A stretch of DNA of 64,000 nucleotides, taken from Vibrio sp. NTOU-M3. GTDB lineage: Bacteria; Pseudomonadota; Gammaproteobacteria; Enterobacterales; Vibrionaceae. Position numbers and translations under genes: made by a program. Location: contig NZ_CP162100.1 in the NCBI RefSeq assembly GCF_040869035.1, positions 2,728,001 to 2,792,000 on the forward strand. The letters run 5' to 3'. Shown here piece after piece: positions 1 through 64,000 of the stretch (its first letter is position 1; every line of letters starts with the position of its first letter). The notes below the pieces were generated by a model. It did not search any database. It was not told the DNA's origin and was given only the letters and a program-made list of their open reading frames with translations.

Positions 1-1834
1 CCATGTCACCAATACGTTGGAAACCGAACATTGAGTAGTAGATGTAGAACGGGATCATTGGCAGATCGTTTGTGCTGTAAGAAGTAGCAGCAGCAACCCA
101 AGATGCCATTGAACCTAGTTCGTTGATACCTTCTTGAAGAACTTGGCCTGATGTTGCTTCTTTGTAGTAAGAAACGATGCCTTTATCTTCAGGTGTGTAT
201 TCTTGACCGTCTGGGTTGTAGATACCCACTTGACGGAATAGACCTTCCATACCGAACGTACGCGCTTCATCACAGATGATAGGAACGATGTTCTTACCGA
301 TGTTCTTGTCTTTAAGCAGGATGTTCAACGTACGTACGTAAGCCATAGTCGTTGAGATTTCACGCTTCTGAGCACCAAGTAGAGGAGCAAACTCTTCTAG
401 CTCAGGTACTTTGAACTCTTGTGTGAACTTAGGTAGACGCTGTGGCGTGTAACCTTTCAGAGCTTTACGACGAGCATGTAGGTATTCGTACTCAGCAGAA
501 CCTTCTTCCAGTTTTAGGTAAGGCAGTTCAGCTACTTTCTCATCAGAAAGAATGTCTTGCAGACCTAGACGATCACGTAGGTATTGTACGTGAGTCATGT
601 CCATCTTCTTAACACCGTGAGCGATGTTCTTACCTTCAGCCGCTTCACCCATGCCGTAACCTTTAACAGTCTTAGCTAGGATTACTGTTGGCTTGCCGTT
701 TGTTTCTTTTGCATTGTTAAATGCAGCAAACAGCTTAGAAGAATCGTGACCACCACGCTTCAATTCGAAGATTTGGTCGTCAGTCATGTCTGCAACTAGT
801 GCAGCAGTCTCAGGGTACTTACCAAAGAAGTGCTCACGTACGTATGCGCCATCTTTAGATTTGAATGTTTGGTAGTCGCCATCGATCGTTTCGTTCATAA
901 GCTGTAGTAGCTTACCAGTCGTATCTTTAGCTAGTAGCGCATCCCAGTTGTTACCCCAGATAACTTTAACTACGTTCCAACCTGCACCTTTGAATAGACC
1001 TTCAAGTTCTTGAATGATCTTGCCGTTACCCATTACAGGGCCATCTAGACGCTGAAGGTTACAGTTGATTAGGAAACATAGGTTGTCTAGTTTCTCACGC
1101 GCAGCGAAAGAAATTGCACCACGTGATTCTGGCTCATCCATCTCACCGTCGCCTAGGAAAGCGTAGACACGTTGAGCAGATGTATCTTTAAGGCCACGGC
1201 CGTTTAGGTACTTAAGGAAACGTGCTTGGTAAATAGCAGAGATAGGACCAAGACCCATAGATACTGTTGGGAACTGCCAGAACTCAGGCATCAGTTTAGG
1301 GTGTGGGTATGAAGGAACACCTTTACCGTCTACTTCTTGACGGAAGTTATCTAGCTGCTCTTCAGTTAGACGACCTTCAACGAATGCACGAGAGTAGATA
1401 CCCGGTGAGATGTGACCTTGGTAGTAAACTAGATCGCCACCGTCCGTCTCGTTTGGAGCACGGAAGAAGTGGTTGAAACAAACTTCGTAGAACGCTGCTG
1501 CTGACTGGTAAGAAGCCATGTGACCACCTAGGTCTAGGTCTTTCTTAGAAGCACGCAATACGATCATGATTGCGTTCCAGCGAATAATCGAACGAATACG
1601 ACGCTCAAGAGTTACGTCACCAGGGTAAGCTGGTTCTTGTGCAGCTGGAATCGTGTTGATGTAGTTTGTGTTGATGCCAGTTGGCATATCAACGCCGTCT
1701 AGACGTGCTTTTTCTAGAACGGTTTCTAGTAGAAACTGTGCACGTTCTACACCTTCTTCACGAACAACGGATTCAAGGGCTTGTAGCCAATCTTGAGTTT
1801 CCAGTGCATCTACGTCATGCTTCATGTCAGACAT
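1..1834 (-). CDS. aceE: Pyruvate dehydrogenase E1 component, N-terminal 611 residues (cut by window edge)
   Basis: Thiamine-diphosphate-dependent E1 subunit of the cytosolic pyruvate dehydrogenase complex; it decarboxylates pyruvate and acetylates the lipoyl groups of E2. The reading frame is open from the ATG at 1834 to the window edge, about two thirds of the usual 887 residues. It starts MSDMKHDVDALETQDW and contains the TPP/Mg motif GDGEMDEPES followed about 30 residues later by NCNLQ, the homodimeric E1 type. It lies 50 bp behind pdhR on the same strand, the usual pdhR-aceE-aceF-lpd order, so it is probably co-transcribed with pdhR and also repressed by PdhR. The 3' end is outside the window. 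Confidence 0.97.
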   Translation of the reverse strand, partial: MSDMKHDVDALETQDWLQALESVVREEGVERAQFLLETVLEKARLDGVDMPTGINTNYINTIPAAQEPAYPGDVTLERRIRSIIRWNAIMIVLRASKKDLDLGGHMASYQSAAAFYEVCFNHFFRAPNETDGGDLVYYQGHISPGIYSRAFVEGRLTEEQLDNFRQEVDGKGVPSYPHPKLMPEFWQFPTVSMGLGPISAIYQARFLKYLNGRGLKDTSAQRVYAFLGDGEMDEPESRGAISFAAREKLDNLCFLINCNLQRLDGPVMGNGKIIQELEGLFKGAGWNVVKVIWGNNWDALLAKDTTGKLLQLMNETIDGDYQTFKSKDGAYVREHFFGKYPETAALVADMTDDQIFELKRGGHDSSKLFAAFNNAKETNGKPTVILAKTVKGYGMGEAAEGKNIAHGVKKMDMTHVQYLRDRLGLQDILSDEKVAELPYLKLEEGSAEYEYLHARRKALKGYTPQRLPKFTQEFKVPELEEFAPLLGAQKREISTTMAYVRTLNILLKDKNIGKNIVPIICDEARTFGMEGLFRQVGIYNPDGQEYTPEDKGIVSYYKEATSGQVLQEGINELGSMASWVAAATSYSTNDLPMIPFYIYYSMFGFQRIGDM

Positions 1835-1884
1835 GGCGATCTATCCTTCTGTTGGTTGGATCTAGTTACTTAAGTAACGCTTCT

Positions 1885-2652
1885 TTATGAATCGTTACCT
1901 TGCTGAATTCGACGCAAAGAACGCTCTCGTCGAGACTCTTCACGAGTCAAATCCAACAATGTTTCTTCAATATAAGCCAAATGTGAATGACACATTTCAC
2001 GCGCCTGTTCAGGCTGACCAGAAACGATCGCTTCAACAATATTGGCTCGGTGTTTACTTACTTTCTCGACCACTTCATCGCGGCGATGTAAGAGCTTTAA
2101 ATTCTGTAAGATATTTTGCTCTAGCAGTGGCGCCAAGCTTCGAACAATGTGAAGAAGAACCACGTTATGTGCCGCTTCCGTCAAAGCGATCAGAAACTGC
2201 ATGACCGCAGTAGCTTCACCTTCAATGTTCTTATTTTCTTGAGCGCTACTGATTGTTTTCAAGCACGCTTGAATACGAGCAAAATCTTCGTCGGTACCAC
2301 GTAAAGCAGCAAAATACGCAGAAATACCTTCCATCGCATGACGCGTTTCCAGTAGATCCAGCTGAGTTTCCGAGTGGCTAGACAATAAATTTAGCAGAGG
2401 ATCAGAAAAGCTTGTCCAGATGTTCTCACTAACAAACGTCCCCCCACCTTGTCGGCGAGTAAGAAGTTTTTTTGCTTCCAAGCGTTGAATAGCTTCACGA
2501 ATCGAAGGGCGAGAAACATCGAACTGCTTTGCCAGTTCGCGCTCTGGTGGCAACTGCTGCCCCGGAGACAATGTTCCTTCCACAATCAACCGTTCTAATT
2601 CTTGCTCGATAACATCTGAGAGCTTTGGCTGACGAATCCTTTGATAAGCCAT
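1885..2652 (-). CDS. pdhR: PdhR, GntR/FadR-family repressor of the pyruvate dehydrogenase operon
   Basis: Pyruvate-sensing transcriptional repressor, 255 aa, normal length. An N-terminal GntR winged helix-turn-helix (residues about 8-75, with [20 protein letters not shown] and the wing RRQGGGTFV) is followed by an all-helical FCD ligand domain (about 90-235) that binds pyruvate in the family. The start [16 protein letters not shown] matches other PdhR proteins. It is first in the pdhR-aceE operon. A perfect PdhR palindrome sits 30 bp upstream of the start and a second about 138 bp further up, so autoregulation is expected. Pyruvate binding would release DNA and raise complex synthesis. Confidence 0.97.
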
Positions 2653-2681
2653 AATTTATTGTTCTTTTACTCTTTGCTGGC

Positions 2682-2698
2682 AATTGGTAATACCAATT
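2682..2698. promoter_or_regulatory. PdhR operator, proximal
   Basis: Perfect inverted repeat aattggt-aat-accaatt (7-bp arms, 3-bp spacer) 30 bp upstream of the pdhR start. It fits the known PdhR consensus ATTGGTnnnACCAAT. Site seen directly; binding by this PdhR is inferred. Confidence 0.9.
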
Positions 2699-2818
2699 TT
2701 AAGATGGGGCTGAAATTAACATAATTAAAACGTCAGTGTCCAGCCAAAAATTGACCCAAATCATAGAATGAGCCACAGCTCAACACTTTGATAACAATAG
2801 TTGATTAAAACAGCAAAG

Positions 2819-2837
2819 TAATTGGTATTACCAATTA
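2819..2837. promoter_or_regulatory. PdhR operator, distal
   Basis: Perfect inverted repeat taattggt-att-accaatta (8-bp arms) 138 bp, centre to centre, upstream of the proximal site. No plus-strand gene lies behind it before recJ, so it most likely acts on the pdhR promoter, perhaps by looping or by covering an upstream promoter. Confidence 0.85.
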
Positions 2838-2965
2838 CAAAATATAAACAGACAAGAGATTATCGGGCCAGATATCACATTAATTAGCATTTTTTAAAGA
2901 AAAATGACGAATTACTTATCGATGTGGATAGGAGAAGATGGCAAGGTGAAAATTTTGTGACAGGC

Positions 2966-2999
2966 AAAAGAAAACCGACTGCAAAAGAGTCGGCTTTAT
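2966..2999 (-). terminator. Rho-independent terminator of recJ
   Basis: On the minus strand a stem CCGACT/AGTCGG with a 7-nt loop is followed by TTTTCTTTT. It lies about 80 bp beyond the recJ stop and closes the xerD-dsbC-recJ cluster. Confidence 0.8.
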
Positions 3000-3076
3000 T
3001 GAACTCATTGATATCTCTCTGTTGAGTCTCAGTTTTGTAAGCAACACTGGCTTAAGCAATACGCATCTGTATCCAG

Positions 3077-4813
3077 CTAGCGAGCTTCTATATGCTCAAT
3101 CATTAACTGCAATGACTGATTACCACGAAACTCATTAATATCGAGTTTGTAAGCAAGGCGTACAGTTTTGACTGAAGCATCCGGCCAGCGGCGTAAATCA
3201 ATATTAAAGGCAATGCCATCAATCATAATGTTTGTTGGATGACCTTTGAAAAGTGGCTCCAACATCAACTTAAGATGCTTTTCCCCCACCAATTTCTGAT
3301 GCAACACTTTGAATTCACCATCAAAAACAGGCTCTGGAAATGCTTGCCCCCATGGGCCACCAGCACGAAGCATTTCTGCAACCGTCATCGAAAACTCTTC
3401 TGGTTTTAGCTCACCATCAGAAAGAATGACGCCTTTCAATAACGCTTCATCAAGATCTTGTTTCACCGCTTGGTTAAATAGCTGTGTAAAACGCTCAAAA
3501 TCTTTCTCTAAGATCGTCAAACCCGCTGCCATCGCATGACCACCAAATTTAATGATCAAGCCGGGGTTTTGCGTATCTATACGATCTAACGTATCGCGCA
3601 TATGCAAACCAGGGATCGAGCGGCATGACCCTTTAATTGAACCTTCACCACCATCAGCAAATGCAATCACAGGACGATGAAATTTATCCTTAATGCGGGA
3701 AGCTAAGATACCGATGACGCCTTGATGCCAATCACGTTGAAACAACACCAATCCATGCGGCATATCGTTCTCACCAAACTGCAGACGCTCACAAATCGCC
3801 ATCGCCTCTTGCTTCATGCCTTCTTCAATCTCTTTACGAGTTTGATTTAAACCGTCCAGTTCACTCGCCATTCTTCGCGCAGCATGAATGTTGTTACTCA
3901 TCAAAAGTTCAACACCAAAAGACATATCATCCAAACGGCCAGCGGCATTGATCCTTGGACCTAACGCGAATCCGAAATCAGAGGCAACTAAGCGGCGAGC
4001 ATCGCGCTTTGCTACTTCAATCAAAGCCTGAATGCCCGGACGAGCCTTACCCGCGCGAATACGCTGCAGCCCTTGGTGTACCAAAATGCGATTATTTTCA
4101 TCCAGAGGCACTACATCAGCAACGGTACCCAAAGCAACTAAGTCAATCAGTTCCATCAATTTAGGCTCCGGCATGCCTTGCTCGGCAAACCAACCTATTT
4201 TGCGCATATGAACGCAGAGTGCCATCATCAAGTAAAAAGCAACACCAACACCAGCCAAGGCTTTAGAAGGAAAGTCACAACTGTGCAGATTTGGATTTAC
4301 CATGGCATCCACTTGTGGCAGTTCATGCCCAGGAAGGTGATGATCCGTCACCAGAACGGTTAGCCCTTGCTCTTTTGCATAACGAACCCCTTCAATTGAA
4401 GAGACACCATTATCCACCGTCATGATCACTTCTGCGCCAATCTCAATCGCTTGATCGACCACTTCTGGGCTTAGGCCATATCCATCTTCGAATCGGTTTG
4501 GTACCAAATAATCCACATTATTAGAACCAAGCATACGTAAGGCAAGCACAGACAAAGCAGAGCTGGTTGCACCATCGGCATCAAAGTCGCCAACCACAAT
4601 AATGCGTTTGTTTTGCTGTAAAGCATCAAACAGCAACGTCACCGCAGCGTCTATACCCCCAAGCTTTTGATAGGAATGCAGCGCCTTAGCCGCCTTTTCG
4701 AGCTGCTCGACATTATTGATACCGCGGTTGATGTAAATGCGTTTGAGTAACGGAGGGATACTATCTGGAAGCGTAGTTAAATCGGCTTCTGGGCGACGTT
4801 GAATTTCAATCAT
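3077..4813 (-). CDS. recJ: RecJ, single-strand-specific 5'-3' exonuclease
   Basis: DHH-family exonuclease of recombination and mismatch/base-excision repair, degrading 5'-ended single strands. The protein has the DHH-superfamily motifs GDFDADGATSS (near residue 75), VDNGVSS, VTDHHLPGH (near 157), then a DHHA1 domain with GGHAMAAG and a C-terminal OB domain. The frame is open back to an ATG at 4846, but that codon lies at the edge of a terminator hairpin after dsbC; ATG 4813 (578 aa, MIEIQRRPEADL) or 4819 is the better start, E. coli RecJ being 577. The upstream ribosome-binding sequence is weak. Third gene of xerD-dsbC-recJ, as in E. coli. Confidence 0.95.
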   Translation of the reverse strand: MIEIQRRPEADLTTLPDSIPPLLKRIYINRGINNVEQLEKAAKALHSYQKLGGIDAAVTLLFDALQQNKRIIVVGDFDADGATSSALSVLALRMLGSNNVDYLVPNRFEDGYGLSPEVVDQAIEIGAEVIMTVDNGVSSIEGVRYAKEQGLTVLVTDHHLPGHELPQVDAMVNPNLHSCDFPSKALAGVGVAFYLMMALCVHMRKIGWFAEQGMPEPKLMELIDLVALGTVADVVPLDENNRILVHQGLQRIRAGKARPGIQALIEVAKRDARRLVASDFGFALGPRINAAGRLDDMSFGVELLMSNNIHAARRMASELDGLNQTRKEIEEGMKQEAMAICERLQFGENDMPHGLVLFQRDWHQGVIGILASRIKDKFHRPVIAFADGGEGSIKGSCRSIPGLHMRDTLDRIDTQNPGLIIKFGGHAMAAGLTILEKDFERFTQLFNQAVKQDLDEALLKGVILSDGELKPEEFSMTVAEMLRAGGPWGQAFPEPVFDGEFKVLHQKLVGEKHLKLMLEPLFKGHPTNIMIDGIAFNIDLRRWPDASVKTVRLAYKLDINEFRGNQSLQLMIEHIEAR

Positions 4814-4820
4814 AATCATT

Positions 4821-4844
4821 AAAAAAGGGCCTTCAATGAGGCCC
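4821..4844 (-). terminator. Terminator between dsbC and recJ
   Basis: Minus-strand stem GGGCCT/AGGCCC with a 6-nt loop and a run of six T, starting a few bases after the dsbC stop and ending just before the recJ start. It should reduce read-through into recJ. The 3' arm ends in GAAGG, which may double as the recJ ribosome-binding site. Confidence 0.75.
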
Positions 4845-4855
4845 ATGATGAGAAT

Positions 4856-5647
4856 TTATTGGATGGATTGCAAACGTTCTAGCAATTTCTCAGGAGGTAG
4901 GTAACCACCGACCATCTCGCCATTAGGGAGGAAAATTGCTGGCGTTCCACTAATACCAAGCTCTTTACCTAGCTGATAGTGCTGCTTAATAGTGCTCTGG
5001 CATTGCGCAAAGTTCTCACCTTTCTCCGGCATAACACGGTTAATTTTCGCATCATGCATTGCAGATTTTGGCTCCGATGAACACCAAATTGCAGCCATTT
5101 GATCCGCAACAGGGCTTACGCCACCTTGGCGTGGAAATGCAAGGTAACGAATTGTAATACCTAGATCATTGTATTCTTTCATTTCGCTATGCAAGCGCAC
5201 GCAATAGCCACATGTAATGTCAGTAAATACCGTGACCACATATTTCTCATTCTCTGCTTTGAACTCAATCATGCTGTCTTGCAGTTTAGCAAGCTTCTCA
5301 ACATTAAGTGGCGCCTGACGTTTAGCCACTACATCAACATATTGACCATCATCAGCCAAGCTAAAGAGTGTACCCGCAATGAAGAACTTACCATCAGGTG
5401 ACGCGTATAGTGGGCCGCCGGAAGTTTGTACTTCAACTAATCCTTCGATCTCTGAAGGGATCACATCCTCGACGTTTAAGCGTAATTTGCTAAAACGCTC
5501 AATCAGCTCTTCTTTATTAAATTCGCTTGCCTGCGTTGCGACTGGTGCTGCTGTCGCCTTAACTTGTTCTTGGTTCGTATCGTCAGCATTACAAGCGGCG
5601 ACAAAAAGTGGTAATGCCAATATGGGTAGTCGGCGTAGTACGCTCAT
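4856..5647 (-). CDS. dsbC: DsbC, disulfide bond isomerase, with a lipobox-like signal peptide
   Basis: Periplasmic protein-disulfide isomerase; reduced by DsbD and reshuffling wrong disulfides. I start it at ATG 5647 (MSVLRRLPILALPLFVAAC), which has a GGAAG ribosome-binding site; the ATG at 5665 would overlap xerD. The 263-aa product has an N-terminal dimerisation domain, then a thioredoxin fold with active-site CGYC (C146/C149) and the cis-proline loop SGTPAIFLPNG. The signal peptide ends in VAAC, which looks like a lipobox with Cys19; classical DsbC is soluble, so this protein might be membrane-anchored. It lies 14 bp after xerD. Confidence 0.93.
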   Translation of the reverse strand: MSVLRRLPILALPLFVAACNADDTNQEQVKATAAPVATQASEFNKEELIERFSKLRLNVEDVIPSEIEGLVEVQTSGGPLYASPDGKFFIAGTLFSLADDGQYVDVVAKRQAPLNVEKLAKLQDSMIEFKAENEKYVVTVFTDITCGYCVRLHSEMKEYNDLGITIRYLAFPRQGGVSPVADQMAAIWCSSEPKSAMHDAKINRVMPEKGENFAQCQSTIKQHYQLGKELGISGTPAIFLPNGEMVGGYLPPEKLLERLQSIQ

Positions 5648-5661
5648 TAATTTCTTCCTTA

Positions 5662-6570
5662 TCAAGCCCTTGGATGGTGCTCACTATGAATTTGTTTAAG
5701 CCTTTCGGTGGCTACATGAGTATAAATTTGTGTTGTCGATAAGTCACTATGCCCCAATAGCATCTGCACCACACGTAAGTCCGCCCCATAATTTAATAAA
5801 TGGGTGGCAAAAGCATGCCTCAATACGTGAGGAGAAAGCTGTTCACTATCGATCCCCGCCAAAACGGCATAATGCTTTATACGATGCCAAAAAGTCTGCC
5901 GCGTCATTTGACGAGCCCGTTTACTCGGAAACACCACATCAGATGTTTGCTCACCAAGCAATATTGACCGCCCTTCATGCAGAAAAGTTTCAATCCATTC
6001 AATGGCATTTTCTCCCATTGGGACCAAACGCTCTTTTCCGCCTTTACCCATAACGCGAACAACGCCTTGGCGTAAACTCATGTTTTCCATGGTTAAGCTA
6101 ACAAGTTCAGTAACACGAAGACCCGTAGCATAAAGTAATTCCAACATGGCTTTATCACGTAGCTCCATCGGATCATTAGGATCCGGCGCGTCCAGCAGCG
6201 CTTCAACCTGCGCTTCCGTCAGATCCTTAGGCAGTCGTTTAGGTAGCTTCGGACTGACTAACAGCGCACTGGGATCATCCGCGCGCAATTTTTCCCGATG
6301 CAAATATTGAAATAAACGACGGATCGCAGACAACATTCTAGCTCTGGATGTTTGTTTGTATCCAGCATCCACCAACCAAGTTTGATACTCCTGCAACCCA
6401 GACAAGCTAATGAAGTCCAGACGATAATTATGCTCCGTCATCCACTGCAGTAGCTTCACTAGATCATTACGATAAGATGCTAACGTGTTTTCAGACAAAC
6501 CACGTTCCATCCACATAGTATCGAGAAATTGTTCAATCAGCCCATGATCGGGCGAATTCATTTCAGACAC
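5662..6570 (-). CDS. xerD: XerD tyrosine recombinase, dimer resolution at dif
   Basis: Site-specific recombinase that works with XerC and FtsK at dif to resolve chromosome dimers. It has an N-terminal SAM-like core-binding domain (about 1-100) and a catalytic domain with ATGLRVTEL (first Arg), SPHVLRHAFATH (His-x-x-Arg) and the nucleophile Tyr in TTQIYTHVATE. Start: the frame is open to 6615, but a GTG at 6570 has AGAGG exactly 6 nt upstream, giving 302 aa; the first ATG at 6561 would give 299, the E. coli protein being 298. First gene of xerD-dsbC-recJ and divergent from fldB. Also the enzyme many IMEX phages use for integration. Confidence 0.96.
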   Translation of the reverse strand: MSEMNSPDHGLIEQFLDTMWMERGLSENTLASYRNDLVKLLQWMTEHNYRLDFISLSGLQEYQTWLVDAGYKQTSRARMLSAIRRLFQYLHREKLRADDPSALLVSPKLPKRLPKDLTEAQVEALLDAPDPNDPMELRDKAMLELLYATGLRVTELVSLTMENMSLRQGVVRVMGKGGKERLVPMGENAIEWIETFLHEGRSILLGEQTSDVVFPSKRARQMTRQTFWHRIKHYAVLAGIDSEQLSPHVLRHAFATHLLNYGADLRVVQMLLGHSDLSTTQIYTHVATERLKQIHSEHHPRA

Positions 6571-6723
6571 GACAAACCTCTGATATTTAATTCTTCGCCA
6601 ATGTAAGGGAGGCATAAAAACAAAGCCATAAAAAAATCGTTTTATACAGATAATCGCTGCATTCTTGTGTCATTTGTGGTTAGAATTCCCAACCCTGATT
6701 CCAATAATAGCGATGTAACAGAG

Positions 6724-7245
6724 ATGAAAATCGGTTTATTTTACGGTTCAACCACCTGCTATACCGAAATGGCAGCAGAAAAAATACGTGCCATCATCGG
6801 TGAAGAGCTGCTCGATATTCATAATGTCAAAACGTCAGATCTGAGCTTAATGAATGACTACGATTTGTTGATCCTCGGAATTTCAACGTGGGACTTTGGC
6901 GAAATACAAGAAGACTGGAACGAGCTATGGGATCAGGTCAGTGAATTATCACTTAAAGGCAAAACTGTTGCTCTTTTTGGCCTAGGCGATCAAGAAGGTT
7001 ACGGAGAGTGGTATCTTGATGCCATGGGTATGCTTCATGATGAAGTCATCAAAGCGGGCGCAAAGGTTATTGGTTATTGGCCAAATGACGAACATTATGA
7101 GTTTGAAGCTTCCAAAGCCCTCACGGCGGATGGCAGCCTTTTTGTTGGCTTGGCACTGGATGAAGACTCCCAATACGAACTCAGTGATGAACGCATCGCT
7201 ACTTGGGTTGAGCAGGTGCTCATCGAGTATCAAGAAACACTCTGA
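6724..7245 (+). CDS. fldB: Flavodoxin 2
   Basis: Small FMN electron carrier, 173 aa, identical in length to E. coli FldB. It starts [20 protein letters not shown], where GSTTCYT is the FMN-phosphate loop; the other flavin loops are [12 protein letters not shown] and [18 protein letters not shown] GDQEGYGEW. An in-frame GTG at 6667 would add 19 residues but family alignment favours ATG 6724. Divergent from xerD and convergent with ampD. In E. coli fldB belongs to the SoxRS oxidative-stress response; I see no clear SoxS box here. Confidence 0.96.
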
Positions 7246-7268
7246 GCTCAATCCCCGAGCGCTTTTCT

Positions 7269-7826
7269 CTAGGAACACAACCCTTTTTTAAAGCGAACCC
7301 AATCAAAGACGAGCCCCGGATCAGTTTTACGTAGCGGGGCTATATACTGATGTCCAGTAATTCGAGCGGGAGTGATCATCGGGTAACGGTGCTGAATTGC
7401 TCGTGTTAACTCGACTAACGCATCATATTGTGCCGCGGTGTAGGCAGTAAAATCATCCCCTTCCAACTCAATTCCTATCGAATAATCATTGCACTTTTCC
7501 CGCCCAGCAAAACTAGAAACACCTGCATGCCATGCTCTCCCTTGAAAAGGCACAAACTGCACCACTTCCCCATTTCGGCGAATAAGGCAATGAGCCGACA
7601 CTCCCATTTTATGAATCACTTTAAAGAAAGGATGCGCATCCGGATTCAATTTGCCTGTAAAAAACTGCTCAATATAAGGCCCACCAAATTGACCGGGCGG
7701 TAAACTGATGTTGTGAACCACCAGCAAAGAGATATCTTCATTATCGCTTCTTTGGTCATAAAATGGAGATGGTACATGTCGTGCGAGGCGATACCAACCT
7801 TGGTCATCAATCATATTGCTGCTCAT
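7269..7826 (-). CDS. ampD: AmpD, anhydro-N-acetylmuramyl-L-alanine amidase
   Basis: Cytosolic zinc amidase of cell-wall recycling; it cuts the stem peptide from 1,6-anhydroMurNAc peptides and thereby lowers the inducer of AmpR-type beta-lactamase control. The 185-aa protein has the family zinc ligands H38 (VVHN), H159 (TGHQY) and D169 (KTDPG) with catalytic E120 in GIELEG, all present. No signal peptide, in line with a cytosolic enzyme. Convergent with fldB, 23 bp apart, and divergent from nadC. Confidence 0.96.
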   Translation of the reverse strand: MSSNMIDDQGWYRLARHVPSPFYDQRSDNEDISLLVVHNISLPPGQFGGPYIEQFFTGKLNPDAHPFFKVIHKMGVSAHCLIRRNGEVVQFVPFQGRAWHAGVSSFAGREKCNDYSIGIELEGDDFTAYTAAQYDALVELTRAIQHRYPMITPARITGHQYIAPLRKTDPGLVFDWVRFKKGLCS

Positions 7827-7879
7827 TAACTTAACTAACTCTCTGATTTTATCCCTTTGGCAATGAAATGCGAGATTAA

Positions 7880-8848
<969 letters not shown>

Positions 8849-8921
8849 TAAATAAAAGAATGAAACCATAACGAATTTTCTCGTTTTAATCTGGAACTAA
8901 GTTCTTATTTTTTCAACAATT

Positions 8922-8948
8922 AAAGGGAGACATAGTCTCCTTTTTTTT
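8922..8948 (+). terminator. Terminator of nadC
   Basis: Stem GGAGAC/GTCTCC with an ATA loop, flanked by A and a run of eight T; about 75 bp after the nadC stop. The remaining 180 bp up to pilA should hold the pilA promoter; I could not pick out a convincing -24/-12 or -35/-10 pair. Confidence 0.85.
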
Positions 8949-9131
8949 GTCTCTTTTTCCTTACAATCGTGTCAGATTTTTGTTGAGGCTCGAAATAATT
9001 TGTCTGTTGAATGAAAACTCCACATTGATTTTCATAACTGACTCGCGGAGTATTTCCGAGTGAATTCATCTGCATATCAGCAACTTATATTCTCTCGCTA
9101 CTGTTGAGTTGCAATGAATGGAGAGTCAGAG

Positions 9132-9530
9132 ATGCAAACAAAACAAACTCGTAAACAAAAAGGTTTTACGTTAATTGAATTGATGATCGTAGTAGCTGTA
9201 ATTGGTGTACTTGCGGCGATTGCGATTCCTCAATATCAAAAATACGTTGAAAAAGGAGCTTTAGGTTCAGCACTTGCGACTGCAACCGCTCTTAAAACAA
9301 ATTACGAAGACTACCTAGCAATTAGTGGGGCAGCTCCTTCAACTTCTGCTGCAATTAACGCAACACCATTTAGCCTTGGAACCATATCTGTAACTTCTGG
9401 TGGTATTGCTGTAAATGTAACCAAAGGCGGTGGCTCCGGTAGCGGTATAACTCTAAATAGAAGCACGCAAGGCAATTGGAGCTGTACAGTTAGTTCAGCA
9501 AATAGTGTGAAGCTCAATGGTTGCTCATAG
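9132..9530 (+). CDS. pilA: Type IV pilin PilA
   Basis: Major type IVa pilin (ChiRP/PilA type), needed in vibrios for chitin binding, biofilm and DNA uptake. From ATG 9132, with GGAG 8 nt upstream, the prepilin is 132 aa: an 11-residue leader ending KQKG, then [20 protein letters not shown] with Glu at +5, the N-methylated hydrophobic helix. Two C-terminal cysteines (SCTVSS and NGCS) form the expected disulfide loop. The ATG at 9114 in frame is less likely. The globular part is rich in Gly, Ser and Thr, as in fast-evolving pilins. First gene of pilABCD, 3 bp before pilB. Confidence 0.95.
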
Positions 9531-9533
9531 TTA

Positions 9534-11222
9534 ATGCTAACCAACCTTCCTTCCATCTTGCGCCAAACAAATATTCTTAGTGCGGAGCAAGAACCAAAAG
9601 TGGAAGAACATATCAATGCTTCAGGGATGTCCGTCCCTGAAGCATTAGTCGATCTTGGCATCATCGACAGTCAGGCATTAACCATTGAACTGTGCCGAAT
9701 TTTCGGTTTCCCAGAAAAAAAACTCACCCAATACGACTATAAGCAGCTATGCCAACAATTGTCATTGCGTGAACTCATTACGCGCCACCTCGCTCTTCCG
9801 ATAGAGCAACAAGGGCAAACTCTCACACTGGCCATTTGTGATCCCACGAATTTAGAAGTGGAAGACGAATTTCGCTTTGCAACAGGGCTACAAATTGAGC
9901 TAGTACTGGCAAACTGTAAAGACCTTCAAGGAGCGGTACGTAAACTTTATGGTCGCACCATTAACGGTGCTTCATCAAATGTCAAAGACATCAATGAAAA
10001 CGAACTGGCAGAGTTAGTTGATGTCAGTGATGATGAAATTGGCGGGTTAGAAGATCTCAGTAAAGATGAAGCGCCAGTCAGTCGGTATATTAACCAAATT
10101 CTTCTTGATGCCGTACGTAAAGGCGCATCAGATATCCATTTTGAACCGTATGAAGACAGTTACCGGGTACGACTACGCTGTGATGGTATTCTGATAGAAA
10201 CCCAGCAACCTTCACACCATTTAAGCCGTCGCCTTTCAGCTCGGATTAAAATTCTGTCAAAACTCGATATTGCTGAGCGTCGACTGCCTCAAGATGGGCG
10301 GATCAAACTTCGTCTCAATGCAGAAACCGCAATAGATATGCGCGTTTCTACGCTCCCCACATTATGGGGTGAAAAAATCGTTCTACGACTACTCGACAGC
10401 AGCGCTGCCAATCTTGATATCAACAAGCTTGGCTACAACGACACGCAAAAACAGCTTTATCTCAACGCCCTGAAAAAACCGCAGGGAATGATCTTAATGA
10501 CAGGCCCTACCGGAAGCGGAAAAACGGTTTCACTCTATACGGGCTTGCGCATACTCAATACTGATGAAGTCAACATTTCAACCGCAGAAGATCCGGTAGA
10601 GATCAACATTCGTGGTATCAACCAAGTTCAAGTTCAACCGCAAATTGGTTTTGGCTTTGCCGAGGCTTTGCGTGCCTTCTTACGTCAGGATCCTGACATT
10701 GTGATGGTGGGCGAAATCCGCGATCTCGAAACCGCAGAAATTGCAGTCAAAGCGGCCCAAACAGGTCACTTAGTTCTGTCAACACTCCATACAAACTCAG
10801 CGGCAGAAACTGTGATTCGATTAGGTAACATGGGGATTGCTCCGTTCAACATCGCTTCATCACTGAGCTTGATCATTGCTCAGCGTCTTGCGCGAAAACT
10901 TTGTCCTCAATGCAAGTTGCCGTATCACGCCCCCGATGTAGTGTTAAAACAATTAAACCTCACACCAGATACTCCAATTTACCAAGCGAATTGTGAAGGC
11001 TGCAGCGATTGTAATAGCGGTTACTCTGGCCGAGTCGGTATCTACGAAGTGATGGCGTTTAATAACAAGCTCGCCCAAGCCATCATTCAAGGGGCTAATA
11101 TCCAACAAATTGAAGGCCTTGCTCAGTCACAAGGGATGCAGACACTCAAAGAGTCTGGCATTGAAAAATTAAAGCAAGGCATCACCAGTTACGCTGAATT
11201 GCAGCGTGTACTCTACTTATAA
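9534..11222 (+). CDS. pilB: PilB, type IV pilus extension ATPase
   Basis: Cytoplasmic hexameric ATPase that drives pilus polymerisation. The 562-aa protein has an N-terminal MshEN-like domain (about 1-150), an ATPase core with Walker A GPTGSGKT near residue 324, Asp box STAEDPVE, Walker B GEIRDLETAE near 392 and His box TLHTNSAAE, then a zinc site made of CPQC (about 456) and CEGCSDC (about 486). Starts 3 bp after pilA, so translation is probably linked to it, though pilin is normally made in large excess. Confidence 0.96.
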   Translation: MLTNLPSILRQTNILSAEQEPKVEEHINASGMSVPEALVDLGIIDSQALTIELCRIFGFPEKKLTQYDYKQLCQQLSLRELITRHLALPIEQQGQTLTLAICDPTNLEVEDEFRFATGLQIELVLANCKDLQGAVRKLYGRTINGASSNVKDINENELAELVDVSDDEIGGLEDLSKDEAPVSRYINQILLDAVRKGASDIHFEPYEDSYRVRLRCDGILIETQQPSHHLSRRLSARIKILSKLDIAERRLPQDGRIKLRLNAETAIDMRVSTLPTLWGEKIVLRLLDSSAANLDINKLGYNDTQKQLYLNALKKPQGMILMTGPTGSGKTVSLYTGLRILNTDEVNISTAEDPVEINIRGINQVQVQPQIGFGFAEALRAFLRQDPDIVMVGEIRDLETAEIAVKAAQTGHLVLSTLHTNSAAETVIRLGNMGIAPFNIASSLSLIIAQRLARKLCPQCKLPYHAPDVVLKQLNLTPDTPIYQANCEGCSDCNSGYSGRVGIYEVMAFNNKLAQAIIQGANIQQIEGLAQSQGMQTLKESGIEKLKQGITSYAELQRVLYL

Positions 11223-11249
11223 CCATCCTCTCACCGTTGGGAACAACTT

Positions 11250-12476
11250 ATGAGAAGCAGACCTCAAGTACAACTAAAAAGCTATCGCTGGAAAGGTATA
11301 AACAGTACCGGCAAACTTGCCTCCGGTAATATGTTGGCCTTTAGTGAAATTGAAGTAAGAGACAAACTCAAAGAGCAACACATTCAAGTGAAAAAGCTCA
11401 AAAAAACTGGGGTGTCTTTTATCACTAAGGCTACACAGCGCGTCAAAGGCAAAGACATCACAATTTTGACCCGACAACTCGCCACAATGCTGGTCACAGG
11501 CGTTCCTCTGGTACAAGCTTTAAAACTGGTCGGAGATAACCATAAAAAAGCCGAAATGAAGTCAATTTTGTCTCAGATCACCAAAGGGGTTGAAGCCGGA
11601 ACGCCACTGTCTAAAGCCATGCGTACCGCAAGCTCACATTTCGATACACTGTATATTGATTTAGTCGCTACCGGCGAACAATCCGGTAACCTACCCGAAG
11701 TTTTTGAGCGTATTGCAACTTATCGCGAAAAATCGGAACAACTCAGAGCCAAAGTAATTAAGGCATTAATTTATCCCAGCATGGTGGTTCTTGTTGCATT
11801 AGGAGTGTCCTACTTGATGCTGACCATGGTCATTCCCGAGTTCGAGGCGATGTTTAAAGGGTTTGGTGCAGAGCTTCCTTGGTTTACTCAGCAAGTACTC
11901 AAACTTTCTCATTGGGTTCAAGCCTATAGTTGGATGGTTGTAGTGGCCATCTTCCTGGCTGTTTTGGTTATCAAAACGATGCGCAAAAAATCGTTTCGCG
12001 CCAAACTTCACAGTAGCCGACTTAGCCTTCGTATACCGATCATTGGGGCCGTCATGTCTAAAGCCTCAATCGCCAAATTCAGCCGAACGCTTGCAACGAG
12101 CTTTAGTGCCGGCATTCCAATCTTAACCAGCTTAAAAACTTCGGCCAAAACCGCCAACAACACACACTATCAACATGCCATTGATGAAGTCTATCGCGAT
12201 ACCGCAGCTGGTATGCCAATGTATATCGCTATGCGTAATACAGAAACATTCCCCGAGATGGTGCTGCAAATGATCATGATAGGCGAAGAGTCTGGCCGTT
12301 TAGATGATATGTTAAATAAGGTCGCCACCATCTACGAGTTTGAAATAGACAACACCGTTGATAACCTCGGAAAAATACTAGAACCCTTAATCATCGTGTT
12401 CTTGGGCATTGTTGTCGGCGGGCTGGTTGTCGCAATGTACTTACCAATCTTTAACTTAATGAGTGTATTGGGATAA
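11250..12476 (+). CDS. pilC: PilC, type IV pilus inner-membrane platform protein
   Basis: Polytopic platform protein of the pilus machine, T2SF/GspF family, 408 aa. It has a short cytoplasmic N-terminal part, then two GspF repeats (about 70-195 and 275-400), each with a cytoplasmic helical domain and a membrane helix; hydrophobic stretches are [32 protein letters not shown] and the C-terminal [19 protein letters not shown]. The signature [17 protein letters not shown] and [18 protein letters not shown] repeats are clear. Lies 27 bp after pilB; followed by a terminator hairpin before pilD. Confidence 0.96.
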
Positions 12477-12495
12477 AATCATCACTAACGTCTTT

Positions 12496-12524
12496 GAGCA
12501 AGCCGGAGTGCTTGCTCTTTTTTT
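12496..12524 (+). terminator. Terminator-like hairpin between pilC and pilD
   Basis: Stem GAGCAAG/CTTGCTC with an 8-nt loop and seven T. It ends one or two bases before the pilD ribosome-binding site (AGGTG), so it should reduce pilABC read-through and leave pilD to its own promoter or to partial read-through. Confidence 0.8.
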
Positions 12525-12535
12525 AGGTGCTTTAC

Positions 12536-13414
12536 ATGTTTTCAACGGAATTATTTGAATACTACCCTTGGCTTTTTCCTATATTCGCCAGCCTGTTTGG
12601 TTTGATCGTTGGCAGTTTTCTCAACGTCGTGATCCATCGCTTGCCAATTATGATGGAACGAGAGTGGCGACAAGATTGTGCCGAGAGCTTCCCTGAATAT
12701 AAAATCCAGCCACCGCAAGGGACTTACAATTTGAGTGTGCCACGTTCAGCGTGCCCATCTTGTCAAAGTAAACTACGTATCATTGATAATATTCCCGTAT
12801 TGAGTTGGTTGATACTCAAAGGCCGTTGTCACCATTGCCAGACTAAAATTTCTGCGCGCTACCCTTTTGTAGAGCTGCTAACCGCAATCCTGTGTTGCAC
12901 CATCGCTTTAAACTTTCCTTTTAGTGGCTATGCCATCGCTCTTATTTTTTTCACGTTTGTGTTAATCAGCACGACCTTTATTGATTTTGACACCATGCTA
13001 TTGCCTGATCAGTTGACTCTGCCTTTAGTATGGTCAGGGCTGGCATTAGCTCTCTTTGAGGTAAACCCGATATCGCTTCATGATGCGGTTATTGGTGCAA
13101 TGGTTGGCTACCTTGCCTTGTGGAGTGTCTATTGGCTTTTTAAGTTGCTCACAGGTAAGGAAGGCATGGGATATGGGGACTTTAAACTTCTCGCAGCCTT
13201 AGGAGCTTGGCTTGGTTGGCAATACTTACCAATGATCATTCTGCTTTCTTCTTTGGTTGGGCTATTTTTTGGTCTGATACAACTACGAATGCAAAAAAAA
13301 GGCATCGATAAAGCCTTTCCATTTGGCCCTTACCTTGCGATAGCTGGCTGGCTCAGTATGATGTGGGGAGAGAGTATCATGAATTGGTACTTATCCTCAT
13401 TTATAGGAATTTGA
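12536..13414 (+). CDS. pilD: PilD, prepilin peptidase and N-methyltransferase
   Basis: Inner-membrane aspartyl protease that cleaves and N-methylates type IV prepilins and type II secretion pseudopilins. I choose ATG 12536 (292 aa) with AGGTG upstream; a GTG at 12527 in frame is possible. It has the cytoplasmic zinc domain with two pairs CPSC and CHHC, then membrane helices with the catalytic aspartates in [12 protein letters not shown] and [16 protein letters not shown]. Since PilD also serves MSHA pili and type II secretion, separate expression, as the upstream terminator suggests, would make sense. 1 bp before coaE. Confidence 0.96.
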
Positions 13415-13415
13415 T

Positions 13416-14024
13416 ATGGCCTATGTCATCGGCCTAACGGGCGGTATCGCCAGTGGAAAAACAACCATTGCCAACTTATTTCACGAACATTTTGATATTG
13501 AGCTGGTTGATGCCGATATCATTGCTCGTGAAGTTGTCGAACCTGGAAGTAAAGGCTTGCAACAGATTGCCAAGCGATATGGGACTGCGATCTTAACGGA
13601 AGTTGGCACATTAAACCGCGCAGCACTACGTGAGAAGATCTTTTCGAATCCAAAGGAAAAAGCGTGGTTAGATGCCTTATTACATCCCATGATAAGAGAG
13701 CAAATGCAGCTATCGTTAAGTCAAGTTCGCTCTCCTTATGCATTACTGATCATTCCGTTAATGGCAGAGAATAACCTTCAACATATGGCTGATCGCGTGT
13801 TAGTTGTAGATGTCGATGAACAAACTCAGATTGATCGTACGATGCAACGCGACAATATCTCAAGGCAGCAAGCAGAAGCCATTCTTGCAGCACAAGCGAG
13901 TCGAACTGAGCGTTTAGCCATCGCAGATGATGTGATTAAAAATGATGCAAAAAACCGTCAACTTTTGCCTTTAATCACAGATTTACATAAAAAGTACCTA
14001 GCCATAAGCAGTGCAAATCTGTGA
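13416..14024 (+). CDS. coaE: Dephospho-CoA kinase
   Basis: Last step of coenzyme A synthesis: phosphorylates the 3'-hydroxyl of dephospho-CoA with ATP. The 202-aa protein opens with the P-loop GLTGGIASGKTTIA; the nucleotide-monophosphate kinase-like lid carries RDNISRQQAEAIL and the C-terminal part the DDVIKNDA sequence of the family. Directly after pilD (1-bp gap), the usual pilD-coaE-zapD-yacG order of gammaproteobacteria. Confidence 0.96.
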   Translation: MAYVIGLTGGIASGKTTIANLFHEHFDIELVDADIIAREVVEPGSKGLQQIAKRYGTAILTEVGTLNRAALREKIFSNPKEKAWLDALLHPMIREQMQLSLSQVRSPYALLIIPLMAENNLQHMADRVLVVDVDEQTQIDRTMQRDNISRQQAEAILAAQASRTERLAIADDVIKNDAKNRQLLPLITDLHKKYLAISSANL

Positions 14025-14057
14025 GAATAAAAGAAGATCAATGTAGGGCATAACTGA

Positions 14058-14798
14058 ATGACCACCCACTTTTTTGAACATCCACTTAACGAAAAAACTC
14101 GGATCTATCTTCGTGTTGAGTCGCTGCTGCAACAACTAAATACATCAGCGCAATTTCGCGATGAACTTCAGCACCTGCTATTTTTTCGTTCCTTATTTGA
14201 TCTTCTGGAAATTTTTGAGCAGATCCAGCTCAAAAGTGAACTAGCTAAAGATATTGAAAAGCAACGACTCACATATCGGAGTTGGCTCAATGTCGAAGGC
14301 GTTGATCAAGAAATGCTTCGTGGCATACTCAATGAAGTGGATCAAACTCACGCGGGTTTAATGGCTGCTGAACGTTTCGGTCAGAGTTTAAAAGAGGATC
14401 GTTTCCTCGGCTCAATTCGCCAGCGATTTAATTTACCTGGTGGCGCATGCTGCTTCGATCTTCCTGCATTACATCATTGGCTTCATCTCCCTATCGAAAA
14501 GAAGAATGCAGATACTCAACGCTGGTTAAGTACCTTGCTGCCGTTATCCAATGCTCTCGATCTATGGCTCAAGCTGTCTCGTGAAACCGGACATTTTAAA
14601 CACCAATATGCACATTCTGGTTTTTACCAAAGCGATGCAGAAGAAGCTAATATCTTAAGACTCGATATCCCACTCCAATATGGGGTTTATCCTATGATTT
14701 CCGGACATAAAAACCGTTTTGCGATTAAGTTTATTGAGTTTTCTACCGGGCAAGCTTGTTCACACGATATCGAGTTTGAATTGGCGGTTTGCTGCTGA
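14058..14798 (+). CDS. zapD: ZapD (YacF), FtsZ ring cross-linker
   Basis: Cytosolic division protein that binds the FtsZ C-terminal tail and bundles protofilaments. At 246 aa it is the normal size; sequence features are the N-terminal [19 protein letters not shown], a helical region, and the C-terminal beta domain with [12 protein letters not shown] and [13 protein letters not shown]. Mostly helical N-terminal and beta C-terminal halves as in the family. 33 bp after coaE; followed by yacG. Confidence 0.95.
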
Positions 14799-14869
14799 TA
14801 TTAATCCACTTGCGCTCTCTCGCTGCAACACAGACAATACCCTTCTGAAGTAAATTTTAGGTTTTCACA

Positions 14870-15067
14870 ATGACAAAAAAACTGACCATAGTTCAATGCC
14901 CACAATGCAATGCTGATGTTGAGTGGGGAGAGCAAAGCCCTCATCGACCGTTTTGTAGCAAACAGTGTCAGATGATTGATTTTGGTGAGTGGGCAGATGA
15001 AGAGAATACGATACCGGGCGCCCCAGACATGTCAGACAGTGACGGCTGGTCTGAAGAATCGTACTGA
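14870..15067 (+). CDS. yacG: YacG, zinc-finger DNA gyrase inhibitor
   Basis: Small zinc protein (65 aa) that in E. coli binds the GyrB C-terminal domain and blocks DNA binding by gyrase. The zinc ligands are C10, C13, C29 and C33 (CPQC ... CSKQC), followed by an acidic tail ending GWSEESY, all typical. Last gene of the pilD-coaE-zapD-yacG group; ends at a shared terminator with rplS. Confidence 0.95.
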
Positions 15068-15094
15068 AATAATTCATTTAAAATGATGTATATA

Positions 15095-15126
15095 AAAAAC
15101 GGGGTCGATGAATCGACCCCGTTTTT
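15095..15126. terminator. Bidirectional terminator between yacG and rplS
   Basis: Stem GGGGTCGAT/ATCGACCCC with a 2-nt apex, A-run on the left and T-run on the right, so it can stop both the plus-strand pil-yacG unit and the minus-strand rpsP operon. Confidence 0.92.
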
Positions 15127-15150
15127 ACTATGAGAACGCTAGTTATAGCA

Positions 15151-15504
15151 TTACTTCTTAGCAAGTTTCTCTTTGATACGAGCAGACTTACCAGAACGCT
15201 CACGTAGGTAGTACAGTTTGGCACGACGTACTGCACCACGGCGTTTAACTTCGATGCTATCAACAACTGGAGAGTGAGTTTGGAACGTACGCTCAACACC
15301 TTCACCGTTAGAGATCTTACGTACAGTGAAAGCAGAGTGAAGACCACGGTTACGAATTGCAATTACAACACCTTCGTATGCCTGTAGACGTTCGCGGTTA
15401 CCTTCTTTTACTTTAACCTGAACAACAACTGTGTCACCAGGGGCAAAGTTAGGTAGGTCTTGTTTCATTTGCTCTTCTTCAAGAGCTTTGATGATGTTAC
15501 TCAT
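15151..15504 (-). CDS. rplS: 50S ribosomal protein L19
   Basis: Large-subunit ribosomal protein at the 30S-50S interface. 117 aa (E. coli 115) with the family sequence [37 protein letters not shown] and [14 protein letters not shown]. Last gene of the rpsP-rimM-trmD-rplS operon; codon use is that of a highly expressed gene. Confidence 0.98.
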
Positions 15505-15545
15505 TTTTTAAATTCCTAGAATAAACTGATACTAAATAAATTAGG

Positions 15546-16289
15546 TTACTTTGCGTTATGTTCTTTAATGAACTCAGCAAGCAATTGTTCCTGTTCGTCA
15601 GTCAGAGCTAGGTTTTCCAGGAGCTCTGGTCTTCTTTGCCAAGTTCGGCCCAGCGACTGTTTAAGTCGCCATTGACGAATGTCCTTGTGGTTGCCTGACA
15701 TCAGTACCGCTGGTACTTGTTTGTCATCCAATACTTCAGGACGCGTATAGTGAGGGCAATCTAACAAGCCATTGGCAAAAGAATCTTCTTCTGCTGACGC
15801 AAAATCCCCTAGAACACCCGGAATAAACCGAGAGACAGAATCGATTAACGTCATGGCTGGTATCTCACCACCCGTCATCACAAAATCCCCGATCGACCAT
15901 TCTTCGTCAACTTCAGATTGAATGATGCGCTCATCTACCCCTTCATAACGACCACAAATAAGCAGTAAATTCTCATTTGTTGCCAGTTCTTCAACCCCTT
16001 TCTGGTCGAGCTTACGACCTTGAGGAGATAGGTAAATGACTTTCGTCTTACCCGGTGAGGCTTCTTTTGCAATATGAATGGCATCGCGCAAAGGCTGAAC
16101 CATCATTAACATGCCAGGGCCACCACCGTAAGGTCTATCATCAACAGTGCGATGTTTGTCGTGAGTAAAATCTCTAGGATTCCAAGTCTCAATCGACAAA
16201 AGACCTTTTTTAACCGCTTGACCTGTTACTCCGAAATCAGTAACAGAACGGAACATTTCAGGAAAAAGGCTTATTACGCCAACCCACAT
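15546..16289 (-). CDS. trmD: tRNA (guanine-N1)-methyltransferase TrmD
   Basis: SPOUT-class enzyme that methylates G37 of tRNAs with S-adenosylmethionine and so prevents +1 frameshifts. 247 aa; starts [13 protein letters not shown]; has the trefoil-knot segments [29 protein letters not shown] and [14 protein letters not shown]. Between rimM and rplS in the conserved operon. Confidence 0.98.
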
Positions 16290-16316
16290 GTGTATCTCGC
16301 TCTGTAGCCTTGGAGT

Positions 16317-16865
16317 TTAGAATCCAGGATCCCAGTCAACTTCGATCCGTTGAGCTTCGCGATCAACCTTAGTGATCACTTGCTCTTCAAGAAACGGGAT
16401 TAGTCGTTCCTTTTGCCCGAAAGCATCTTTTAGATTTGCTTTCACAACCAAAACATCGTTTGAGCCAGTTTCTAGCATGTCTGTAACAACACCTAGATCG
16501 TAACCTTTCGTGGTTACCACTTGCATACCAAACAATTCGCGCCAGTAGAATTCATCTTCTGACAGTTCAGGCAGTGCCGCAGGGTCAATAGCGATTTCAA
16601 AGTTCGTCAGTAAATGCGCGTCTTCGCGAATATCCAGACCTTCCAGCTTAGCCACCATACCTTTGTTATGGCGCTTCCAGCTTTCTACTTTGAACTCAAC
16701 CCACGAACCCTTTTGGTTAATAAACCAAGGGCTGTAATCAAATATGCTTTCAGCATTGTCTGTGTAGGAAAAAACTTTAAGCCAGCCACGAATGCCATAA
16801 GTAGCACCAAGCTTGCCTACAACAATCTTGTCGCCGCTCATCGTTTCTTTACCTTTCATCGACAT
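16317..16865 (-). CDS. rimM: Ribosome maturation factor RimM
   Basis: 16S rRNA processing factor that binds S19 and helps form the 30S head. The N-terminal beta-barrel domain shows [20 protein letters not shown] and the C-terminal PRC barrel shows [18 protein letters not shown] and [13 protein letters not shown]. 182 aa from ATG 16865; in-frame ATGs at 16859 and 16841 are alternatives, the last with AAAGG 10 nt upstream. 29 bp after rpsP. Confidence 0.96.
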
Positions 16866-16894
16866 AAGCTAATTTCTACTTCTTAAATTAAGAA

Positions 16895-17143
16895 TTAAGC
16901 CGCTTTTTGAGCGTCTTTAACTAGCTTAGCAACGCGGTCAGATAGAGATGCGCCTTGACCAACCCAGTGGTTAACGCGATCTAGGTCTAGACGTAGACCT
17001 TCTTCTTGACCTTTAGCAGTTGGGTTGAAGAAACCAACTTTCTCGATGAAACGGCCAGTTGCAGCGTTACGGCTGTCCGCTACTACGATTTGATAAAATG
17101 GACGCTTTTTAGCGCCGTGACGTGCCAAACGAATGGTTACCAT
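16895..17143 (-). CDS. rpsP: 30S ribosomal protein S16
   Basis: Small-subunit protein of 82 aa, starting [29 protein letters not shown], the universal S16 N terminus, with [10 protein letters not shown] in the second half. First gene of rpsP-rimM-trmD-rplS, downstream of a likely strong promoter at 17237-17264. Confidence 0.98.
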
Positions 17144-17236
17144 GTCGTCCTCTTTGCTTTCTCAAAAATAAAATTAACCCCAGAAACCATTTATCACTAA
17201 ACAGTTTGGGGTCTCGTGCCAAAATAAAGCTCCGGA

Positions 17237-17264
17237 ATTTTACTCTTATTCCGAGTCAATGCAA
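17237..17264 (-). promoter_or_regulatory. Likely sigma-70 promoter of the rpsP operon
   Basis: Minus-strand -35 TTGCAT (17259-17264) and -10 TAAAAT (17237-17242), 16-bp spacer, followed by a GC-rich discriminator tccggagc, typical for growth-rate-controlled ribosomal promoters. It lies about 95 bp before rpsP. Inferred from sequence only. Confidence 0.55.
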
Positions 17265-17380
17265 GGGTTTTAGCTATTTTTTCACCAACATAAATAGGGA
17301 TTTTCGTTTGTGACCTAGCTAACAGGTTGAAAATAAAGTTTCTACCGCCCCTTAAATTCTAATGCAGTGTTTCTTCAACG

Positions 17381-17407
17381 AAAAAGAGCCTGAAGTTTCA
17401 GGCCCTT
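17381..17407 (-). terminator. Terminator of ffh
   Basis: Minus-strand stem GCCTGAA/TTCAGGC followed by TCTTTTT, 16 bp after the ffh stop. Confidence 0.85.
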
Positions 17408-17422
17408 TCATTTAGGTACAAC

Positions 17423-18799
17423 TTAGCGACCAAATGGATTAAATCCGCCGCCCATACCACCCATCATGCCTTGCATATTACGCATCATGCCTTTCATACC
17501 ACCCTTTTGCATTTTCTTCATCATTTTTTGCATTTGAGTGAACTGCTTAAGTAAACGGTTTACATCTTGAACCTGAGTACCTGAACCAGCAGCAATACGC
17601 TTTTTACGTGAACCTTTGATGAGTTCTGGGCGCTGACGCTCTTTCATCGTCATAGAGTTAATGATGGCTTCCATCTGCTTAAACATTTTGTCATCGACTT
17701 TATCTTTGACATCAGCAGGGAGTTGGGACATGCCTGGAAGTTTATCCATCATTCCCATCATGCCACCCATGTTTTGCATTTGACCAAGCTGTTCACGGAA
17801 GTCTTCTAAGTCAAAGCCTTTCTTCTCTTTGAATTTCTTAGCCAGCTTCTCGGCTTTTTCTTGGTCAACATTACGTTGAAGATCTTCAATCAGTGACAGA
17901 ACATCACCCATTCCAAGAATCCGTGATGCAACACGATCAGGGTGGAATGGCTCTAGTGCGTCGGTTTTCTCACCCACACCGAGGAATTTGATTGGCTTAC
18001 CCGTGATATGACGAACCGATAGTGCGGCACCACCACGTGCATCACCATCGACTTTGGTTAAGATCACACCCGTCAATGGAAGGGCATCACCAAATGCTTT
18101 CGCTGTATTTGCAGCATCTTGCCCCGTCATCGCATCAACCACGAATAGGGTTTCTACTGGCGTGATAGCGGTGTGAAGTGCTTGGATCTCCGCCATCATC
18201 TCTTCATCAACCGCTAAACGACCAGCAGTATCCACAACGAGAACGTCGTAAAACTTCTTCTTCGCATGGTCGATAGCAGCATTCGCAATATCAATTGGTT
18301 TTTGATCTGGCGAAGAAGGGAAGAAATCAACACCTACATCACTAGCAAGTGTCTCTAGCTGCTTGATTGCCGCTGGGCGGTAAACGTCAGCAGAAACAAC
18401 TAAGACTTTCTTTTTGTCTCGCTCGGTGAGTAGTTTCGATAGTTTACCTACAGAAGTGGTTTTACCTGCACCTTGTAGACCCGCCATCAAAATAACTGCA
18501 GGTGGTTGTGCCGCGAGGTTCAGCGCTTCATTCGATTCGCCCATCACCGCTTCAAGTTCGGTCTGAACGATCTTAATAAACTCTTGGCCAGGCGTTAGAG
18601 ACTTGGAAACCTCAACACCAACTGCGCTTTCTTTGACACGCTTAATAAAATCTCGAACAACTGGCAGCGCAACGTCCGCTTCCAGCAATGCCATGCGTAC
18701 TTCACGCAAGGTCTCTTTAATATTGTCTTCCGTAAGACGTCCCTTACCGCTGATATTTTTCAGCGTGCGGGATAAGCGATCCGTTAAATTCTCAAACAT
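17423..18799 (-). CDS. ffh: Signal recognition particle GTPase Ffh
   Basis: Protein part of the bacterial signal recognition particle, delivering nascent inner-membrane proteins to FtsY. 458 aa. N domain (1-90), GTPase domain with P-loop GLQGAGKTTSVGKL near residue 107, DTAGR, and TKVDGDARGG, then the methionine-rich M domain with the 4.5S-RNA-binding sequence SRKKRIAAGSGT and a C-terminal run of Met and Gly. Monocistronic, with its own terminator; divergent from ypjD. Confidence 0.97.
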   Translation of the reverse strand: MFENLTDRLSRTLKNISGKGRLTEDNIKETLREVRMALLEADVALPVVRDFIKRVKESAVGVEVSKSLTPGQEFIKIVQTELEAVMGESNEALNLAAQPPAVILMAGLQGAGKTTSVGKLSKLLTERDKKKVLVVSADVYRPAAIKQLETLASDVGVDFFPSSPDQKPIDIANAAIDHAKKKFYDVLVVDTAGRLAVDEEMMAEIQALHTAITPVETLFVVDAMTGQDAANTAKAFGDALPLTGVILTKVDGDARGGAALSVRHITGKPIKFLGVGEKTDALEPFHPDRVASRILGMGDVLSLIEDLQRNVDQEKAEKLAKKFKEKKGFDLEDFREQLGQMQNMGGMMGMMDKLPGMSQLPADVKDKVDDKMFKQMEAIINSMTMKERQRPELIKGSRKKRIAAGSGTQVQDVNRLLKQFTQMQKMMKKMQKGGMKGMMRNMQGMMGGMGGGFNPFGR

Positions 18800-18979
18800 C
18801 TTTTACTCTTCGCAAGATTCGGCGATAAATTAAAGTGAGTATACCTTAGCCAAAGTAGACATGACAAAGTTCAGATGAAATTTGATATCTCAACTCTCAC
18901 AATTAGCGCGGTAATTCCATAGCCCAAGCCGTTGATGCAGGGTATAATTCGCCAATTAACCACCAGCTTTTAGAGAACA

Positions 18980-19774
18980 ATGGACAACTTAATCGCTGTT
19001 GTTGCTACCATCTTATATGTTTTGGCAATAGCAACCATTATCCCGGGACTGGTTCACCAGACAGGTATTCGCTCGAAGACCGTTTTTGTCAGTGCGGTGC
19101 TGGCCCTTGCTTTTCACGCTTGGTTATTAAGTGATCTAATTTTTGAGAGTTCAGGGCAAAACCTGAGTATTCTCAATGTCGCCTCTCTGATCAGCTTTAT
19201 TATCTCTCTGGTGATGAGCGTGGCCATGCTCAAAACTCGGATCTGGTTTTTACTCCCGGTGGTCTACAGTTTTTCCGCATTAAACCTCTCTGCCGCCGCA
19301 TTCTTACCAAGTACCTTTATTACCCATTTGGAAAATGACCCTAAGTTATTGATCCATATATCACTGGCGTTGTTCTCTTATTCAACACTGACAATCGGGG
19401 CATTGTATGCACTGCAATTAGCTTGGTTGGATCACAAATTAAAGGCAAAGAAAGCGCTAGCAATTAACCCTAACCTGCCACCTTTAATGATGGTTGAACG
19501 GCAATTATTTAAGATCATTTTGATAGGTAATCTATTGCTAACAGGAACACTGCTGACAGGCTTTGTTTTTGTGCAAGATATGTTTGCGCAGGGTAAAGCG
19601 CATAAAGGAATCCTCTCTTTCATCGCTTGGATCGTCTATTCCATTTTACTTTGGGGTCATTATCAAAAGGGATGGCGAGGAAAGAAAGTCACTTGGTTTG
19701 CGGTCGCTGGAGCCACATTACTCACCCTTGCCTACTTTGGTAGCCGGTTTGTTCGCGAAATTATTCTAAACTGA
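18980..19774 (+). CDS. ypjD: YpjD-type inner-membrane protein, CcsA/cytochrome c assembly-like
   Basis: Polytopic membrane protein of 264 aa with about eight hydrophobic helices, in the CcsA-like cytochrome c assembly superfamily (YpjD of E. coli). Its exact reaction is unknown; E. coli YpjD has been tied to CorA/CorB magnesium-cobalt physiology by position. The gene order ffh (divergent)-ypjD-corB is the same as in E. coli, which supports the call. Possible haem-binding histidines occur in FHAWLLSDLIF and in the loop before the last two helices (ILLWGHYQKGW). Confidence 0.85.
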   Translation: MDNLIAVVATILYVLAIATIIPGLVHQTGIRSKTVFVSAVLALAFHAWLLSDLIFESSGQNLSILNVASLISFIISLVMSVAMLKTRIWFLLPVVYSFSALNLSAAAFLPSTFITHLENDPKLLIHISLALFSYSTLTIGALYALQLAWLDHKLKAKKALAINPNLPPLMMVERQLFKIILIGNLLLTGTLLTGFVFVQDMFAQGKAHKGILSFIAWIVYSILLWGHYQKGWRGKKVTWFAVAGATLLTLAYFGSRFVREIILN

Positions 19775-19887
19775 GACGCGTGATAAGGTGCATGCAATGC
19801 ACCTTTCTTCTACAATACTCGCCTTATTGACTTAACTAGATAGTTAGGTCATAAATTAACCAGAACTTCAAAAGGAAACATTAAGCT

Positions 19888-21159
19888 TTGGATGAAATAT
19901 CAACGGGTATCTTATTTGCGCTACTCGCGTGTCTGATTGTAATTTCAGGATATTTTTCAGGCTCAGAAACAGGGATGATGGCTCTGAACCGCTACCGCTT
20001 AAAACACCTTGCCAATACTGGTCATAAAGGTGCAAAGCGAGTTGAAAAGCTGCTAGATCGCCCCGATCGTCTTATCGGCCTTATTCTTATCGGTAACAAC
20101 CTAGTCAATATTTTAGCTTCTGCCATTGCCACCATTTTAGGCATGCGTCTGTACGGCGACCTTGGTGTTGCAATCGCCACTGGTGCCCTCACACTTGTGG
20201 TACTGGTTTTTGCAGAAGTCACCCCAAAAACATTAGCAGCGCTTTACCCTGAGCGAGTGTCATACGCCAGTAGTATTGTCCTAACTGTATTAATGAAGCT
20301 GTTATCTCCTCTGGTTATTTTCGTTAACTTTATTACCAACGGTTTTATTCGATTACTGGGAATCAAAGCGAAACATGGTGATGATGATCACCTCAGCTCA
20401 GAAGAACTCCGCACCGTGGTGAACGAAGCCGGTAGCCTAATCCCAACGCGCCACCAAGATATGTTAATTTCAATCCTTGACTTGGAACACGTGACAGTCA
20501 ACGACATCATGATCCCAAGGAATGAAATTACTGGTATCGACATCAATGATGATTGGAAGTCGATTGTGCGCCAGCTGACACACTCTCCACACGGGCGTGT
20601 TGTTCTTTACCGAGATCAAATTGACGAAGTTGTTGGAATGCTTCGTTTGCGTGAAGCATCGCGCTTAATGCTGGAAAAGAATGAATTCAACAAAGAAACG
20701 CTGCTTCGTGCCGCTGATGAAGTCTACTTTATTCCTGAAGGCACACCTTTAAATGTTCAACTGCTTAAGTTTCAGCGAAATAAAGAGCGAATAGGCCTTA
20801 TTGTTGATGAGTATGGCGACATCATTGGTTTAATTACACTTGAAGATATCTTAGAGGAAATCGTTGGCGAGTTTACGACCTCCATTGCCCCTAGCTTGTC
20901 GGATGAAATTACACCACAAAGCGATGGCAGCTTCCTGATCGAGGGCAGTGCAAATATTCGCGACATTAACAAAGGATTAAAATGGGATTTGCCTACTGAT
21001 GGTCCTAGAACATTGAATGGCTTGATCCTTGAACATTTAGAAGATATCCCAGAAAGTCATCTGAGTGTTCAAGTCGCGGGACATCCAATGGAAATTGTCG
21101 AACTAGAAGAAAACCGAATCAAACTGGTTAAGGTGTTTCCATTATCCAATAAGAATTAA
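19888..21159 (+). CDS. corB: CorB (YfjD), CNNM/DUF21-CBS transport protein
   Basis: Inner-membrane protein linked to magnesium/cobalt export, 423 aa. A DUF21 (CNNM) membrane domain (about 1-150, with SGSETGMMALNRYRLKHLA and IGNNLVNILASAIATI), a CBS pair (about 205-330, MIPRNEITGIDIND and VDEYGDIIGLITLEDILEEI) and a C-terminal CorC_HlyC domain. There is no ATG in frame near the N terminus; translation most likely starts at TTG 19888 with AAAGGA about 12 nt upstream. Follows ypjD by 113 bp. Confidence 0.92.
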   Translation: MDEISTGILFALLACLIVISGYFSGSETGMMALNRYRLKHLANTGHKGAKRVEKLLDRPDRLIGLILIGNNLVNILASAIATILGMRLYGDLGVAIATGALTLVVLVFAEVTPKTLAALYPERVSYASSIVLTVLMKLLSPLVIFVNFITNGFIRLLGIKAKHGDDDHLSSEELRTVVNEAGSLIPTRHQDMLISILDLEHVTVNDIMIPRNEITGIDINDDWKSIVRQLTHSPHGRVVLYRDQIDEVVGMLRLREASRLMLEKNEFNKETLLRAADEVYFIPEGTPLNVQLLKFQRNKERIGLIVDEYGDIIGLITLEDILEEIVGEFTTSIAPSLSDEITPQSDGSFLIEGSANIRDINKGLKWDLPTDGPRTLNGLILEHLEDIPESHLSVQVAGHPMEIVELEENRIKLVKVFPLSNKN

Positions 21160-21160
21160 A

Positions 21161-21189
21161 AAAAGCCTTGGTAAAACCAAGGCTTTTTC
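21161..21189. terminator. Bidirectional terminator between corB and rpoS
   Basis: Stem AGCCTTGG/CCAAGGCT with loop TAAAA, preceded by A-run and followed by T-run; serves corB (plus) and rpoS (minus). Confidence 0.92.
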
Positions 21190-21208
21190 TTTAGTGAACT
21201 TTACGGAT

Positions 21209-22198
21209 CTAGTCATCTTCAATACTAAACAAGTTTTCCATACTTAGGCCTTGCTTGATCAAGATCTCACGTAACCTTCTAAGTCCTTCAACTTGGATTT
21301 GACGAACGCGCTCACGCGTCAGGTTGATCTCTCGACCCACTTCTTCAAGTGTCGATGGCTCATAGCCTAACAATCCAAAACGACGAGCTAACACCTCTTT
21401 CTGCTTAGGATTGAGTTCATCTAACCAATGAATCAATGAGTCTTTAATATCATCATCTTGCGTCGATACTTCTGGATCAGAATATTTCGCATCAGGAATG
21501 ATATCCAGCAACGCTTTTTCACCATCACCACCAATCGGTGTATCAACGGAGCTGATACGCTCATTCAGGCGCAGCATCTTACTGACATCATCAACGGGTT
21601 TATCTAATTGATTGGCGATTTCTTCTGCCGTCGGTTCATGATCGAGCTTTTGAGATAATTCACGTGCCGTACGCAAATAAATATTGAGCTCTTTTACAAC
21701 ATGAATTGGCAAGCGGATGGTGCGAGTCTGATTCATCAAAGCACGCTCTATTGTTTGACGAATCCACCACGTGGCATACGTAGAGAAACGGAAACCGCGC
21801 TCAGGGTCAAACTTCTCAACCGCACGAATCAAACCTAAGTTGCCTTCTTCGATTAAATCAAGCAGTGCAAGGCCACGATTGCTATAACGGCGTGATATTT
21901 TAACAACCAGACGTAAGTTACTCTCAATCATTCTTTTACGCGCAGCTTCATCACCACGCAACGCGCGGCGTGCATAAAGCACTTCTTCTTCAGCTGTTAA
22001 TAAAGGAGAAAAACCGATTTCACCGAGGTAGAGTTGAGTGGCATCCAAGCTTTTTGCGGAAACCTCGAACTCTTCTTTGTTTGTAGATGTTTGAACACTT
22101 TCTTCAACAGACGATCCGTTACCGGCAGAAAACGATTCCATTGTTTGCTGATCGATATCGAACTCTTCGACTTTAGTTGCTGTATTGCTGATACTCAT
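21209..22198 (-). CDS. rpoS: RNA polymerase sigma factor RpoS
   Basis: Stationary-phase/general-stress sigma factor, 329 aa. Region 1.2 ([20 protein letters not shown]), region 2 ([19 protein letters not shown] and [16 protein letters not shown]), region 3, and region 4 with the helix-turn-helix [20 protein letters not shown]. Lies behind nlpD, as in all gammaproteobacteria, where the main rpoS promoter is inside nlpD. Last gene of the ftsB-to-rpoS run, closed by the shared terminator. Confidence 0.98.
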
Positions 22199-22273
22199 AG
22201 CGCCTCCCCCTGGCGAGCTAGCAAGACATTACTACTCTTTAATGTCGCTATATTACTCTTAACAAGTAAATTG

Positions 22274-23194
22274 TTACGGTAAGTAGCGTTTTGGATTCAC
22301 CGACTTACCCTGATAGCGAATTTCAAAGTGTAAGCGAACACTATTGGAGCCTGAACTACCCATGGTCGCAATTTTTTGGCCTGCTTTTACACTCTGTCCT
22401 TCGTGTACGAGCAACCGATCATTATGCGCATATGCACTGAGGTAATTGTCGTTATGTTTTATTATGACAAGGTTACCATAACCACGCAGTGCGTTACCCG
22501 AATAAACAACGGTGCCACCTGCTGTTGAGACTATTGACTGACCTCGCTGTCCTGCGATGTCGATGCCTTTATTCCCTTGGTCTCCAGCAGAAAAGTTTTT
22601 GATCACTCTCCCTTTTGTTGGCCACAACCATTTGGAAACTTTATTATTATTTGGTTTTGAAGTACCGACTGTTTTGTTAACATTTTGTTTACCAGTAGCC
22701 TCAACATACTCCTTTGGTTTCGATTGATCAACCTTCTTCGGTGGATCTTTCTTCACCACTTTTTGGTTATTTTTCGAACTCGATGCTGTAACCTTTTGAT
22801 TTGAGCTTTTACTCGGTTTGGTCACGGTTGTCGCGGCAACAGCAGTGGTTGTCGACGCTACAGCCCCTGTTGCTGGCCCAGCCCCTGTTCCACCGTATGC
22901 AGGCGGCTTATAGGCAGGACGCCATAACCTTAATTTTTGTCCTGGATAAATGGTATAAGGTGGCTGCAACTTATTGTAACGAATGATCTCTTTTACATCT
23001 TTATCTGTGACGTAAGCTATAAAGTATAGCGTATCGCCTTTTTCCACTTGGTAGAAACTACCTCGATAGCTACCACGAGGGATAGAGTCATAATCTTTCT
23101 TCAACCCAGAAACTGGCGCAGGGGAATGTGCAGCACAGCCAAGCAGAGTGCTACATAATGCGAATATAATGAGTGAATAAAGCTTTAAAGACAT
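22274..23194 (-). CDS. nlpD: NlpD, murein hydrolase activator lipoprotein
   Basis: Outer-membrane lipoprotein that activates the amidase AmiC at the division site. Signal peptide with lipobox LLGC (Cys20), LysM domain (about 48-92, YQVEKGDTLYFIAYVTDKD), a Lys/Thr/Ser-rich linker, then a LytM/M23 domain (about 195-306). The peptidase zinc site is degenerate: the usual HxxxD has become KGIDIAG and the HxH became RLHFEI, so it should be an activator, not a hydrolase, as known for NlpD. 306 aa, shorter than E. coli (379), the difference being in the linker. 3 bp after pcm. Confidence 0.95.
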   Translation of the reverse strand: MSLKLYSLIIFALCSTLLGCAAHSPAPVSGLKKDYDSIPRGSYRGSFYQVEKGDTLYFIAYVTDKDVKEIIRYNKLQPPYTIYPGQKLRLWRPAYKPPAYGGTGAGPATGAVASTTTAVAATTVTKPSKSSNQKVTASSSKNNQKVVKKDPPKKVDQSKPKEYVEATGKQNVNKTVGTSKPNNNKVSKWLWPTKGRVIKNFSAGDQGNKGIDIAGQRGQSIVSTAGGTVVYSGNALRGYGNLVIIKHNDNYLSAYAHNDRLLVHEGQSVKAGQKIATMGSSGSNSVRLHFEIRYQGKSVNPKRYLP

Positions 23195-23197
23195 AAT

Positions 23198-23824
23198 TTA
23201 AGCGAGATCACCTTCAATAAGGGGAACAAATCGTACCATTTCAATAAGTTCAGACTGATACTCACCTCCATGGCGAGTAATTTTCAGTAATTGTTGATCC
23301 TCGGTCCCTACAGGAATCACCATCACACCACCTTCACTTAGCTGCTCAAGAAGCGCAGAAGGAACTTTGTTAGCGGCCGCTGTCACGATAATCGCATCAA
23401 AAGGCGCTTTCCCTTGCCAACCTTGCCAGCCATCACCATGCTTTGTCGAAACATTATAAATATCCAATTGCTTAAGACGACGCTTCGCCTCCCATTGCAA
23501 TGATTTAATACGTTCCAGTGAATACACATGTTCAACCAGTTGCGATAAGACCGCAGTCTGGTACCCCGAACCCGTGCCGACTTCTAGGACTTTACTCTTT
23601 CGTGTAAGTTCCAGATTTTCTGTCATTTTTGCTACGATGTACGGTTGTGAGATCGTCTGCCCAAGTCCAATAGGCAACGCGTTGTTGTCATACGCTTGAT
23701 GACGCATCGCTTGAGAAACGAAAAACTCACGAGGAAGTGCATAAATCGCGTTCAGCACTTCTTGATCTTTGATGCCACTAGCGACAAGAAACTCTATTAA
23801 TTTGTCGGCATGTGGTTTTGTCAT
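23198..23824 (-). CDS. pcm: Protein-L-isoaspartate O-methyltransferase
   Basis: Repair enzyme that methylates isoaspartyl residues of aged proteins with S-adenosylmethionine. 208 aa; the SAM motif [15 protein letters not shown], the post-I region [15 protein letters not shown] and the substrate loop [14 protein letters not shown] are all present. One base separates it from surE, the usual surE-pcm-nlpD-rpoS order of stationary-phase genes. Confidence 0.97.
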
Positions 23825-23825
23825 C

Positions 23826-24584
23826 TTATTTATCCTTCAACCAGTTATCCATACTTCTTAGCGACTCATGTGCGGTTAGATCGACTTGCAGTGGCGTAAC
23901 CGACACCGAGCCCCTTTCTACTGCATAGAAGTCTGTCCCTTCTCCCGCATCTTGTTCCTTGCCGGGAGGTCCCAACCAATAAATATCATGGCCTCTGGGA
24001 TCTTGCTGCTTAATCATTTCTTCCGCGTGATGTCGAGCACCCAATCGAGTAACACTTGTCTCCATAAGCGCCTCTTCGGGTAAATCAGGGATATTTATAT
24101 TCAAAAGTCGATTGGTTGGGATTGGATTACGCAAGTGCTGGAGCACGATCTCTTTTGCAACCGTCGCAGCCGTTGCAAAATGCTTCTTACCCACCAATGA
24201 AAAAGCGATCGATTGTACACCGAGAAAATGCCCTTCCATTGCCGCTGCAACCGTTCCAGAGTAGAGCACATCGTCGCCTAGGTTTGCACCGTGATTAATT
24301 CCCGATAGCACTAGGTTCGGTAAATCATCTTTTAGCAGTTCATTTAAAGCGAAATGGACACAATCGGTTGGTGTTCCTTGAACCGAATAAACATTGGGTT
24401 CTATCTCACTAACACGCAGAGGCTGTTCTAGCGTGAGAGAGTTTGAAGCCCCGGAGCGATTTCGATCCGGAGCCACAATTACCACTTCAGCAATGGATTC
24501 TAGCTCTTTTGCTAATGTTCGAATCCCTTCCGCATACACACCGTCATCATTACTGATTAAGATCTTTAAAGAGCGTCCATTCAT
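23826..24584 (-). CDS. surE: SurE, 5'/3'-nucleotidase
   Basis: Metal-dependent nucleoside-monophosphate phosphatase with exopolyphosphatase activity, used in stationary-phase survival. 252 aa; metal site [14 protein letters not shown] (the Asp-Asp pair), [15 protein letters not shown] and [20 protein letters not shown] as in the family. Directly after truD (1 bp). Confidence 0.97.
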
Positions 24585-24585
24585 A

Positions 24586-25629
24586 TTAGTATTCGCGTTC
24601 TACTACAATTTCTTCCATTAATTCACGTACGATCGCTGTCGCAAAGTTTCCAGAAGTTAATGAAAATGACAAGGTGATGTTTTGGCCATCAACCGTCCAG
24701 TTCAAATCCTTCGGATAGAGAGCAATCGCTCTACGTTCATGACGCATCCGGTTACCACGGATCAAAGCCATTAGATCCGGTTCTGCATCCAAGTGAGGCT
24801 GCTCTAATGTTAATGCCTCCCCTTGTGTAGGTAGGGCATTATCCCCCGCCAGTGCTGCGGTAATCTGAAGCTCACCATTACCCAATTTAGCATTAAAATC
24901 AGACAAACTTTCTTGAGTTACATTGAGCACCTCACCATTGTTCAACGCAATATCACCTTCGATAAAATGGTTGAAATCACCTTGCTCAATACGTGCAGAA
25001 ACAATGTGGTTAAAAATCCAAGAGCGAGCGGCAGACAAATATAAGCTACGTTTGTTTTGGTTACGGGTACGAACATTCTCCCGCCCCCAACGCCTTGCTT
25101 CCTCGACATTATTACCATCTCGGCCAAAACGTTGATTACCAAAATAGTTCGGAACACCTTTTTGGCTAATCGTCTCTAGTCGGCTAAGCACATCATCAAC
25201 ATCGGTAACTTCAGACAATGTCACTTCAAACTGGTTACCCCATAAATCACCTGGACGCAGTTTTTTATTGTGTCTGGTTGTCTGTAAGATCTCGATAGAA
25301 GGATAGCTTGCAAGAAACTGAGTAAAATCTGGTGTTTCTCCCTTAGGAAGATGAACACTCAGCCACTGCTCAGTTACAGCATGGCGATCCTTAAGCCCAG
25401 CCCAACTGACATCTTTTGACTTTACACCACATGCTTTTGCTAATTCATTGGCGACAAAGCTGGTATTTTCACCGATTTTACGAATGCGAACCATCAAGTG
25501 CTCGCCTTGACCTTCTAGTTCATAACCTAATATTTCATTCACTTTAAAATGTTCAGGCTGAGCTTTTAGCTTGCCTTGAGCAACGGGCTTACTGTTCAAA
25601 TAAGCCAATGAAGACAACATGTCTGACAT
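24586..25629 (-). CDS. truD: tRNA pseudouridine(13) synthase TruD
   Basis: Modifies U13 of tRNA-Glu. The frame extends to 25695 inside ispF, but ATG 25629 ([15 protein letters not shown], 347 aa, E. coli 349) lies 16 bp after the ispF stop and fits the family. The catalytic Asp is in [14 protein letters not shown]; other motifs are [14 protein letters not shown] and [14 protein letters not shown]. Part of the ispD-ispF-truD-surE-pcm operon. Confidence 0.96.
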
Positions 25630-25645
25630 AATGTTCTCAATATAA

Positions 25646-26134
25646 TTAAACGGTAGTTTGGCGCTTTTGCAGCAAGACAACGGCTTCCGAAGCAATGCCT
25701 TCTTTACGGCCTGTAAACCCTAAACGTTCCGTGGTTGTCGCTTTGACGTTCACATTCGATAAATCTGTCTCTAGATCATCAGCTATAGCCTGACACATAG
25801 CTTCAATGTGCGGTGCCATTTTCGGAGCCTGAGCCATAATCGTTACATCGGCATTCCCGAGTACATAACCTTGCTCTTTAACGCGGCGATAAACATCACG
25901 TAATAAATCTCGGCTATTCGCGCCTTTCCACTCATCATCAGTATCTGGGAAATGACGTCCAATATCGCCCGCCGCAATCGCACCAAGCAGCGCGTCACAC
26001 AATGCATGCAGAGCAACATCACCATCGGAGTGAGCAATTAACCCTTGTTCATATGGAACAGCAACACCACCGATGATCACTGGGCCTTCGCCACCAAATT
26101 TATGGACATCAAAGCCATGGCCTATTCGTATCAT
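25646..26134 (-). CDS. ispF: 2-C-methyl-D-erythritol 2,4-cyclodiphosphate synthase
   Basis: Trimeric zinc enzyme of the non-mevalonate isoprenoid pathway. Zinc ligands D9 and H11 (GFDVHKFG) and the His in [20 protein letters not shown]; also [10 protein letters not shown]. 162 aa, usual size. Its ATG overlaps the ispD stop by 4 bp, so translation is coupled. Confidence 0.97.
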
Positions 26135-26841
26135 GAGGATTCCTTATTTCTCTTAAGATAGAACTCTGCTAACGCTAAATCTTCAGGCTGAGTTATTTTT
26201 ATATTGTCGGAGTCACCTTGAACAAGTGCGGGTGATTTCCCTGTCCACTCGATAGCAGAAGCTTCATCAGTAATAACCGCTCCTGCATTCAATGCGCTCT
26301 CAAGTGCCTGCGTTAGTAGTTCTGCTCTAAACATTTGTGGAGTGAGTGCATGCCACAGCGCTTCCCGATCAACCGTGTGATCAATATTCTTATTGCCATC
26401 AGCCCGCTTCATCGTATCTCTTACCGGGGACGCTAAAATACCGCCGACAGGATGAGCTTGAGAGACGTCAATCAATGTATTTAAATCTTTGTGTTTTACG
26501 CATGGTCTGGCAGCATCATGCACCATCACCCATTGCGCTAAACGATTCTGCTTTATGTATTGTAATGCAGAAAGAACGGAGTCAGCGCGCTCTTTCCCAC
26601 CGGAAACACGAATGACGTCAGGATCTGTCGCTAAAGGAAGTTCAGCAAAATATGGGTCACCATCTGTCACAGCAACCACCACCTTTTCAATCCTAGGATG
26701 AGCAAGTAAGCGGCGCACTGTATGCTCTAAGATTGTCATCCCATCAATCATTAAATATTGCTTGGGACGATCTGCCTTCATACGGCTACCGACACCAGCA
26801 GCAGGAACGACGGCATAAAGAGAAGAAGCAGGTTGCATCAT
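26131..26841 (-). CDS. ispD: 2-C-methyl-D-erythritol 4-phosphate cytidylyltransferase
   Basis: Transfers CMP to methylerythritol phosphate in isoprenoid synthesis. 236 aa with nucleotide-binding [20 protein letters not shown], the middle HDAARPC and the C-terminal TDEASAIEW and [11 protein letters not shown]. Follows ftsB without a gap (stop and start adjacent), the universal ftsB-ispD-ispF order. Confidence 0.97.
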
Positions 26842-27123
26842 TTATTTTGCATCCTCATCAATGAGGCGATAGAAAGTTTCCCCTTCTTTAACCATTCCAA
26901 GTTCATGACGAGCACGCTCCTCAATGGCATCTAGCCCCTGACGTAAATCATCAATTTCTGCAAACATCTTATCATTACGCTCTTTGAGGTTGGTATTCAC
27001 CTGATTTTGAACCTCAGTATCGGTGGTGACGGCTTGGAAGTCAGAGATACCATTTTTTCCGAGCCACAATGTGTATTGTAGCCAACCGAGAAGTAACAAT
27101 AAGGTCAAGGCAAACAGTCGCAT
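26842..27123 (-). CDS. ftsB: Cell division protein FtsB
   Basis: Short bitopic divisome protein acting with FtsL and FtsQ. From ATG 27123 ([20 protein letters not shown]) it is 93 aa; an upstream in-frame start at 27168 would put 15 extra residues before the helix and is unlikely. One membrane helix (3-20) then a periplasmic coiled coil (about 35-70) with [19 protein letters not shown]. The 5' leader contains the long hairpin at 27150-27206. Confidence 0.94.
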
Positions 27124-27149
27124 AATATTTATTAGAAGAGGAATAAAGC

Positions 27150-27206
27150 AAGACCACATATATACCACATCGCAGCTTTTCAGGCGAGGTAGAGATATGT
27201 GGTCTT
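27150..27206. other. Long inverted repeat in the ftsB 5' region
   Basis: Twelve-base arms AAGACCACATAT/ATATGTGGTCTT enclose a second stem TACC/GGTA and a third TCGC/GCGA with a 10-nt apical loop, separated by small bulges. It lies 27 bp upstream of the ftsB start and has no T-run, so it is not a standard terminator. It could be a 5'-UTR structure or a protein-binding palindrome. Confidence 0.7.
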
Positions 27207-27250
27207 ATAAAGTTCTGACAGGATATAAGAATTAACCTGCTTTTAAACAA

Positions 27251-27283
27251 AAAAAGTCACTGGACAATCTCATTGCCAGTGAC
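27251..27283 (-). terminator. Terminator of uppP
   Basis: Minus-strand stem GTCACTGG/CCAGTGAC with an inner CAAT/ATTG pair, followed by seven T; 29 bp after the uppP stop. Confidence 0.88.
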
Positions 27284-27311
27284 TCATTCATCCTAAATTA
27301 GGCTTGTTGTG

Positions 27312-28115
27312 TTAGCTCAGCGCAAGGTAAGCAAAAAGACCGACACCTAGAATTAGGCGATAAATAACAAATGGCGTCATACCCATTCTAGAAATCATCT
27401 TCAAGAAGAAGTGAATACAAAGGTATGCGCTGACAAAAGAGGTCAGAATGCCCGTCATCAAAAAGCCAAAATGGATCGGTTCACCACTTGTCACAAGCTC
27501 TAGACCAAGATAGCCACCAGCAAGCAAGATAATAGGAATTGACATAAGGAACGAGAAACGTGCAGCTGCTTCACGAGTAAAGCCTAGGTATAGCGCTGCT
27601 GTAATCGTTGCACCAGAGCGGGATGTACCTGGGATTATCGCAGCAGCTTGAGCCAAGCCAATGAATAACGCTTTTTTCCAGTCGGCCTGATATTCATCAT
27701 CCGCCAACTTAGAGTGTTTATCGACGTACCAAAGCAACAGACCAAAAACAATCGTGGTCACCGCAATCACCCATGCACTACGCAAGTATAATTCGATGAA
27801 GTCTTTCATCACTAGGCCAAAGATACACGCAGGGATAGTAGCAATGATGATCATCCAAGCTAACTTGGCTTCTTTGCTGCGATCACCTTTAAAAATAGAG
27901 CCTAAAAATGCACTGAGAAGTGTTACCACCTCTTTGCGGAAATAAATCATGACTGCTGCTAACGTGCCCACATGCACAGCAACGTCAAATGCTAACCCCT
28001 GATCGGCCCAACCTAATATTGCTGATGGCAAGATCAGGTGTGCAGAACTAGAAATAGGTAAAAATTCAGTCAGGCCTTGGATTAAAGCCAGTATAAATGC
28101 TTCAAAATAACTCAT
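27312..28115 (-). CDS. uppP: Undecaprenyl-diphosphatase UppP (BacA)
   Basis: Inner-membrane phosphatase that recycles the C55 lipid carrier for cell wall synthesis and gives low-level bacitracin resistance. 267 aa with about eight membrane helices; the signature loops are [17 protein letters not shown] near residue 15 and [19 protein letters not shown] near 165, both complete. 10 bp after folK on the same strand. Confidence 0.97.
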
Positions 28116-28125
28116 TACAAACTCA

Positions 28126-28620
28126 TTAAGCGTTAATATCGAACCAGAGTTCGACAGGGATTAGCGAATCCAATTGCTTTGTATTCTGCCAAATTTGTTG
28201 CACCGTACGTCCATCCTTAGGGATGATCCGTTCAGGACACAACTCATAAAGTGGTTGAATAACAAAGGGATATTTGTAGATATCGCTCCTGGGGATTTCC
28301 GGAGAATTTTCTGAAATCATGTCCCCAAACAAAATGATATCAAGATCAATGGTTCGAGGTTGAAACTTCTGAGCATTCTCTTCCCGTCCCCATGCGCGCT
28401 CTATTGTACGTAGGGCCTGTGAAAAATCTCTCAATTCCAAACGGGTTTTCATTTCTACGACAAGATTGTAAAACGCATCACTTTTGAAACCAACTGGCTC
28501 ACATTCATAAATGGTAGACAGTTTTAGCTCTTGACCTAGTTGACAAAGCTCTTTTAATGCAATTTCAACGTGCTTCTTTCGTTCAATATTCGACCCAACC
28601 CCAATATAGGTTGTGATCAT
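28126..28620 (-). CDS. folK: 6-hydroxymethyl-7,8-dihydropterin pyrophosphokinase FolK
   Basis: Folate-pathway kinase transferring pyrophosphate from ATP to the pterin. 164 aa; starts [15 protein letters not shown] and carries the signature [12 protein letters not shown] with the magnesium-binding Asp-x-Asp. Overlaps the folB stop by 4 bp (ATGA), hence coupled translation. Confidence 0.95.
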
Positions 28621-28970
28621 AATTGACCTCGTTCAATGATCACGCCAACGCCTTTCGCTTGTGGCACGGCTCCTGGTTTGGTCAATCGAATACGAATCCA
28701 AGGAACGGCAAATTGAGTCATGATCAATTGAGCAACTTCTTCAGCAACACGTTCAACCAGTAAAAAGCGACCACCTTCAATATGAGATAATATGGCTTGA
28801 CTTACTTGCGCATAGTCCAATGCATCTTGCACATCATCACTGTGACCAGCAGGACGATTGTCATGAGCCATTTCAATATCAAGCACCAGCTTTTGCTTAA
28901 TCTCTTGTTCCCAGTCATACACGCCAATTGTCGTGATCACTTCTAATTGGTCTATAAATACTTTATCCAT
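28617..28970 (-). CDS. folB: Dihydroneopterin aldolase FolB
   Basis: Makes 6-hydroxymethyl-dihydropterin, the substrate of FolK next to it. 117 aa; family motifs IGVYDWEQEIKQKLVLDIEM at the N terminus, DYAQVSQAI in the middle and the substrate-binding Glu in FLLVERVAEEVA. First gene of folB-folK(-uppP), divergent from plsY as in E. coli. Confidence 0.95.
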   Translation of the reverse strand: MDKVFIDQLEVITTIGVYDWEQEIKQKLVLDIEMAHDNRPAGHSDDVQDALDYAQVSQAILSHIEGGRFLLVERVAEEVAQLIMTQFAVPWIRIRLTKPGAVPQAKGVGVIIERGQL

Positions 28971-29183
28971 TGCTACTACTGCCCTTTCCTATACAGGTCG
29001 GATACCTAATTTAAGTAAAAAGTCGTACTATCTCTATAAGTAAACGATTTATTTCATCGTTTCATCCCTTACCTACCGAGGCTGAACGTATTCATGCATA
29101 TTGGTGGTTACTTGGGCATATAAGCACGGTATGATATCAATTACTTGCTTGACTAACATCTGTTTCACACGAGTAACGCTTCT

Positions 29184-29795
29184 ATGACGCCACTTGCACT
29201 TGTTATGATCATTTTTGCCTATCTTCTGGGCTCGATCTCCAGTGCAGTGTTGATCTGCCGTCTTTTGCGTTTACCCGACCCTCGTGGTGTCGGATCCAAT
29301 AACCCTGGAGCAACCAACGTATTGCGCATTGGGGGAAGAAAAGCCGCAGCCTCGGTTTTATTGTGCGATATGTTAAAAGGCACCATACCGGTTTGGAGTG
29401 GCTACTTTTTAAATATTGATGCCGTTGTACTGGGTGTTGTTGCTATCGCCGCCTGCCTTGGTCATATGTATCCCATCTTTTTTCACTTTAAAGGGGGAAA
29501 AGGCGTTGCAACTGCACTCGGTGCCATTGCTCCAATAGGCCTAGACTTAACTGCGGCGCTACTGCTGACATGGCTTATCGTCGCATTCACTTTTCGCTAT
29601 TCATCACTGGCCGCCATTGTAACTGTACTGCTAGCACCACTCTATACTTGGCTTATCAAACCTCAATATACCCTCCCTGTCGCCATGCTCTGTTGCTTAA
29701 TAGTGTTACGTCACCATCAAAATATTAAACGCTTAATTGATGGTACAGAGCCTAAAGTGGGTGAGAAAAAGAATGGATTAAATAAGGCCTCGTAA
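29184..29795 (+). CDS. plsY: Glycerol-3-phosphate acyltransferase PlsY
   Basis: Inner-membrane enzyme that acylates glycerol 3-phosphate from acyl phosphate, first step of phospholipid synthesis. 203 aa, five hydrophobic helices. The three family motifs are present: [36 protein letters not shown] and [15 protein letters not shown]. Stop codon lies inside the loop of the terminator at 29784-29809. Confidence 0.95.
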
Positions 29796-29809
29796 ATGAG
29801 GCCTTGTTT
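29784..29809. terminator. Bidirectional terminator overlapping the plsY stop
   Basis: Stem AAGGCCTC/GAGGCCTT whose 6-nt loop holds the plsY stop codon; flanked by A/T. It separates plsY from the convergent hydrolase gene. Confidence 0.75.
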
Positions 29810-29812
29810 ATA

Positions 29813-30646
29813 TCAATTGGAATAAACCTTGCTCAGAAACTGAGTCAGCATATTGGTGACACAATCTACTTGTTCTAGGTTGGATATATGGCCCGCTTTA
29901 GGGATCTCTATTAGCTCAGAACCTGAAATGCAATCATGCATCAGATACGACTCCAACACCGGACGGGGAATATCTTCTTGTCCAACGGCAATGAGAACAG
30001 GCAAAGCCAGCTTTTCGACCTCTTCAATTAAATCCCGGCGACCAAAGACCATTCGTCCGATTCTCGCTACTTCCACAGCTTGCTCTCCTTTTAATTGAGC
30101 AAGGTGTTGACGAAAACCTTCAACTAATTGAGGGGAGTCTTGTTGCGCATTTCGTGCAAAAAATAGTGGCGTGACCGCATCAACAACAGGTTCAGGGACC
30201 AACTGAGCCGCAGAGATCGCTTCCAACATGGCAAAATATTTTTTATGAGTAACTTCAGGCTCTAAGCCAACAAATGTATCCATTAATACTAAGGCTTGAA
30301 CGCGAGCTGGCGCTTTTACCGCAACTTCACTGCCCCACATCCCTCCTACGGATAAGCCAACAATAGAAAATTGTTCGATGTCCAAGCTATCCATCAACGC
30401 GAGAATATGATCCGCGTAATCTTGTAATGAACGCGTTTGCGCCGGAGCAAAATCAGATTCACCATGAGCCCATAAATCCGGAACAATGCATCGGTAAAAC
30501 TGGCTTAATACCTCAACTTGGGGAGCCCACATTTTAGCGTCCCACAAATAACTGTGACCAAATACAATGACCGGGCCTTGGCCTACATCCTGATACGCCA
30601 TTTCACGACCATCGACGACAAATTTGTTCATACGACTGTTATCCAT
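29813..30646 (-). CDS. Alpha/beta-hydrolase
   Basis: Single-domain alpha/beta-hydrolase of 277 aa, probably cytosolic (no signal peptide). Nucleophile elbow GLSVGGMWG with Ser near residue 100, oxyanion region VIFGHSYLWDAKMW, a cap-region Asp in LMDTFVGLEP and the catalytic His in IPKAGHISNLEQ. Similar to BioH/RutD/esterase-type proteins; the substrate cannot be told from sequence. Start ATG 30646; ATG 30631 is also possible, neither with a strong ribosome-binding site. Stands alone between plsY and tsaD. Confidence 0.85.
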   Translation of the reverse strand: MDNSRMNKFVVDGREMAYQDVGQGPVIVFGHSYLWDAKMWAPQVEVLSQFYRCIVPDLWAHGESDFAPAQTRSLQDYADHILALMDSLDIEQFSIVGLSVGGMWGSEVAVKAPARVQALVLMDTFVGLEPEVTHKKYFAMLEAISAAQLVPEPVVDAVTPLFFARNAQQDSPQLVEGFRQHLAQLKGEQAVEVARIGRMVFGRRDLIEEVEKLALPVLIAVGQEDIPRPVLESYLMHDCISGSELIEIPKAGHISNLEQVDCVTNMLTQFLSKVYSN

Positions 30647-30708
30647 AATCCAGTTTTATAAAATGAAACCATACCATTTATCACTCTTCTGGCAACTCTG
30701 AACAGCGA

Positions 30709-30734
30709 TAAAAAAGCCGCTCATTTGAGCGGCT
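30709..30734 (-). terminator. Terminator of tsaD
   Basis: Minus-strand stem AGCCGCTCA/TGAGCGGCT with a 2-nt apex, followed by six T; 19 bp after the tsaD stop. Confidence 0.9.
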
Positions 30735-30752
30735 GATTCTATAATTCAATTT

Positions 30753-31769
30753 TTACGCTATAGGGTCTAGCTGATCAATTGGCCAGCGTGGGGTTGCTTG
30801 AACTGATAGGTCTGCTAGCTCACCATTTTTCAGGCGTTGCATCCCCGCATAAGCGATCATTGCACCATTATCGGTACAAAATTCTGTGCGTGGGTAATAA
30901 ACTTCGCCACCAATCTTTTTGGCGAGCTGTTCTAGATCAGCACGTAGACGTCGGTTAGCACTTACACCACCGGCAATCACAATACGTTTAAAACCCGTTT
31001 GCTCTAACGCACGCTTGCATTTAATTGCTAATGTGGCACAAACAGCTTCTTCAAAAGCATAAGCGATATCGGCACGAGTTTGTTCATCATCACCATTTGC
31101 CGCAATGGTATTAGCAGTAAAAGTTTTTAAACCAGAAAAGCTCATATCAAGCCCTGGACGATCCGTCATTGGACGCGGGAATTTAAAACGTCCAGGCGTT
31201 CCTTTTTCAGCGAGTTTAGAAAGCATAGGACCACCGGGATAATCCAACCCCATCAGCTTAGCTGTTTTATCAAACGCTTCACCCGCAGCATCATCAATGG
31301 ATTCACCAAGGATTTTATATTCGCCAACCCCTTTCACTTCCACCATCATCGAATGGCCACCTGAAACCAAAACCGCAACAAATGGGAATGGTGGTGGGTT
31401 ATCTTCTAACATCGGCGCAAGCAGGTGCCCTTCCATATGATGAACGGCGACGGCAGGTACGTTCCATGCGTAAGCAAGACTGCGACCAATAGTGGCACCA
31501 ACTAATAACGCTCCAACAAGACCAGGACCTGCTGTATAAGCCACACCATCAATATCTTGTGGCGTCAACTGGGCCTCAGCCATCGCCGCTTTGATCAGCG
31601 GAATGGTTTTCTTCACATGATCACGAGAGGCCAGCTCTGGCACGACACCACCGTAGTCTGCATGCAACTTCACCTGACTGTATAACTTATGAGAAAGTAG
31701 CCCCTTCTCATCGTCATAGATGGCAATGCCTGTTTCATCACAAGAAGTTTCAATACCGATAATACGCAT
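30753..31769 (-). CDS. tsaD: TsaD, tRNA N6-threonylcarbamoyladenosine transferase
   Basis: Catalytic subunit of the TsaBDE complex that puts threonylcarbamoyl on A37 of ANN-decoding tRNAs. 338 aa (E. coli 337). Actin-like ATPase fold; metal ligands H111 and H115 in HMEGH, phosphate loops [13 protein letters not shown] and [12 protein letters not shown], and [13 protein letters not shown] near the end. Divergent from rpsU, as in E. coli. Confidence 0.98.
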
Positions 31770-32023
31770 GCTTTACCCTGAGTGGTTCTGTCCTGTCTTT
31801 TAAATTGGGCGCAATCTTACCCCGAGTTCGCCTTGCAAACAAATCATGTTCAAACTGGCGAGTAAAAGTTACTCGGGTATATAATCGACAAAAGGCTTTA
31901 CAAAGCCATTGTGATCGGATTAAAATTCCGCACCATTTTTGATCAAGCTGATTATAGACCGAGCACTAGAGCTTGGGACTTAGAAATCAGCGTTAACGAA
32001 TTAACCCCTGAGGTGAAAGGCAT

Positions 32024-32239
32024 ATGCCAGTAGTTAAAGTACGTGAAAACGAACCGTTCGACGTTGCACTACGTCGTTTCAAGCGCTCTTGCGAAAAAGC
32101 AGGTATCCTTTCTGAAGTGCGTCGTCGTGAGCACTACGAAAAACCAACTACAGTTCGCAAACGCGCTAAAGCAGCAGCTCAAAAGCGTCACGCTAAGAAG
32201 CTAGCTCGCGAAAACGCTCGTCGCGTTCGCCTGTACTAA
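32024..32239 (+). CDS. rpsU: 30S ribosomal protein S21
   Basis: Basic 71-aa small-subunit protein, starting [20 protein letters not shown], with the Arg/Lys-rich C terminus. Ribosome-binding site GAGGTGAAAGG upstream. First gene of the macromolecular synthesis operon rpsU-(yqeY)-dnaG-rpoD. The 254 bp upstream (31770-32023), shared with divergent tsaD, must hold the main promoters; a TATAAT occurs at 31880 but its -35 partner is unclear. Confidence 0.98.
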
Positions 32240-32265
32240 TAACTAAGTCCTAAAGGATTATAGTT

Positions 32266-32709
32266 ATGGCTCTTATTGATACGCTCAAAGAAGAGCAAAA
32301 ATTAGCGATGAAAGCCAAGGACAAAACGCGCCTTGGCACTATTCGTTTAGCCCTTTCGGCAATTAAGCAACGTGAAGTTGATGAGCAGATCACTCTGACT
32401 GATGACGACATTCTTGCTGTGCTGACCAAAATGGTTAAACAACGTCGCGACTCTGTCGCTCAATTTGAAGCTGCAAATCGTCAAGATTTAGCAGATGCTG
32501 AGCAAGCTGAAATCGCTGTACTTGAGGACTTTATGCCTCAACCGCTGACTGACGATGAAGTTGCTGCATTGATTGAAAATGCAATTACTGAATCTGGCGC
32601 GGCTGGCATGCAAGACATGGGTAAAGTGATGGGTGTGCTTAAGCCTCAGATTCAAGGGCGTGCAGATATGGGTAAAGTAAGTGGTTTAGTTCGCGCTAAA
32701 CTGGCTTAA
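32266..32709 (+). CDS. yqeY: YqeY/GatB-related protein
   Basis: Cytosolic helical protein of 147 aa in the YqeY family, which resembles the tail domain of the GatB amidotransferase subunit. Typical sequence MALIDTLKEEQKLAMKAKDK, RLALSAIKQREVDE and GKVMGVLKPQIQGRADMGKV. Its function is not established. It is regularly found between rpsU and dnaG in vibrios and other bacteria. Closed by a terminator-like hairpin. Confidence 0.93.
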   Translation: MALIDTLKEEQKLAMKAKDKTRLGTIRLALSAIKQREVDEQITLTDDDILAVLTKMVKQRRDSVAQFEAANRQDLADAEQAEIAVLEDFMPQPLTDDEVAALIENAITESGAAGMQDMGKVMGVLKPQIQGRADMGKVSGLVRAKLA

Positions 32710-32727
32710 ACTCCCAACCTTATTACA

Positions 32728-32766
32728 ACAAGCCGTGCTATCCTTCGGAATGCACGGCTTGTTTGT
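32728..32766 (+). terminator. Internal terminator between yqeY and dnaG
   Basis: Eleven-base stem ACAAGCCGTGC/GCACGGCTTGT around a 13-nt loop, with GTTTGT behind. It corresponds in place to the internal terminator between rpsU and dnaG that keeps primase low in E. coli. T-run is short, so partial termination is likely. Confidence 0.75.
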
Positions 32767-32808
32767 ATCTACCTTTTTGTTTCAGTTAGTACATTTTTCT
32801 AAGGTTTT

Positions 32809-34557
32809 ATGGCAGGACACATCCCTCGCAGTTTCATTGATGACCTCCTCGCTCGGCTTGATATCGTCGATATTATTGACGCACGCGTAAAACTTAAGAA
32901 AAAAGGTAAAAACTACAGCGCCTGTTGCCCTTTCCATAACGAAAAAACGCCTTCCTTTAGCGTGAGCCAAGAGAAACAGTTCTATCACTGTTTTGGTTGC
33001 GGTGCTCATGGTAATGCCATTGATTTTATGATCGAGTTTGAGCGCTTGGAATTTGTGGAAGCGATCGAAGAGCTCGCGTCTTTATTAGGCTTAGACGTAC
33101 CACGAGAACAGCGAAGTGGCGGCAGTGGCAATTTTAACAATCAACCACGAGCCAATACCGAACAAAAACGCAATCTATACGATTTAATGGGCAGTATTGC
33201 GCAGTTTTATCGTAACCAACTCAAGTTAGCCAACAGCAAGGTTGCTATTGATTACCTCAAAGATCGTGGGCTTTCTGGGGAAATTGTGCAGAAATTTGGC
33301 ATTGGTTATGTTGCCGATGAGTGGGACTTAGTCCGGAAAAACTTTGGTCAACAAAAACAAACACAGGACATGTTAGTCTCAGGTGGTATGTTGATCGAAA
33401 ATGATAAAGGTAACCGCTACGATCGTTTTCGTGGACGAGTCATGTTTCCAATACGCGACCGACGCGGCCGAGTCATTGGCTTTGGTGGTCGAGTGCTTGG
33501 TGATGGCACCCCAAAATACCTAAACTCACCGGAAACTCCTATCTTCCATAAGGGCAAAGAGCTATATGGCCTTTATGAAGTCCTGCAGGCTTATCGTGAG
33601 CCGCCACAGATCTTAGTCACTGAAGGCTATATGGACGTTGTCGCCCTTGCGCAATATGGTATCGACTATTCAGTCGCATCACTTGGCACATCAACCACGG
33701 GCGATCATCTACAACTTCTATTTAGGCAAACGAATACCGTCGTTTGTTGTTACGATGGCGACCGTGCAGGTAAAGAAGCCGCCTGGCGTGCTTTGGAAAA
33801 TGCCCTTGGCTACCTAAAAAGCGGCAACATATTAAAGTTTTTATTTTTGCCAGATGGTGAAGACCCAGATAGTTACGTTCGTAAGCATGGTAAAGAAGCG
33901 TTTGAAGATAAAGTTAAAAATGCTGAACCACTATCTAAATACCTGTTCTCGACCTTGCTTTCTCAAGTGGATGTTGGCAACTACGAAGGTAAAGCAGCAT
34001 TGCAAGCAATGGCGCTACCACTCATTCACAAAGTCCCTGATGAATCATTGCAAGATCAGCTGCTTAGGGTTTTAGAACAGAAAACTGGCATCTATAAAAA
34101 ACCTGCTTTACCCACAGAATCAAAACAGCGACCTCAACCGCATAAAGAGATCAAACGCACACCAATGCGTGAAGTAATCGCTTTGCTTATTCAGAATCCG
34201 AGCTATGCTCAAATGGTACCGGACCTCTCAAGTGTGAGGGAGTTAACAGTGCCTGGATTAAGTTTATTTGTTGAGGTGCTTGAATATTGTCAACAGCACC
34301 CCAATATAAACACCGGCCAGTTACTAGAAAACTGGCGCAACAGAAGCAATGAAGCCCTTCTGTCTCGTCTCGCTGGATGGGAGATCCCACTCGATGACGA
34401 CAATGAACAAGACATCTTTTTAGATTCATTGGACAAAATACTTGCCCAATGCGTCGAGAAACAAATTGAGAACCTGCAGGCCAAAGAAAGAAGCGTCGGT
34501 TTATCAACCGATGAAAAGAGGGAGCTACTAGCATTAATGTTAGATTTGAAAGCGTAA
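32809..34557 (+). CDS. dnaG: DNA primase
   Basis: Makes RNA primers at the replication fork with DnaB. 582 aa (E. coli 581). Zinc ligands C40, H43, C61, C64; RNA-polymerase core with DRFRGRVMFPIRDRRGRVIG, TOPRIM motifs VTEGYMDVVAL and YDGDRAGKEAAW; C-terminal helicase-binding domain from about 440. Middle gene of the operon, behind the internal terminator. Confidence 0.98.
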   Translation: MAGHIPRSFIDDLLARLDIVDIIDARVKLKKKGKNYSACCPFHNEKTPSFSVSQEKQFYHCFGCGAHGNAIDFMIEFERLEFVEAIEELASLLGLDVPREQRSGGSGNFNNQPRANTEQKRNLYDLMGSIAQFYRNQLKLANSKVAIDYLKDRGLSGEIVQKFGIGYVADEWDLVRKNFGQQKQTQDMLVSGGMLIENDKGNRYDRFRGRVMFPIRDRRGRVIGFGGRVLGDGTPKYLNSPETPIFHKGKELYGLYEVLQAYREPPQILVTEGYMDVVALAQYGIDYSVASLGTSTTGDHLQLLFRQTNTVVCCYDGDRAGKEAAWRALENALGYLKSGNILKFLFLPDGEDPDSYVRKHGKEAFEDKVKNAEPLSKYLFSTLLSQVDVGNYEGKAALQAMALPLIHKVPDESLQDQLLRVLEQKTGIYKKPALPTESKQRPQPHKEIKRTPMREVIALLIQNPSYAQMVPDLSSVRELTVPGLSLFVEVLEYCQQHPNINTGQLLENWRNRSNEALLSRLAGWEIPLDDDNEQDIFLDSLDKILAQCVEKQIENLQAKERSVGLSTDEKRELLALMLDLKA

Positions 34558-34655
34558 CCCTGATTGAATAGTCAGCAACCAATTAATTTGTTACTATGTG
34601 TGGTTTGCAACTCGCATACTAATTCCTTCACCAGATACTAAGTTGGATACCGTCT

Positions 34656-36515
34656 ATGGATCAAAATCCGCAGTCACAGCTAAAAACTCTTGTCATTAAA
34701 GGCAAAGAACAAGGCTATCTGACCTATGCCGAAGTAAACGACCACCTGCCAGCAGAAATCGTAGATTCCGAGCAGGTCGAAGATATCATTCAGATGATCA
34801 ACGATATGGGTATTCGTGTAGTAGAAACTGCACCGGATGCTGATGATCTAGCCCTGAACGATGACGATACAATTACCGATGAAGATGCCGCAGAAGCCGC
34901 TGCAGCCGCACTTTCAAGTGTAGAGAGTGAAATCGGCCGCACTACTGACCCAGTTCGCATGTATATGCGTGAAATGGGTACTGTAGAACTATTAACCCGT
35001 GAAGGCGAAATTGATATTGCTAAGCGTATTGAAGATGGTATTAACCAAGTTCAAAACGCTGTCGCGGAATACCCAGGTACGATTCCTTACATTCTTGAAC
35101 AGTTTGATAAAGTTCAAGCTGAAGAGCTTCGTCTAACCGACTTGATCACTGGTTTTGTTGACCCTGATGCAGAAGAAACAACTGCACCAACGGCAACGCA
35201 TATCGGCTCAGAGTTAGCTGAGTCTGAACTTGCTGATGAAGATGAAGAAGACGCAGATAAAGAAGATGATGACTCAGACGATAGCGAAGAGGAAGAAGAT
35301 ACAGGCATCGACCCTGAGCTAGCACTGGAAAAATTCACCGACTTACGTAATGGTTTCCAAAACTACCAGCTTGCGCTTAACGAGCATGGCCGTGAAAGTG
35401 CGAAAGCATCAGCTGCACAAGATCAGGTGCTGGAAGTCTTCAAAGAATTCCGTTTAACACCAAAGCAGTTTGACTACTTGGTTAATGAACTACGTACTTC
35501 CATGGAACGCGTTCGCACGCAAGAACGTTTGATCATGAAAGCTTCCGTTGAATACGGAAAAATGCCGAAGAAATCTTTCATCGCTCTCTTTACAGGCAAT
35601 GAGTCTTCAGAGGCATGGTTAGACGAAATCTTAGCGTCTGATAAGCCTTATGCAGATAAAATCCGCGCAAGCCAAGATGATATCCGTCGTTCAATTGCTA
35701 AGTTAAAAGCGATTGAAGAAGAAACTTCTCTAACCGTTCAAAGTATCAAAGACATCAGCCGTCGCATGTCTATCGGTGAAGCGAAAGCACGCCGAGCGAA
35801 GAAAGAGATGGTTGAAGCGAACTTGCGTCTGGTTATCTCTATCGCGAAGAAATACACCAACCGTGGCCTACAATTCTTGGATCTTATCCAAGAAGGTAAC
35901 ATCGGTCTGATGAAAGCCGTAGATAAGTTCGAATACCGCCGTGGTTACAAGTTCTCTACTTATGCGACATGGTGGATCCGTCAGGCGATCACTCGTTCAA
36001 TTGCTGACCAAGCGCGTACGATTCGTATCCCTGTTCACATGATTGAAACCATCAACAAATTGAATCGTATCTCTCGTCAGATGCTTCAAGAGATGGGTCG
36101 TGAACCGCTACCGGAAGAGTTGGCTGAGCGCATGCAAATGCCAGAAGACAAAATCCGTAAAGTGCTGAAAATCGCGAAAGAGCCAATCTCAATGGAAACA
36201 CCAATCGGTGATGACGAAGATTCGCATCTAGGTGATTTTATTGAAGATACAACGCTTGAGCTACCACTTGACTCTGCAACATCAACGAGCCTAAAAGGCG
36301 CAACACGTGATGTACTTGCAGGCTTAACACCTCGTGAAGCAAAAGTACTTCGCATGCGTTTTGGTATCGACATGAATACCGACCACACGCTAGAAGAAGT
36401 GGGTAAACAGTTTGATGTAACGCGTGAACGTATCCGTCAGATTGAAGCGAAAGCACTACGTAAACTACGTCATCCAAGTCGCTCAGAAACACTACGCAGC
36501 TTCCTTGATGAGTAA
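34656..36515 (+). CDS. rpoD: RNA polymerase sigma-70 factor RpoD
   Basis: Primary sigma factor, 619 aa (E. coli 613). Region 1.1 (1-80), region 1.2, a non-conserved region with a strongly acidic stretch (about 190-218), region 2 with the -10 reading sequence [17 protein letters not shown], region 3, and region 4 with [20 protein letters not shown] for the -35. Last gene of the macromolecular synthesis operon. Confidence 0.99.
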
Positions 36516-36532
36516 ACCATGCGATAAATAAT

Positions 36533-36562
36533 AAAAAGGTGAGCAAAAGCTCACCTTTTTTG
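36533..36562 (+). terminator. Terminator of rpoD
   Basis: Stem AAAGGTGAGC/GCTCACCTTT with loop AAAA and T-run, 17 bp after the rpoD stop. Confidence 0.93.
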
Positions 36563-36616
36563 TATCTCTATGGTTTAAGTGGATAAAAACTAAGCGTAAT
36601 TACCCCCTATAGTGGC

Positions 36617-36645
36617 TAGACAGCACCAAGGGCTTCCCCTATAAT
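36617..36645 (+). promoter_or_regulatory. Promoter of tRNA-Ile2
   Basis: -35 TAGACA (36617-36622), 17-bp spacer, perfect -10 TATAAT (36640-36645), then a C-rich discriminator; 14 bp before the mature tRNA 5' end. A good stable-RNA promoter. Confidence 0.85.
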
Positions 36646-36659
36646 CTTCACCCTACGTT

Positions 36660-36735
36660 GGCCCCTTAGCTCAGTGGTTAGAGCAGTCGACTCATAATCG
36701 ATTGGTCCGCAGTTCAAGTCTGCGAGGGGCCACCA
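36660..36735 (+). tRNA. ileX: tRNA with CAU anticodon, tRNA-Ile2 type
   Basis: 76-nt tRNA with encoded CCA. Acceptor GGCCCCT pairs with AGGGGCC, D-loop TAGCTCAGTGGTTAGAGCA, anticodon loop CTCATAA with CAU, T arm GTTCAAGTC. The sequence closely matches E. coli ileX/ileY, whose C34 is changed to lysidine so that it reads AUA; it is often annotated wrongly as tRNA-Met. The place after rpoD is the same as for E. coli ileX. In pandemic V. cholerae the tRNA here is the attachment site of island VSP-II; I see no integrase or 3'-end repeat here. Confidence 0.92.
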
Positions 36736-36774
36736 CTTCTCTTCGCACACTCCTTGTGCTATTGCTTCCCCAAT

Positions 36775-38787
36775 TTATTCAACTAAAGCAGACTTAACAC
36801 AGTTACGTCCACTGTCTTTTGCTAAATAAAGCAGTTTATCCGCCTCATGGCAGAACACTTCAAAATCGACGTTGATATCATCTGTTGTTACTACACCGAA
36901 GCTTGAAGTAACTTGTACCCTCTCACCCTCTTCGGTAATGAAGTCATAACATGCCACTTCTTTACGCAGCTTCTCCGCCACTTTAACGGCATCATCAAGG
37001 TCTGTTTTTGGTAAAACAACAACAAACTCTTCACCGCCTAGGCGCGCGACAATATCACTATGACGCACTGATGATTCAAGCACTTTAGCCACACCAGTTA
37101 ACACCGCATCTCCAAACGTATGGCCATATGTGTCATTCACTAACTTAAAGCGATCAACGTCTGTAATGATAAGAGAGACTGGACCGCTGTCTGGTTTTTT
37201 CACCATCACTTTGTGCTTATCAAACTTCTTCTCAAGCCATGCATTTAGCTTTTGTTTCTGCAATTGTAGTGTATGCACCACTTTACCTTGCAGATGCTCT
37301 TCTTCTGTTTCTTTTGATAAAACCGGGCTTTGAGCAAACCATTCCTCTAAATAGCGGCGATTAAACAACCCCGTCAGCATGTCGGTCTTTGCAAGACGTC
37401 TCATGCGAATACGAGAGCGATTCACCGCCAAGAAAACAATCACAAGAACCAGCAACACCGCTGCCAGTACCAACACGATCTCACCGAGCAAATAGAAGTT
37501 GCGGCGATTGTTTTCCAGCTCCATTTTCTGCAACACGTTGTTCCAGTTCAGCTCTTGGTTTTCAAACTCTAATCGTTCGAGATCAAACAAAATTTGCTGT
37601 TTCTCTAGGTTCTCTTGCTGACGCTCTGTATCAACCTGTAGGTATTTTTGATGGTATTGCGTGTAGGTTTGATAAGCTAATTTATAATCACCAAGCCCAG
37701 CATACGCCTCAGCTGCAATTTTGATCAGATCGACTTGTTGTTGCTCTAGGTGTTTTGAGGTATACAACTTGTCTAAGGTTGGGCTTAACATTTCTGACAA
37801 TTGCTGGAATTGATTTTGCTGCAACAGGTACTGGGCCTGAATCAGTTTAAACGTCGCGAGGTACATTGGAGATGTTTCACGATACTGAAGGTTTTTAGCA
37901 CGCTGCAAATGGCGCTGCATATTGGTGCTGTCTTCAGCCGCGCGATATAAACAGGCCAGCTCTAAATTGATACGAAAACGGAAACGCCCATCGCCTATTA
38001 CTTGGGCTAGCTGTAATGCTTTTTTATAAGAAGAGATCGCTTCAGAAGGGCGTCCTTGTTCTTTATGCAGCTTGGCAATACTCAACATACTGAGCAACTC
38101 ATTAAACGACATCTTACGTTGTTTAAAGTAAGAGTATGCTTGTGTTAAAACATCTTCTGAGCGTCCAAATCCTTGAATTTCAATCAGGATATCCCCTAAA
38201 CCAAGAGCCGCTCGCTCAATCAGGGCTTTCTCACCACTACTCTCAGCTGCCGTTAAAGAGGACATGTATGCGGCATAGGACTTTTTCAACTCCCCTTGCT
38301 GTTCATAAATACTACCTTTAACTAGCAATATTTCTGACTCAACCTGCTTATTACCACTGTCACGAGACTGATCCAGTAACTTATCCAGTGAGCTCACCGC
38401 CTGATGAAGATCACTACTAGACAGCATCGCCTGTATACTGCGAAGCTTTAACATCAAGTGCTCTTCATCGGATCCTGAAGAAATCCCTAAGCCACGACGT
38501 GCTGCAACAAGGCTGGATTTATCATCACTCAATAAGCCCATGACTGTCGATTTCGCTAAATAATAACGGACGAGTAACTCTTCAGGCTGATTCTGTAGTA
38601 ACGATTCTTCTTCCAATTGCTCGATTTGAGCTTTGGCTTTTTGTGGTAAGGCGTATACCTGTCTCTCTATTCCTTCAAGCGCTCTGAGAAACTTATCCTG
38701 AGACTCAGTTGGTTTTGCATGAACATACATTGCTGTCGACGCGAAAAGCAGCACGCATATCGCCTTAAGTGATCGATGTAGTGACAT
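36775..38787 (-). CDS. TPR-containing membrane diguanylate cyclase
   Basis: 670-aa protein predicted to make cyclic di-GMP. Signal sequence (1-24), a long periplasmic helical region with tetratricopeptide-like repeats (about 90-400), coiled coil (about 395-430), one membrane helix (about 432-455) and a C-terminal GGDEF domain (about 510-670). The active-site motif is GGEEF (near 584), preceded by RHSD, the RxxD product-inhibition site, so it should be active and feedback-controlled. The signal sensed by the TPR part is unknown. Ends 39 bp after the tRNA. Confidence 0.9.
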   Translation of the reverse strand: MSLHRSLKAICVLLFASTAMYVHAKPTESQDKFLRALEGIERQVYALPQKAKAQIEQLEEESLLQNQPEELLVRYYLAKSTVMGLLSDDKSSLVAARRGLGISSGSDEEHLMLKLRSIQAMLSSSDLHQAVSSLDKLLDQSRDSGNKQVESEILLVKGSIYEQQGELKKSYAAYMSSLTAAESSGEKALIERAALGLGDILIEIQGFGRSEDVLTQAYSYFKQRKMSFNELLSMLSIAKLHKEQGRPSEAISSYKKALQLAQVIGDGRFRFRINLELACLYRAAEDSTNMQRHLQRAKNLQYRETSPMYLATFKLIQAQYLLQQNQFQQLSEMLSPTLDKLYTSKHLEQQQVDLIKIAAEAYAGLGDYKLAYQTYTQYHQKYLQVDTERQQENLEKQQILFDLERLEFENQELNWNNVLQKMELENNRRNFYLLGEIVLVLAAVLLVLVIVFLAVNRSRIRMRRLAKTDMLTGLFNRRYLEEWFAQSPVLSKETEEEHLQGKVVHTLQLQKQKLNAWLEKKFDKHKVMVKKPDSGPVSLIITDVDRFKLVNDTYGHTFGDAVLTGVAKVLESSVRHSDIVARLGGEEFVVVLPKTDLDDAVKVAEKLRKEVACYDFITEEGERVQVTSSFGVVTTDDINVDFEVFCHEADKLLYLAKDSGRNCVKSALVE

Positions 38788-39046
38788 AGTGAGCGATCCC
38801 CAAACGAATTAAGGGTGGAGTAATAATTAACTGGTTGAGAAAGTTACCCATGCACAGAATATGATTGCATAGTATATAAATCAGCCAGCAAATTTTGGAG
38901 TCGCATAATAAAACACCAATCAATTAGCGCAAAATCTTACAGTATGAACAACTGCATGATTTTGGGTGCTTCATAAACAATATGGCTTAACGTCTAGCTT
39001 GTGAGATTAATTTTCATTCATTGCATCGGCGCTTTTTTCAATAGTA

Positions 39047-39760
39047 TCAATCTGACAAATAGTAGCTAATTGTGGAGACTACTCGAACTCGTTTTATGTG
39101 GGGCGTATTGCTATCTCGATCCGTGATAGAAAACTGTCCTTGAGATGCGCGTTTGATCTTTCCAAGTGTGCTGTTCGAATCACGGGCAAATTTTTCAGCC
39201 ACTTGGCGGGCATTTTTTGTCGCCTCTTCGATCATTACTGGCTTAACGTCATTGAGTGAAGTAAAGCTATATTCGATTGGGTTGGCATAACGGTCTGAGT
39301 TGAAAACAATCCCCTGCTTCGCCAGTTCTCCAATACTTGCAATCGCGGCTCTAACGATGGAAACATCATGGCTATAAACCGTTACCGTCAAAGAACCAAG
39401 GTAGCGAAACGCAATGGTTGGCTCCCCGCCATATTGTCTGGCCTTTTTATCTAAGATCGCTGGCGCAGAAAAACTCACTTGTGCTTTATCAATCCCTTGT
39501 AGTGCCAAAAAAGCCGCAACGGCATCTCTTTGCGTATCAAGCTCTTTCACCACCTCTGGCATGTCATTTCCCGCGACAGAAAACTCAATAGGCCAAATAA
39601 CCGTATCAGCTGGATATTCGCGCTCGGCCAATCCTTTCACGGTCACGATTCGATCCAAACCTTTATATTGCAAAGCAGCCTGTTTCAATAACAAACCAAG
39701 AGCCGCAAATCCGAGGATCAATGCCAAACCGATAATGGCGGCAGAACGTTGTGAAAACAT
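39047..39760 (-). CDS. SIMPL-domain (DUF541) protein
   Basis: Envelope protein of the SIMPL family (E. coli YggE relatives), 237 aa from ATG 39760, which has GGAG 6 nt upstream; two ATGs and a TTG further upstream are in frame. One N-terminal membrane helix or signal anchor (about 7-24) and a SIMPL domain with TVKGLAEREYPADTVIWPIEF. Family members are linked to oxidative-stress survival or signalling; the function here is not known. Single gene with no close partner. Confidence 0.85.
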   Translation of the reverse strand: MFSQRSAAIIGLALILGFAALGLLLKQAALQYKGLDRIVTVKGLAEREYPADTVIWPIEFSVAGNDMPEVVKELDTQRDAVAAFLALQGIDKAQVSFSAPAILDKKARQYGGEPTIAFRYLGSLTVTVYSHDVSIVRAAIASIGELAKQGIVFNSDRYANPIEYSFTSLNDVKPVMIEEATKNARQVAEKFARDSNSTLGKIKRASQGQFSITDRDSNTPHIKRVRVVSTISYYLSD

Positions 39761-39772
39761 CATCATCTCCAA

Positions 39773-40401
39773 CTGACAGAGGGGGTATTAATAGCAGTGT
39801 ACGTAGAAAGCAGAAAGGTTGAACATTGGCGCTGTCATGATTGCGTCAAGTTAGTAGAAAACATGTTCTGGATAACTAAATGCTGAAACGGGAACCGATA
39901 AGGCTCCCGTTTATTCCAGCTCAGCAAAGCAAAGGTTTATTGACGTTATTATTATTGCGTGTACCCGCACTTACCAACTTAGCAATAAAACACTTGATGC
40001 ACAGCATAAATAGTATGTTTTGTGAGCGATATATTTTTTAGATATATGAAATAATCATTATTACAAAGACAGCTTAGTCGCTTAATTGCAAGCTATGTAA
40101 GGAAAACAAGACTAAGTTGGGGAACTCCGTTCACTATTACCCATAAAAATACTGCCCAACTCAGCACTTCTGTGAGCTCACTTACAGAACGCTTTAATAG
40201 CACAAACTGCTTTATAAAATTGGTAAATTGAACGAAGTGACAGACTTTCACCATATAAAAGATATGAACGACTGTAATCTCCTTTCTAATTAAGTACCTC
40301 TCACTCATAAGTTCTGCCATAAAATAACCTCAAGAGTTGACGGCATGCTCAACGGCTTGCTAGCTATGGCAGCAAACTGACCTAACCAAAGATGAGGGAT
40401 C
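39773..40401. other. 630-bp stretch without a convincing gene
   Basis: AT-rich. Contains a terminator-like hairpin at 39886-39912 (AAACGGGA/TCCCGTTT, with an inner CC/GG pair, then ATT) that is not close to the end of any gene. An open frame at 40093-40320 (minus, 75 codons) has no family resemblance I can name and no ribosome-binding site. The right end carries the dctP ribosome-binding site (GAGG). Confidence 0.6.
39886..39914 (+). terminator. Orphan terminator-like hairpin
   Basis: Stem AAACGGGA/TCCCGTTT around an 11-nt loop, followed by a short T-rich tail on the plus strand. It lies within an intergenic region, 125 bp upstream of the divergent SIMPL gene, so it terminates no annotated gene; it could end a small RNA. 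Confidence 0.45.
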
Positions 40402-41481
40402 ATGCGATTTTCAATCAAACCGAACCGATGGCTTCAGACACTGCTTTTAGTCAGTGGTCTACTTGGAGCTAGCTTTACCCATGCTAGCGAACAAGTTTAT
40501 CGACTCAAGCTTGCAGAAACATGGGGACCTAATACGCCGATCTTAGGGGATGCGACAAAAAACATGGCAAAATTGGCAGAGCAGATGTCCAATGGCCGCC
40601 TAAAGATCCGTATCGACTCAGCAAACAAGCACAAAGCTCCTTTAGGTATCTTCGACATGGTCAAGTCGGGTCAGTACGACTTAGGCCACTCGAGTTCCTA
40701 TTACTGGAAAGGCAAAGTACCCAACACCCTCTATTTCTCATCCATGCCATTTGGCATGATCTCTACCGAACAATACGCATGGTTTTACCATGGTGGGGGC
40801 ATTGAGCTAATGGAAAAAGTCTATGCACCCCATAATTTGCTTTCTTTCCCCGGCGGTAATTCAGATATTCAAATGGGAGGCTGGTTTAAGAAAGAAATCA
40901 ACACTGTTGAGGATCTACAAGGGTTAAAAATCCGTATACCCGGTTTTGCTGGTGAAGTGATGGCCCGAGTTGGAGCAAAACCCACTAACATAGCACCTGG
41001 CGAACTTTATACCTCGTTAGAACGCGGAACCATTGATGCTTTGGAGTGGGTAGGCCCGGCATTTGATCTGCGCATGGGATTTCAGAAAATTGCACCATAC
41101 TATTATACCGCATGGCATGAGCCAGGCTCAGAAACTCAATTTCTTGTGAACAAGCAAACATGGGACAAACTGCCTAAAGATCTGCAAATCATCCTTGAGA
41201 CGGCGTTTCGTGTTGCTGCATTTGATATGTATACCCAAGCTCTAGATGCCAATGCAAATAGTTGGGCAACCATGAGCGCGGAGTATCCTGAGATCAAAGT
41301 GAGAGACTTTCCACCAGAAGTACTCAAAGCAATGCAAGCTGCCACCAATGAGCTACTCACTGAGCTCGCAAGTAAGGATGCTATAGCCAAAGAGATCATT
41401 GAATCACAGCGCCAGTACCTCACAAAAGTACGTGCGTGGACGGATATTTCTTCGAAAGCCTACCTAGACAGCGGCCAATAA
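40402..41481 (+). CDS. TRAP transporter solute-binding protein (DctP/TakP type), orphan
   Basis: Periplasmic binding protein of 359 aa with signal peptide (about 1-27, cut after ASFTHA). Typical DctP sequence: LKIRIPGFAGEVMARVGAKP with the carboxylate-binding Arg, SLERGTIDALEWVGPAFD, and AWHEPGSETQFLVNKQTW. The second motif resembles the subgroup binding 2-oxo acids, but the ligand is unproven. No dctQ or dctM membrane genes are next to it. It converges on a chemoreceptor gene, so it may serve an unlinked transporter or taxis. Confidence 0.9.
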   Translation: MRFSIKPNRWLQTLLLVSGLLGASFTHASEQVYRLKLAETWGPNTPILGDATKNMAKLAEQMSNGRLKIRIDSANKHKAPLGIFDMVKSGQYDLGHSSSYYWKGKVPNTLYFSSMPFGMISTEQYAWFYHGGGIELMEKVYAPHNLLSFPGGNSDIQMGGWFKKEINTVEDLQGLKIRIPGFAGEVMARVGAKPTNIAPGELYTSLERGTIDALEWVGPAFDLRMGFQKIAPYYYTAWHEPGSETQFLVNKQTWDKLPKDLQIILETAFRVAAFDMYTQALDANANSWATMSAEYPEIKVRDFPPEVLKAMQAATNELLTELASKDAIAKEIIESQRQYLTKVRAWTDISSKAYLDSGQ

Positions 41482-41484
41482 CAG

Positions 41485-41505
41485 AAAGCCCCCATTGGGG
41501 GCTTT
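41485..41505. terminator. Bidirectional terminator between dctP-like gene and chemoreceptor
   Basis: AAAGCCCCC/GGGGGCTTT stem with a 3-nt apex; serves both convergent genes. Confidence 0.88.
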
Positions 41506-41510
41506 GATAG

Positions 41511-44318
41511 CTACACCTTAAACTGATGCGTGTATGCACTGAGCTCTTCAGCAGACTGAGCGACTTCTTGGCTGGCACCCGCTAACTGTTCTGCACTCGC
41601 AGAAGTCTGGATTGACATTTCACTGATTGAAGCAACGCTCTGGCTCACAGCATCGGTCACCTGAGCTTGTTCTTCTGCCGCAATGGAAACCCGCTCCATC
41701 ATCGTATTAATGACATTAATCGACTCAATGATCGCTACAAAATTTTGTTGAGTCTGGCCCGATAATTCCGCTGTCAATGTCACTTGCTCTTCACACCTTG
41801 CCATGTTCTGAGTTGCCGATCCAGCCGCTTGCTGCACCGACGATATCATGGTCTGAATTTCAGAAGCCGAAGTTTGCGTTCTCTGCGCTAGGGTCCGCAC
41901 TTCATCGGCAACAACGGCAAATCCCCTACCGGCTTCTCCTGCACGGGCCGCTTCAATAGCAGCATTGAGAGCAAGCAAATTAGTCTGCTCAGCGATTTCT
42001 TGTATCACCACCAGCACATGTCCAATTTCATTACTCTTGAGTTGCAGAGTCTGCATATTTTCATTCGTTGAAGCGACACCTTCCACCAAGTTCGCCAGTG
42101 CAACACTGCCTTTATCTAAGGTTTGTTGACCTGTCGAGCTTTTATCAAATGCCAACTGAGAAGCCTGAGCAACATCTGCGGTGTTTTTCGCCACCTCTTG
42201 AATGGTTGCTGTCATTTGTTCAATTGCTGAGGCCACCGACTCCGTTTCACGATGCTGAGTGGTGACGGCCGTTGTGGTCTGTTCGCTAGCCACTGACGTT
42301 TCTTCCGCGGTAGACGCAAGGCTATGGCTGGCTTCAAGAATATGCGCAATCAGCTGTTTAAGATTGTCCGACATATCTCGCAATGCGCCGTATAAACTGT
42401 CAGAAGAAACCTTACGATCAAACTCATGGGTGAGATCGCCTTGCGCGACTTGCTTGGCCAATAACATCATATCTCTAGGCTCTCCTCCCAATGGCTTTTT
42501 AATGATAGACGCCATATACAGAGCTAAAACGATGGTGATAAGTAACGTCACGACCATCATAAAAATAATAATATTGCGGATTTGATAAACTGACGAGAAC
42601 GCTTCAGCTTGATCGATCTCAGCCACTAACGCCCAACGAATATCACCAATATTCAGTGGAGAATAAGACGATAAAACGGGATTGCCGTTATAATCGACAA
42701 TGATATCCGCACCACTTTGACCCGCTAAAGCCGCAATCGTCGCATCGGTTTTAACGCCATTGCGTTCAACAGAACCAGCAAACGATGCCGCGACTGAATG
42801 GTTATCAGGGCTTAGATAGGAATCTGAGCGCATCCGGTAGTCCGAACCAACCAAATAAGACTCTCCGCTCTCTCCCATACCTTCGCGAAGCTGCATGACA
42901 GCGTTAATGGCTTCCAGCGAAAGCTGCAAAGCGACCACCATCACCACGTCTCCACGCTCATTTAGTATTGGCTTTGCAATAAAGGCCGCAGGCGCATCAT
43001 TGGATGGTGCATAGGGGGCAAAATCAATCACACCATATGATTTGGTATCAATAACACTGCGAACCAGCTGACCAAGATTGCTATTGGCATAAACTCCATT
43101 AAGCAGATTGGTTTGATAATCCGCTTCTTTCGTCACGGTATAGAACGCTTCACCACTTGGATCGATCAAGAACAAGTCGTAGTAGCCATACTTCTCTATG
43201 TACTTACTGTATAACTCAACACCACCACGATCTTTAGGCACAAACGCTTCCTTTACGTCTTTTTCACTGATGATCGCCCAGTGGTGATGTTGGTCCAGCT
43301 CAACGGTTTGCCATACAGAAAGCACTAAGTTGCCATTGTAATCTTTAATGATCCCCGAACCTGCGCCCTGCACAAACGCGGCTTGTGTTGCTTTGGTTTC
43401 AACAGCATGATTCTGAGTAAAAGATGCAGCCACCGAATAACCTTCTGGATCCAGTCGAGAATCTGAACGCATCAACTTATCTGGACCCACTAAATACGTC
43501 TCTCCGGTTTTTCCCATGCCTTGTGTTTGCATCGTGATCCCATTGATCTTATCTATGGGAAATTGCATGGCCGCATAACCAATGACTTGATTGGTATTAT
43601 TGGTTACTGAAGTGACAAAGAATCCAGCAGGAAGATCATTCGAGTAGTGATACAGTGAAAAGTCGCCAAAGAAAACTTCATCTACCTCTCCACTTTTCAT
43701 CGCTTGATGAAAAGCCTTTGCTAACCCGCTACCAGCAATATTCTCGGAACGAACATTACGACCAAGATCCGCCTCTCGAGTCGCGCTGTAGATGATGTCA
43801 CCATCTTTGTTGATCAAAAACGCATCATACCAACCAAAATGCTGTTGGAACTGATCTATCTCTGCACCATATTGATTGGCAAGCGCATCCCAAGCTCGGC
43901 CACTTATCTGATTCCCTTGCGCTTTGAAAGCACGATCAAACTCTTCGAGCACCATTTGGGTCGTATAAGCATCGGCAAATAATCGTAGCCCTGATTTCAA
44001 TTGTTTGAGATATTCTTGTACTTGGTTAGCTTGTGATTGGTTAATCGCTTCCAGTTTCCGAAACCCTTCTAGTTGAAGCGTACTGGCCACTTCGACGAGA
44101 ACATCCATATCCCCTTCTCGTTCGTTGAAAAAAGAACGGATCTGTGATGATTTAATCGATCTTACCGTATCAAGCTGATTGTAAGACCGTTCTGTTAACG
44201 CACCTTGTGCAAGAAATACCGCGTTCAACCCTAGTATTAAAGCAGGCACAACACCAATAAACAGCAGTGCCCCAATAATCAATTGGGACAGCTTTAGTCG
44301 CCCAAGCCACTGACTCAT
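41511..44318 (-). CDS. Methyl-accepting chemotaxis protein with duplicated double-Cache sensor
   Basis: Chemoreceptor of 935 aa. Membrane helix (about 13-36), long periplasmic part, second helix (about 582-602), HAMP (about 604-655), then a signalling domain with the hairpin tip [21 protein letters not shown]. The periplasmic part is a tandem repeat of one sensor module: about 148-360 and 367-575 align along their length, e.g. [20 protein letters not shown] versus [20 protein letters not shown], and [10 protein letters not shown] versus [10 protein letters not shown]. Most receptors have only one such module. No CheR-binding pentapeptide at the C terminus. Ligand unknown. Confidence 0.93.
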
Positions 44319-44594
44319 ATAGATATCCTTTGTTTACACTCAATCTGAATTACATTGTTGTTATTGTTTGGCATATGAACGAAAGAACTACGCCAATATT
44401 AGAGGTGCCTAGATGACAATGATTATGAGTCTAATTCAATAGCTTGAAATATTATGAAACACCTTTTCAGTATTCAGTTGTAAAAATAAACGTACAATGA
44501 TATTTATCTATTACGAATCGTTTTATGCTTATAAAAACAGAAGTTTAATAAATTACTTAGATTATCAAGAAAAATTTTTATATAAATAGAAAAA
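44319..44594. other. AT-rich gap with no gene
   Basis: About 275 bp upstream of the chemoreceptor, very AT-rich, presumably with its promoter; I see no RNA gene or repeat here. Confidence 0.5.
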
Positions 44595-44623
44595 TAAAAG
44601 CTCTCCTATATTTGGAGAGCTTT
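44595..44623 (-). terminator. Terminator of the GH9-like gene
   Basis: Stem AAAGCTCTCC/GGAGAGCTTT with a 7-nt loop and T-rich tail on the minus strand, 33 bp after the stop. Confidence 0.85.
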
Positions 44624-44655
44624 ACTTTAATAATAGCTAGGCTATAAATATCAAT

Positions 44656-47376
44656 CTAAAACATTAGATCAACTTTATTTTTTAGAAAATCATAGCCATA
44701 TGAAACTTCAACAGTATCTCCAGAAGATACTTGCAAAATTCCATCATTCTTTTTTGGAGAGTCATATGAATATCTGATACTTCCCTTAAAATTCATCGCA
44801 TTAGGTAAAGACTCAGTAATTTTTACTTTTTCTACATCTCCATTAGAAGACTTAACATACGCAAACCCTGTTTCAACAACTGCATAATCCATATTAATTG
44901 GTGCTATAACATTCAGATCTATGAATGAACCATTAGTATATGCACTTACCTTGGATGCGGCATAATCGTTATAAGCTAAACCTGCATTCCATGCAGTATT
45001 AAAAGCAACCCAAGCTTCGACTCTGCCTATCTGCCCTACTTTCGGTTCGTATGGAAAATGTCCTTCTTTAATTGCACCATCAAGTTTTCCAACCGTCCCC
45101 ATTAAATGACCAAGACCTGTTGCATATTCACTAAAGTAGCCACGTTCAACACCTTCAAAATCTTTAACGGCAGTATAACTAAAATGTCGACCTGTAGGAT
45201 TTCGACCAAAGACAGAATCTAGATGTGACAAACTCAACTCTCGTAAACGATGAGCCTTATCGTCATCTTCAACAAATTCAATAGCAGAATTCAATGCCAC
45301 AGGTAAACCTGCAACATTTCCAGGCTCGTTATAATCTTCAGGTATTACCCATTGATTTTCATCATACTTACGAAAATCCCACATATTGTCAGACAAACCA
45401 ATAGCTTTATCAGCCCAAGATTGAATTTTCCCTTTCAATCCCACAGGAGCTCTATCTGAATACATCTTCATGAAAAAGTGAAGTCCAGCCATTGTCACGC
45501 GTTCATTCATCCGCTGACCTTTTGTATTTCTTCCATTCCACTCAACATTATCAATCAACCATTCTGTTTGTGCATAAGCGGCGTCAAAATACTTCTCTGC
45601 ATCTTTAAATCCTTCTCGCTTGGCTACCTCATACATCATCAAATTCGGCATAATGGCGTAACCAGGAGGAAGATTTCCTTTAAATCCACCAATTTTAGTT
45701 ACTACAGCAAGCATATTCTGGTTTCCAAGCATGTTATATGTTGCTTCTCCAGAGCTACTGTCTAAATCATTATCTTTATCCCAGCGAGGTACCAAATAGT
45801 CCAATACTAATTGATAGTCAGATTTAGATATCCATTTAGATAAATAAGGATAAGCATAAAGAAACTGTGCAAGTTGTCCTTTCATAAAACCTTGCTCTAC
45901 GTGTTCTTTCATCATCCGGTCAACAGTAAAGTGTATTAATTTAACCACATCAGGAGCATCAATATCTGGTGGACTTAACGGCCCAACCCCTAATTCATAG
46001 TTAACTTTGTGAGATCTATTTTCATGATAGGATGGATTAGAAAAATACTGGGCAATAAGCGATGACATTTCAAAACTGAAAGCGTGGCTGTCTCGTAAAG
46101 CAACACCGCGAATGCAAGAGTTATTTGTACCTACATAGCATCTTGCATCTGCTATAAATTGCAACATTGGATCATATGACACTCTTTGATACCAAAATGG
46201 GCCAATTCCAAATGAATCTGAAATCATCCCTCCTGCAGATATTTGATATTCACCAATATCTATAGGATTAAAGTCTGTAAAGTCACCTATATGATTATTA
46301 ATAACACCTTTATATAAAACATCTTCACTACGTGATTTTGTTATTTTAAACTCACTTCCATTAGGTAATGTAGGTGCAGTAAAACGTTTTATTTCATCTA
46401 GGTTATAACCACTTTGATTAATCAATATATCTGTAAAAATACTAGCAGGATCGACAGGTATATCAGGACAAGATTCATATCCATTAATATTAAATACTTT
46501 CAGCTCTTTAATTTTTATCTTATCACTATCCGTTGAAGTCAAGCGTATTTTTTGAGCATCTACAGGGTAATCAAAAACTACTTTAACACTGTTATTAGTA
46601 TTACCTGAAATACTTCCTCCTGGTATTTTACTCCAGTTAGATCCATTCCATGATTGTAGTTCAAAGTTTTCAATGCCTACTTCAAATGCTTGCCACCCAT
46701 TATATACATGAGCACATTGGACTGTCCTTTGTTTACCAAAATCAATTTCTAACCAAGAGCTTCCTCCATTACTAATCCACCGAGAATCATCACTTATTTC
46801 TCCGTCCACCGATTTTTCCGGTTGATAATGAGAAAAGCTAGAGCTTGCAGTGGCACTTTTTTTATAGGCTACATTTTCTAACGGCTTATAGTTAAACCTA
46901 GCGACATATTTAACTGCATCAGCATTTATAAATTTACCATCATTTGATTCATTCGTTAGTACTACAGGACAAGAGTTTCCTTTTTCACAATTGTATCGAC
47001 CTAAACTTCTCCATTTACTAATCTTATCTCTTTGATCAACATATACGTCTTTAGTTCCTTCATTAGACTTAATTGTATACTTTGCTGCTGAAGATCGGTT
47101 GTACTTTCCTTCCGGAAGGTAGTAATAGATTTCATACTCACCAGGAGCTGGTAAATCAGGAACCCAAGTAACTTTGCGTAAGTCATCATCAATCTCTGCC
47201 GCCAAATAACCAGAGCCATAAAAATTAGGATGAAACGTTGACTCTTTCCAACGGCCACTTAAGGTTGCTTGTGTATCATCAACAACAAAAGCATACGCAT
47301 ATGCTTTTGTTGGTGCTGACACTAATAATATAGAAGCCATAGTTATAGAAATACCATGACCTAAAAAGTTTTTCAT
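44656..47376 (-). CDS. Secreted GH9-like protein with golvesin-like and F5/8C modules
   Basis: 906 aa from ATG 47376, with GAGG 5 nt upstream. Signal peptide (about 1-27); golvesin/xly-type domain (about 28-160, WVPDLPAPGEYEIYYYLPEG); F5/8 type C (discoidin) carbohydrate-binding module (about 170-300, ENVAYKKSATASSSF, WLEIDFG); immunoglobulin-like CelD_N domain (about 315-395, INQSGYN); an alpha/alpha barrel like glycoside hydrolase family 9 (about 400-810, FGRNPTGRHFSY); C-terminal beta domain. The usual GH9 acid (Glu-Val-Ala..Asn-Ala) is not clearly kept: the matching place reads WVAFNTAWNAG. Likely polysaccharide breakdown or binding; substrate unknown. Much more AT-rich than the core genes, which suggests transfer. 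Confidence 0.75.
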   Translation of the reverse strand: MKNFLGHGISITMASILLVSAPTKAYAYAFVVDDTQATLSGRWKESTFHPNFYGSGYLAAEIDDDLRKVTWVPDLPAPGEYEIYYYLPEGKYNRSSAAKYTIKSNEGTKDVYVDQRDKISKWRSLGRYNCEKGNSCPVVLTNESNDGKFINADAVKYVARFNYKPLENVAYKKSATASSSFSHYQPEKSVDGEISDDSRWISNGGSSWLEIDFGKQRTVQCAHVYNGWQAFEVGIENFELQSWNGSNWSKIPGGSISGNTNNSVKVVFDYPVDAQKIRLTSTDSDKIKIKELKVFNINGYESCPDIPVDPASIFTDILINQSGYNLDEIKRFTAPTLPNGSEFKITKSRSEDVLYKGVINNHIGDFTDFNPIDIGEYQISAGGMISDSFGIGPFWYQRVSYDPMLQFIADARCYVGTNNSCIRGVALRDSHAFSFEMSSLIAQYFSNPSYHENRSHKVNYELGVGPLSPPDIDAPDVVKLIHFTVDRMMKEHVEQGFMKGQLAQFLYAYPYLSKWISKSDYQLVLDYLVPRWDKDNDLDSSSGEATYNMLGNQNMLAVVTKIGGFKGNLPPGYAIMPNLMMYEVAKREGFKDAEKYFDAAYAQTEWLIDNVEWNGRNTKGQRMNERVTMAGLHFFMKMYSDRAPVGLKGKIQSWADKAIGLSDNMWDFRKYDENQWVIPEDYNEPGNVAGLPVALNSAIEFVEDDDKAHRLRELSLSHLDSVFGRNPTGRHFSYTAVKDFEGVERGYFSEYATGLGHLMGTVGKLDGAIKEGHFPYEPKVGQIGRVEAWVAFNTAWNAGLAYNDYAASKVSAYTNGSFIDLNVIAPINMDYAVVETGFAYVKSSNGDVEKVKITESLPNAMNFKGSIRYSYDSPKKNDGILQVSSGDTVEVSYGYDFLKNKVDLMF

Positions 47377-47502
47377 ATACACCTCGTATTTATAATTAGA
47401 TTGAGGCGTATATAAACATAAAGCTTATATAATTTTTGAGAAAAAATATTTTAAACTTAATATAAATCAATTGAACTAATACGAAGAAATTATAATAATA
47501 TT
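47377..47502. other. Short AT-rich flank outside the Tn7-like end
   Basis: Leader of the GH9-like gene. The five bases before the transposon terminus, ATATT (47498-47502), would be the target duplication if the element is intact; the matching copy would lie outside the window. Confidence 0.4.
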
Positions 47503-47654
47503 TGTCGGAGGACATTAAAGTTTGAAACTTTTCTCTCGTGTAGAGTTTAGTACCAAGTAGCCTAGATAAAAGAAGGTAACAATAAAGTTTGAAACTAACT
47601 TAATGCCATAACTCTCTGCACAACAGAATTATGACAATAAAGTTTGAAACTTTA
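47503..47654 (+). mobile_element. Left end of a Tn7-like transposon with three TnsB-type sites
   Basis: The terminus TGTCGGAGGACATTAAAG matches the Tn7 terminus TGTGGGCGGACA... in layout: TGT, a short variable part, then a site beginning GACA. Three near-identical 22-bp sites follow in the same orientation, at 47511-47532, 47578-47599 and 47633-47654, each with core AC(A/T)(A/T)TAAAGTTTGAAACT. Start-to-start spacing is 67 and 55 bp; in Tn7-L, as I remember it, three sites GACAAAATAGnnnGGAACT are 64 and 56 bp apart. Direction of the sites places the element to the right. TnsB would bind here. The tns genes and right end are not in the window. Confidence 0.8.
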
Positions 47655-47831
47655 AGCATTGTAAGAGACCTTCCTTTCTAGGCACTTAGTCATTGGTCAA
47701 CCCAGTCTCGCTTAGCAAACTTTTTGGATACAACGGAATAACGGACTCGTTTCGATTTAGTGCAAGAGCTCCTTTTAAATAAACAAAAGGGCTCCGCACT
47801 TACCTCAAGAGCCCAACTTCTTAATCGACTT

Positions 47832-48272
47832 TTAGTACTTATTATAAAGTTTCATCTGCCCTGTCTTATCAAAAGACACCACGTTAAAGCCTTTGTACTC
47901 CTGCCCTGGTCGTGCCATTCCCGGCGAATGCTGCGGCATACCGGGAGCGGCGATTCCTGAAATATTTTCAGGCCTTTCCTCAAGCAAACGCTTGATATCA
48001 GACTCAGGAACATGCCCTTCTATCATATAGCCATCAATGACAGCTGTATGGCATGACATCAGTTGACTAGGCATTCCAAACTCTTGTTTGACAGAACTCC
48101 AGTCGCGAGCATGGTTAACATTCACTTCGTAACCTTTCTTCTCCATAATTGCTGCCCATTCCTTACAGCAACCACACGTAGGCGATTTATAAAGCTCAAT
48201 AACAGGCTTAGCAAAGACGTTAAAGCTCAAAATCAAAGATGAAAGTGCAATAAGTCTCAATTTTTTACTCAT
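47832..48272 (-). CDS. copG: CopG-type copper resistance protein (DUF411)
   Basis: Periplasmic DUF411 protein with a thioredoxin-like fold, 146 aa. Signal peptide to about residue 21, then the CxCC motif PTCGCCKEW (C33, C35, C36), and C-terminal metal-binding Met and His residues (AAPGMPQHSPGMARPGQ). CopG of V. cholerae and Pseudomonas is known to bind copper with cysteine-bridged clusters; the motif is the same here. Last gene of the cus operon, 21 bp after the cytochrome gene, ribosome-binding site AGGT. Confidence 0.85.
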   Translation of the reverse strand: MSKKLRLIALSSLILSFNVFAKPVIELYKSPTCGCCKEWAAIMEKKGYEVNVNHARDWSSVKQEFGMPSQLMSCHTAVIDGYMIEGHVPESDIKRLLEERPENISGIAAPGMPQHSPGMARPGQEYKGFNVVSFDKTGQMKLYNKY

Positions 48273-48293
48273 TATAGTTACCTAACTAAAAAT

Positions 48294-48854
48294 CTATTTT
48301 ACGTTAATACTGACGGCTTCATCGCCATAGCTCAGCTCATACACTCCCTTTTCAGGAATCCACTCAAAGTGCTGAGTTTCATACGGCTCTACGCGCAGTG
48401 TTAAATGTTTACCAGCTAAAGGGGAGAGGTCAATTGACATTGACTCAAACGTTTTATTTAGTACCACCAACTGACTCTTCTCACCGCTATCTATAGAAAC
48501 TGAGAGTAGCGCCCCTTTGGTGCCTTCATACATCCAATCCACTAGCTGAAGCGTTCCAAGATACTCCATGTAATCTGCTAGATTTATCTTATCTTGTTCA
48601 CTTAATGCATCGCCTAAAAGCTTCATTGTTTGTTCATGCTCTAGGCTATATTTCAGATCATTTAAGGAGCTACCTCTGATGTTTCCACCAACATTTCCTC
48701 CCCCTTGACCATATAGCCCATGACACGCAATGCATCCATATCCCCCTACAGTACGAAAAGTAGACTCACCGACTGAAATTGAGCCTTCCGAGGCATAGGA
48801 GAATAAGCTCACACTAAATATCCCCGCTAGCATGAATGAACGCTTTAACATCAT
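48294..48854 (-). CDS. Periplasmic c-type cytochrome of the copper cluster
   Basis: 186 aa; signal peptide (about 1-22), one haem-binding motif CIACHG (C41, C44, H45) in a small class I cytochrome c domain (to about 100), then a C-terminal beta-type domain of about 85 residues without a family I recognise. Ribosome-binding site AAGGA. It sits between copI and copG in the same operon (18 and 21 bp), so it probably passes electrons in copper handling, for example oxidation of Cu(I), but no such role is proven for it. Confidence 0.8.
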   Translation of the reverse strand: MMLKRSFMLAGIFSVSLFSYASEGSISVGESTFRTVGGYGCIACHGLYGQGGGNVGGNIRGSSLNDLKYSLEHEQTMKLLGDALSEQDKINLADYMEYLGTLQLVDWMYEGTKGALLSVSIDSGEKSQLVVLNKTFESMSIDLSPLAGKHLTLRVEPYETQHFEWIPEKGVYELSYGDEAVSINVK

Positions 48855-48872
48855 CAGATTCCTTTATAGCAC

Positions 48873-49418
48873 CTATAAAGTCACTTTTTTAATCATGCCT
48901 GCTTCTGCATGCCCTGGAATATTGCATGCAAATTCAACCTTGCTGTCGCCGTGGAAGTGCCAAATCAGCTGTTTAGCTTTACCCGGTTTTACTGTAACTG
49001 CATTCCCAGAATCATGCATGTGATGAGGCATTTTTTTCATCATTTCTCGATGTTCAAGTTGCTCTTTCGCTGAACCAATAGTGAACTCGTGATCAATCTT
49101 TCCAACATTCATAACTACAAATTGAACGACATCATTTGGTTCAATTTGTACTTCTTTTTTGAACTTGATTGTCATGTCATCTGCCAACACAACATGGACC
49201 ACTTTGTCTGGTTTTGCACCTGTTGCTGGCATACCAACATCAGACATGCCTTCCATCGACATCATTGAATGATCCATTTTGCTGTGATCCATATCGTCAT
49301 GATTCATATTACTATGGTCCATCTTTGAGTGATCCATTTTAGAGTGGTCCATTTCTGCCATTGCAGATGTTGCTGTAATTGAAAGAAGTGCAGCAAGTAG
49401 TGTTTTTTTCATGTTCAT
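48873..49418 (-). CDS. copI: CopI-type periplasmic cupredoxin with Met/His repeats
   Basis: Blue-copper protein of 181 aa. Signal peptide (to about 21), then a copper-binding repeat region (22-52) made of MDHSKM-like hexamers, then a cupredoxin domain with type 1 ligands H110 (KIDHEF), C165, H170 and M175 (FACNIPGHAEAGM). CopI proteins protect against copper in Rubrivivax and V. cholerae. Ribosome-binding site AAGGA. 66 bp after cusA in the same operon. Confidence 0.88.
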   Translation of the reverse strand: MNMKKTLLAALLSITATSAMAEMDHSKMDHSKMDHSNMNHDDMDHSKMDHSMMSMEGMSDVGMPATGAKPDKVVHVVLADDMTIKFKKEVQIEPNDVVQFVVMNVGKIDHEFTIGSAKEQLEHREMMKKMPHHMHDSGNAVTVKPGKAKQLIWHFHGDSKVEFACNIPGHAEAGMIKKVTL

Positions 49419-49484
49419 ATTGTGTTCCTTAGTTATTCATTCAAAAGTTTATGGGCCAAGTTCGTTCTTAGCCCGAATGTGTGT

Positions 49485-52400
49485 TTAGTCGTGTTTTAGT
49501 TCGCGTGTTTTCCAAAGTTTGAAAATCGCAGGAAGAACAAGAAGTGTGAGTAGCAGAGCCGATGCCATACCACCAATCATTGGAGCAGCGATACGCTGCA
49601 TTACCTCAGAGCCAGTCCCCTCACCGTACATGATTGGGATCAAACCGATAATAACAGTAAGTACCGTCATCATTACCGGGCGAACGCGCAAGCCAGCGCC
49701 TTCTTGAATCGACCTACTCAAATCCTCTTCATTCAGTGATTTGCTCTGCTCTTTGGCATCCAATTTGGTGTAGTGCCAGGCTTGGTTGAGGTATACCAAC
49801 ATAATGACCCCAATCTCAACAGCAACCCCTGCTAGCGCAATAAAGCCAACGCCTACCGCGATTGAGAAGTTGTAACTAAGGTAGTGCATGAGCCACAAGC
49901 CACCCACCATAGCTAACGGCAGAGTCAGCATGATAATCATCACCTCACCTACGCGTCGGAAGCTGAAGTAAAGCAGTAACATGATGATGGCAATCGTGAT
50001 CGGCACGACAACACCCAAACGCTCTTTCGCACGCTCCATGTATTCATATTGACCTGACCATGCAATTGAATAACCAGCTGGCATATCAAGTTGCTCTGCA
50101 ACTGCCTGTTTTGCTTCCTCAACGTAAGAGCCTAAGTCTCGACCATCGATATCAACAAACACCCAACCATTAGGACGAGCATTCTCTGTTTTAATCATTG
50201 GTGGTCCATCTTCGTAGCGCACATCAGCAACATCAGCTAAGGCAATTCTAGCGCCACTAGGGGTAACCAATGGCAGTTGCTTTAGCTTAACGACTGAATC
50301 ACGATAATCTTGTGGATAGCGGACATTAATTGGGTAACGCTCAAGACCCTCAATGGTTTCTCCAACGTTCATACCACCGACAGCAGTAGAAACTACCTGT
50401 TGTACCTCTTTAATGTTAAGACCGTATCGAGCTGCCGCTGTTCGATTGATGTCAATAGTGACATAGCGACCACCGGCAACACGCTCTGCGTATACAGAAG
50501 CAGTGCCGGCAATATTGTTAAGAATAGGTTCTAGTTGAGCACCTATCTTCTCAATTTCGGTTAAATCACTCCCTGCGATCTTAATTCCAATTGGTGTTTT
50601 GATACCCGTTGCCAACATGTCGATGCGTGTTTTTATAGGCATCACCCATGCGTTAGTTAAACCAGGAAATTGAATCAAGTCATCAAACTCTTTTCGTAGC
50701 GACTCAGTTGTCACGCCCTCACGCCACTGATCACGCGGTTTAAGCTGAATAACGGTTTCAATCATAGTTAAGGGAGCAGGGTCGGTCGCTGTGTCAGCAC
50801 GACCGACTTTACCCCATGTTGTCTGTACTTCAGGTACCGTCTTAATTAATTTGTTTGTCTGCTGAAGCAACTCTCGCGCTTTACCAATAGAAATACCTGG
50901 ATAGGTGGTTGGCATATACATCAAGTCACCCTCATCAAGAGGAGGAATGAACTCACTACCGAGCTTCGTTGTTGGATAATAAGCTGACCCCATAAGAGCA
51001 ATAGCCAATACAATCATGCTTTTCGGGTACTTCAGACTAATATTCAGTAAGGGCTCATAAAGGGCAATTAGACCTTTATTAATAGGGTTCTTGTTCTCTG
51101 GTAATATTTTACCGCGAATAAGATATCCCATGAGCACTGGCACTAACGTAATAGCAAGGCCTGCTGCTGCCGCCATTGCATAAGTTTTAGTAAAGGCGAG
51201 TGGCGAGAACATCTTGCCTTCTTGACCTTCCAATGCGAATACAGGAACAAAGCTTAGCGTGATAATCAGTAGCGAGAAGAACAGCGGTGCACCCACTTCT
51301 TGCGCTGCATCTCCAATCACTTGCCATCGGTTTTTGTCAGTCAATGGCGTCCGTTCAATGTGCTTATGTACGTTTTCTATCATAACGATAGCACCGTCTA
51401 CCATTGCACCTATCGCGATTGCTATCCCTCCTAACGACATAATATTGGCGTTGATACCTTGCCAATGCATGACAATAAAGGCCCCTAAAATACCGACAGG
51501 GAGACTCAATGCGATAACGAGCGAAGACCGGATATGGAATAGAAACAACGCACACACAATAGCGACAACAATGAACTCTTCTGCAAGCTTTTTCCAAAGG
51601 TTCTCAACCGCTGCATTGATTAACGTAGAACGATCGTAAGTAGCCACTATCTCAACACCATCAGGCAAGCTACGCTGAAGCTCGTTTAGTTTATCCTTAA
51701 CATTACTGATCACTTCGCTCGCGTTTTCTCCAAAACGCATGACAATTACGCCACCTACGGCTTCGCCCTCTCCATTTAATTCAGAGATTCCTCGTCTCAT
51801 CTGTGGTCCGAGGTCAATATCAGCAACGTCGCCTAATAATAGGGGAGATCCCTTTTTACTTACCTTAAGAGGAAGCGCTTTAATGTCATCGATACTAGAT
51901 AGGTAACCAGTGGTTCGAACCATGTGCTCAGCTTCTGCAACTTCTACTACAGACGCGCCACTTTCTTGGTTACCATTTTGAATAGCCATATTGACTTGTT
52001 GTAAGGTAAGGTCATATGCGCGTAATTTAGCTGGATCAATTTGTACTTGATACTGTTTAACCATACCGCCAACAGTTGCAACCTCAGACACCCCATCAAC
52101 AGTTTGCAGCTCATATTTCAAGAACCAATCTTGTAAGCTACGCAGCTCTGCAAGGTCATGCTTGCCAGTTTTATCTTGTAAAACATAACTGTAAACCCAG
52201 CCCACACCTGTCGCATCTGGACCTAGTGTTGGTTTAGCGCTTGGAGGAAGGTTTGGTGCAACTTGACTTAAATATTCGAGCACTCGCGAGCGAGCCCAGT
52301 ACATATCGGTATCATCATTAAAAATGATGTAGACGTAAGAATCACCAAAGAACGAATATCCACGAACAGTTTCAGCGCCAGGAACCGCAAGCATAGCCGT

Positions 52401-52610
52401 TGTCAGCGGATACGTGACTTGGTCTTCCACCACTTGGGGGGCCTGACCTGGATAACTTGTTTTTATGATCACTTGTACATCAGATAGATCAGGAAGAGCG
52501 TCAACTGGAGTATTCTTTACGCTATATAATCCGCCAAAGACTAAAGCAAAAGTCGCTACCAATACCAAAAAGCGATTATTGATAGACCATCGAATGATTG
52601 CACCTATCAT
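49485..52610 (-). CDS. cusA: CusA-type heavy-metal RND efflux pump
   Basis: Inner-membrane proton-driven pump of the Cus complex exporting Cu(I)/Ag(I) from the periplasm; 1041 aa (E. coli 1047). Twelve membrane helices and two large periplasmic loops. Heavy-metal RND features: MYMPTTYPGIS and RIDMLATGIKTPIGIK, which carry the methionines used for metal binding in CusA, and IAIGAMVDGAIVMIENVHKH with the proton-relay acid residues. Stop and start overlap cusB by one base, so they are coupled. Confidence 0.95.
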   Translation of the reverse strand: MIGAIIRWSINNRFLVLVATFALVFGGLYSVKNTPVDALPDLSDVQVIIKTSYPGQAPQVVEDQVTYPLTTAMLAVPGAETVRGYSFFGDSYVYIIFNDDTDMYWARSRVLEYLSQVAPNLPPSAKPTLGPDATGVGWVYSYVLQDKTGKHDLAELRSLQDWFLKYELQTVDGVSEVATVGGMVKQYQVQIDPAKLRAYDLTLQQVNMAIQNGNQESGASVVEVAEAEHMVRTTGYLSSIDDIKALPLKVSKKGSPLLLGDVADIDLGPQMRRGISELNGEGEAVGGVIVMRFGENASEVISNVKDKLNELQRSLPDGVEIVATYDRSTLINAAVENLWKKLAEEFIVVAIVCALFLFHIRSSLVIALSLPVGILGAFIVMHWQGINANIMSLGGIAIAIGAMVDGAIVMIENVHKHIERTPLTDKNRWQVIGDAAQEVGAPLFFSLLIITLSFVPVFALEGQEGKMFSPLAFTKTYAMAAAAGLAITLVPVLMGYLIRGKILPENKNPINKGLIALYEPLLNISLKYPKSMIVLAIALMGSAYYPTTKLGSEFIPPLDEGDLMYMPTTYPGISIGKARELLQQTNKLIKTVPEVQTTWGKVGRADTATDPAPLTMIETVIQLKPRDQWREGVTTESLRKEFDDLIQFPGLTNAWVMPIKTRIDMLATGIKTPIGIKIAGSDLTEIEKIGAQLEPILNNIAGTASVYAERVAGGRYVTIDINRTAAARYGLNIKEVQQVVSTAVGGMNVGETIEGLERYPINVRYPQDYRDSVVKLKQLPLVTPSGARIALADVADVRYEDGPPMIKTENARPNGWVFVDIDGRDLGSYVEEAKQAVAEQLDMPAGYSIAWSGQYEYMERAKERLGVVVPITIAIIMLLLYFSFRRVGEVMIIMLTLPLAMVGGLWLMHYLSYNFSIAVGVGFIALAGVAVEIGVIMLVYLNQAWHYTKLDAKEQSKSLNEEDLSRSIQEGAGLRVRPVMMTVLTVIIGLIPIMYGEGTGSEVMQRIAAPMIGGMASALLLTLLVLPAIFKLWKTRELKHD

Positions 52611-54319
52611 TACTTATCCTCACTTTTAACTAACTCTTTGAGAAGATAATCAGAGCCTTGTTTCTCCACTAGAAACCGAACTTTGTCACCCTCCTGAAAA
52701 CTTGAGAGTTCAATATCACCACCGACTGAAAAGTTGAGCTCACCTGCGTCCCATGACCAATCAGCCACTGGGGCATGATTTAGTGTCACCATACCAAAGT
52801 CCGCCATTAACATAGAGACATCACCGTCTATCCATACTTCTGTATTTATGCTCAGCTCACTTACTTTGTAATCAACGATTTCATATTGACCGGATTCAGA
52901 TTTTTTCATTTCAAAGTCGATCATTTTCCCTTTTGAAAGTGGTTCCATTTCAACGTGCTCTGACACCATAAAGTTCATGGTCATTCCTGGCCAATCCCAC
53001 TCTGGAACAGGCTTATGATTAATCGTTAGCATCCTATGTCCAAGCATTGCATCAGTAATTTCACCTGTTGCCCAAGCCGTTTCGGCAGTGGGTTCGATGC
53101 CATTGATTCTTGATAGGTCGGCAGACTGACTTGATTCAGAGTCCAACATGAAGTGCGCTGACGTAACAACGCGCTCTCCTTGTCGCAACCCCTTTAGAAC
53201 CTCAATCTTATCTGCGGCTTCACGACCAACTGCAATTCTGGCAGAACGATATTTTCCTTCCCCCTCAGCCAGCACCACACGAGTCATACCACCAGATCGA
53301 ATGACCGACGATCGAGGGATGGTTAACACTTCATCATTTGATACTGGTTTCAGAGTGACATTTGCAAACATATTTGGCTTAAGTTCGCCTTGTGGATTAT
53401 CGAATCGAAGGCGAACACGCAATGTACGGGTACTAGGGTCTAGAATGGGATAGACATAATCCACTTCACCATTCCATTCTCCACCTGGTAAGGCATCCAG
53501 TGTCATAGATGCTTGACTGCCTTGTTTAATCCAATGGGATTGACGTTCAAAGACTTCAGCATCTACCCATACTTGATTCAAAGGACCTGCGCTGATCACC
53601 GCCTGAGCTGGAGAAAGGTAGCCACCTTCACGAATATTGAGGCTTGCAATAACACCATCTGCTGGTGCTTTAATTTCAATGGTTTGTGATGCTTTACCTC
53701 TACGGGCAATGGAATCAATTTGATTGCGATCAACCCCCAAAGTGATCAAACGATCGGTAGCACCTTGTATCATTCCTTTACGCTGAGTTTTATAGGCACT
53801 AATCAGTTCTTCTTGTGCTTTTACAAGCTCAGGTGAATACAGAGTGAACAGTGTGTCACCTTGATTCACTTTCTCACCAACGGCATTGATATAAAGCTTT
53901 TCAACCCAGCCAGATACACGAACATTGGTTTGCCAAAGTTGACTCTCATCAAAGGCGACATAGCCGACAGTTTCGATGCGTGGTGCAAGCACTTCTTGCT
54001 GCACAGTATCTGTTTTAACGCCAAGGTTATTTTCAACACCAGGATCAATTTTCACTGTTCCTGGCTTGTCGTTACTACCATTGAGATCATCAGCATACAC
54101 AGGAATAAGATCCATCCCCATAGGGGACTTTCCTGGCTTATCTCGCTGATAGTTTGGGTCCATCGGCGCGACCCAGTACAGTGGTTCATCACTTGATTGA
54201 GACTCAGAAGCTGTCATTCCAGCCATGTTATGGTTCATGCCTGAAAGGTAAATATTCGCTCCATAACCCAATGCGCTTCCGACTAGTAACGCTAGGCTTG
54301 CAACTTTAAATGTATTCAT
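52610..54319 (-). CDS. cusB: CusB-type membrane fusion protein with two C-terminal CusF-like domains
   Basis: Periplasmic adaptor between CusA and CusC, 569 aa from ATG 54319 (AAAGGA upstream; the frame is open to 54388 inside cusC). N-terminal anchor, a heavy-metal-binding segment YWVAPMDPNYQRDKPGKSPM, then barrel-sandwich, hairpin and beta-barrel domains to about 415. Two CusF-like domains follow: 417-490 with intact copper site (H, W and Mets in WDWPGMTMNF) and 495-569, in which the matching stretch is WSWDAGELNF, without the Met ligands. E. coli has a separate CusF; here the chaperone is fused. Confidence 0.93.
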   Translation of the reverse strand: MNTFKVASLALLVGSALGYGANIYLSGMNHNMAGMTASESQSSDEPLYWVAPMDPNYQRDKPGKSPMGMDLIPVYADDLNGSNDKPGTVKIDPGVENNLGVKTDTVQQEVLAPRIETVGYVAFDESQLWQTNVRVSGWVEKLYINAVGEKVNQGDTLFTLYSPELVKAQEELISAYKTQRKGMIQGATDRLITLGVDRNQIDSIARRGKASQTIEIKAPADGVIASLNIREGGYLSPAQAVISAGPLNQVWVDAEVFERQSHWIKQGSQASMTLDALPGGEWNGEVDYVYPILDPSTRTLRVRLRFDNPQGELKPNMFANVTLKPVSNDEVLTIPRSSVIRSGGMTRVVLAEGEGKYRSARIAVGREAADKIEVLKGLRQGERVVTSAHFMLDSESSQSADLSRINGIEPTAETAWATGEITDAMLGHRMLTINHKPVPEWDWPGMTMNFMVSEHVEMEPLSKGKMIDFEMKKSESGQYEIVDYKVSELSINTEVWIDGDVSMLMADFGMVTLNHAPVADWSWDAGELNFSVGGDIELSSFQEGDKVRFLVEKQGSDYLLKELVKSEDK

Positions 54320-54332
54320 CTTGATTCCTTTA

Positions 54333-55724
54333 TTATTGTTCTTTGTACTGAGTGTTTGGCGCAGAAACTTGATATTCGAAACCACCAAGTAACATGGATA
54401 ACTTGCTATTGACCTGATTCATATCGGTTATTAGGCGAGCAAGCTCCATTTGAAGAGCCAATTCATCGGTTGATGCAGTAATGACATCACCAAACTGAGC
54501 AGTATTGTTCTGATAGCCGCGCTCTACCGCTTCAATGCGGGCTTTAGACTGAGGTAATAAGCGCTCTTGGTAGCGCTGAATGCGTTCAGTGAGATTCATT
54601 CTGTCCGTCATTAATGCGTTTACTTGGGCGTTCATTTGAGCGAGCAGCGTATCTTTTTGATATTGCGCTGCACCTACTTGGTATTGAGCGGCCGCTACAT
54701 TTTTATCTTGGCGGTTGTCAGTGAACAAAGGGATATCCATAGTAAGATAGGCACTCAGCAAATCTGAAGCTGGCTCACCCTTCATGTTGTTCGCTTGGCG
54801 GTAGGCATACATCACTTCGACACCAAATTGTGGTGTATAAGATTGCTCTGCAACCTCAGCCTGAGTACGATTAGCAGAGATGTTGGCGTCAGCCATTTGC
54901 GCCATAGGATGTTGGTTAAGCAGTGAGTAGTACTGAGTGTTGCTGGTTTGCTGCTCCAAAAGCGTATTCAAACGCGACCAGTCTAATTGATAGCCTGCCT
55001 GATTCGAATCAATGGAACGGTGATTTAACCACTCTGAGCCTAGCCATTCTGATAACTGGGCTACGGCTCGATTTTGCATTTGTTGATTCGATTGCAGCTT
55101 TTCGTCGAGCTTGTTGACTTGAAGCTGGGTGTTAAGCAGATCTTGCGCTTCACTCTTACCAATTGAATAATTGGTTTGAATATACTGCTCCATCTCTACC
55201 ATGAGACGTTGATTAGATTCAATCAACGTTTCTGCGTATTGAAGGTAGCCCAGCTCCAACCATAGTTGAGTAATACTATTCGCCACTTCACGTTCACGAA
55301 CTTGAACCTGATAGGCCATACCATCGGCCTGTTGATTCGCTTTACGTTGGTTAAGATCTAACGTTGCACCCCGTTCAAACTGTTGCATTAATCCAACAGA
55401 AATGTTCGTCATGGGATCTTCGTCAAACTTAAATGAATCCACAGGTAAACCGCCAAAGCCCACCTTAAGTTTTGGATCCATGAGAGTCGAGCTTGCAACG
55501 CCCGTTTCACGCATCGCCTGTGACTGCGCAGCATATTGAGAGCGACTCGTATCATTTGCTAGAGCCGATTCAATTAGTGCATTCAACTGCTGCGTCGAAG
55601 CTGCGATAGTTTGTGGAGTCGCGTTCGGCCCCGAATGTGACAGGGCAGGCATTGCACAAAGTGCGACTGCAACCCCAAGGCTCAGGGATTTAAATGCCCT
55701 GAAGCCGTTTAATTCAATACTCAT
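54333..55724 (-). CDS. cusC: CusC/TolC-type outer-membrane channel
   Basis: Outer-membrane factor of the Cus efflux complex, 463 aa. Signal peptide (about 1-31) and two TolC repeats rich in long helices (ERGATLDLNQRKANQQADG, AQMNAQVNALMTDRMNL). No lipobox Cys, whereas E. coli CusC is lipidated. First of the cusCBA trio; 13 bp to cusB. Confidence 0.9.
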   Translation of the reverse strand: MSIELNGFRAFKSLSLGVAVALCAMPALSHSGPNATPQTIAASTQQLNALIESALANDTSRSQYAAQSQAMRETGVASSTLMDPKLKVGFGGLPVDSFKFDEDPMTNISVGLMQQFERGATLDLNQRKANQQADGMAYQVQVREREVANSITQLWLELGYLQYAETLIESNQRLMVEMEQYIQTNYSIGKSEAQDLLNTQLQVNKLDEKLQSNQQMQNRAVAQLSEWLGSEWLNHRSIDSNQAGYQLDWSRLNTLLEQQTSNTQYYSLLNQHPMAQMADANISANRTQAEVAEQSYTPQFGVEVMYAYRQANNMKGEPASDLLSAYLTMDIPLFTDNRQDKNVAAAQYQVGAAQYQKDTLLAQMNAQVNALMTDRMNLTERIQRYQERLLPQSKARIEAVERGYQNNTAQFGDVITASTDELALQMELARLITDMNQVNSKLSMLLGGFEYQVSAPNTQYKEQ

Positions 55725-55816
55725 TGTTGTTTATCCACGATAAAACGATATGGACATATCCCAACCTCTGCCTTCCAGCAGAAAGAATTGAGAGCTAAAT
55801 AGTTATGATAGTTGAA

Positions 55817-56233
55817 TTAAACAGAGGGTGGACGCAGTAAGCTCTGAATACGAGTTACTGTAACGCCTATTTTGATTGGGTGACGCTGGGCTAAATCAGA
55901 TTCAGATGTACTGATTAAGCGAGAAGATGAGAGTGGAAAAAATACGCTAGAACACACGCTTTTACAGCAGTCGCCACCAAATGTAGATGAGCTCTCGCAA
56001 TGTATAGAACTATCGCTCTCTGTCATCTCCATCGATGGGCAGCCTACCATCGCATGATGGCTTGCTGTAGTCTCAGACATTTCCATCGAGTCATGGTGAG
56101 AAAGTTTGGGTTGAACTGAAGAGGACGATATTGGACTCATACCCATCATTGGCATACTTGAGACGTAGCTCGACATCAACATCGCTAAGATGCTGATAAT
56201 CAAAATACTTGTTTGTCTCAAAGAGTTTGTCAT
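55817..56233 (-). CDS. Small Met/His/Cys-rich exported protein, CopL-like
   Basis: 138 aa from ATG 56233 with AAAGG 6 nt upstream (a GTG at 56248 is in frame). Signal peptide or anchor (about 5-26), then a stretch rich in Met, His, Ser and Cys: LSHHDSMEMSE, SHHAMVGCPSMEM, and GGDCCKSVCSS. The pattern resembles CopL/DUF2946-type copper proteins, but I cannot assign it firmly. Between cusS and cusC, so it belongs to the operon; probably a periplasmic metal-binding protein. Confidence 0.7.
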   Translation of the reverse strand: MTNSLRQTSILIISILAMLMSSYVSSMPMMGMSPISSSSVQPKLSHHDSMEMSETTASHHAMVGCPSMEMTESDSSIHCESSSTFGGDCCKSVCSSVFFPLSSSRLISTSESDLAQRHPIKIGVTVTRIQSLLRPPSV

Positions 56234-56310
56234 GTGGTACCTTTTCACTTTGCATTCATAATACCTTATGAAAACTGATGAGCAATAGTGATATTAAAAA
56301 TCTATTGGAG

Positions 56311-57630
56311 CTAAAGATTATTGAAAATAAAGACGAATTCAGTTCGCTCATCCTTCGCATTAACTAAGATATCCCCATTGTGTGCTTTCATAATAGCCTT
56401 AGCGATAGGAAGCCCTAATCCAGCACCAACACTTCCGTTATGGGCACGCGACTTATCGGAACGATAGAACCGTTCAAATATATAGGGCAAAGAGCTCAAG
56501 GGGATAGGCTCACCAGTATTGCTAATTGTCACCTTGTTGCTCGTTTCTGATTCGGAGATTACTACCGAGATATCCGTATTATGAAAGCAGTGCCTCAACG
56601 CATTAGACAACACATTCCCAAATGCTCGTTGAAGCATATCTTTGTCACCGTACAGAGTCGACGAACCATCTAGAGTAAATCGAACGTTTTTCTCTTCCGC
56701 CAACGCTTCATAACACTCAAGTAAGGGTGTGATAACCGCTTTCAACTCTAACTCTGATTCGGTCTTATGCAAAAGTTGATTCTCTGATTTAGCTAGGTAC
56801 AGCGTATCCGAAATGGTCTTATTGAATCGCTCCAACTCTTCGACATTAGATACTAAAATATCTTGGTACTCTTCAACGGAGCGCTCTATACCAAGTGCAA
56901 CTTGAGTCTGGGTCAGGATATTGTTCAACGGTGTTCTTAACTCATGAGCAATATCGGATGAAAACTCACTCAACCTGAGGTGACCTTCTTGCAACCTCTC
57001 TAACATTTCATTTTGAGAAATAATTAAGCTGCTTAACTCCTTTGGAAGTGAGTCACTTGGTATACGCATGCTGAGGTTGCTCGTATTCACTTGTGCGATA
57101 TACTCTTTTAATTGTTTCAATGGCTGTAATCCATTTCTAACAATAATTAATGCGTAAGCACCCGACAAACTCAGTGTTAAAACTAATGTCCAAAATAGAA
57201 TAGTATTTAGCTTGTCGAAAAACACCTTATGGTGAGTCACATCCATTGCAAGAACAACCGCACCACCTTCTATCTCTGGGTAATCAAACTTAAAAGCATG
57301 AAAGCGGGTATTGCCTACACTCCATTCATATGAGGAGCTGCCTATCAGCTCAGATGGAAAGTCAATAGTTGCATTATTTGTTTTCACCACCTGTTTGTTG
57401 TTTAAGATCCAAGCGGAAATACCCCAAGAATGGAACAAGTCTAAATCACGCTCAACAGTGCCTATCAAAGGGCGGAGTTTTGTTTCTAGGTGCCTATAGT
57501 CCTGTTCATAAAAGTGGCTCTTGATAGCGTGTAGGATCGTTAAAGCAAACACGACTAAAACCACAAAAGAGGCAGTGACAAACATAAACACCAGTTTACG
57601 TGCGATGGATTGATTTAGTGATTTTTTCAT
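56311..57630 (-). CDS. cusS: CusS-type sensor histidine kinase
   Basis: Membrane kinase sensing periplasmic copper/silver, 439 aa. Two membrane helices (about 14-36 and 147-168) flank a periplasmic sensor; HAMP, then H-box FSSDIAHELRTPLNNIL, N-box FGNVLSNALRHCFHN and G-box VGAGLGLPIAKAI. Follows cusR with a 4-bp overlap. Confidence 0.92.
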   Translation of the reverse strand: MKKSLNQSIARKLVFMFVTASFVVLVVFALTILHAIKSHFYEQDYRHLETKLRPLIGTVERDLDLFHSWGISAWILNNKQVVKTNNATIDFPSELIGSSSYEWSVGNTRFHAFKFDYPEIEGGAVVLAMDVTHHKVFFDKLNTILFWTLVLTLSLSGAYALIIVRNGLQPLKQLKEYIAQVNTSNLSMRIPSDSLPKELSSLIISQNEMLERLQEGHLRLSEFSSDIAHELRTPLNNILTQTQVALGIERSVEEYQDILVSNVEELERFNKTISDTLYLAKSENQLLHKTESELELKAVITPLLECYEALAEEKNVRFTLDGSSTLYGDKDMLQRAFGNVLSNALRHCFHNTDISVVISESETSNKVTISNTGEPIPLSSLPYIFERFYRSDKSRAHNGSVGAGLGLPIAKAIMKAHNGDILVNAKDERTEFVFIFNNL

Positions 57631-58310
57631 TCTACGGCGTCATCAAGCTTGTACCCCATACCTCGCACGGTCTGGATAAGTTTGTTCTGATAAGGCTTGT
57701 CGATTTTCGACCTCAATCTTTTCACTGCTGCATCAATAACATTCGTATCACTATCAAAGTTCATATCCCAAACAGCAGACGCTATCTGAGTGCGAGTGAC
57801 GACTTGACCCCTCTTCGTAAATAGATATTCCAACAAAGAAAACTCTTTTGCTGTCAGAGGGATCGTGTCATTGTTGCGAGTCGCCTTTCGTTTAAGCAAG
57901 TCGAGGCTCAAATCAGCAATACATAGCACAGACTCAGTTTTGACTGTGGTAGTTTGATGACGTAATGCATTTTTGACTCTAGCAAGCAACTCGACAAAGG
58001 CAAAAGGTTTGACAAGGTAATCATTCGCTCCCAGCTCAAGCCCTTTCACTCTATCTTCAACCTGATCTTTAGCGGATAGAATGATGACAGGTGTAGGAAT
58101 TTCACTGCTGCGAAGCGTTTGCAATAGCTGCCACCCATTCAGCTTTGGTAGCATAATGTCTAAGACTATCAGGTCATAATCATTGGTGGTAGCTAAGTAC
58201 AAAGCATCAACACCGTCGGTAGATAGATCTACAGTGTAGCCTGATTCAATTAAGCCCTTTTTAAGATAAGCTCCCGCTTTCTCTTCATCTTCTACAACGA
58301 GTAACTTCAT
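57627..58310 (-). CDS. cusR: CusR-type response regulator (OmpR family)
   Basis: 227-aa regulator: receiver with phosphorylation site D51 (LIVLDIMLP), Lys in LSAKDQ, and a winged-helix output domain (about 130-225). It should bind the ATGACA-N4-TGTCAT boxes found at 59186, 61246 and 62092, matching the known CusR box. Coupled to cusS. Confidence 0.92.
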   Translation of the reverse strand: MKLLVVEDEEKAGAYLKKGLIESGYTVDLSTDGVDALYLATTNDYDLIVLDIMLPKLNGWQLLQTLRSSEIPTPVIILSAKDQVEDRVKGLELGANDYLVKPFAFVELLARVKNALRHQTTTVKTESVLCIADLSLDLLKRKATRNNDTIPLTAKEFSLLEYLFTKRGQVVTRTQIASAVWDMNFDSDTNVIDAAVKRLRSKIDKPYQNKLIQTVRGMGYKLDDAVE

Positions 58311-58340
58311 ATAAGAAAAATGCCTTGAATTCCTTGGATG

Positions 58341-58682
58341 TTATACATCGAGCTTGTGATTATATGATGGGTTAGAAATTTGATTTTTCGTATTATTATC
58401 AAACAACAAAACGTTTTCTATGACAGACGTAACACCATTTCCTTCTTGTGACACACATAGAGTATCTAGTAATGCACCAACTAAAATCTGAGTATGGCTA
58501 TGACCAATGAAAACATCTAGTTGGTAATGTGTATTTAAAGCATGGGTATCAATTAGGTTCGCATGACTTCCACGCCCTTGTACTTGATAAATTGTGAAGT
58601 TTCGCACGCCTTCCTCCGCGAGCACCGATTCTATATCTTCAAGCTTTTGATCCTGAAATATTACCGAAATTTTATCAATCAT
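58341..58682 (-). CDS. PII-like signalling protein of a metal-resistance operon
   Basis: 113-aa protein with the ferredoxin-like fold pattern of PII-like proteins: a short N-terminal strand-helix, IYQVQGRGSHANLID at the place of the T-loop, then LLDTLCVSQEGNGVTSVIENVLLFD. It lacks the uridylylated Tyr of GlnB. Genes of this kind are often placed near CusA/CzcA-type pumps, with unknown roles, possibly metal- or nucleotide-sensing. Ribosome-binding site AAGGAG. Between the DUF3316 gene and cusR. Confidence 0.7.
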   Translation of the reverse strand: MIDKISVIFQDQKLEDIESVLAEEGVRNFTIYQVQGRGSHANLIDTHALNTHYQLDVFIGHSHTQILVGALLDTLCVSQEGNGVTSVIENVLLFDNNTKNQISNPSYNHKLDV

Positions 58683-58734
58683 AGTTGCTCCTTAACTCCT
58701 AGAACAAATTGATGCTCTAGGAGCTCTGCTGAGA

Positions 58735-59115
58735 TTAGTTGTTGCTATCTCGTTCTCGATAATGGACATTAAGATGTACCTTAGCTACATACTCTAGCTG
58801 ACCTTGATTATTCAACCTTTCCTGAACAGTTACGTACCCTCCATCTTTCAGGTGAGTAGAATTTCGAGCACTACCATAAGTTCTTACAGGGACCAGAGCT
58901 GTACTTAAATCTCGCCCGCTCATATCCTCAAACTCTGACAGTTTTTCCAGCCCTAACGTGTATGCTTGCTGTTTAGAGCTCACGGCATCAATAGAGACTG
59001 TTTTATGATCAACTCGACTCACATAATTGCCACCGGAATACAATGGTTGTGCAAATGATGCGGCACTAGTAAGTATAATAGAGCTAGTTAATAGAGTTTT
59101 GACTAATAGATTCAT
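58735..59115 (-). CDS. Exported DUF3316-like protein
   Basis: 126 aa; signal peptide (about 1-22, ASFA cut), then a small beta-rich domain with VSIDAVSSKQQAYTLGLEKL, the pattern of DUF3316 proteins common in vibrios. Function unknown. First gene of the cus operon, 70 bp behind the CusR box; ribosome-binding site AAGGA. Confidence 0.65.
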   Translation of the reverse strand: MNLLVKTLLTSSIILTSAASFAQPLYSGGNYVSRVDHKTVSIDAVSSKQQAYTLGLEKLSEFEDMSGRDLSTALVPVRTYGSARNSTHLKDGGYVTVQERLNNQGQLEYVAKVHLNVHYRERDSNN

Positions 59116-59185
59116 TATTATTTCCTTCTCTGTTTGGATGCTCTTAGTTTATCTAAACCAGTGTGACCGTTTTCGGCACTCAAAC

Positions 59186-59201
59186 ATGACATTTTTGTCA
59201 T
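59186..59201. promoter_or_regulatory. CusR-type operator of the cus operon
   Basis: ATGACATTTTTGTCAT: a perfect 6-bp palindrome with 4-bp spacer, matching the E. coli CusR box. It lies 71 bp upstream of the DUF3316 gene, the first gene of the minus-strand unit that runs to copG. Confidence 0.85.
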
Positions 59202-59307
59202 ATTAAGATTTAGGAGGGAGACAATCGATAGACTTTTAACCGCAATAAAATCAAGCACCCCCAAAAATAGCCTTGCAGTGATTGCGAAGAATCCTGTGGC
59301 TATAAAC

Positions 59308-59314
59308 GATAAAG
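59308..59314. repeat. Target site duplication, left copy
   Basis: GATAAAG directly before the left inverted repeat of the IS; identical to 60521-60527. Confidence 0.85.
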
Positions 59315-60520
59315 TGTATTAGTTCCGACTAGATCTGACACTTCAATTTGAAAAGAAGAGAGTTACCCACTTTGATTAAAGGTGCTGAATCCGTAATCAA
59401 AGACAATAAGAGGTAACTCTCATGCTTCATACTAGCAATCCAATCATCAAACACAAAGCTGGTCTTCTCAATCTTGCAGAAGAGCTTGGCAATGTATCTA
59501 GAGCCTGCAAGGTTATGGGTGTCTCACGAGACACGTTCTATCGCTATCAAGAATTGGTTGAAACTGGTGGCATTGATGCTCTGATTAATCAAAGCAGAAG
59601 AACACCAAACTTGAAGAACCGAGTTGATGGCGAAACAGAACAAGCCGTTCTCAAGTACGCCATTGATTTTCCTGCTCATGGACAAGTTCGAACAAGTAAC
59701 GAGCTGCGTAAGCTAGGTGTGTTTATTTCGCCAAGTGGCGTGCGTTCAATCTGGCTTCGTCATGACCTAGAAAACTTCAAAAAGCTCCTTATCGCCTTAG
59801 AAAGACAGGTAGCTGAAAACGGTATCATTCTAACGGACGAGCAAGTTGCTGCTCTTGAGCGTAAGAAGCACGATGATGAAGCTTGTGGTGAGATAGAAAC
59901 AGCACATCCAGGTTATCTAGGCTCTCAGGACACGTTTTATGTCGGCAACCTTAAGGGTGTTGGACGCATCTATCAGCAGACGTTCGTTGATACCTATAGC
60001 AAAGTAGCTTTCGCTAAGCTCTACACAACCAAAACACCAATCACAGCAGCAGATATGCTCAATGACAAAGTCCTACCGTTCTTCGAGACTCACGCGCTAC
60101 CTATGCTCAGAATCTTAACCGACCGAGGCACTGAATACTGTGGCCGCGTTGAACAGCACGACTATCAACTCTACCTTGCCATCAATGATATCGACCACAC
60201 CAAGACTAAAGCCATGTCGCCACAGACAAATGGCATCTGCGAGCGCTTCCACAAGACCATATTGAATGAGTTCTACCAAGTAACATTCAGAAAGAAACTG
60301 TATGGGTCGATGGAAGAGTTACAGAAAGATCTGGACGAATGGATGGACTACTACAACAATCATCGTACTCATCAAGGAAAAATGTGCTGCGGCAGAACGC
60401 CAATAGAAACATTAGAGGATGGGAAATCAATCTGGGCAGAAAAGAATCTAGCCCAGATATAATCTGACAGGCACCGAGTCAAAAAGTGGGTAACTGTCAG
60501 ATCAGGTCTGAATTAGTACA
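59315..60520 (+). mobile_element. Complete IS481-family insertion sequence
   Basis: 1206 bp bounded by imperfect terminal inverted repeats: TGTATTAGTTCC... on the left and TGTACTAATTC... on the opposite strand at the right; about 20 of 26 positions agree, ending in GATCTGACA. A second, inner inverted pair (TTACCCACTTT at 59365 and its complement at 60484) is present. 7-bp duplications GATAAAG flank it. It sits between the cus operon and the small-gene/copA part of the island, at the base of a terminator. Confidence 0.92.
59422..60462 (+). CDS. IS481-family transposase
   Basis: DDE transposase of 346 aa. N-terminal helix-turn-helix (about 10-60, NVSRACKVMGVSRDTFYRY), then an RNase H-fold integrase domain with the acid triad in TFVDTYSKVA, LTDRGTEYCG and NGICERFHKTILNEFY. 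No frameshift or stop; with intact ends, the IS may be active. Ribosome-binding site AGAGG. Confidence 0.95.
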   Translation: MLHTSNPIIKHKAGLLNLAEELGNVSRACKVMGVSRDTFYRYQELVETGGIDALINQSRRTPNLKNRVDGETEQAVLKYAIDFPAHGQVRTSNELRKLGVFISPSGVRSIWLRHDLENFKKLLIALERQVAENGIILTDEQVAALERKKHDDEACGEIETAHPGYLGSQDTFYVGNLKGVGRIYQQTFVDTYSKVAFAKLYTTKTPITAADMLNDKVLPFFETHALPMLRILTDRGTEYCGRVEQHDYQLYLAINDIDHTKTKAMSPQTNGICERFHKTILNEFYQVTFRKKLYGSMEELQKDLDEWMDYYNNHRTHQGKMCCGRTPIETLEDGKSIWAEKNLAQI

Positions 60521-60527
60521 GATAAAG
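60521..60527. repeat. Target site duplication, right copy
   Basis: GATAAAG, same as 59308-59314; its last base starts the terminator stem. Confidence 0.85.
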
Positions 60528-60560
60528 AGCCGCCCAGGTAGCTCAGGCGGCTCTTTTTTA
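60524..60560. terminator. Terminator next to the IS
   Basis: Stem AAAGAGCCGCC/GGCGGCTCTTT with an 11-nt loop and T-run on the plus side. It would end the minus-strand 60874-60612 unit. The IS insertion point cuts in just at the base of its left arm. Confidence 0.85.
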
Positions 60561-60611
60561 CTCGAAAAAGTAAAGGGGATCTCTTTTTCTGATTACGAAT
60601 ATTTCATTTGT

Positions 60612-60854
60612 TCAGCTACTCATCATTTTTTTGCACTCTTCTGGCATGTCTTCCATGTTCATGTTTTGCATCATTTGCATGTGTTCCATCATCCCATCGT
60701 GATCCTTCATCTTATCCGCGTGAGATTGCTTAGCATGCACTTTCTCATTTTGCGCGACATTGTGATGTCGATGCTGATCATCGATGGAACTTGTTGCTAA
60801 CACCGGCATCGCAACTAGACCACTTAATAACACTGATACATATAACTTTTTCAT
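60612..60854 (-). CDS. Small exported Met/His-rich protein
   Basis: 80 aa; signal peptide (about 1-20, ending VLA), then a polar part very rich in His and Met: QHRHHNVA, KMKDHDGMMEHMQMMQNMNM, ending ECKKMMSS. Most likely a periplasmic copper/silver-binding protein; no family can be named with confidence. 19 bp after the DUF2933-like gene, within the unit behind the CusR box at 61246. Confidence 0.7.
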   Translation of the reverse strand: MKKLYVSVLLSGLVAMPVLATSSIDDQHRHHNVAQNEKVHAKQSHADKMKDHDGMMEHMQMMQNMNMEDMPEECKKMMSS

Positions 60855-60873
60855 AAAATCACCTAACCCTTAC

Positions 60874-61161
60874 TTATGCTTTGAACTGTTGATTGTTTTC
60901 AATTTTTTCCACCGATTGCTCGTTGGCTTCGGAGCCTTTCTTTTCACTCGGCATCATCATCTTCATCATTAAACCATGCATCGCTAAACAGATGATTAAT
61001 GGAACAATCGCACTACTAAGGTATGCCCAACTAAACATCTCTTGGCTAGAAGAGAGAATAAATAATGGAATACCCACCATTAGTAACGCGCATAGAACCA
61101 TCATCCATCCATGACCTTTATGATGACCATTCTTGTGACAATCTGATTTTTTGCTTTTCAT
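60874..61161 (-). CDS. Small two-helix membrane protein, DUF2933-like
   Basis: 95 aa from ATG 61161 with GGAG 9 nt upstream (a TTG at 61176 is in frame). His/Lys/Cys-rich N-terminal tail (SDCHKNGHHKGHGW), two membrane helices (about 15-36 and 45-68, the second ending in MMKMMM), acidic C-terminal tail. Similar small proteins occur in copper-resistance clusters. Role unknown. First gene of its unit. Confidence 0.65.
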   Translation of the reverse strand: MKSKKSDCHKNGHHKGHGWMMVLCALLMVGIPLFILSSSQEMFSWAYLSSAIVPLIICLAMHGLMMKMMMPSEKKGSEANEQSVEKIENNQQFKA

Positions 61162-61245
61162 TCTCTTGCTCTCCAAAATAACTTTAACTCGTTTAACTGA
61201 GATTCAGTTTATCGCAACGTTTAGATCAGGAGTGGGGAGGGATTA

Positions 61246-61261
61246 ATGACAGTTTTGTCAT
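61246..61261. promoter_or_regulatory. CusR-type operator of the small-gene unit
   Basis: ATGACAGTTTTGTCAT, the same palindrome as at 59186; 84 bp upstream of the start at 61161. Confidence 0.85.
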
Positions 61262-61831
61262 CTTAGCCCTTTAAAACTACCAAGCGATTGGCGTTGGACT
61301 CCACCGTAAAAGAAGAACGCGGATATTGCTGCTTCGGCAATGCTTAGCTCTACCGTCATACGGGGCTATACTTCACAATATAAATGGAGCTGTTGTGTTT
61401 TTTTATATCCACAAATAGCTTGAAAATCTGCCAACCACGAAACAAGTAAACATAACACGTGCACTTTGATTACAGATGAATCTGCACATTTCGTTACTGT
61501 TTGTTTTGTGTTCAAAGTAGAATACCAACCTGCCGGTAAAGAGCTAATCTACTCCAGTGATTTCAACTGCTATTTGGCAACAACTTGGTAAAGCTTGACC
61601 GTTCCTGATTAAGTTTTTCATTTTCGTTTAATCTTGTGCATGCAATGAGCTTTAATAGCAAAAGTGTTTCCCGATATCAGTCAAGATTAAACGCTTTGAA
61701 GTGATCGAAAGCGTTAGAATAATTTATGGTATAGCGATTTTACAGGCATGACTGTGATGTTTTTATTTTTTGAAAATCAATGAGATAAAAAATTGTTATG
61801 ATTGTTTCTTTGTTTGGGGACCTTAGCCCGA

Positions 61832-61996
61832 TTAAGCAGGCTCAGTACTCTGTCTTTCAGACTGTCTCGCGCGGTCAATCAAAGTCCTGGCATCTGCCAG
61901 CACTACTCTTGTAGGCTTGGCACTAGACATTAAGGGTAGGCCCTTTTGCAGGTAATTGTAGGTGCTTTCTTTATCCTCATTAAGCAGCTGTTTCAT
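61832..61996 (-). CDS. Short hypothetical protein, 54 aa
   Basis: Reads MKQLLNEDKESTYNYLQKG, then a part with KPTRVVLADARTLIDRARQ and ending STEPA. Polar, no signal peptide, no family I recognise. Composition looks coding and like copA next to it rather than the cus operon. No clear ribosome-binding site. It may be a real small gene or the tail of a gene brought along with copA. Confidence 0.4.
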   Translation of the reverse strand: MKQLLNEDKESTYNYLQKGLPLMSSAKPTRVVLADARTLIDRARQSERQSTEPA

Positions 61997-62091
61997 AGTT
62001 AGTTACGTGAAGTTGGTTACCTTGATGATGGTGCACATTAAGTTCTGTTCTCAAGCTCGTTATAATGGGTTCAAGGGTATTTCGCTAGAAG

Positions 62092-62107
62092 ATGACATTT
62101 TTATCAT
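62092..62107. promoter_or_regulatory. CusR-type operator upstream of copA
   Basis: ATGACATTTTTATCAT: one mismatch from the palindrome at 59186. 72 bp before the copA start. Confidence 0.7.
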
Positions 62108-62179
62108 CTTCACGTCATGTAGGCATCAGGTGTGCCTATCTATGCTGTCTCTATGTCAAAAGACAATCTAGGAAAAATT

Positions 62180-63940
62180 ATGAAACAGCCCCAAAACCCG
62201 CTCAATCTGCCTCGGCGGCGCTTTGTACAAGGACTGGCTGCGGGTGGTGTAATTCTGGGTGTCTCTCCCATACTGGCTTCAGCCCGCTCACCCGTCCCCA
62301 CTACGTTAAACGGCAGTGTACCCGAACTGTCCGGTACCGAGTTCGATCTGGTAATTGATGAAACCCCAGTCAATTTTACTGGCAAAGCTCGCATGGCTAC
62401 CACCATCAACGGCTCCATTCCAGGGCCTACCTTGCGCATGCGCGAGGGCGATACCGTCACCATTCGCGTCACCAACCGCCTGAAGGAGCCTACCTCCATT
62501 CACTGGCACGGCATTATTCTTCCCTTTGAGATGGACGGCGTGCCTGGCATCAGCTTTGCTGGCATTCCGCCCGGCGAAACCTTTACCTACCGTTACACTC
62601 TGGAACAGAGCGGAACTTACTGGTACCACTCTCACTCGGGCATGCAGGAACTGACCGGCATGTATGGTGGCTTGATTGTGGAGCCAACTGATGCTGATTC
62701 CATCAGTGCCGATCGGGAACATATGGTGGTTTTGTCGGATTGGACCGACGAAAACCCCATGCGGGTGTTCGGCAAACTGAAAAACCAGGGCGATTACTAC
62801 AACTTTAACCAGCCAACGGTGGTGGATTTCTTTCGAGACATGGCCAGTGTCGGCCTCAGCGCATCGCTGGAAAAGCGACAGATGTGGAACAATATGCGTA
62901 TGAGCCCCAGCGATCTAGCTGACCTGTCCGCGGAAACTCTGACTTATCTAATGAACGGTACCACGCCCGCCGGCAACTGGACAGGGCTGTTCAAGCCCGG
63001 GGAACGGGTACGGCTGCGATTTATCAACGGTGCTGGCAATACATTTTACGATGTGCGTATTCCCGGTCTGAAGCTGACTGTCGTGCAGGCCGACGGTGTT
63101 AACGTGAAGCCTGTGATGGTGGATGAATTCCGTTTTGGACCTGGAGAAACCTACGATGTGTTGGTAGAGCCCACCGCCGAGGCTTATACTCTGTTTGCCC
63201 AGTCCATGGACCGAACTGGTTATGCCCGGGGAACCCTAGCTACCCGCAAAGGGCTGAGCACGATAGTACCGCCACTGGATGAACCTCAAGCCCTGACCAT
63301 GGCCGACATGATGGGCAATATGGATCATGGTGCTATGAATGGTATGGATCACAGTGCCATGAATGATATGGCGAGCATGGACCATGCTGCCATGACTAGT
63401 AGTTTGGCAGCCGCTAGCAAGGAAGTCCGTCACGCCCGCACCGAATATGGCCCTAGCGTCGATATGCGAGTCGAAATGCCGCGAACCAACCTTGATGACC
63501 CCGGTGTAGGCCTGCGCAATAACGGCAGACGAGTACTGACCTTAGCAGATCTGCGCACTCCTAGTGGCCCCATGGATCCTCGCCCACCCGAGCGGGAAAT
63601 TGAATTGCATCTCACAGGCAATATGGAACGCTACACTTGGTCGTTCGATGGCGTCGAGTTTGGGGGATCCACACCCATTCATCTAAGCTACGGTGAGCGG
63701 GTGCGCGTCATCCTGCACAACGATACCATGATGACACACCCCATGCACTTACACGGTATGTGGAGCGAGCTGGAAAGCCCTAGCGGCGAGTTTTTGTGCC
63801 GTCGGCATACCATACCAGTTCAGCCAGCCCAGCGTATCAGCTTTCTGGTCACCGCCGATGCACTAGGTCGCTGGGCCTGGCATTGTCATCTGATGTTCCA
63901 TATGGACGCGGGCATGTTCCGCATGGTGGTGGTGTCATGA
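62180..63940 (+). CDS. copA: CopA-type multicopper oxidase (copper resistance)
   Basis: Periplasmic oxidase of the PcoA/CopA family, 586 aa from ATG 62180 with AGGA just upstream (frame open to 62132). Tat signal with NLPRRRFVQGLAAGG. Copper motifs are complete: SIHWHG (about 108), YWYHSHSG (about 149), HPMHLHG (about 521) and HCHLMFHMDAGM (about 568). A Met-rich insert (NMDHGAMNGMDHSAMND and following) before the third cupredoxin domain may bind extra copper. Clearly more GC-rich than the cus operon. Its stop overlaps the next start (ATGA). Confidence 0.95.
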   Translation: MKQPQNPLNLPRRRFVQGLAAGGVILGVSPILASARSPVPTTLNGSVPELSGTEFDLVIDETPVNFTGKARMATTINGSIPGPTLRMREGDTVTIRVTNRLKEPTSIHWHGIILPFEMDGVPGISFAGIPPGETFTYRYTLEQSGTYWYHSHSGMQELTGMYGGLIVEPTDADSISADREHMVVLSDWTDENPMRVFGKLKNQGDYYNFNQPTVVDFFRDMASVGLSASLEKRQMWNNMRMSPSDLADLSAETLTYLMNGTTPAGNWTGLFKPGERVRLRFINGAGNTFYDVRIPGLKLTVVQADGVNVKPVMVDEFRFGPGETYDVLVEPTAEAYTLFAQSMDRTGYARGTLATRKGLSTIVPPLDEPQALTMADMMGNMDHGAMNGMDHSAMNDMASMDHAAMTSSLAAASKEVRHARTEYGPSVDMRVEMPRTNLDDPGVGLRNNGRRVLTLADLRTPSGPMDPRPPEREIELHLTGNMERYTWSFDGVEFGGSTPIHLSYGERVRVILHNDTMMTHPMHLHGMWSELESPSGEFLCRRHTIPVQPAQRISFLVTADALGRWAWHCHLMFHMDAGMFRMVVVS

Positions 63941-64000
63941 GTAAACAGAGAGCGATGATGAAACATTTATTGGGCGTGTTGGCGCTGACCGCTTTTCCTG
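63937..64000 (+). CDS. copB: Probable CopB, N-terminal end only
   Basis: 21 codons to the window edge: MSKQRAMMKHLLGVLALTAFP, the beginning of a signal peptide. Start overlaps the copA stop by 4 bp, the usual coupling of copA and copB (outer-membrane copper resistance protein). Identity is inferred from position. Confidence 0.55.
   Translation, partial: MSKQRAMMKHLLGVLALTAFP

Follow-up and report, generated by a model that had tools for sequence, protein, structure and literature searches.

A Tn7-type transposon carrying a copper-gene cassette behind glmS of a vibrio, and mosaic copies of its cargo in other vehicles

If the three short direct repeats that lie beside a set of copper genes in Vibrio sp. 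NTOU-M3 are the left end of a Tn7-like transposon, as had been proposed from the sequence alone, then transposition genes, a matching right end and a second copy of the flanking ATATT should lie farther to the right. The repeats occur in the window, i.e., the 64,000-nucleotide stretch of DNA that was analysed (G000:C1:2728001-2792000 of a two-contig genome of 4,856,941 bp); the DNA to its right is numbered as L011, with L011:1 being the window end + 1 (Table 1).

Exact copies of TAAAGTTTGAAACT lie at 47516, 47583 and 47638, spaced by 67 and 55 bp, after the terminal sequence TGTCGGAGGACA at 47503-47514, and these are precisely the positions given by the sequence-only reading. The spacings of 64 and 56 bp that it gave for the left end of Tn7 also held: the copy of Tn7 in plasmid R721 (NC_002525, L057), which served as our reference, has sites so spaced after TGTGGGCGGACA, and its left sites start at 10, 74 and 130, compared with 10, 77 and 132 here. 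With up to two mismatches allowed, TAAAGTTTGAAACT has six matches in the window where 0.99 are expected (none of 100 shuffles attained six), two of the six being reverse-strand readings of the same sites and one lying elsewhere in the window. The exact 14-mer occurs four times in the 84 kb from window position 1 to L011:20000, always at the two ends of the element, and the exact 13-mer AAAGTTTGAAACT six times in the 4.86-Mb genome, with four of the six at these ends.

The right end is situated 16.5 kb outside the window. A search of the genome for the TnsA family gave a single match, 32 kb to the right, and the exact site recurs beside that match: the terminus TGTCGTAAGACA belongs to a right end in which three packed copies of the left-end site run up to L011:16490 and are followed by ATATT, the repeat that had been predicted. 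From 47503 to L011:16490, the element measures 32,988 bp, with ATATT immediately outside each end. Its two termini (TGTCGGAGGACA and TGTCGTAAGACA) are identical at 10 of 12 positions and are of the TGT...ACA type, and the three separated sites on the left and packed sites on the right are those that characterise Tn7. Not only tnsA, tnsB, tnsC and tnsD, which had been sought in this direction, but also tnsE are present, and the right end abuts glmS, the stop codon of which is 25 bp away. With a probability that we put at about 0.96, a complete and probably functional cut-and-paste transposon of the Tn7 type, located at attTn7 behind glmS, has its left end at position 47503; from its sequence, the element may still be active in transposition.

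That the repeats arose by chance or form a regulatory array of the copper operon (e.g., operator sites), for which their location some 180 bp beyond the stop codon of the first cassette gene might speak, is ruled out by the right end made of the same motif 33 kb away and by the ATATT outside both ends, and it is further opposed by the left end that Vibrio galatheae retains without the copper cassette and by two plasmid copies of the cassette that lack the left-end repeats in the stretches read.

Table 1. Coordinates of the transposon, its cargo and its target site (plain numbers, window positions; L011 numbers, positions to the right of the window).
Feature	Position	Strand	Basis or remark
Left target duplication ATATT, 5 bp	47498..47502		end comparison
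Left end: TGTCGGAGGACA and three TnsB-type sites, spacing 67 + 55 bp	47503..47654	+	motif search
Transposon portion within window	47503..64000		continues in L011
DUF411 protein, first cassette gene	47832..48272	-	PF04214
Small protein, CxxCH motif, cytochrome-c-like by eye	48294..48854	-	no Pfam match at E 0.001
Cupredoxin-family protein	48873..49418	-	plasmid-copy annotation; no Pfam match at E 0.001
CusA-type RND efflux pump	49485..52610	-	ORF; annotation of matching plasmid genes
CusB-type adaptor, CusF domains fused, start codon uncertain	52610..54388	-	PF16576, PF11604
CusC-type outer-membrane protein	54333..55724	-	PF02321
Heavy-metal sensor kinase, CusS-type	56311..57630	-	annotation of matching plasmid genes
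Response regulator, CusR-type	57627..58310	-	annotation of matching plasmid genes
P-II-like small protein	58341..58682	-	PF00543
DUF3316 protein	58735..59115	-	PF11777
Insertion sequence, rve-type transposase (59422-60462)	59315..60520	+	comparison of copies
Window part of 7.7-kb module (to L011:4933), G+C up to 0.55	61273..64000		copy comparison
Copper P-type ATPase	L011:5114-7834	-	
CueR-like regulator	L011:7836-8300	-	
tnsE	L011:8660-10288	-	
tnsD	L011:10298-11815	-	
tnsC	L011:11818-13476	-	
tnsB	L011:13476-15578	-	
tnsA	L011:15547-16377	-	
Terminator-like hairpin	L011:16383-16418	-	
Right target duplication ATATT	L011:16491-16495		outside window
glmS	L011:16516-18345	-	

Among solved structures (PDB), the best matches of TnsA, TnsB, TnsC, TnsD and TnsE are all proteins of Tn7, and identities to their counterparts in R721 Tn7 are 46.9, 48.4, 56.6, 45.8 and 33.5%, respectively, TnsE being the least conserved. 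By comparison with the same reference, TnsA retains E63, D114 and K132, and TnsB retains D273, D361 and E396, the catalytic residues of the two proteins; Pfam assignments, structure matches and these residues together identify the pair as a heteromeric TnsA + TnsB transposase. TnsC has conserved Walker A (GCSGNGKT) and Walker B (VLIIDE) motifs, as expected of an AAA+ regulator, and both target selectors are present, i.e., TnsD (PF15978 and PF06527, TniQ) and TnsE (PF18623). The order and orientation of tnsABCDE are those of R721 Tn7, and a hairpin directly precedes tnsA in both. The two elements differ in that the right end has three recognised sites here, 20 and 21 bp apart, versus four at 20, 21 and 20 bp in Tn7; in that the element is 33.0 kb long versus 14.1 kb; and in that the cargo consists of copper genes rather than the antibiotic-resistance genes of R721 Tn7. 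For Tn7, PMC2918618 gives glmS as the target and places insertion "about 20 bp" past the gene, compared with 25 bp past the stop codon here.

By analogy with Tn7, TnsD would recognise the 3' end of glmS and TnsC would link TnsD to TnsA and TnsB. The latter two would bind and cut both ends of the element and insert it 25 bp beyond the stop codon of glmS, duplicating 5 bp of the target. Through TnsE, a second route would be available, into conjugating plasmids. It might be supposed instead that the element is a CRISPR-associated Tn7-like transposon (CAST), in that a CAST is present elsewhere in the same genome and the CAST of another vibrio carries the same cassette. However, this element has a full TnsD (PF15978 and TniQ) as its target selector, with tnsE adjoining, the insertion is at attTn7, and the open reading frames of 90 aa or more listed from cueR to the right end comprise just tnsA to tnsE and one short frame overlapping tnsE. 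No tniQ-cas8/5-cas7-cas6 occurs among the open reading frames at the tns end of the element, and this content (TnsD and tnsE, no cas genes) rules out a CAST identity.

The terminator-like hairpin directly before the tnsA start has a folding energy of -17.6 kcal/mol (z -4.7) and a T-run that almost reaches the start codon. It is kept in 12 sequences that range from this clade to Tn7 (L057): pairing holds in 93.5% of cells across the nine distinct of these 12 sequences, which none of 500 shuffles attained; three pairs have changed on both sides, a number reached by 29 of 500 shuffles; and for the count of additional pair types, 492 of the 500 shuffles were at least as good. A hairpin also folds in the more distant element L041, and by eye none was evident in the distant elements L038, L039, L040 and L042. 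Because Tn7 inserts where the glmS terminator can lie, the hairpin is likely to be a replacement terminator that also shields the tns genes from glmS transcription, a feature probably already known for Tn7. In two other glmS loci (L066 and L068), an inverted repeat, recognised by eye, directly follows glmS.

The cargo, which occupies the interval from the left end to the stop codon of tnsE, contains a copper cassette extending from the DUF411 gene (47832) to a small gene before cueR (about L011:8550-8600). An efflux pump, metal-responsive regulators, a P-type ATPase and a multicopper oxidase are present, bearing out the earlier description of the cargo as a full cus/cop system, and this content suggests a function in copper export and oxidation, with a corresponding copper phenotype. 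The P-II-like protein encoded inside the cassette is annotated in plasmid and CAST copies as well. Two parts of the cassette are visible as later additions when copies are compared. The insertion sequence is absent from the cassettes of V. bivalvicida (G128), G068, G177, G130 and the V. alginolyticus plasmid. The 7.7-kb module, with genes for a multicopper oxidase (62132-63940), CopB, a cupredoxin and a MerR-type protein, occurs in three of the eight compared copies (ours, V. bivalvicida and V. alginolyticus) and is absent from G068, G177, G130, G216 and THAF190c; it is bracketed by a direct repeat of about 105 bp (61163-61266 and L011:4934-5038, 79% identical). In G068, which is without the module, one stretch matches both copies of this repeat.

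A Tn7-like element reportedly carries a copper or metal island in Pseudomonas syringae (Aprile 2021), and a Tn7-like carrier of copper or heavy-metal resistance is described for Burkholderia (PMC10702557); what both share with ours is a carrier of this type. Copper cargo on Tn7-like elements is thus already known, and as a Tn7 element ours is well delimited and ordinary.

Near relatives of the element also sit behind glmS. A TnsB match at E <=1e-100 was obtained in 10 of 148 genomes, in four of these at 88% identity or more, our own included, and the same transposon clade (TnsB 87-100% identical) comprises elements of V. bivalvicida 605, V. galatheae S2757, V. methylphosphonaticus S4B1 and uncultured Vibrio 1078. 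The elements of V. bivalvicida and V. methylphosphonaticus have the same cassette at 93-99% identity, the former without the insertion sequence; that of uncultured Vibrio 1078 has a cus part only 76% identical, and that of V. galatheae has other cargo. Target duplications of 5 bp flank several relatives (V. bivalvicida, CTTAT; V. galatheae (G132), CCTTT; G177, CCCAT; G216, AATAG); in G068 the duplication is imperfect, with one mismatch (TGAGA/TGGGA), and the tnsE match is shortened. The elements of G177 (L128/L129) and G216 (L132/L133) each abut the ends of a second Tn7-like element (TGTCTTTCGACA; TGTCCGCCGACA), and these arrangements are tandem Tn7-like elements.

No relative was seen to keep 47503-47830 without the island. 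Homology of V. galatheae to the element is confined to the left end (47501-47653) and resumes at 72683 (L011:8683), near the end of tnsE; alongside this end it has tns genes of its own and other cargo, which is what is expected of a transposon end. The sequence directly after tnsE varies among elements with different cargo.

Between V. bivalvicida and our strain, TnsB is 100% identical and the DNA of the element 94-99% identical; when the glmS ends are compared (1 kb), identity of ours to the V. bivalvicida, G068 and G130 ends is only 69-70%, versus 91-99% for the cassette. Since the element and its TnsB are nearly identical next to glmS genes of about 70% identity, these comparisons indicate that the element has moved recently between distant vibrios by horizontal transfer.

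Among 30 glmS loci, our own included, three (L066, L068 and L089) have a stretch homologous to our 40489-41482 directly following glmS, and the counterpart of our 40493-41471 in V. bivalvicida stops 37 bp away from the left end, on its outer side, so that the element-free site can be seen in other species. At one further glmS locus, L083, the homology is to our 43419-44324, which belongs to a gene that we name by eye as chemoreceptor-like. In our genome, 6 kb separate the 40489-41482 stretch from the left end, comprising the chemoreceptor-like gene and the gene at 44656-47382. The latter, next to the left end, encodes a 908-aa protein with Golvesin_C and F5/8 type C domains. An exact empty site ending at 47502 was not found: this flanking gene has matches of no more than 34 and 47 bp in the other 226 of the 227 genomes of the genus searched, part of the gene having been searched in 148.

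The cassette itself is not confined to Tn7-type elements. A 1.6-kb marker from its left part is present whole, at 91% identity or more, in five of 227 genomes of the genus, our own included; some match occurs in 180 of the 227, the others among those listed being partial and mostly to the cupredoxin gene. A plasmid search with window positions 47503-55400 returned two records, 89.6 and 94.0% identical over 96% of the query. Plasmid NZ_CP119336 of V. alginolyticus has the whole cassette, module included, at 93-98% identity, next to Tn3-type transposase genes, and the 45 kb read contain no match to tns genes. In plasmid pTHAF190c_c of Vibrio sp. THAF190c, the cassette lies in a type I-F3 CAST (NZ_CP045341:49757-80208; L095 with L127) that has tnsA, tnsB, tnsC, tniQ, cas8/5, cas7 and cas6. 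Its cas8/5 is split over two reading frames of 216 and 487 aa.

This CAST interrupts the dcm gene of the plasmid and is bounded on both sides by CTTTT, to which ends beginning with TGA fit; a left end of the TGT type was sought and not found. Of the 33 bases of a spacer in its array, 23 match a site in dcm that lies 47 bp from the right end; apart from the spacer itself, this is the best match within a 54-kb stretch (the next best has 20). A distance of 47 bp between protospacer and insertion is that of type I-F3 elements, and the position fits a guide-directed insertion into dcm. The cassette of this CAST, which is without the multicopper-oxidase module, is 87-95% identical to ours, collinear and in the same orientation, and in both transposons the DUF411 gene adjoins the left end while cueR adjoins tnsE (ours) or cas6f (THAF190c). 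The vehicles themselves differ: the THAF190c element has other transposition proteins, with only a 27.6% local match to our TnsB, is crRNA-guided, resides in plasmid dcm rather than behind glmS, and has four genes as additional cargo, the annotation placing an ATP-binding protein, a DEAD/DEAH helicase, a hypothetical protein and a helix-turn-helix regulator between tniQ and tnsC.

A full type I-F3 CAST gene set of the THAF190c kind is also present in our genome (C1:1092866-1115597; L136, L137), with identities to THAF190c of 93% for tnsA, 86% for tnsB, 88% for tnsC, 83% for tniQ, 80 and 83% for the cas8/5 pieces, 86% for cas7 and 83% for cas6; Tn7 and this CAST family therefore meet in one cell. 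Between its tnsC and tniQ lie a type I restriction system and a gene for a 1,246-aa protein with a reverse-transcriptase domain (L136:8328-12068), and a short array follows cas6. In G130 (G130:C35, L130/L131), a Tn7 left end and the copper cassette are followed by a type I restriction system; 68 kb contain neither a match to tnsA-E nor a right end, and this is possibly a recombinant or decayed element.

The trees of three cassette genes conflict with one another, and the conflicts are well supported. That of cusA places THAF190c with V. alginolyticus, nested with our copy and that of V. bivalvicida. In the copA tree our copy is joined to that of V. alginolyticus (99.2%), and the V. bivalvicida copy to G130; the cusRS tree pairs V. 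alginolyticus with G130 and leaves THAF190c outside all but G216. Over 29 windows of 500 columns each, the nearest relative of our copy is the V. alginolyticus plasmid in ten, the V. bivalvicida Tn7 element in nine, G177 in two, G130 in two and G068 in one, with five ties, and the THAF190c CAST copy in none. Incompatibility of neighbouring informative sites is 0.327, versus 0.502 (sd 0.0025) in shuffles, none of 200 being as low; this is our own simple version of a homoplasy index, applied to seven copies (14,871 columns, 1,092 sites) after leaving out G216, the cus part of which is only 76-79% identical. By these sequence comparisons the cassettes are shown to be mosaics, and recombination among copies in different vehicles is well supported for those borne by Tn7 and by plasmids. 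For the CAST-borne copy, it is only the shared layout and the cusA tree that point to recombination.

A further reading, which adds to the Tn7 explanation rather than replacing it and to which we assign even odds, is that the cassette is a unit independent of its vehicle, such that Tn7, CAST and plasmid copies recombine in shared hosts and cargo passes between target selectors. It agrees with the collinearity of the Tn7 and CAST copies, with a closely similar plasmid copy apart from any tns genes in the DNA read, with the disagreement among trees, the shifting nearest relative and the excess compatibility of neighbouring sites, with the presence of the same CAST family in this genome, and with G130, the structure of which is what a single crossover could leave. 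Against it, the CAST copy is never the nearest to ours and branches outside the others except G216 for cusRS; the mosaic test is home-made, with seven copies and G216 omitted; and the recombination could predate entry into the present vehicles. Nor do the edges of the cassette share a recombination site: on one side homology fades at a stretch resembling a terminator that lies beyond the DUF411 gene, on the other upstream of the small gene that precedes cueR, and no shared motif was seen there in the alignment. We hold as slightly more doubtful the specific proposal that the cassette has been traded by homologous recombination between a protein-aimed Tn7 (glmS) and an RNA-guided CAST (plasmid dcm), in vibrios that contain both.

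In the literature consulted (titles and the beginnings of abstracts, which do not prove absence), we found no description of this element or of a cassette shared by Tn7 and CAST. A review (PMC11406308) considers undiscovered cargo-capture mechanisms of Tn7-like transposons likely, and Benler et al. (PMC8649781) leave open the share of homologous recombination in cargo capture. The transposon behind glmS is a clear example of the movement of copper genes between vibrios with compared glmS ends that are 30% different, and the part that deserves follow-up is the cargo that is shared, and mosaic, across types of targeting. One cassette can be traced through two differently aimed transposons and a plasmid within one genus, with measurable mosaicism, and the question of cargo capture is therefore directly testable. 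If the exchange is real, one cargo would reach both a chromosomal safe site and plasmids by switching vehicles, and recombination between resident copies of the cargo would account for at least some of the capture of cargo by Tn7-like elements.
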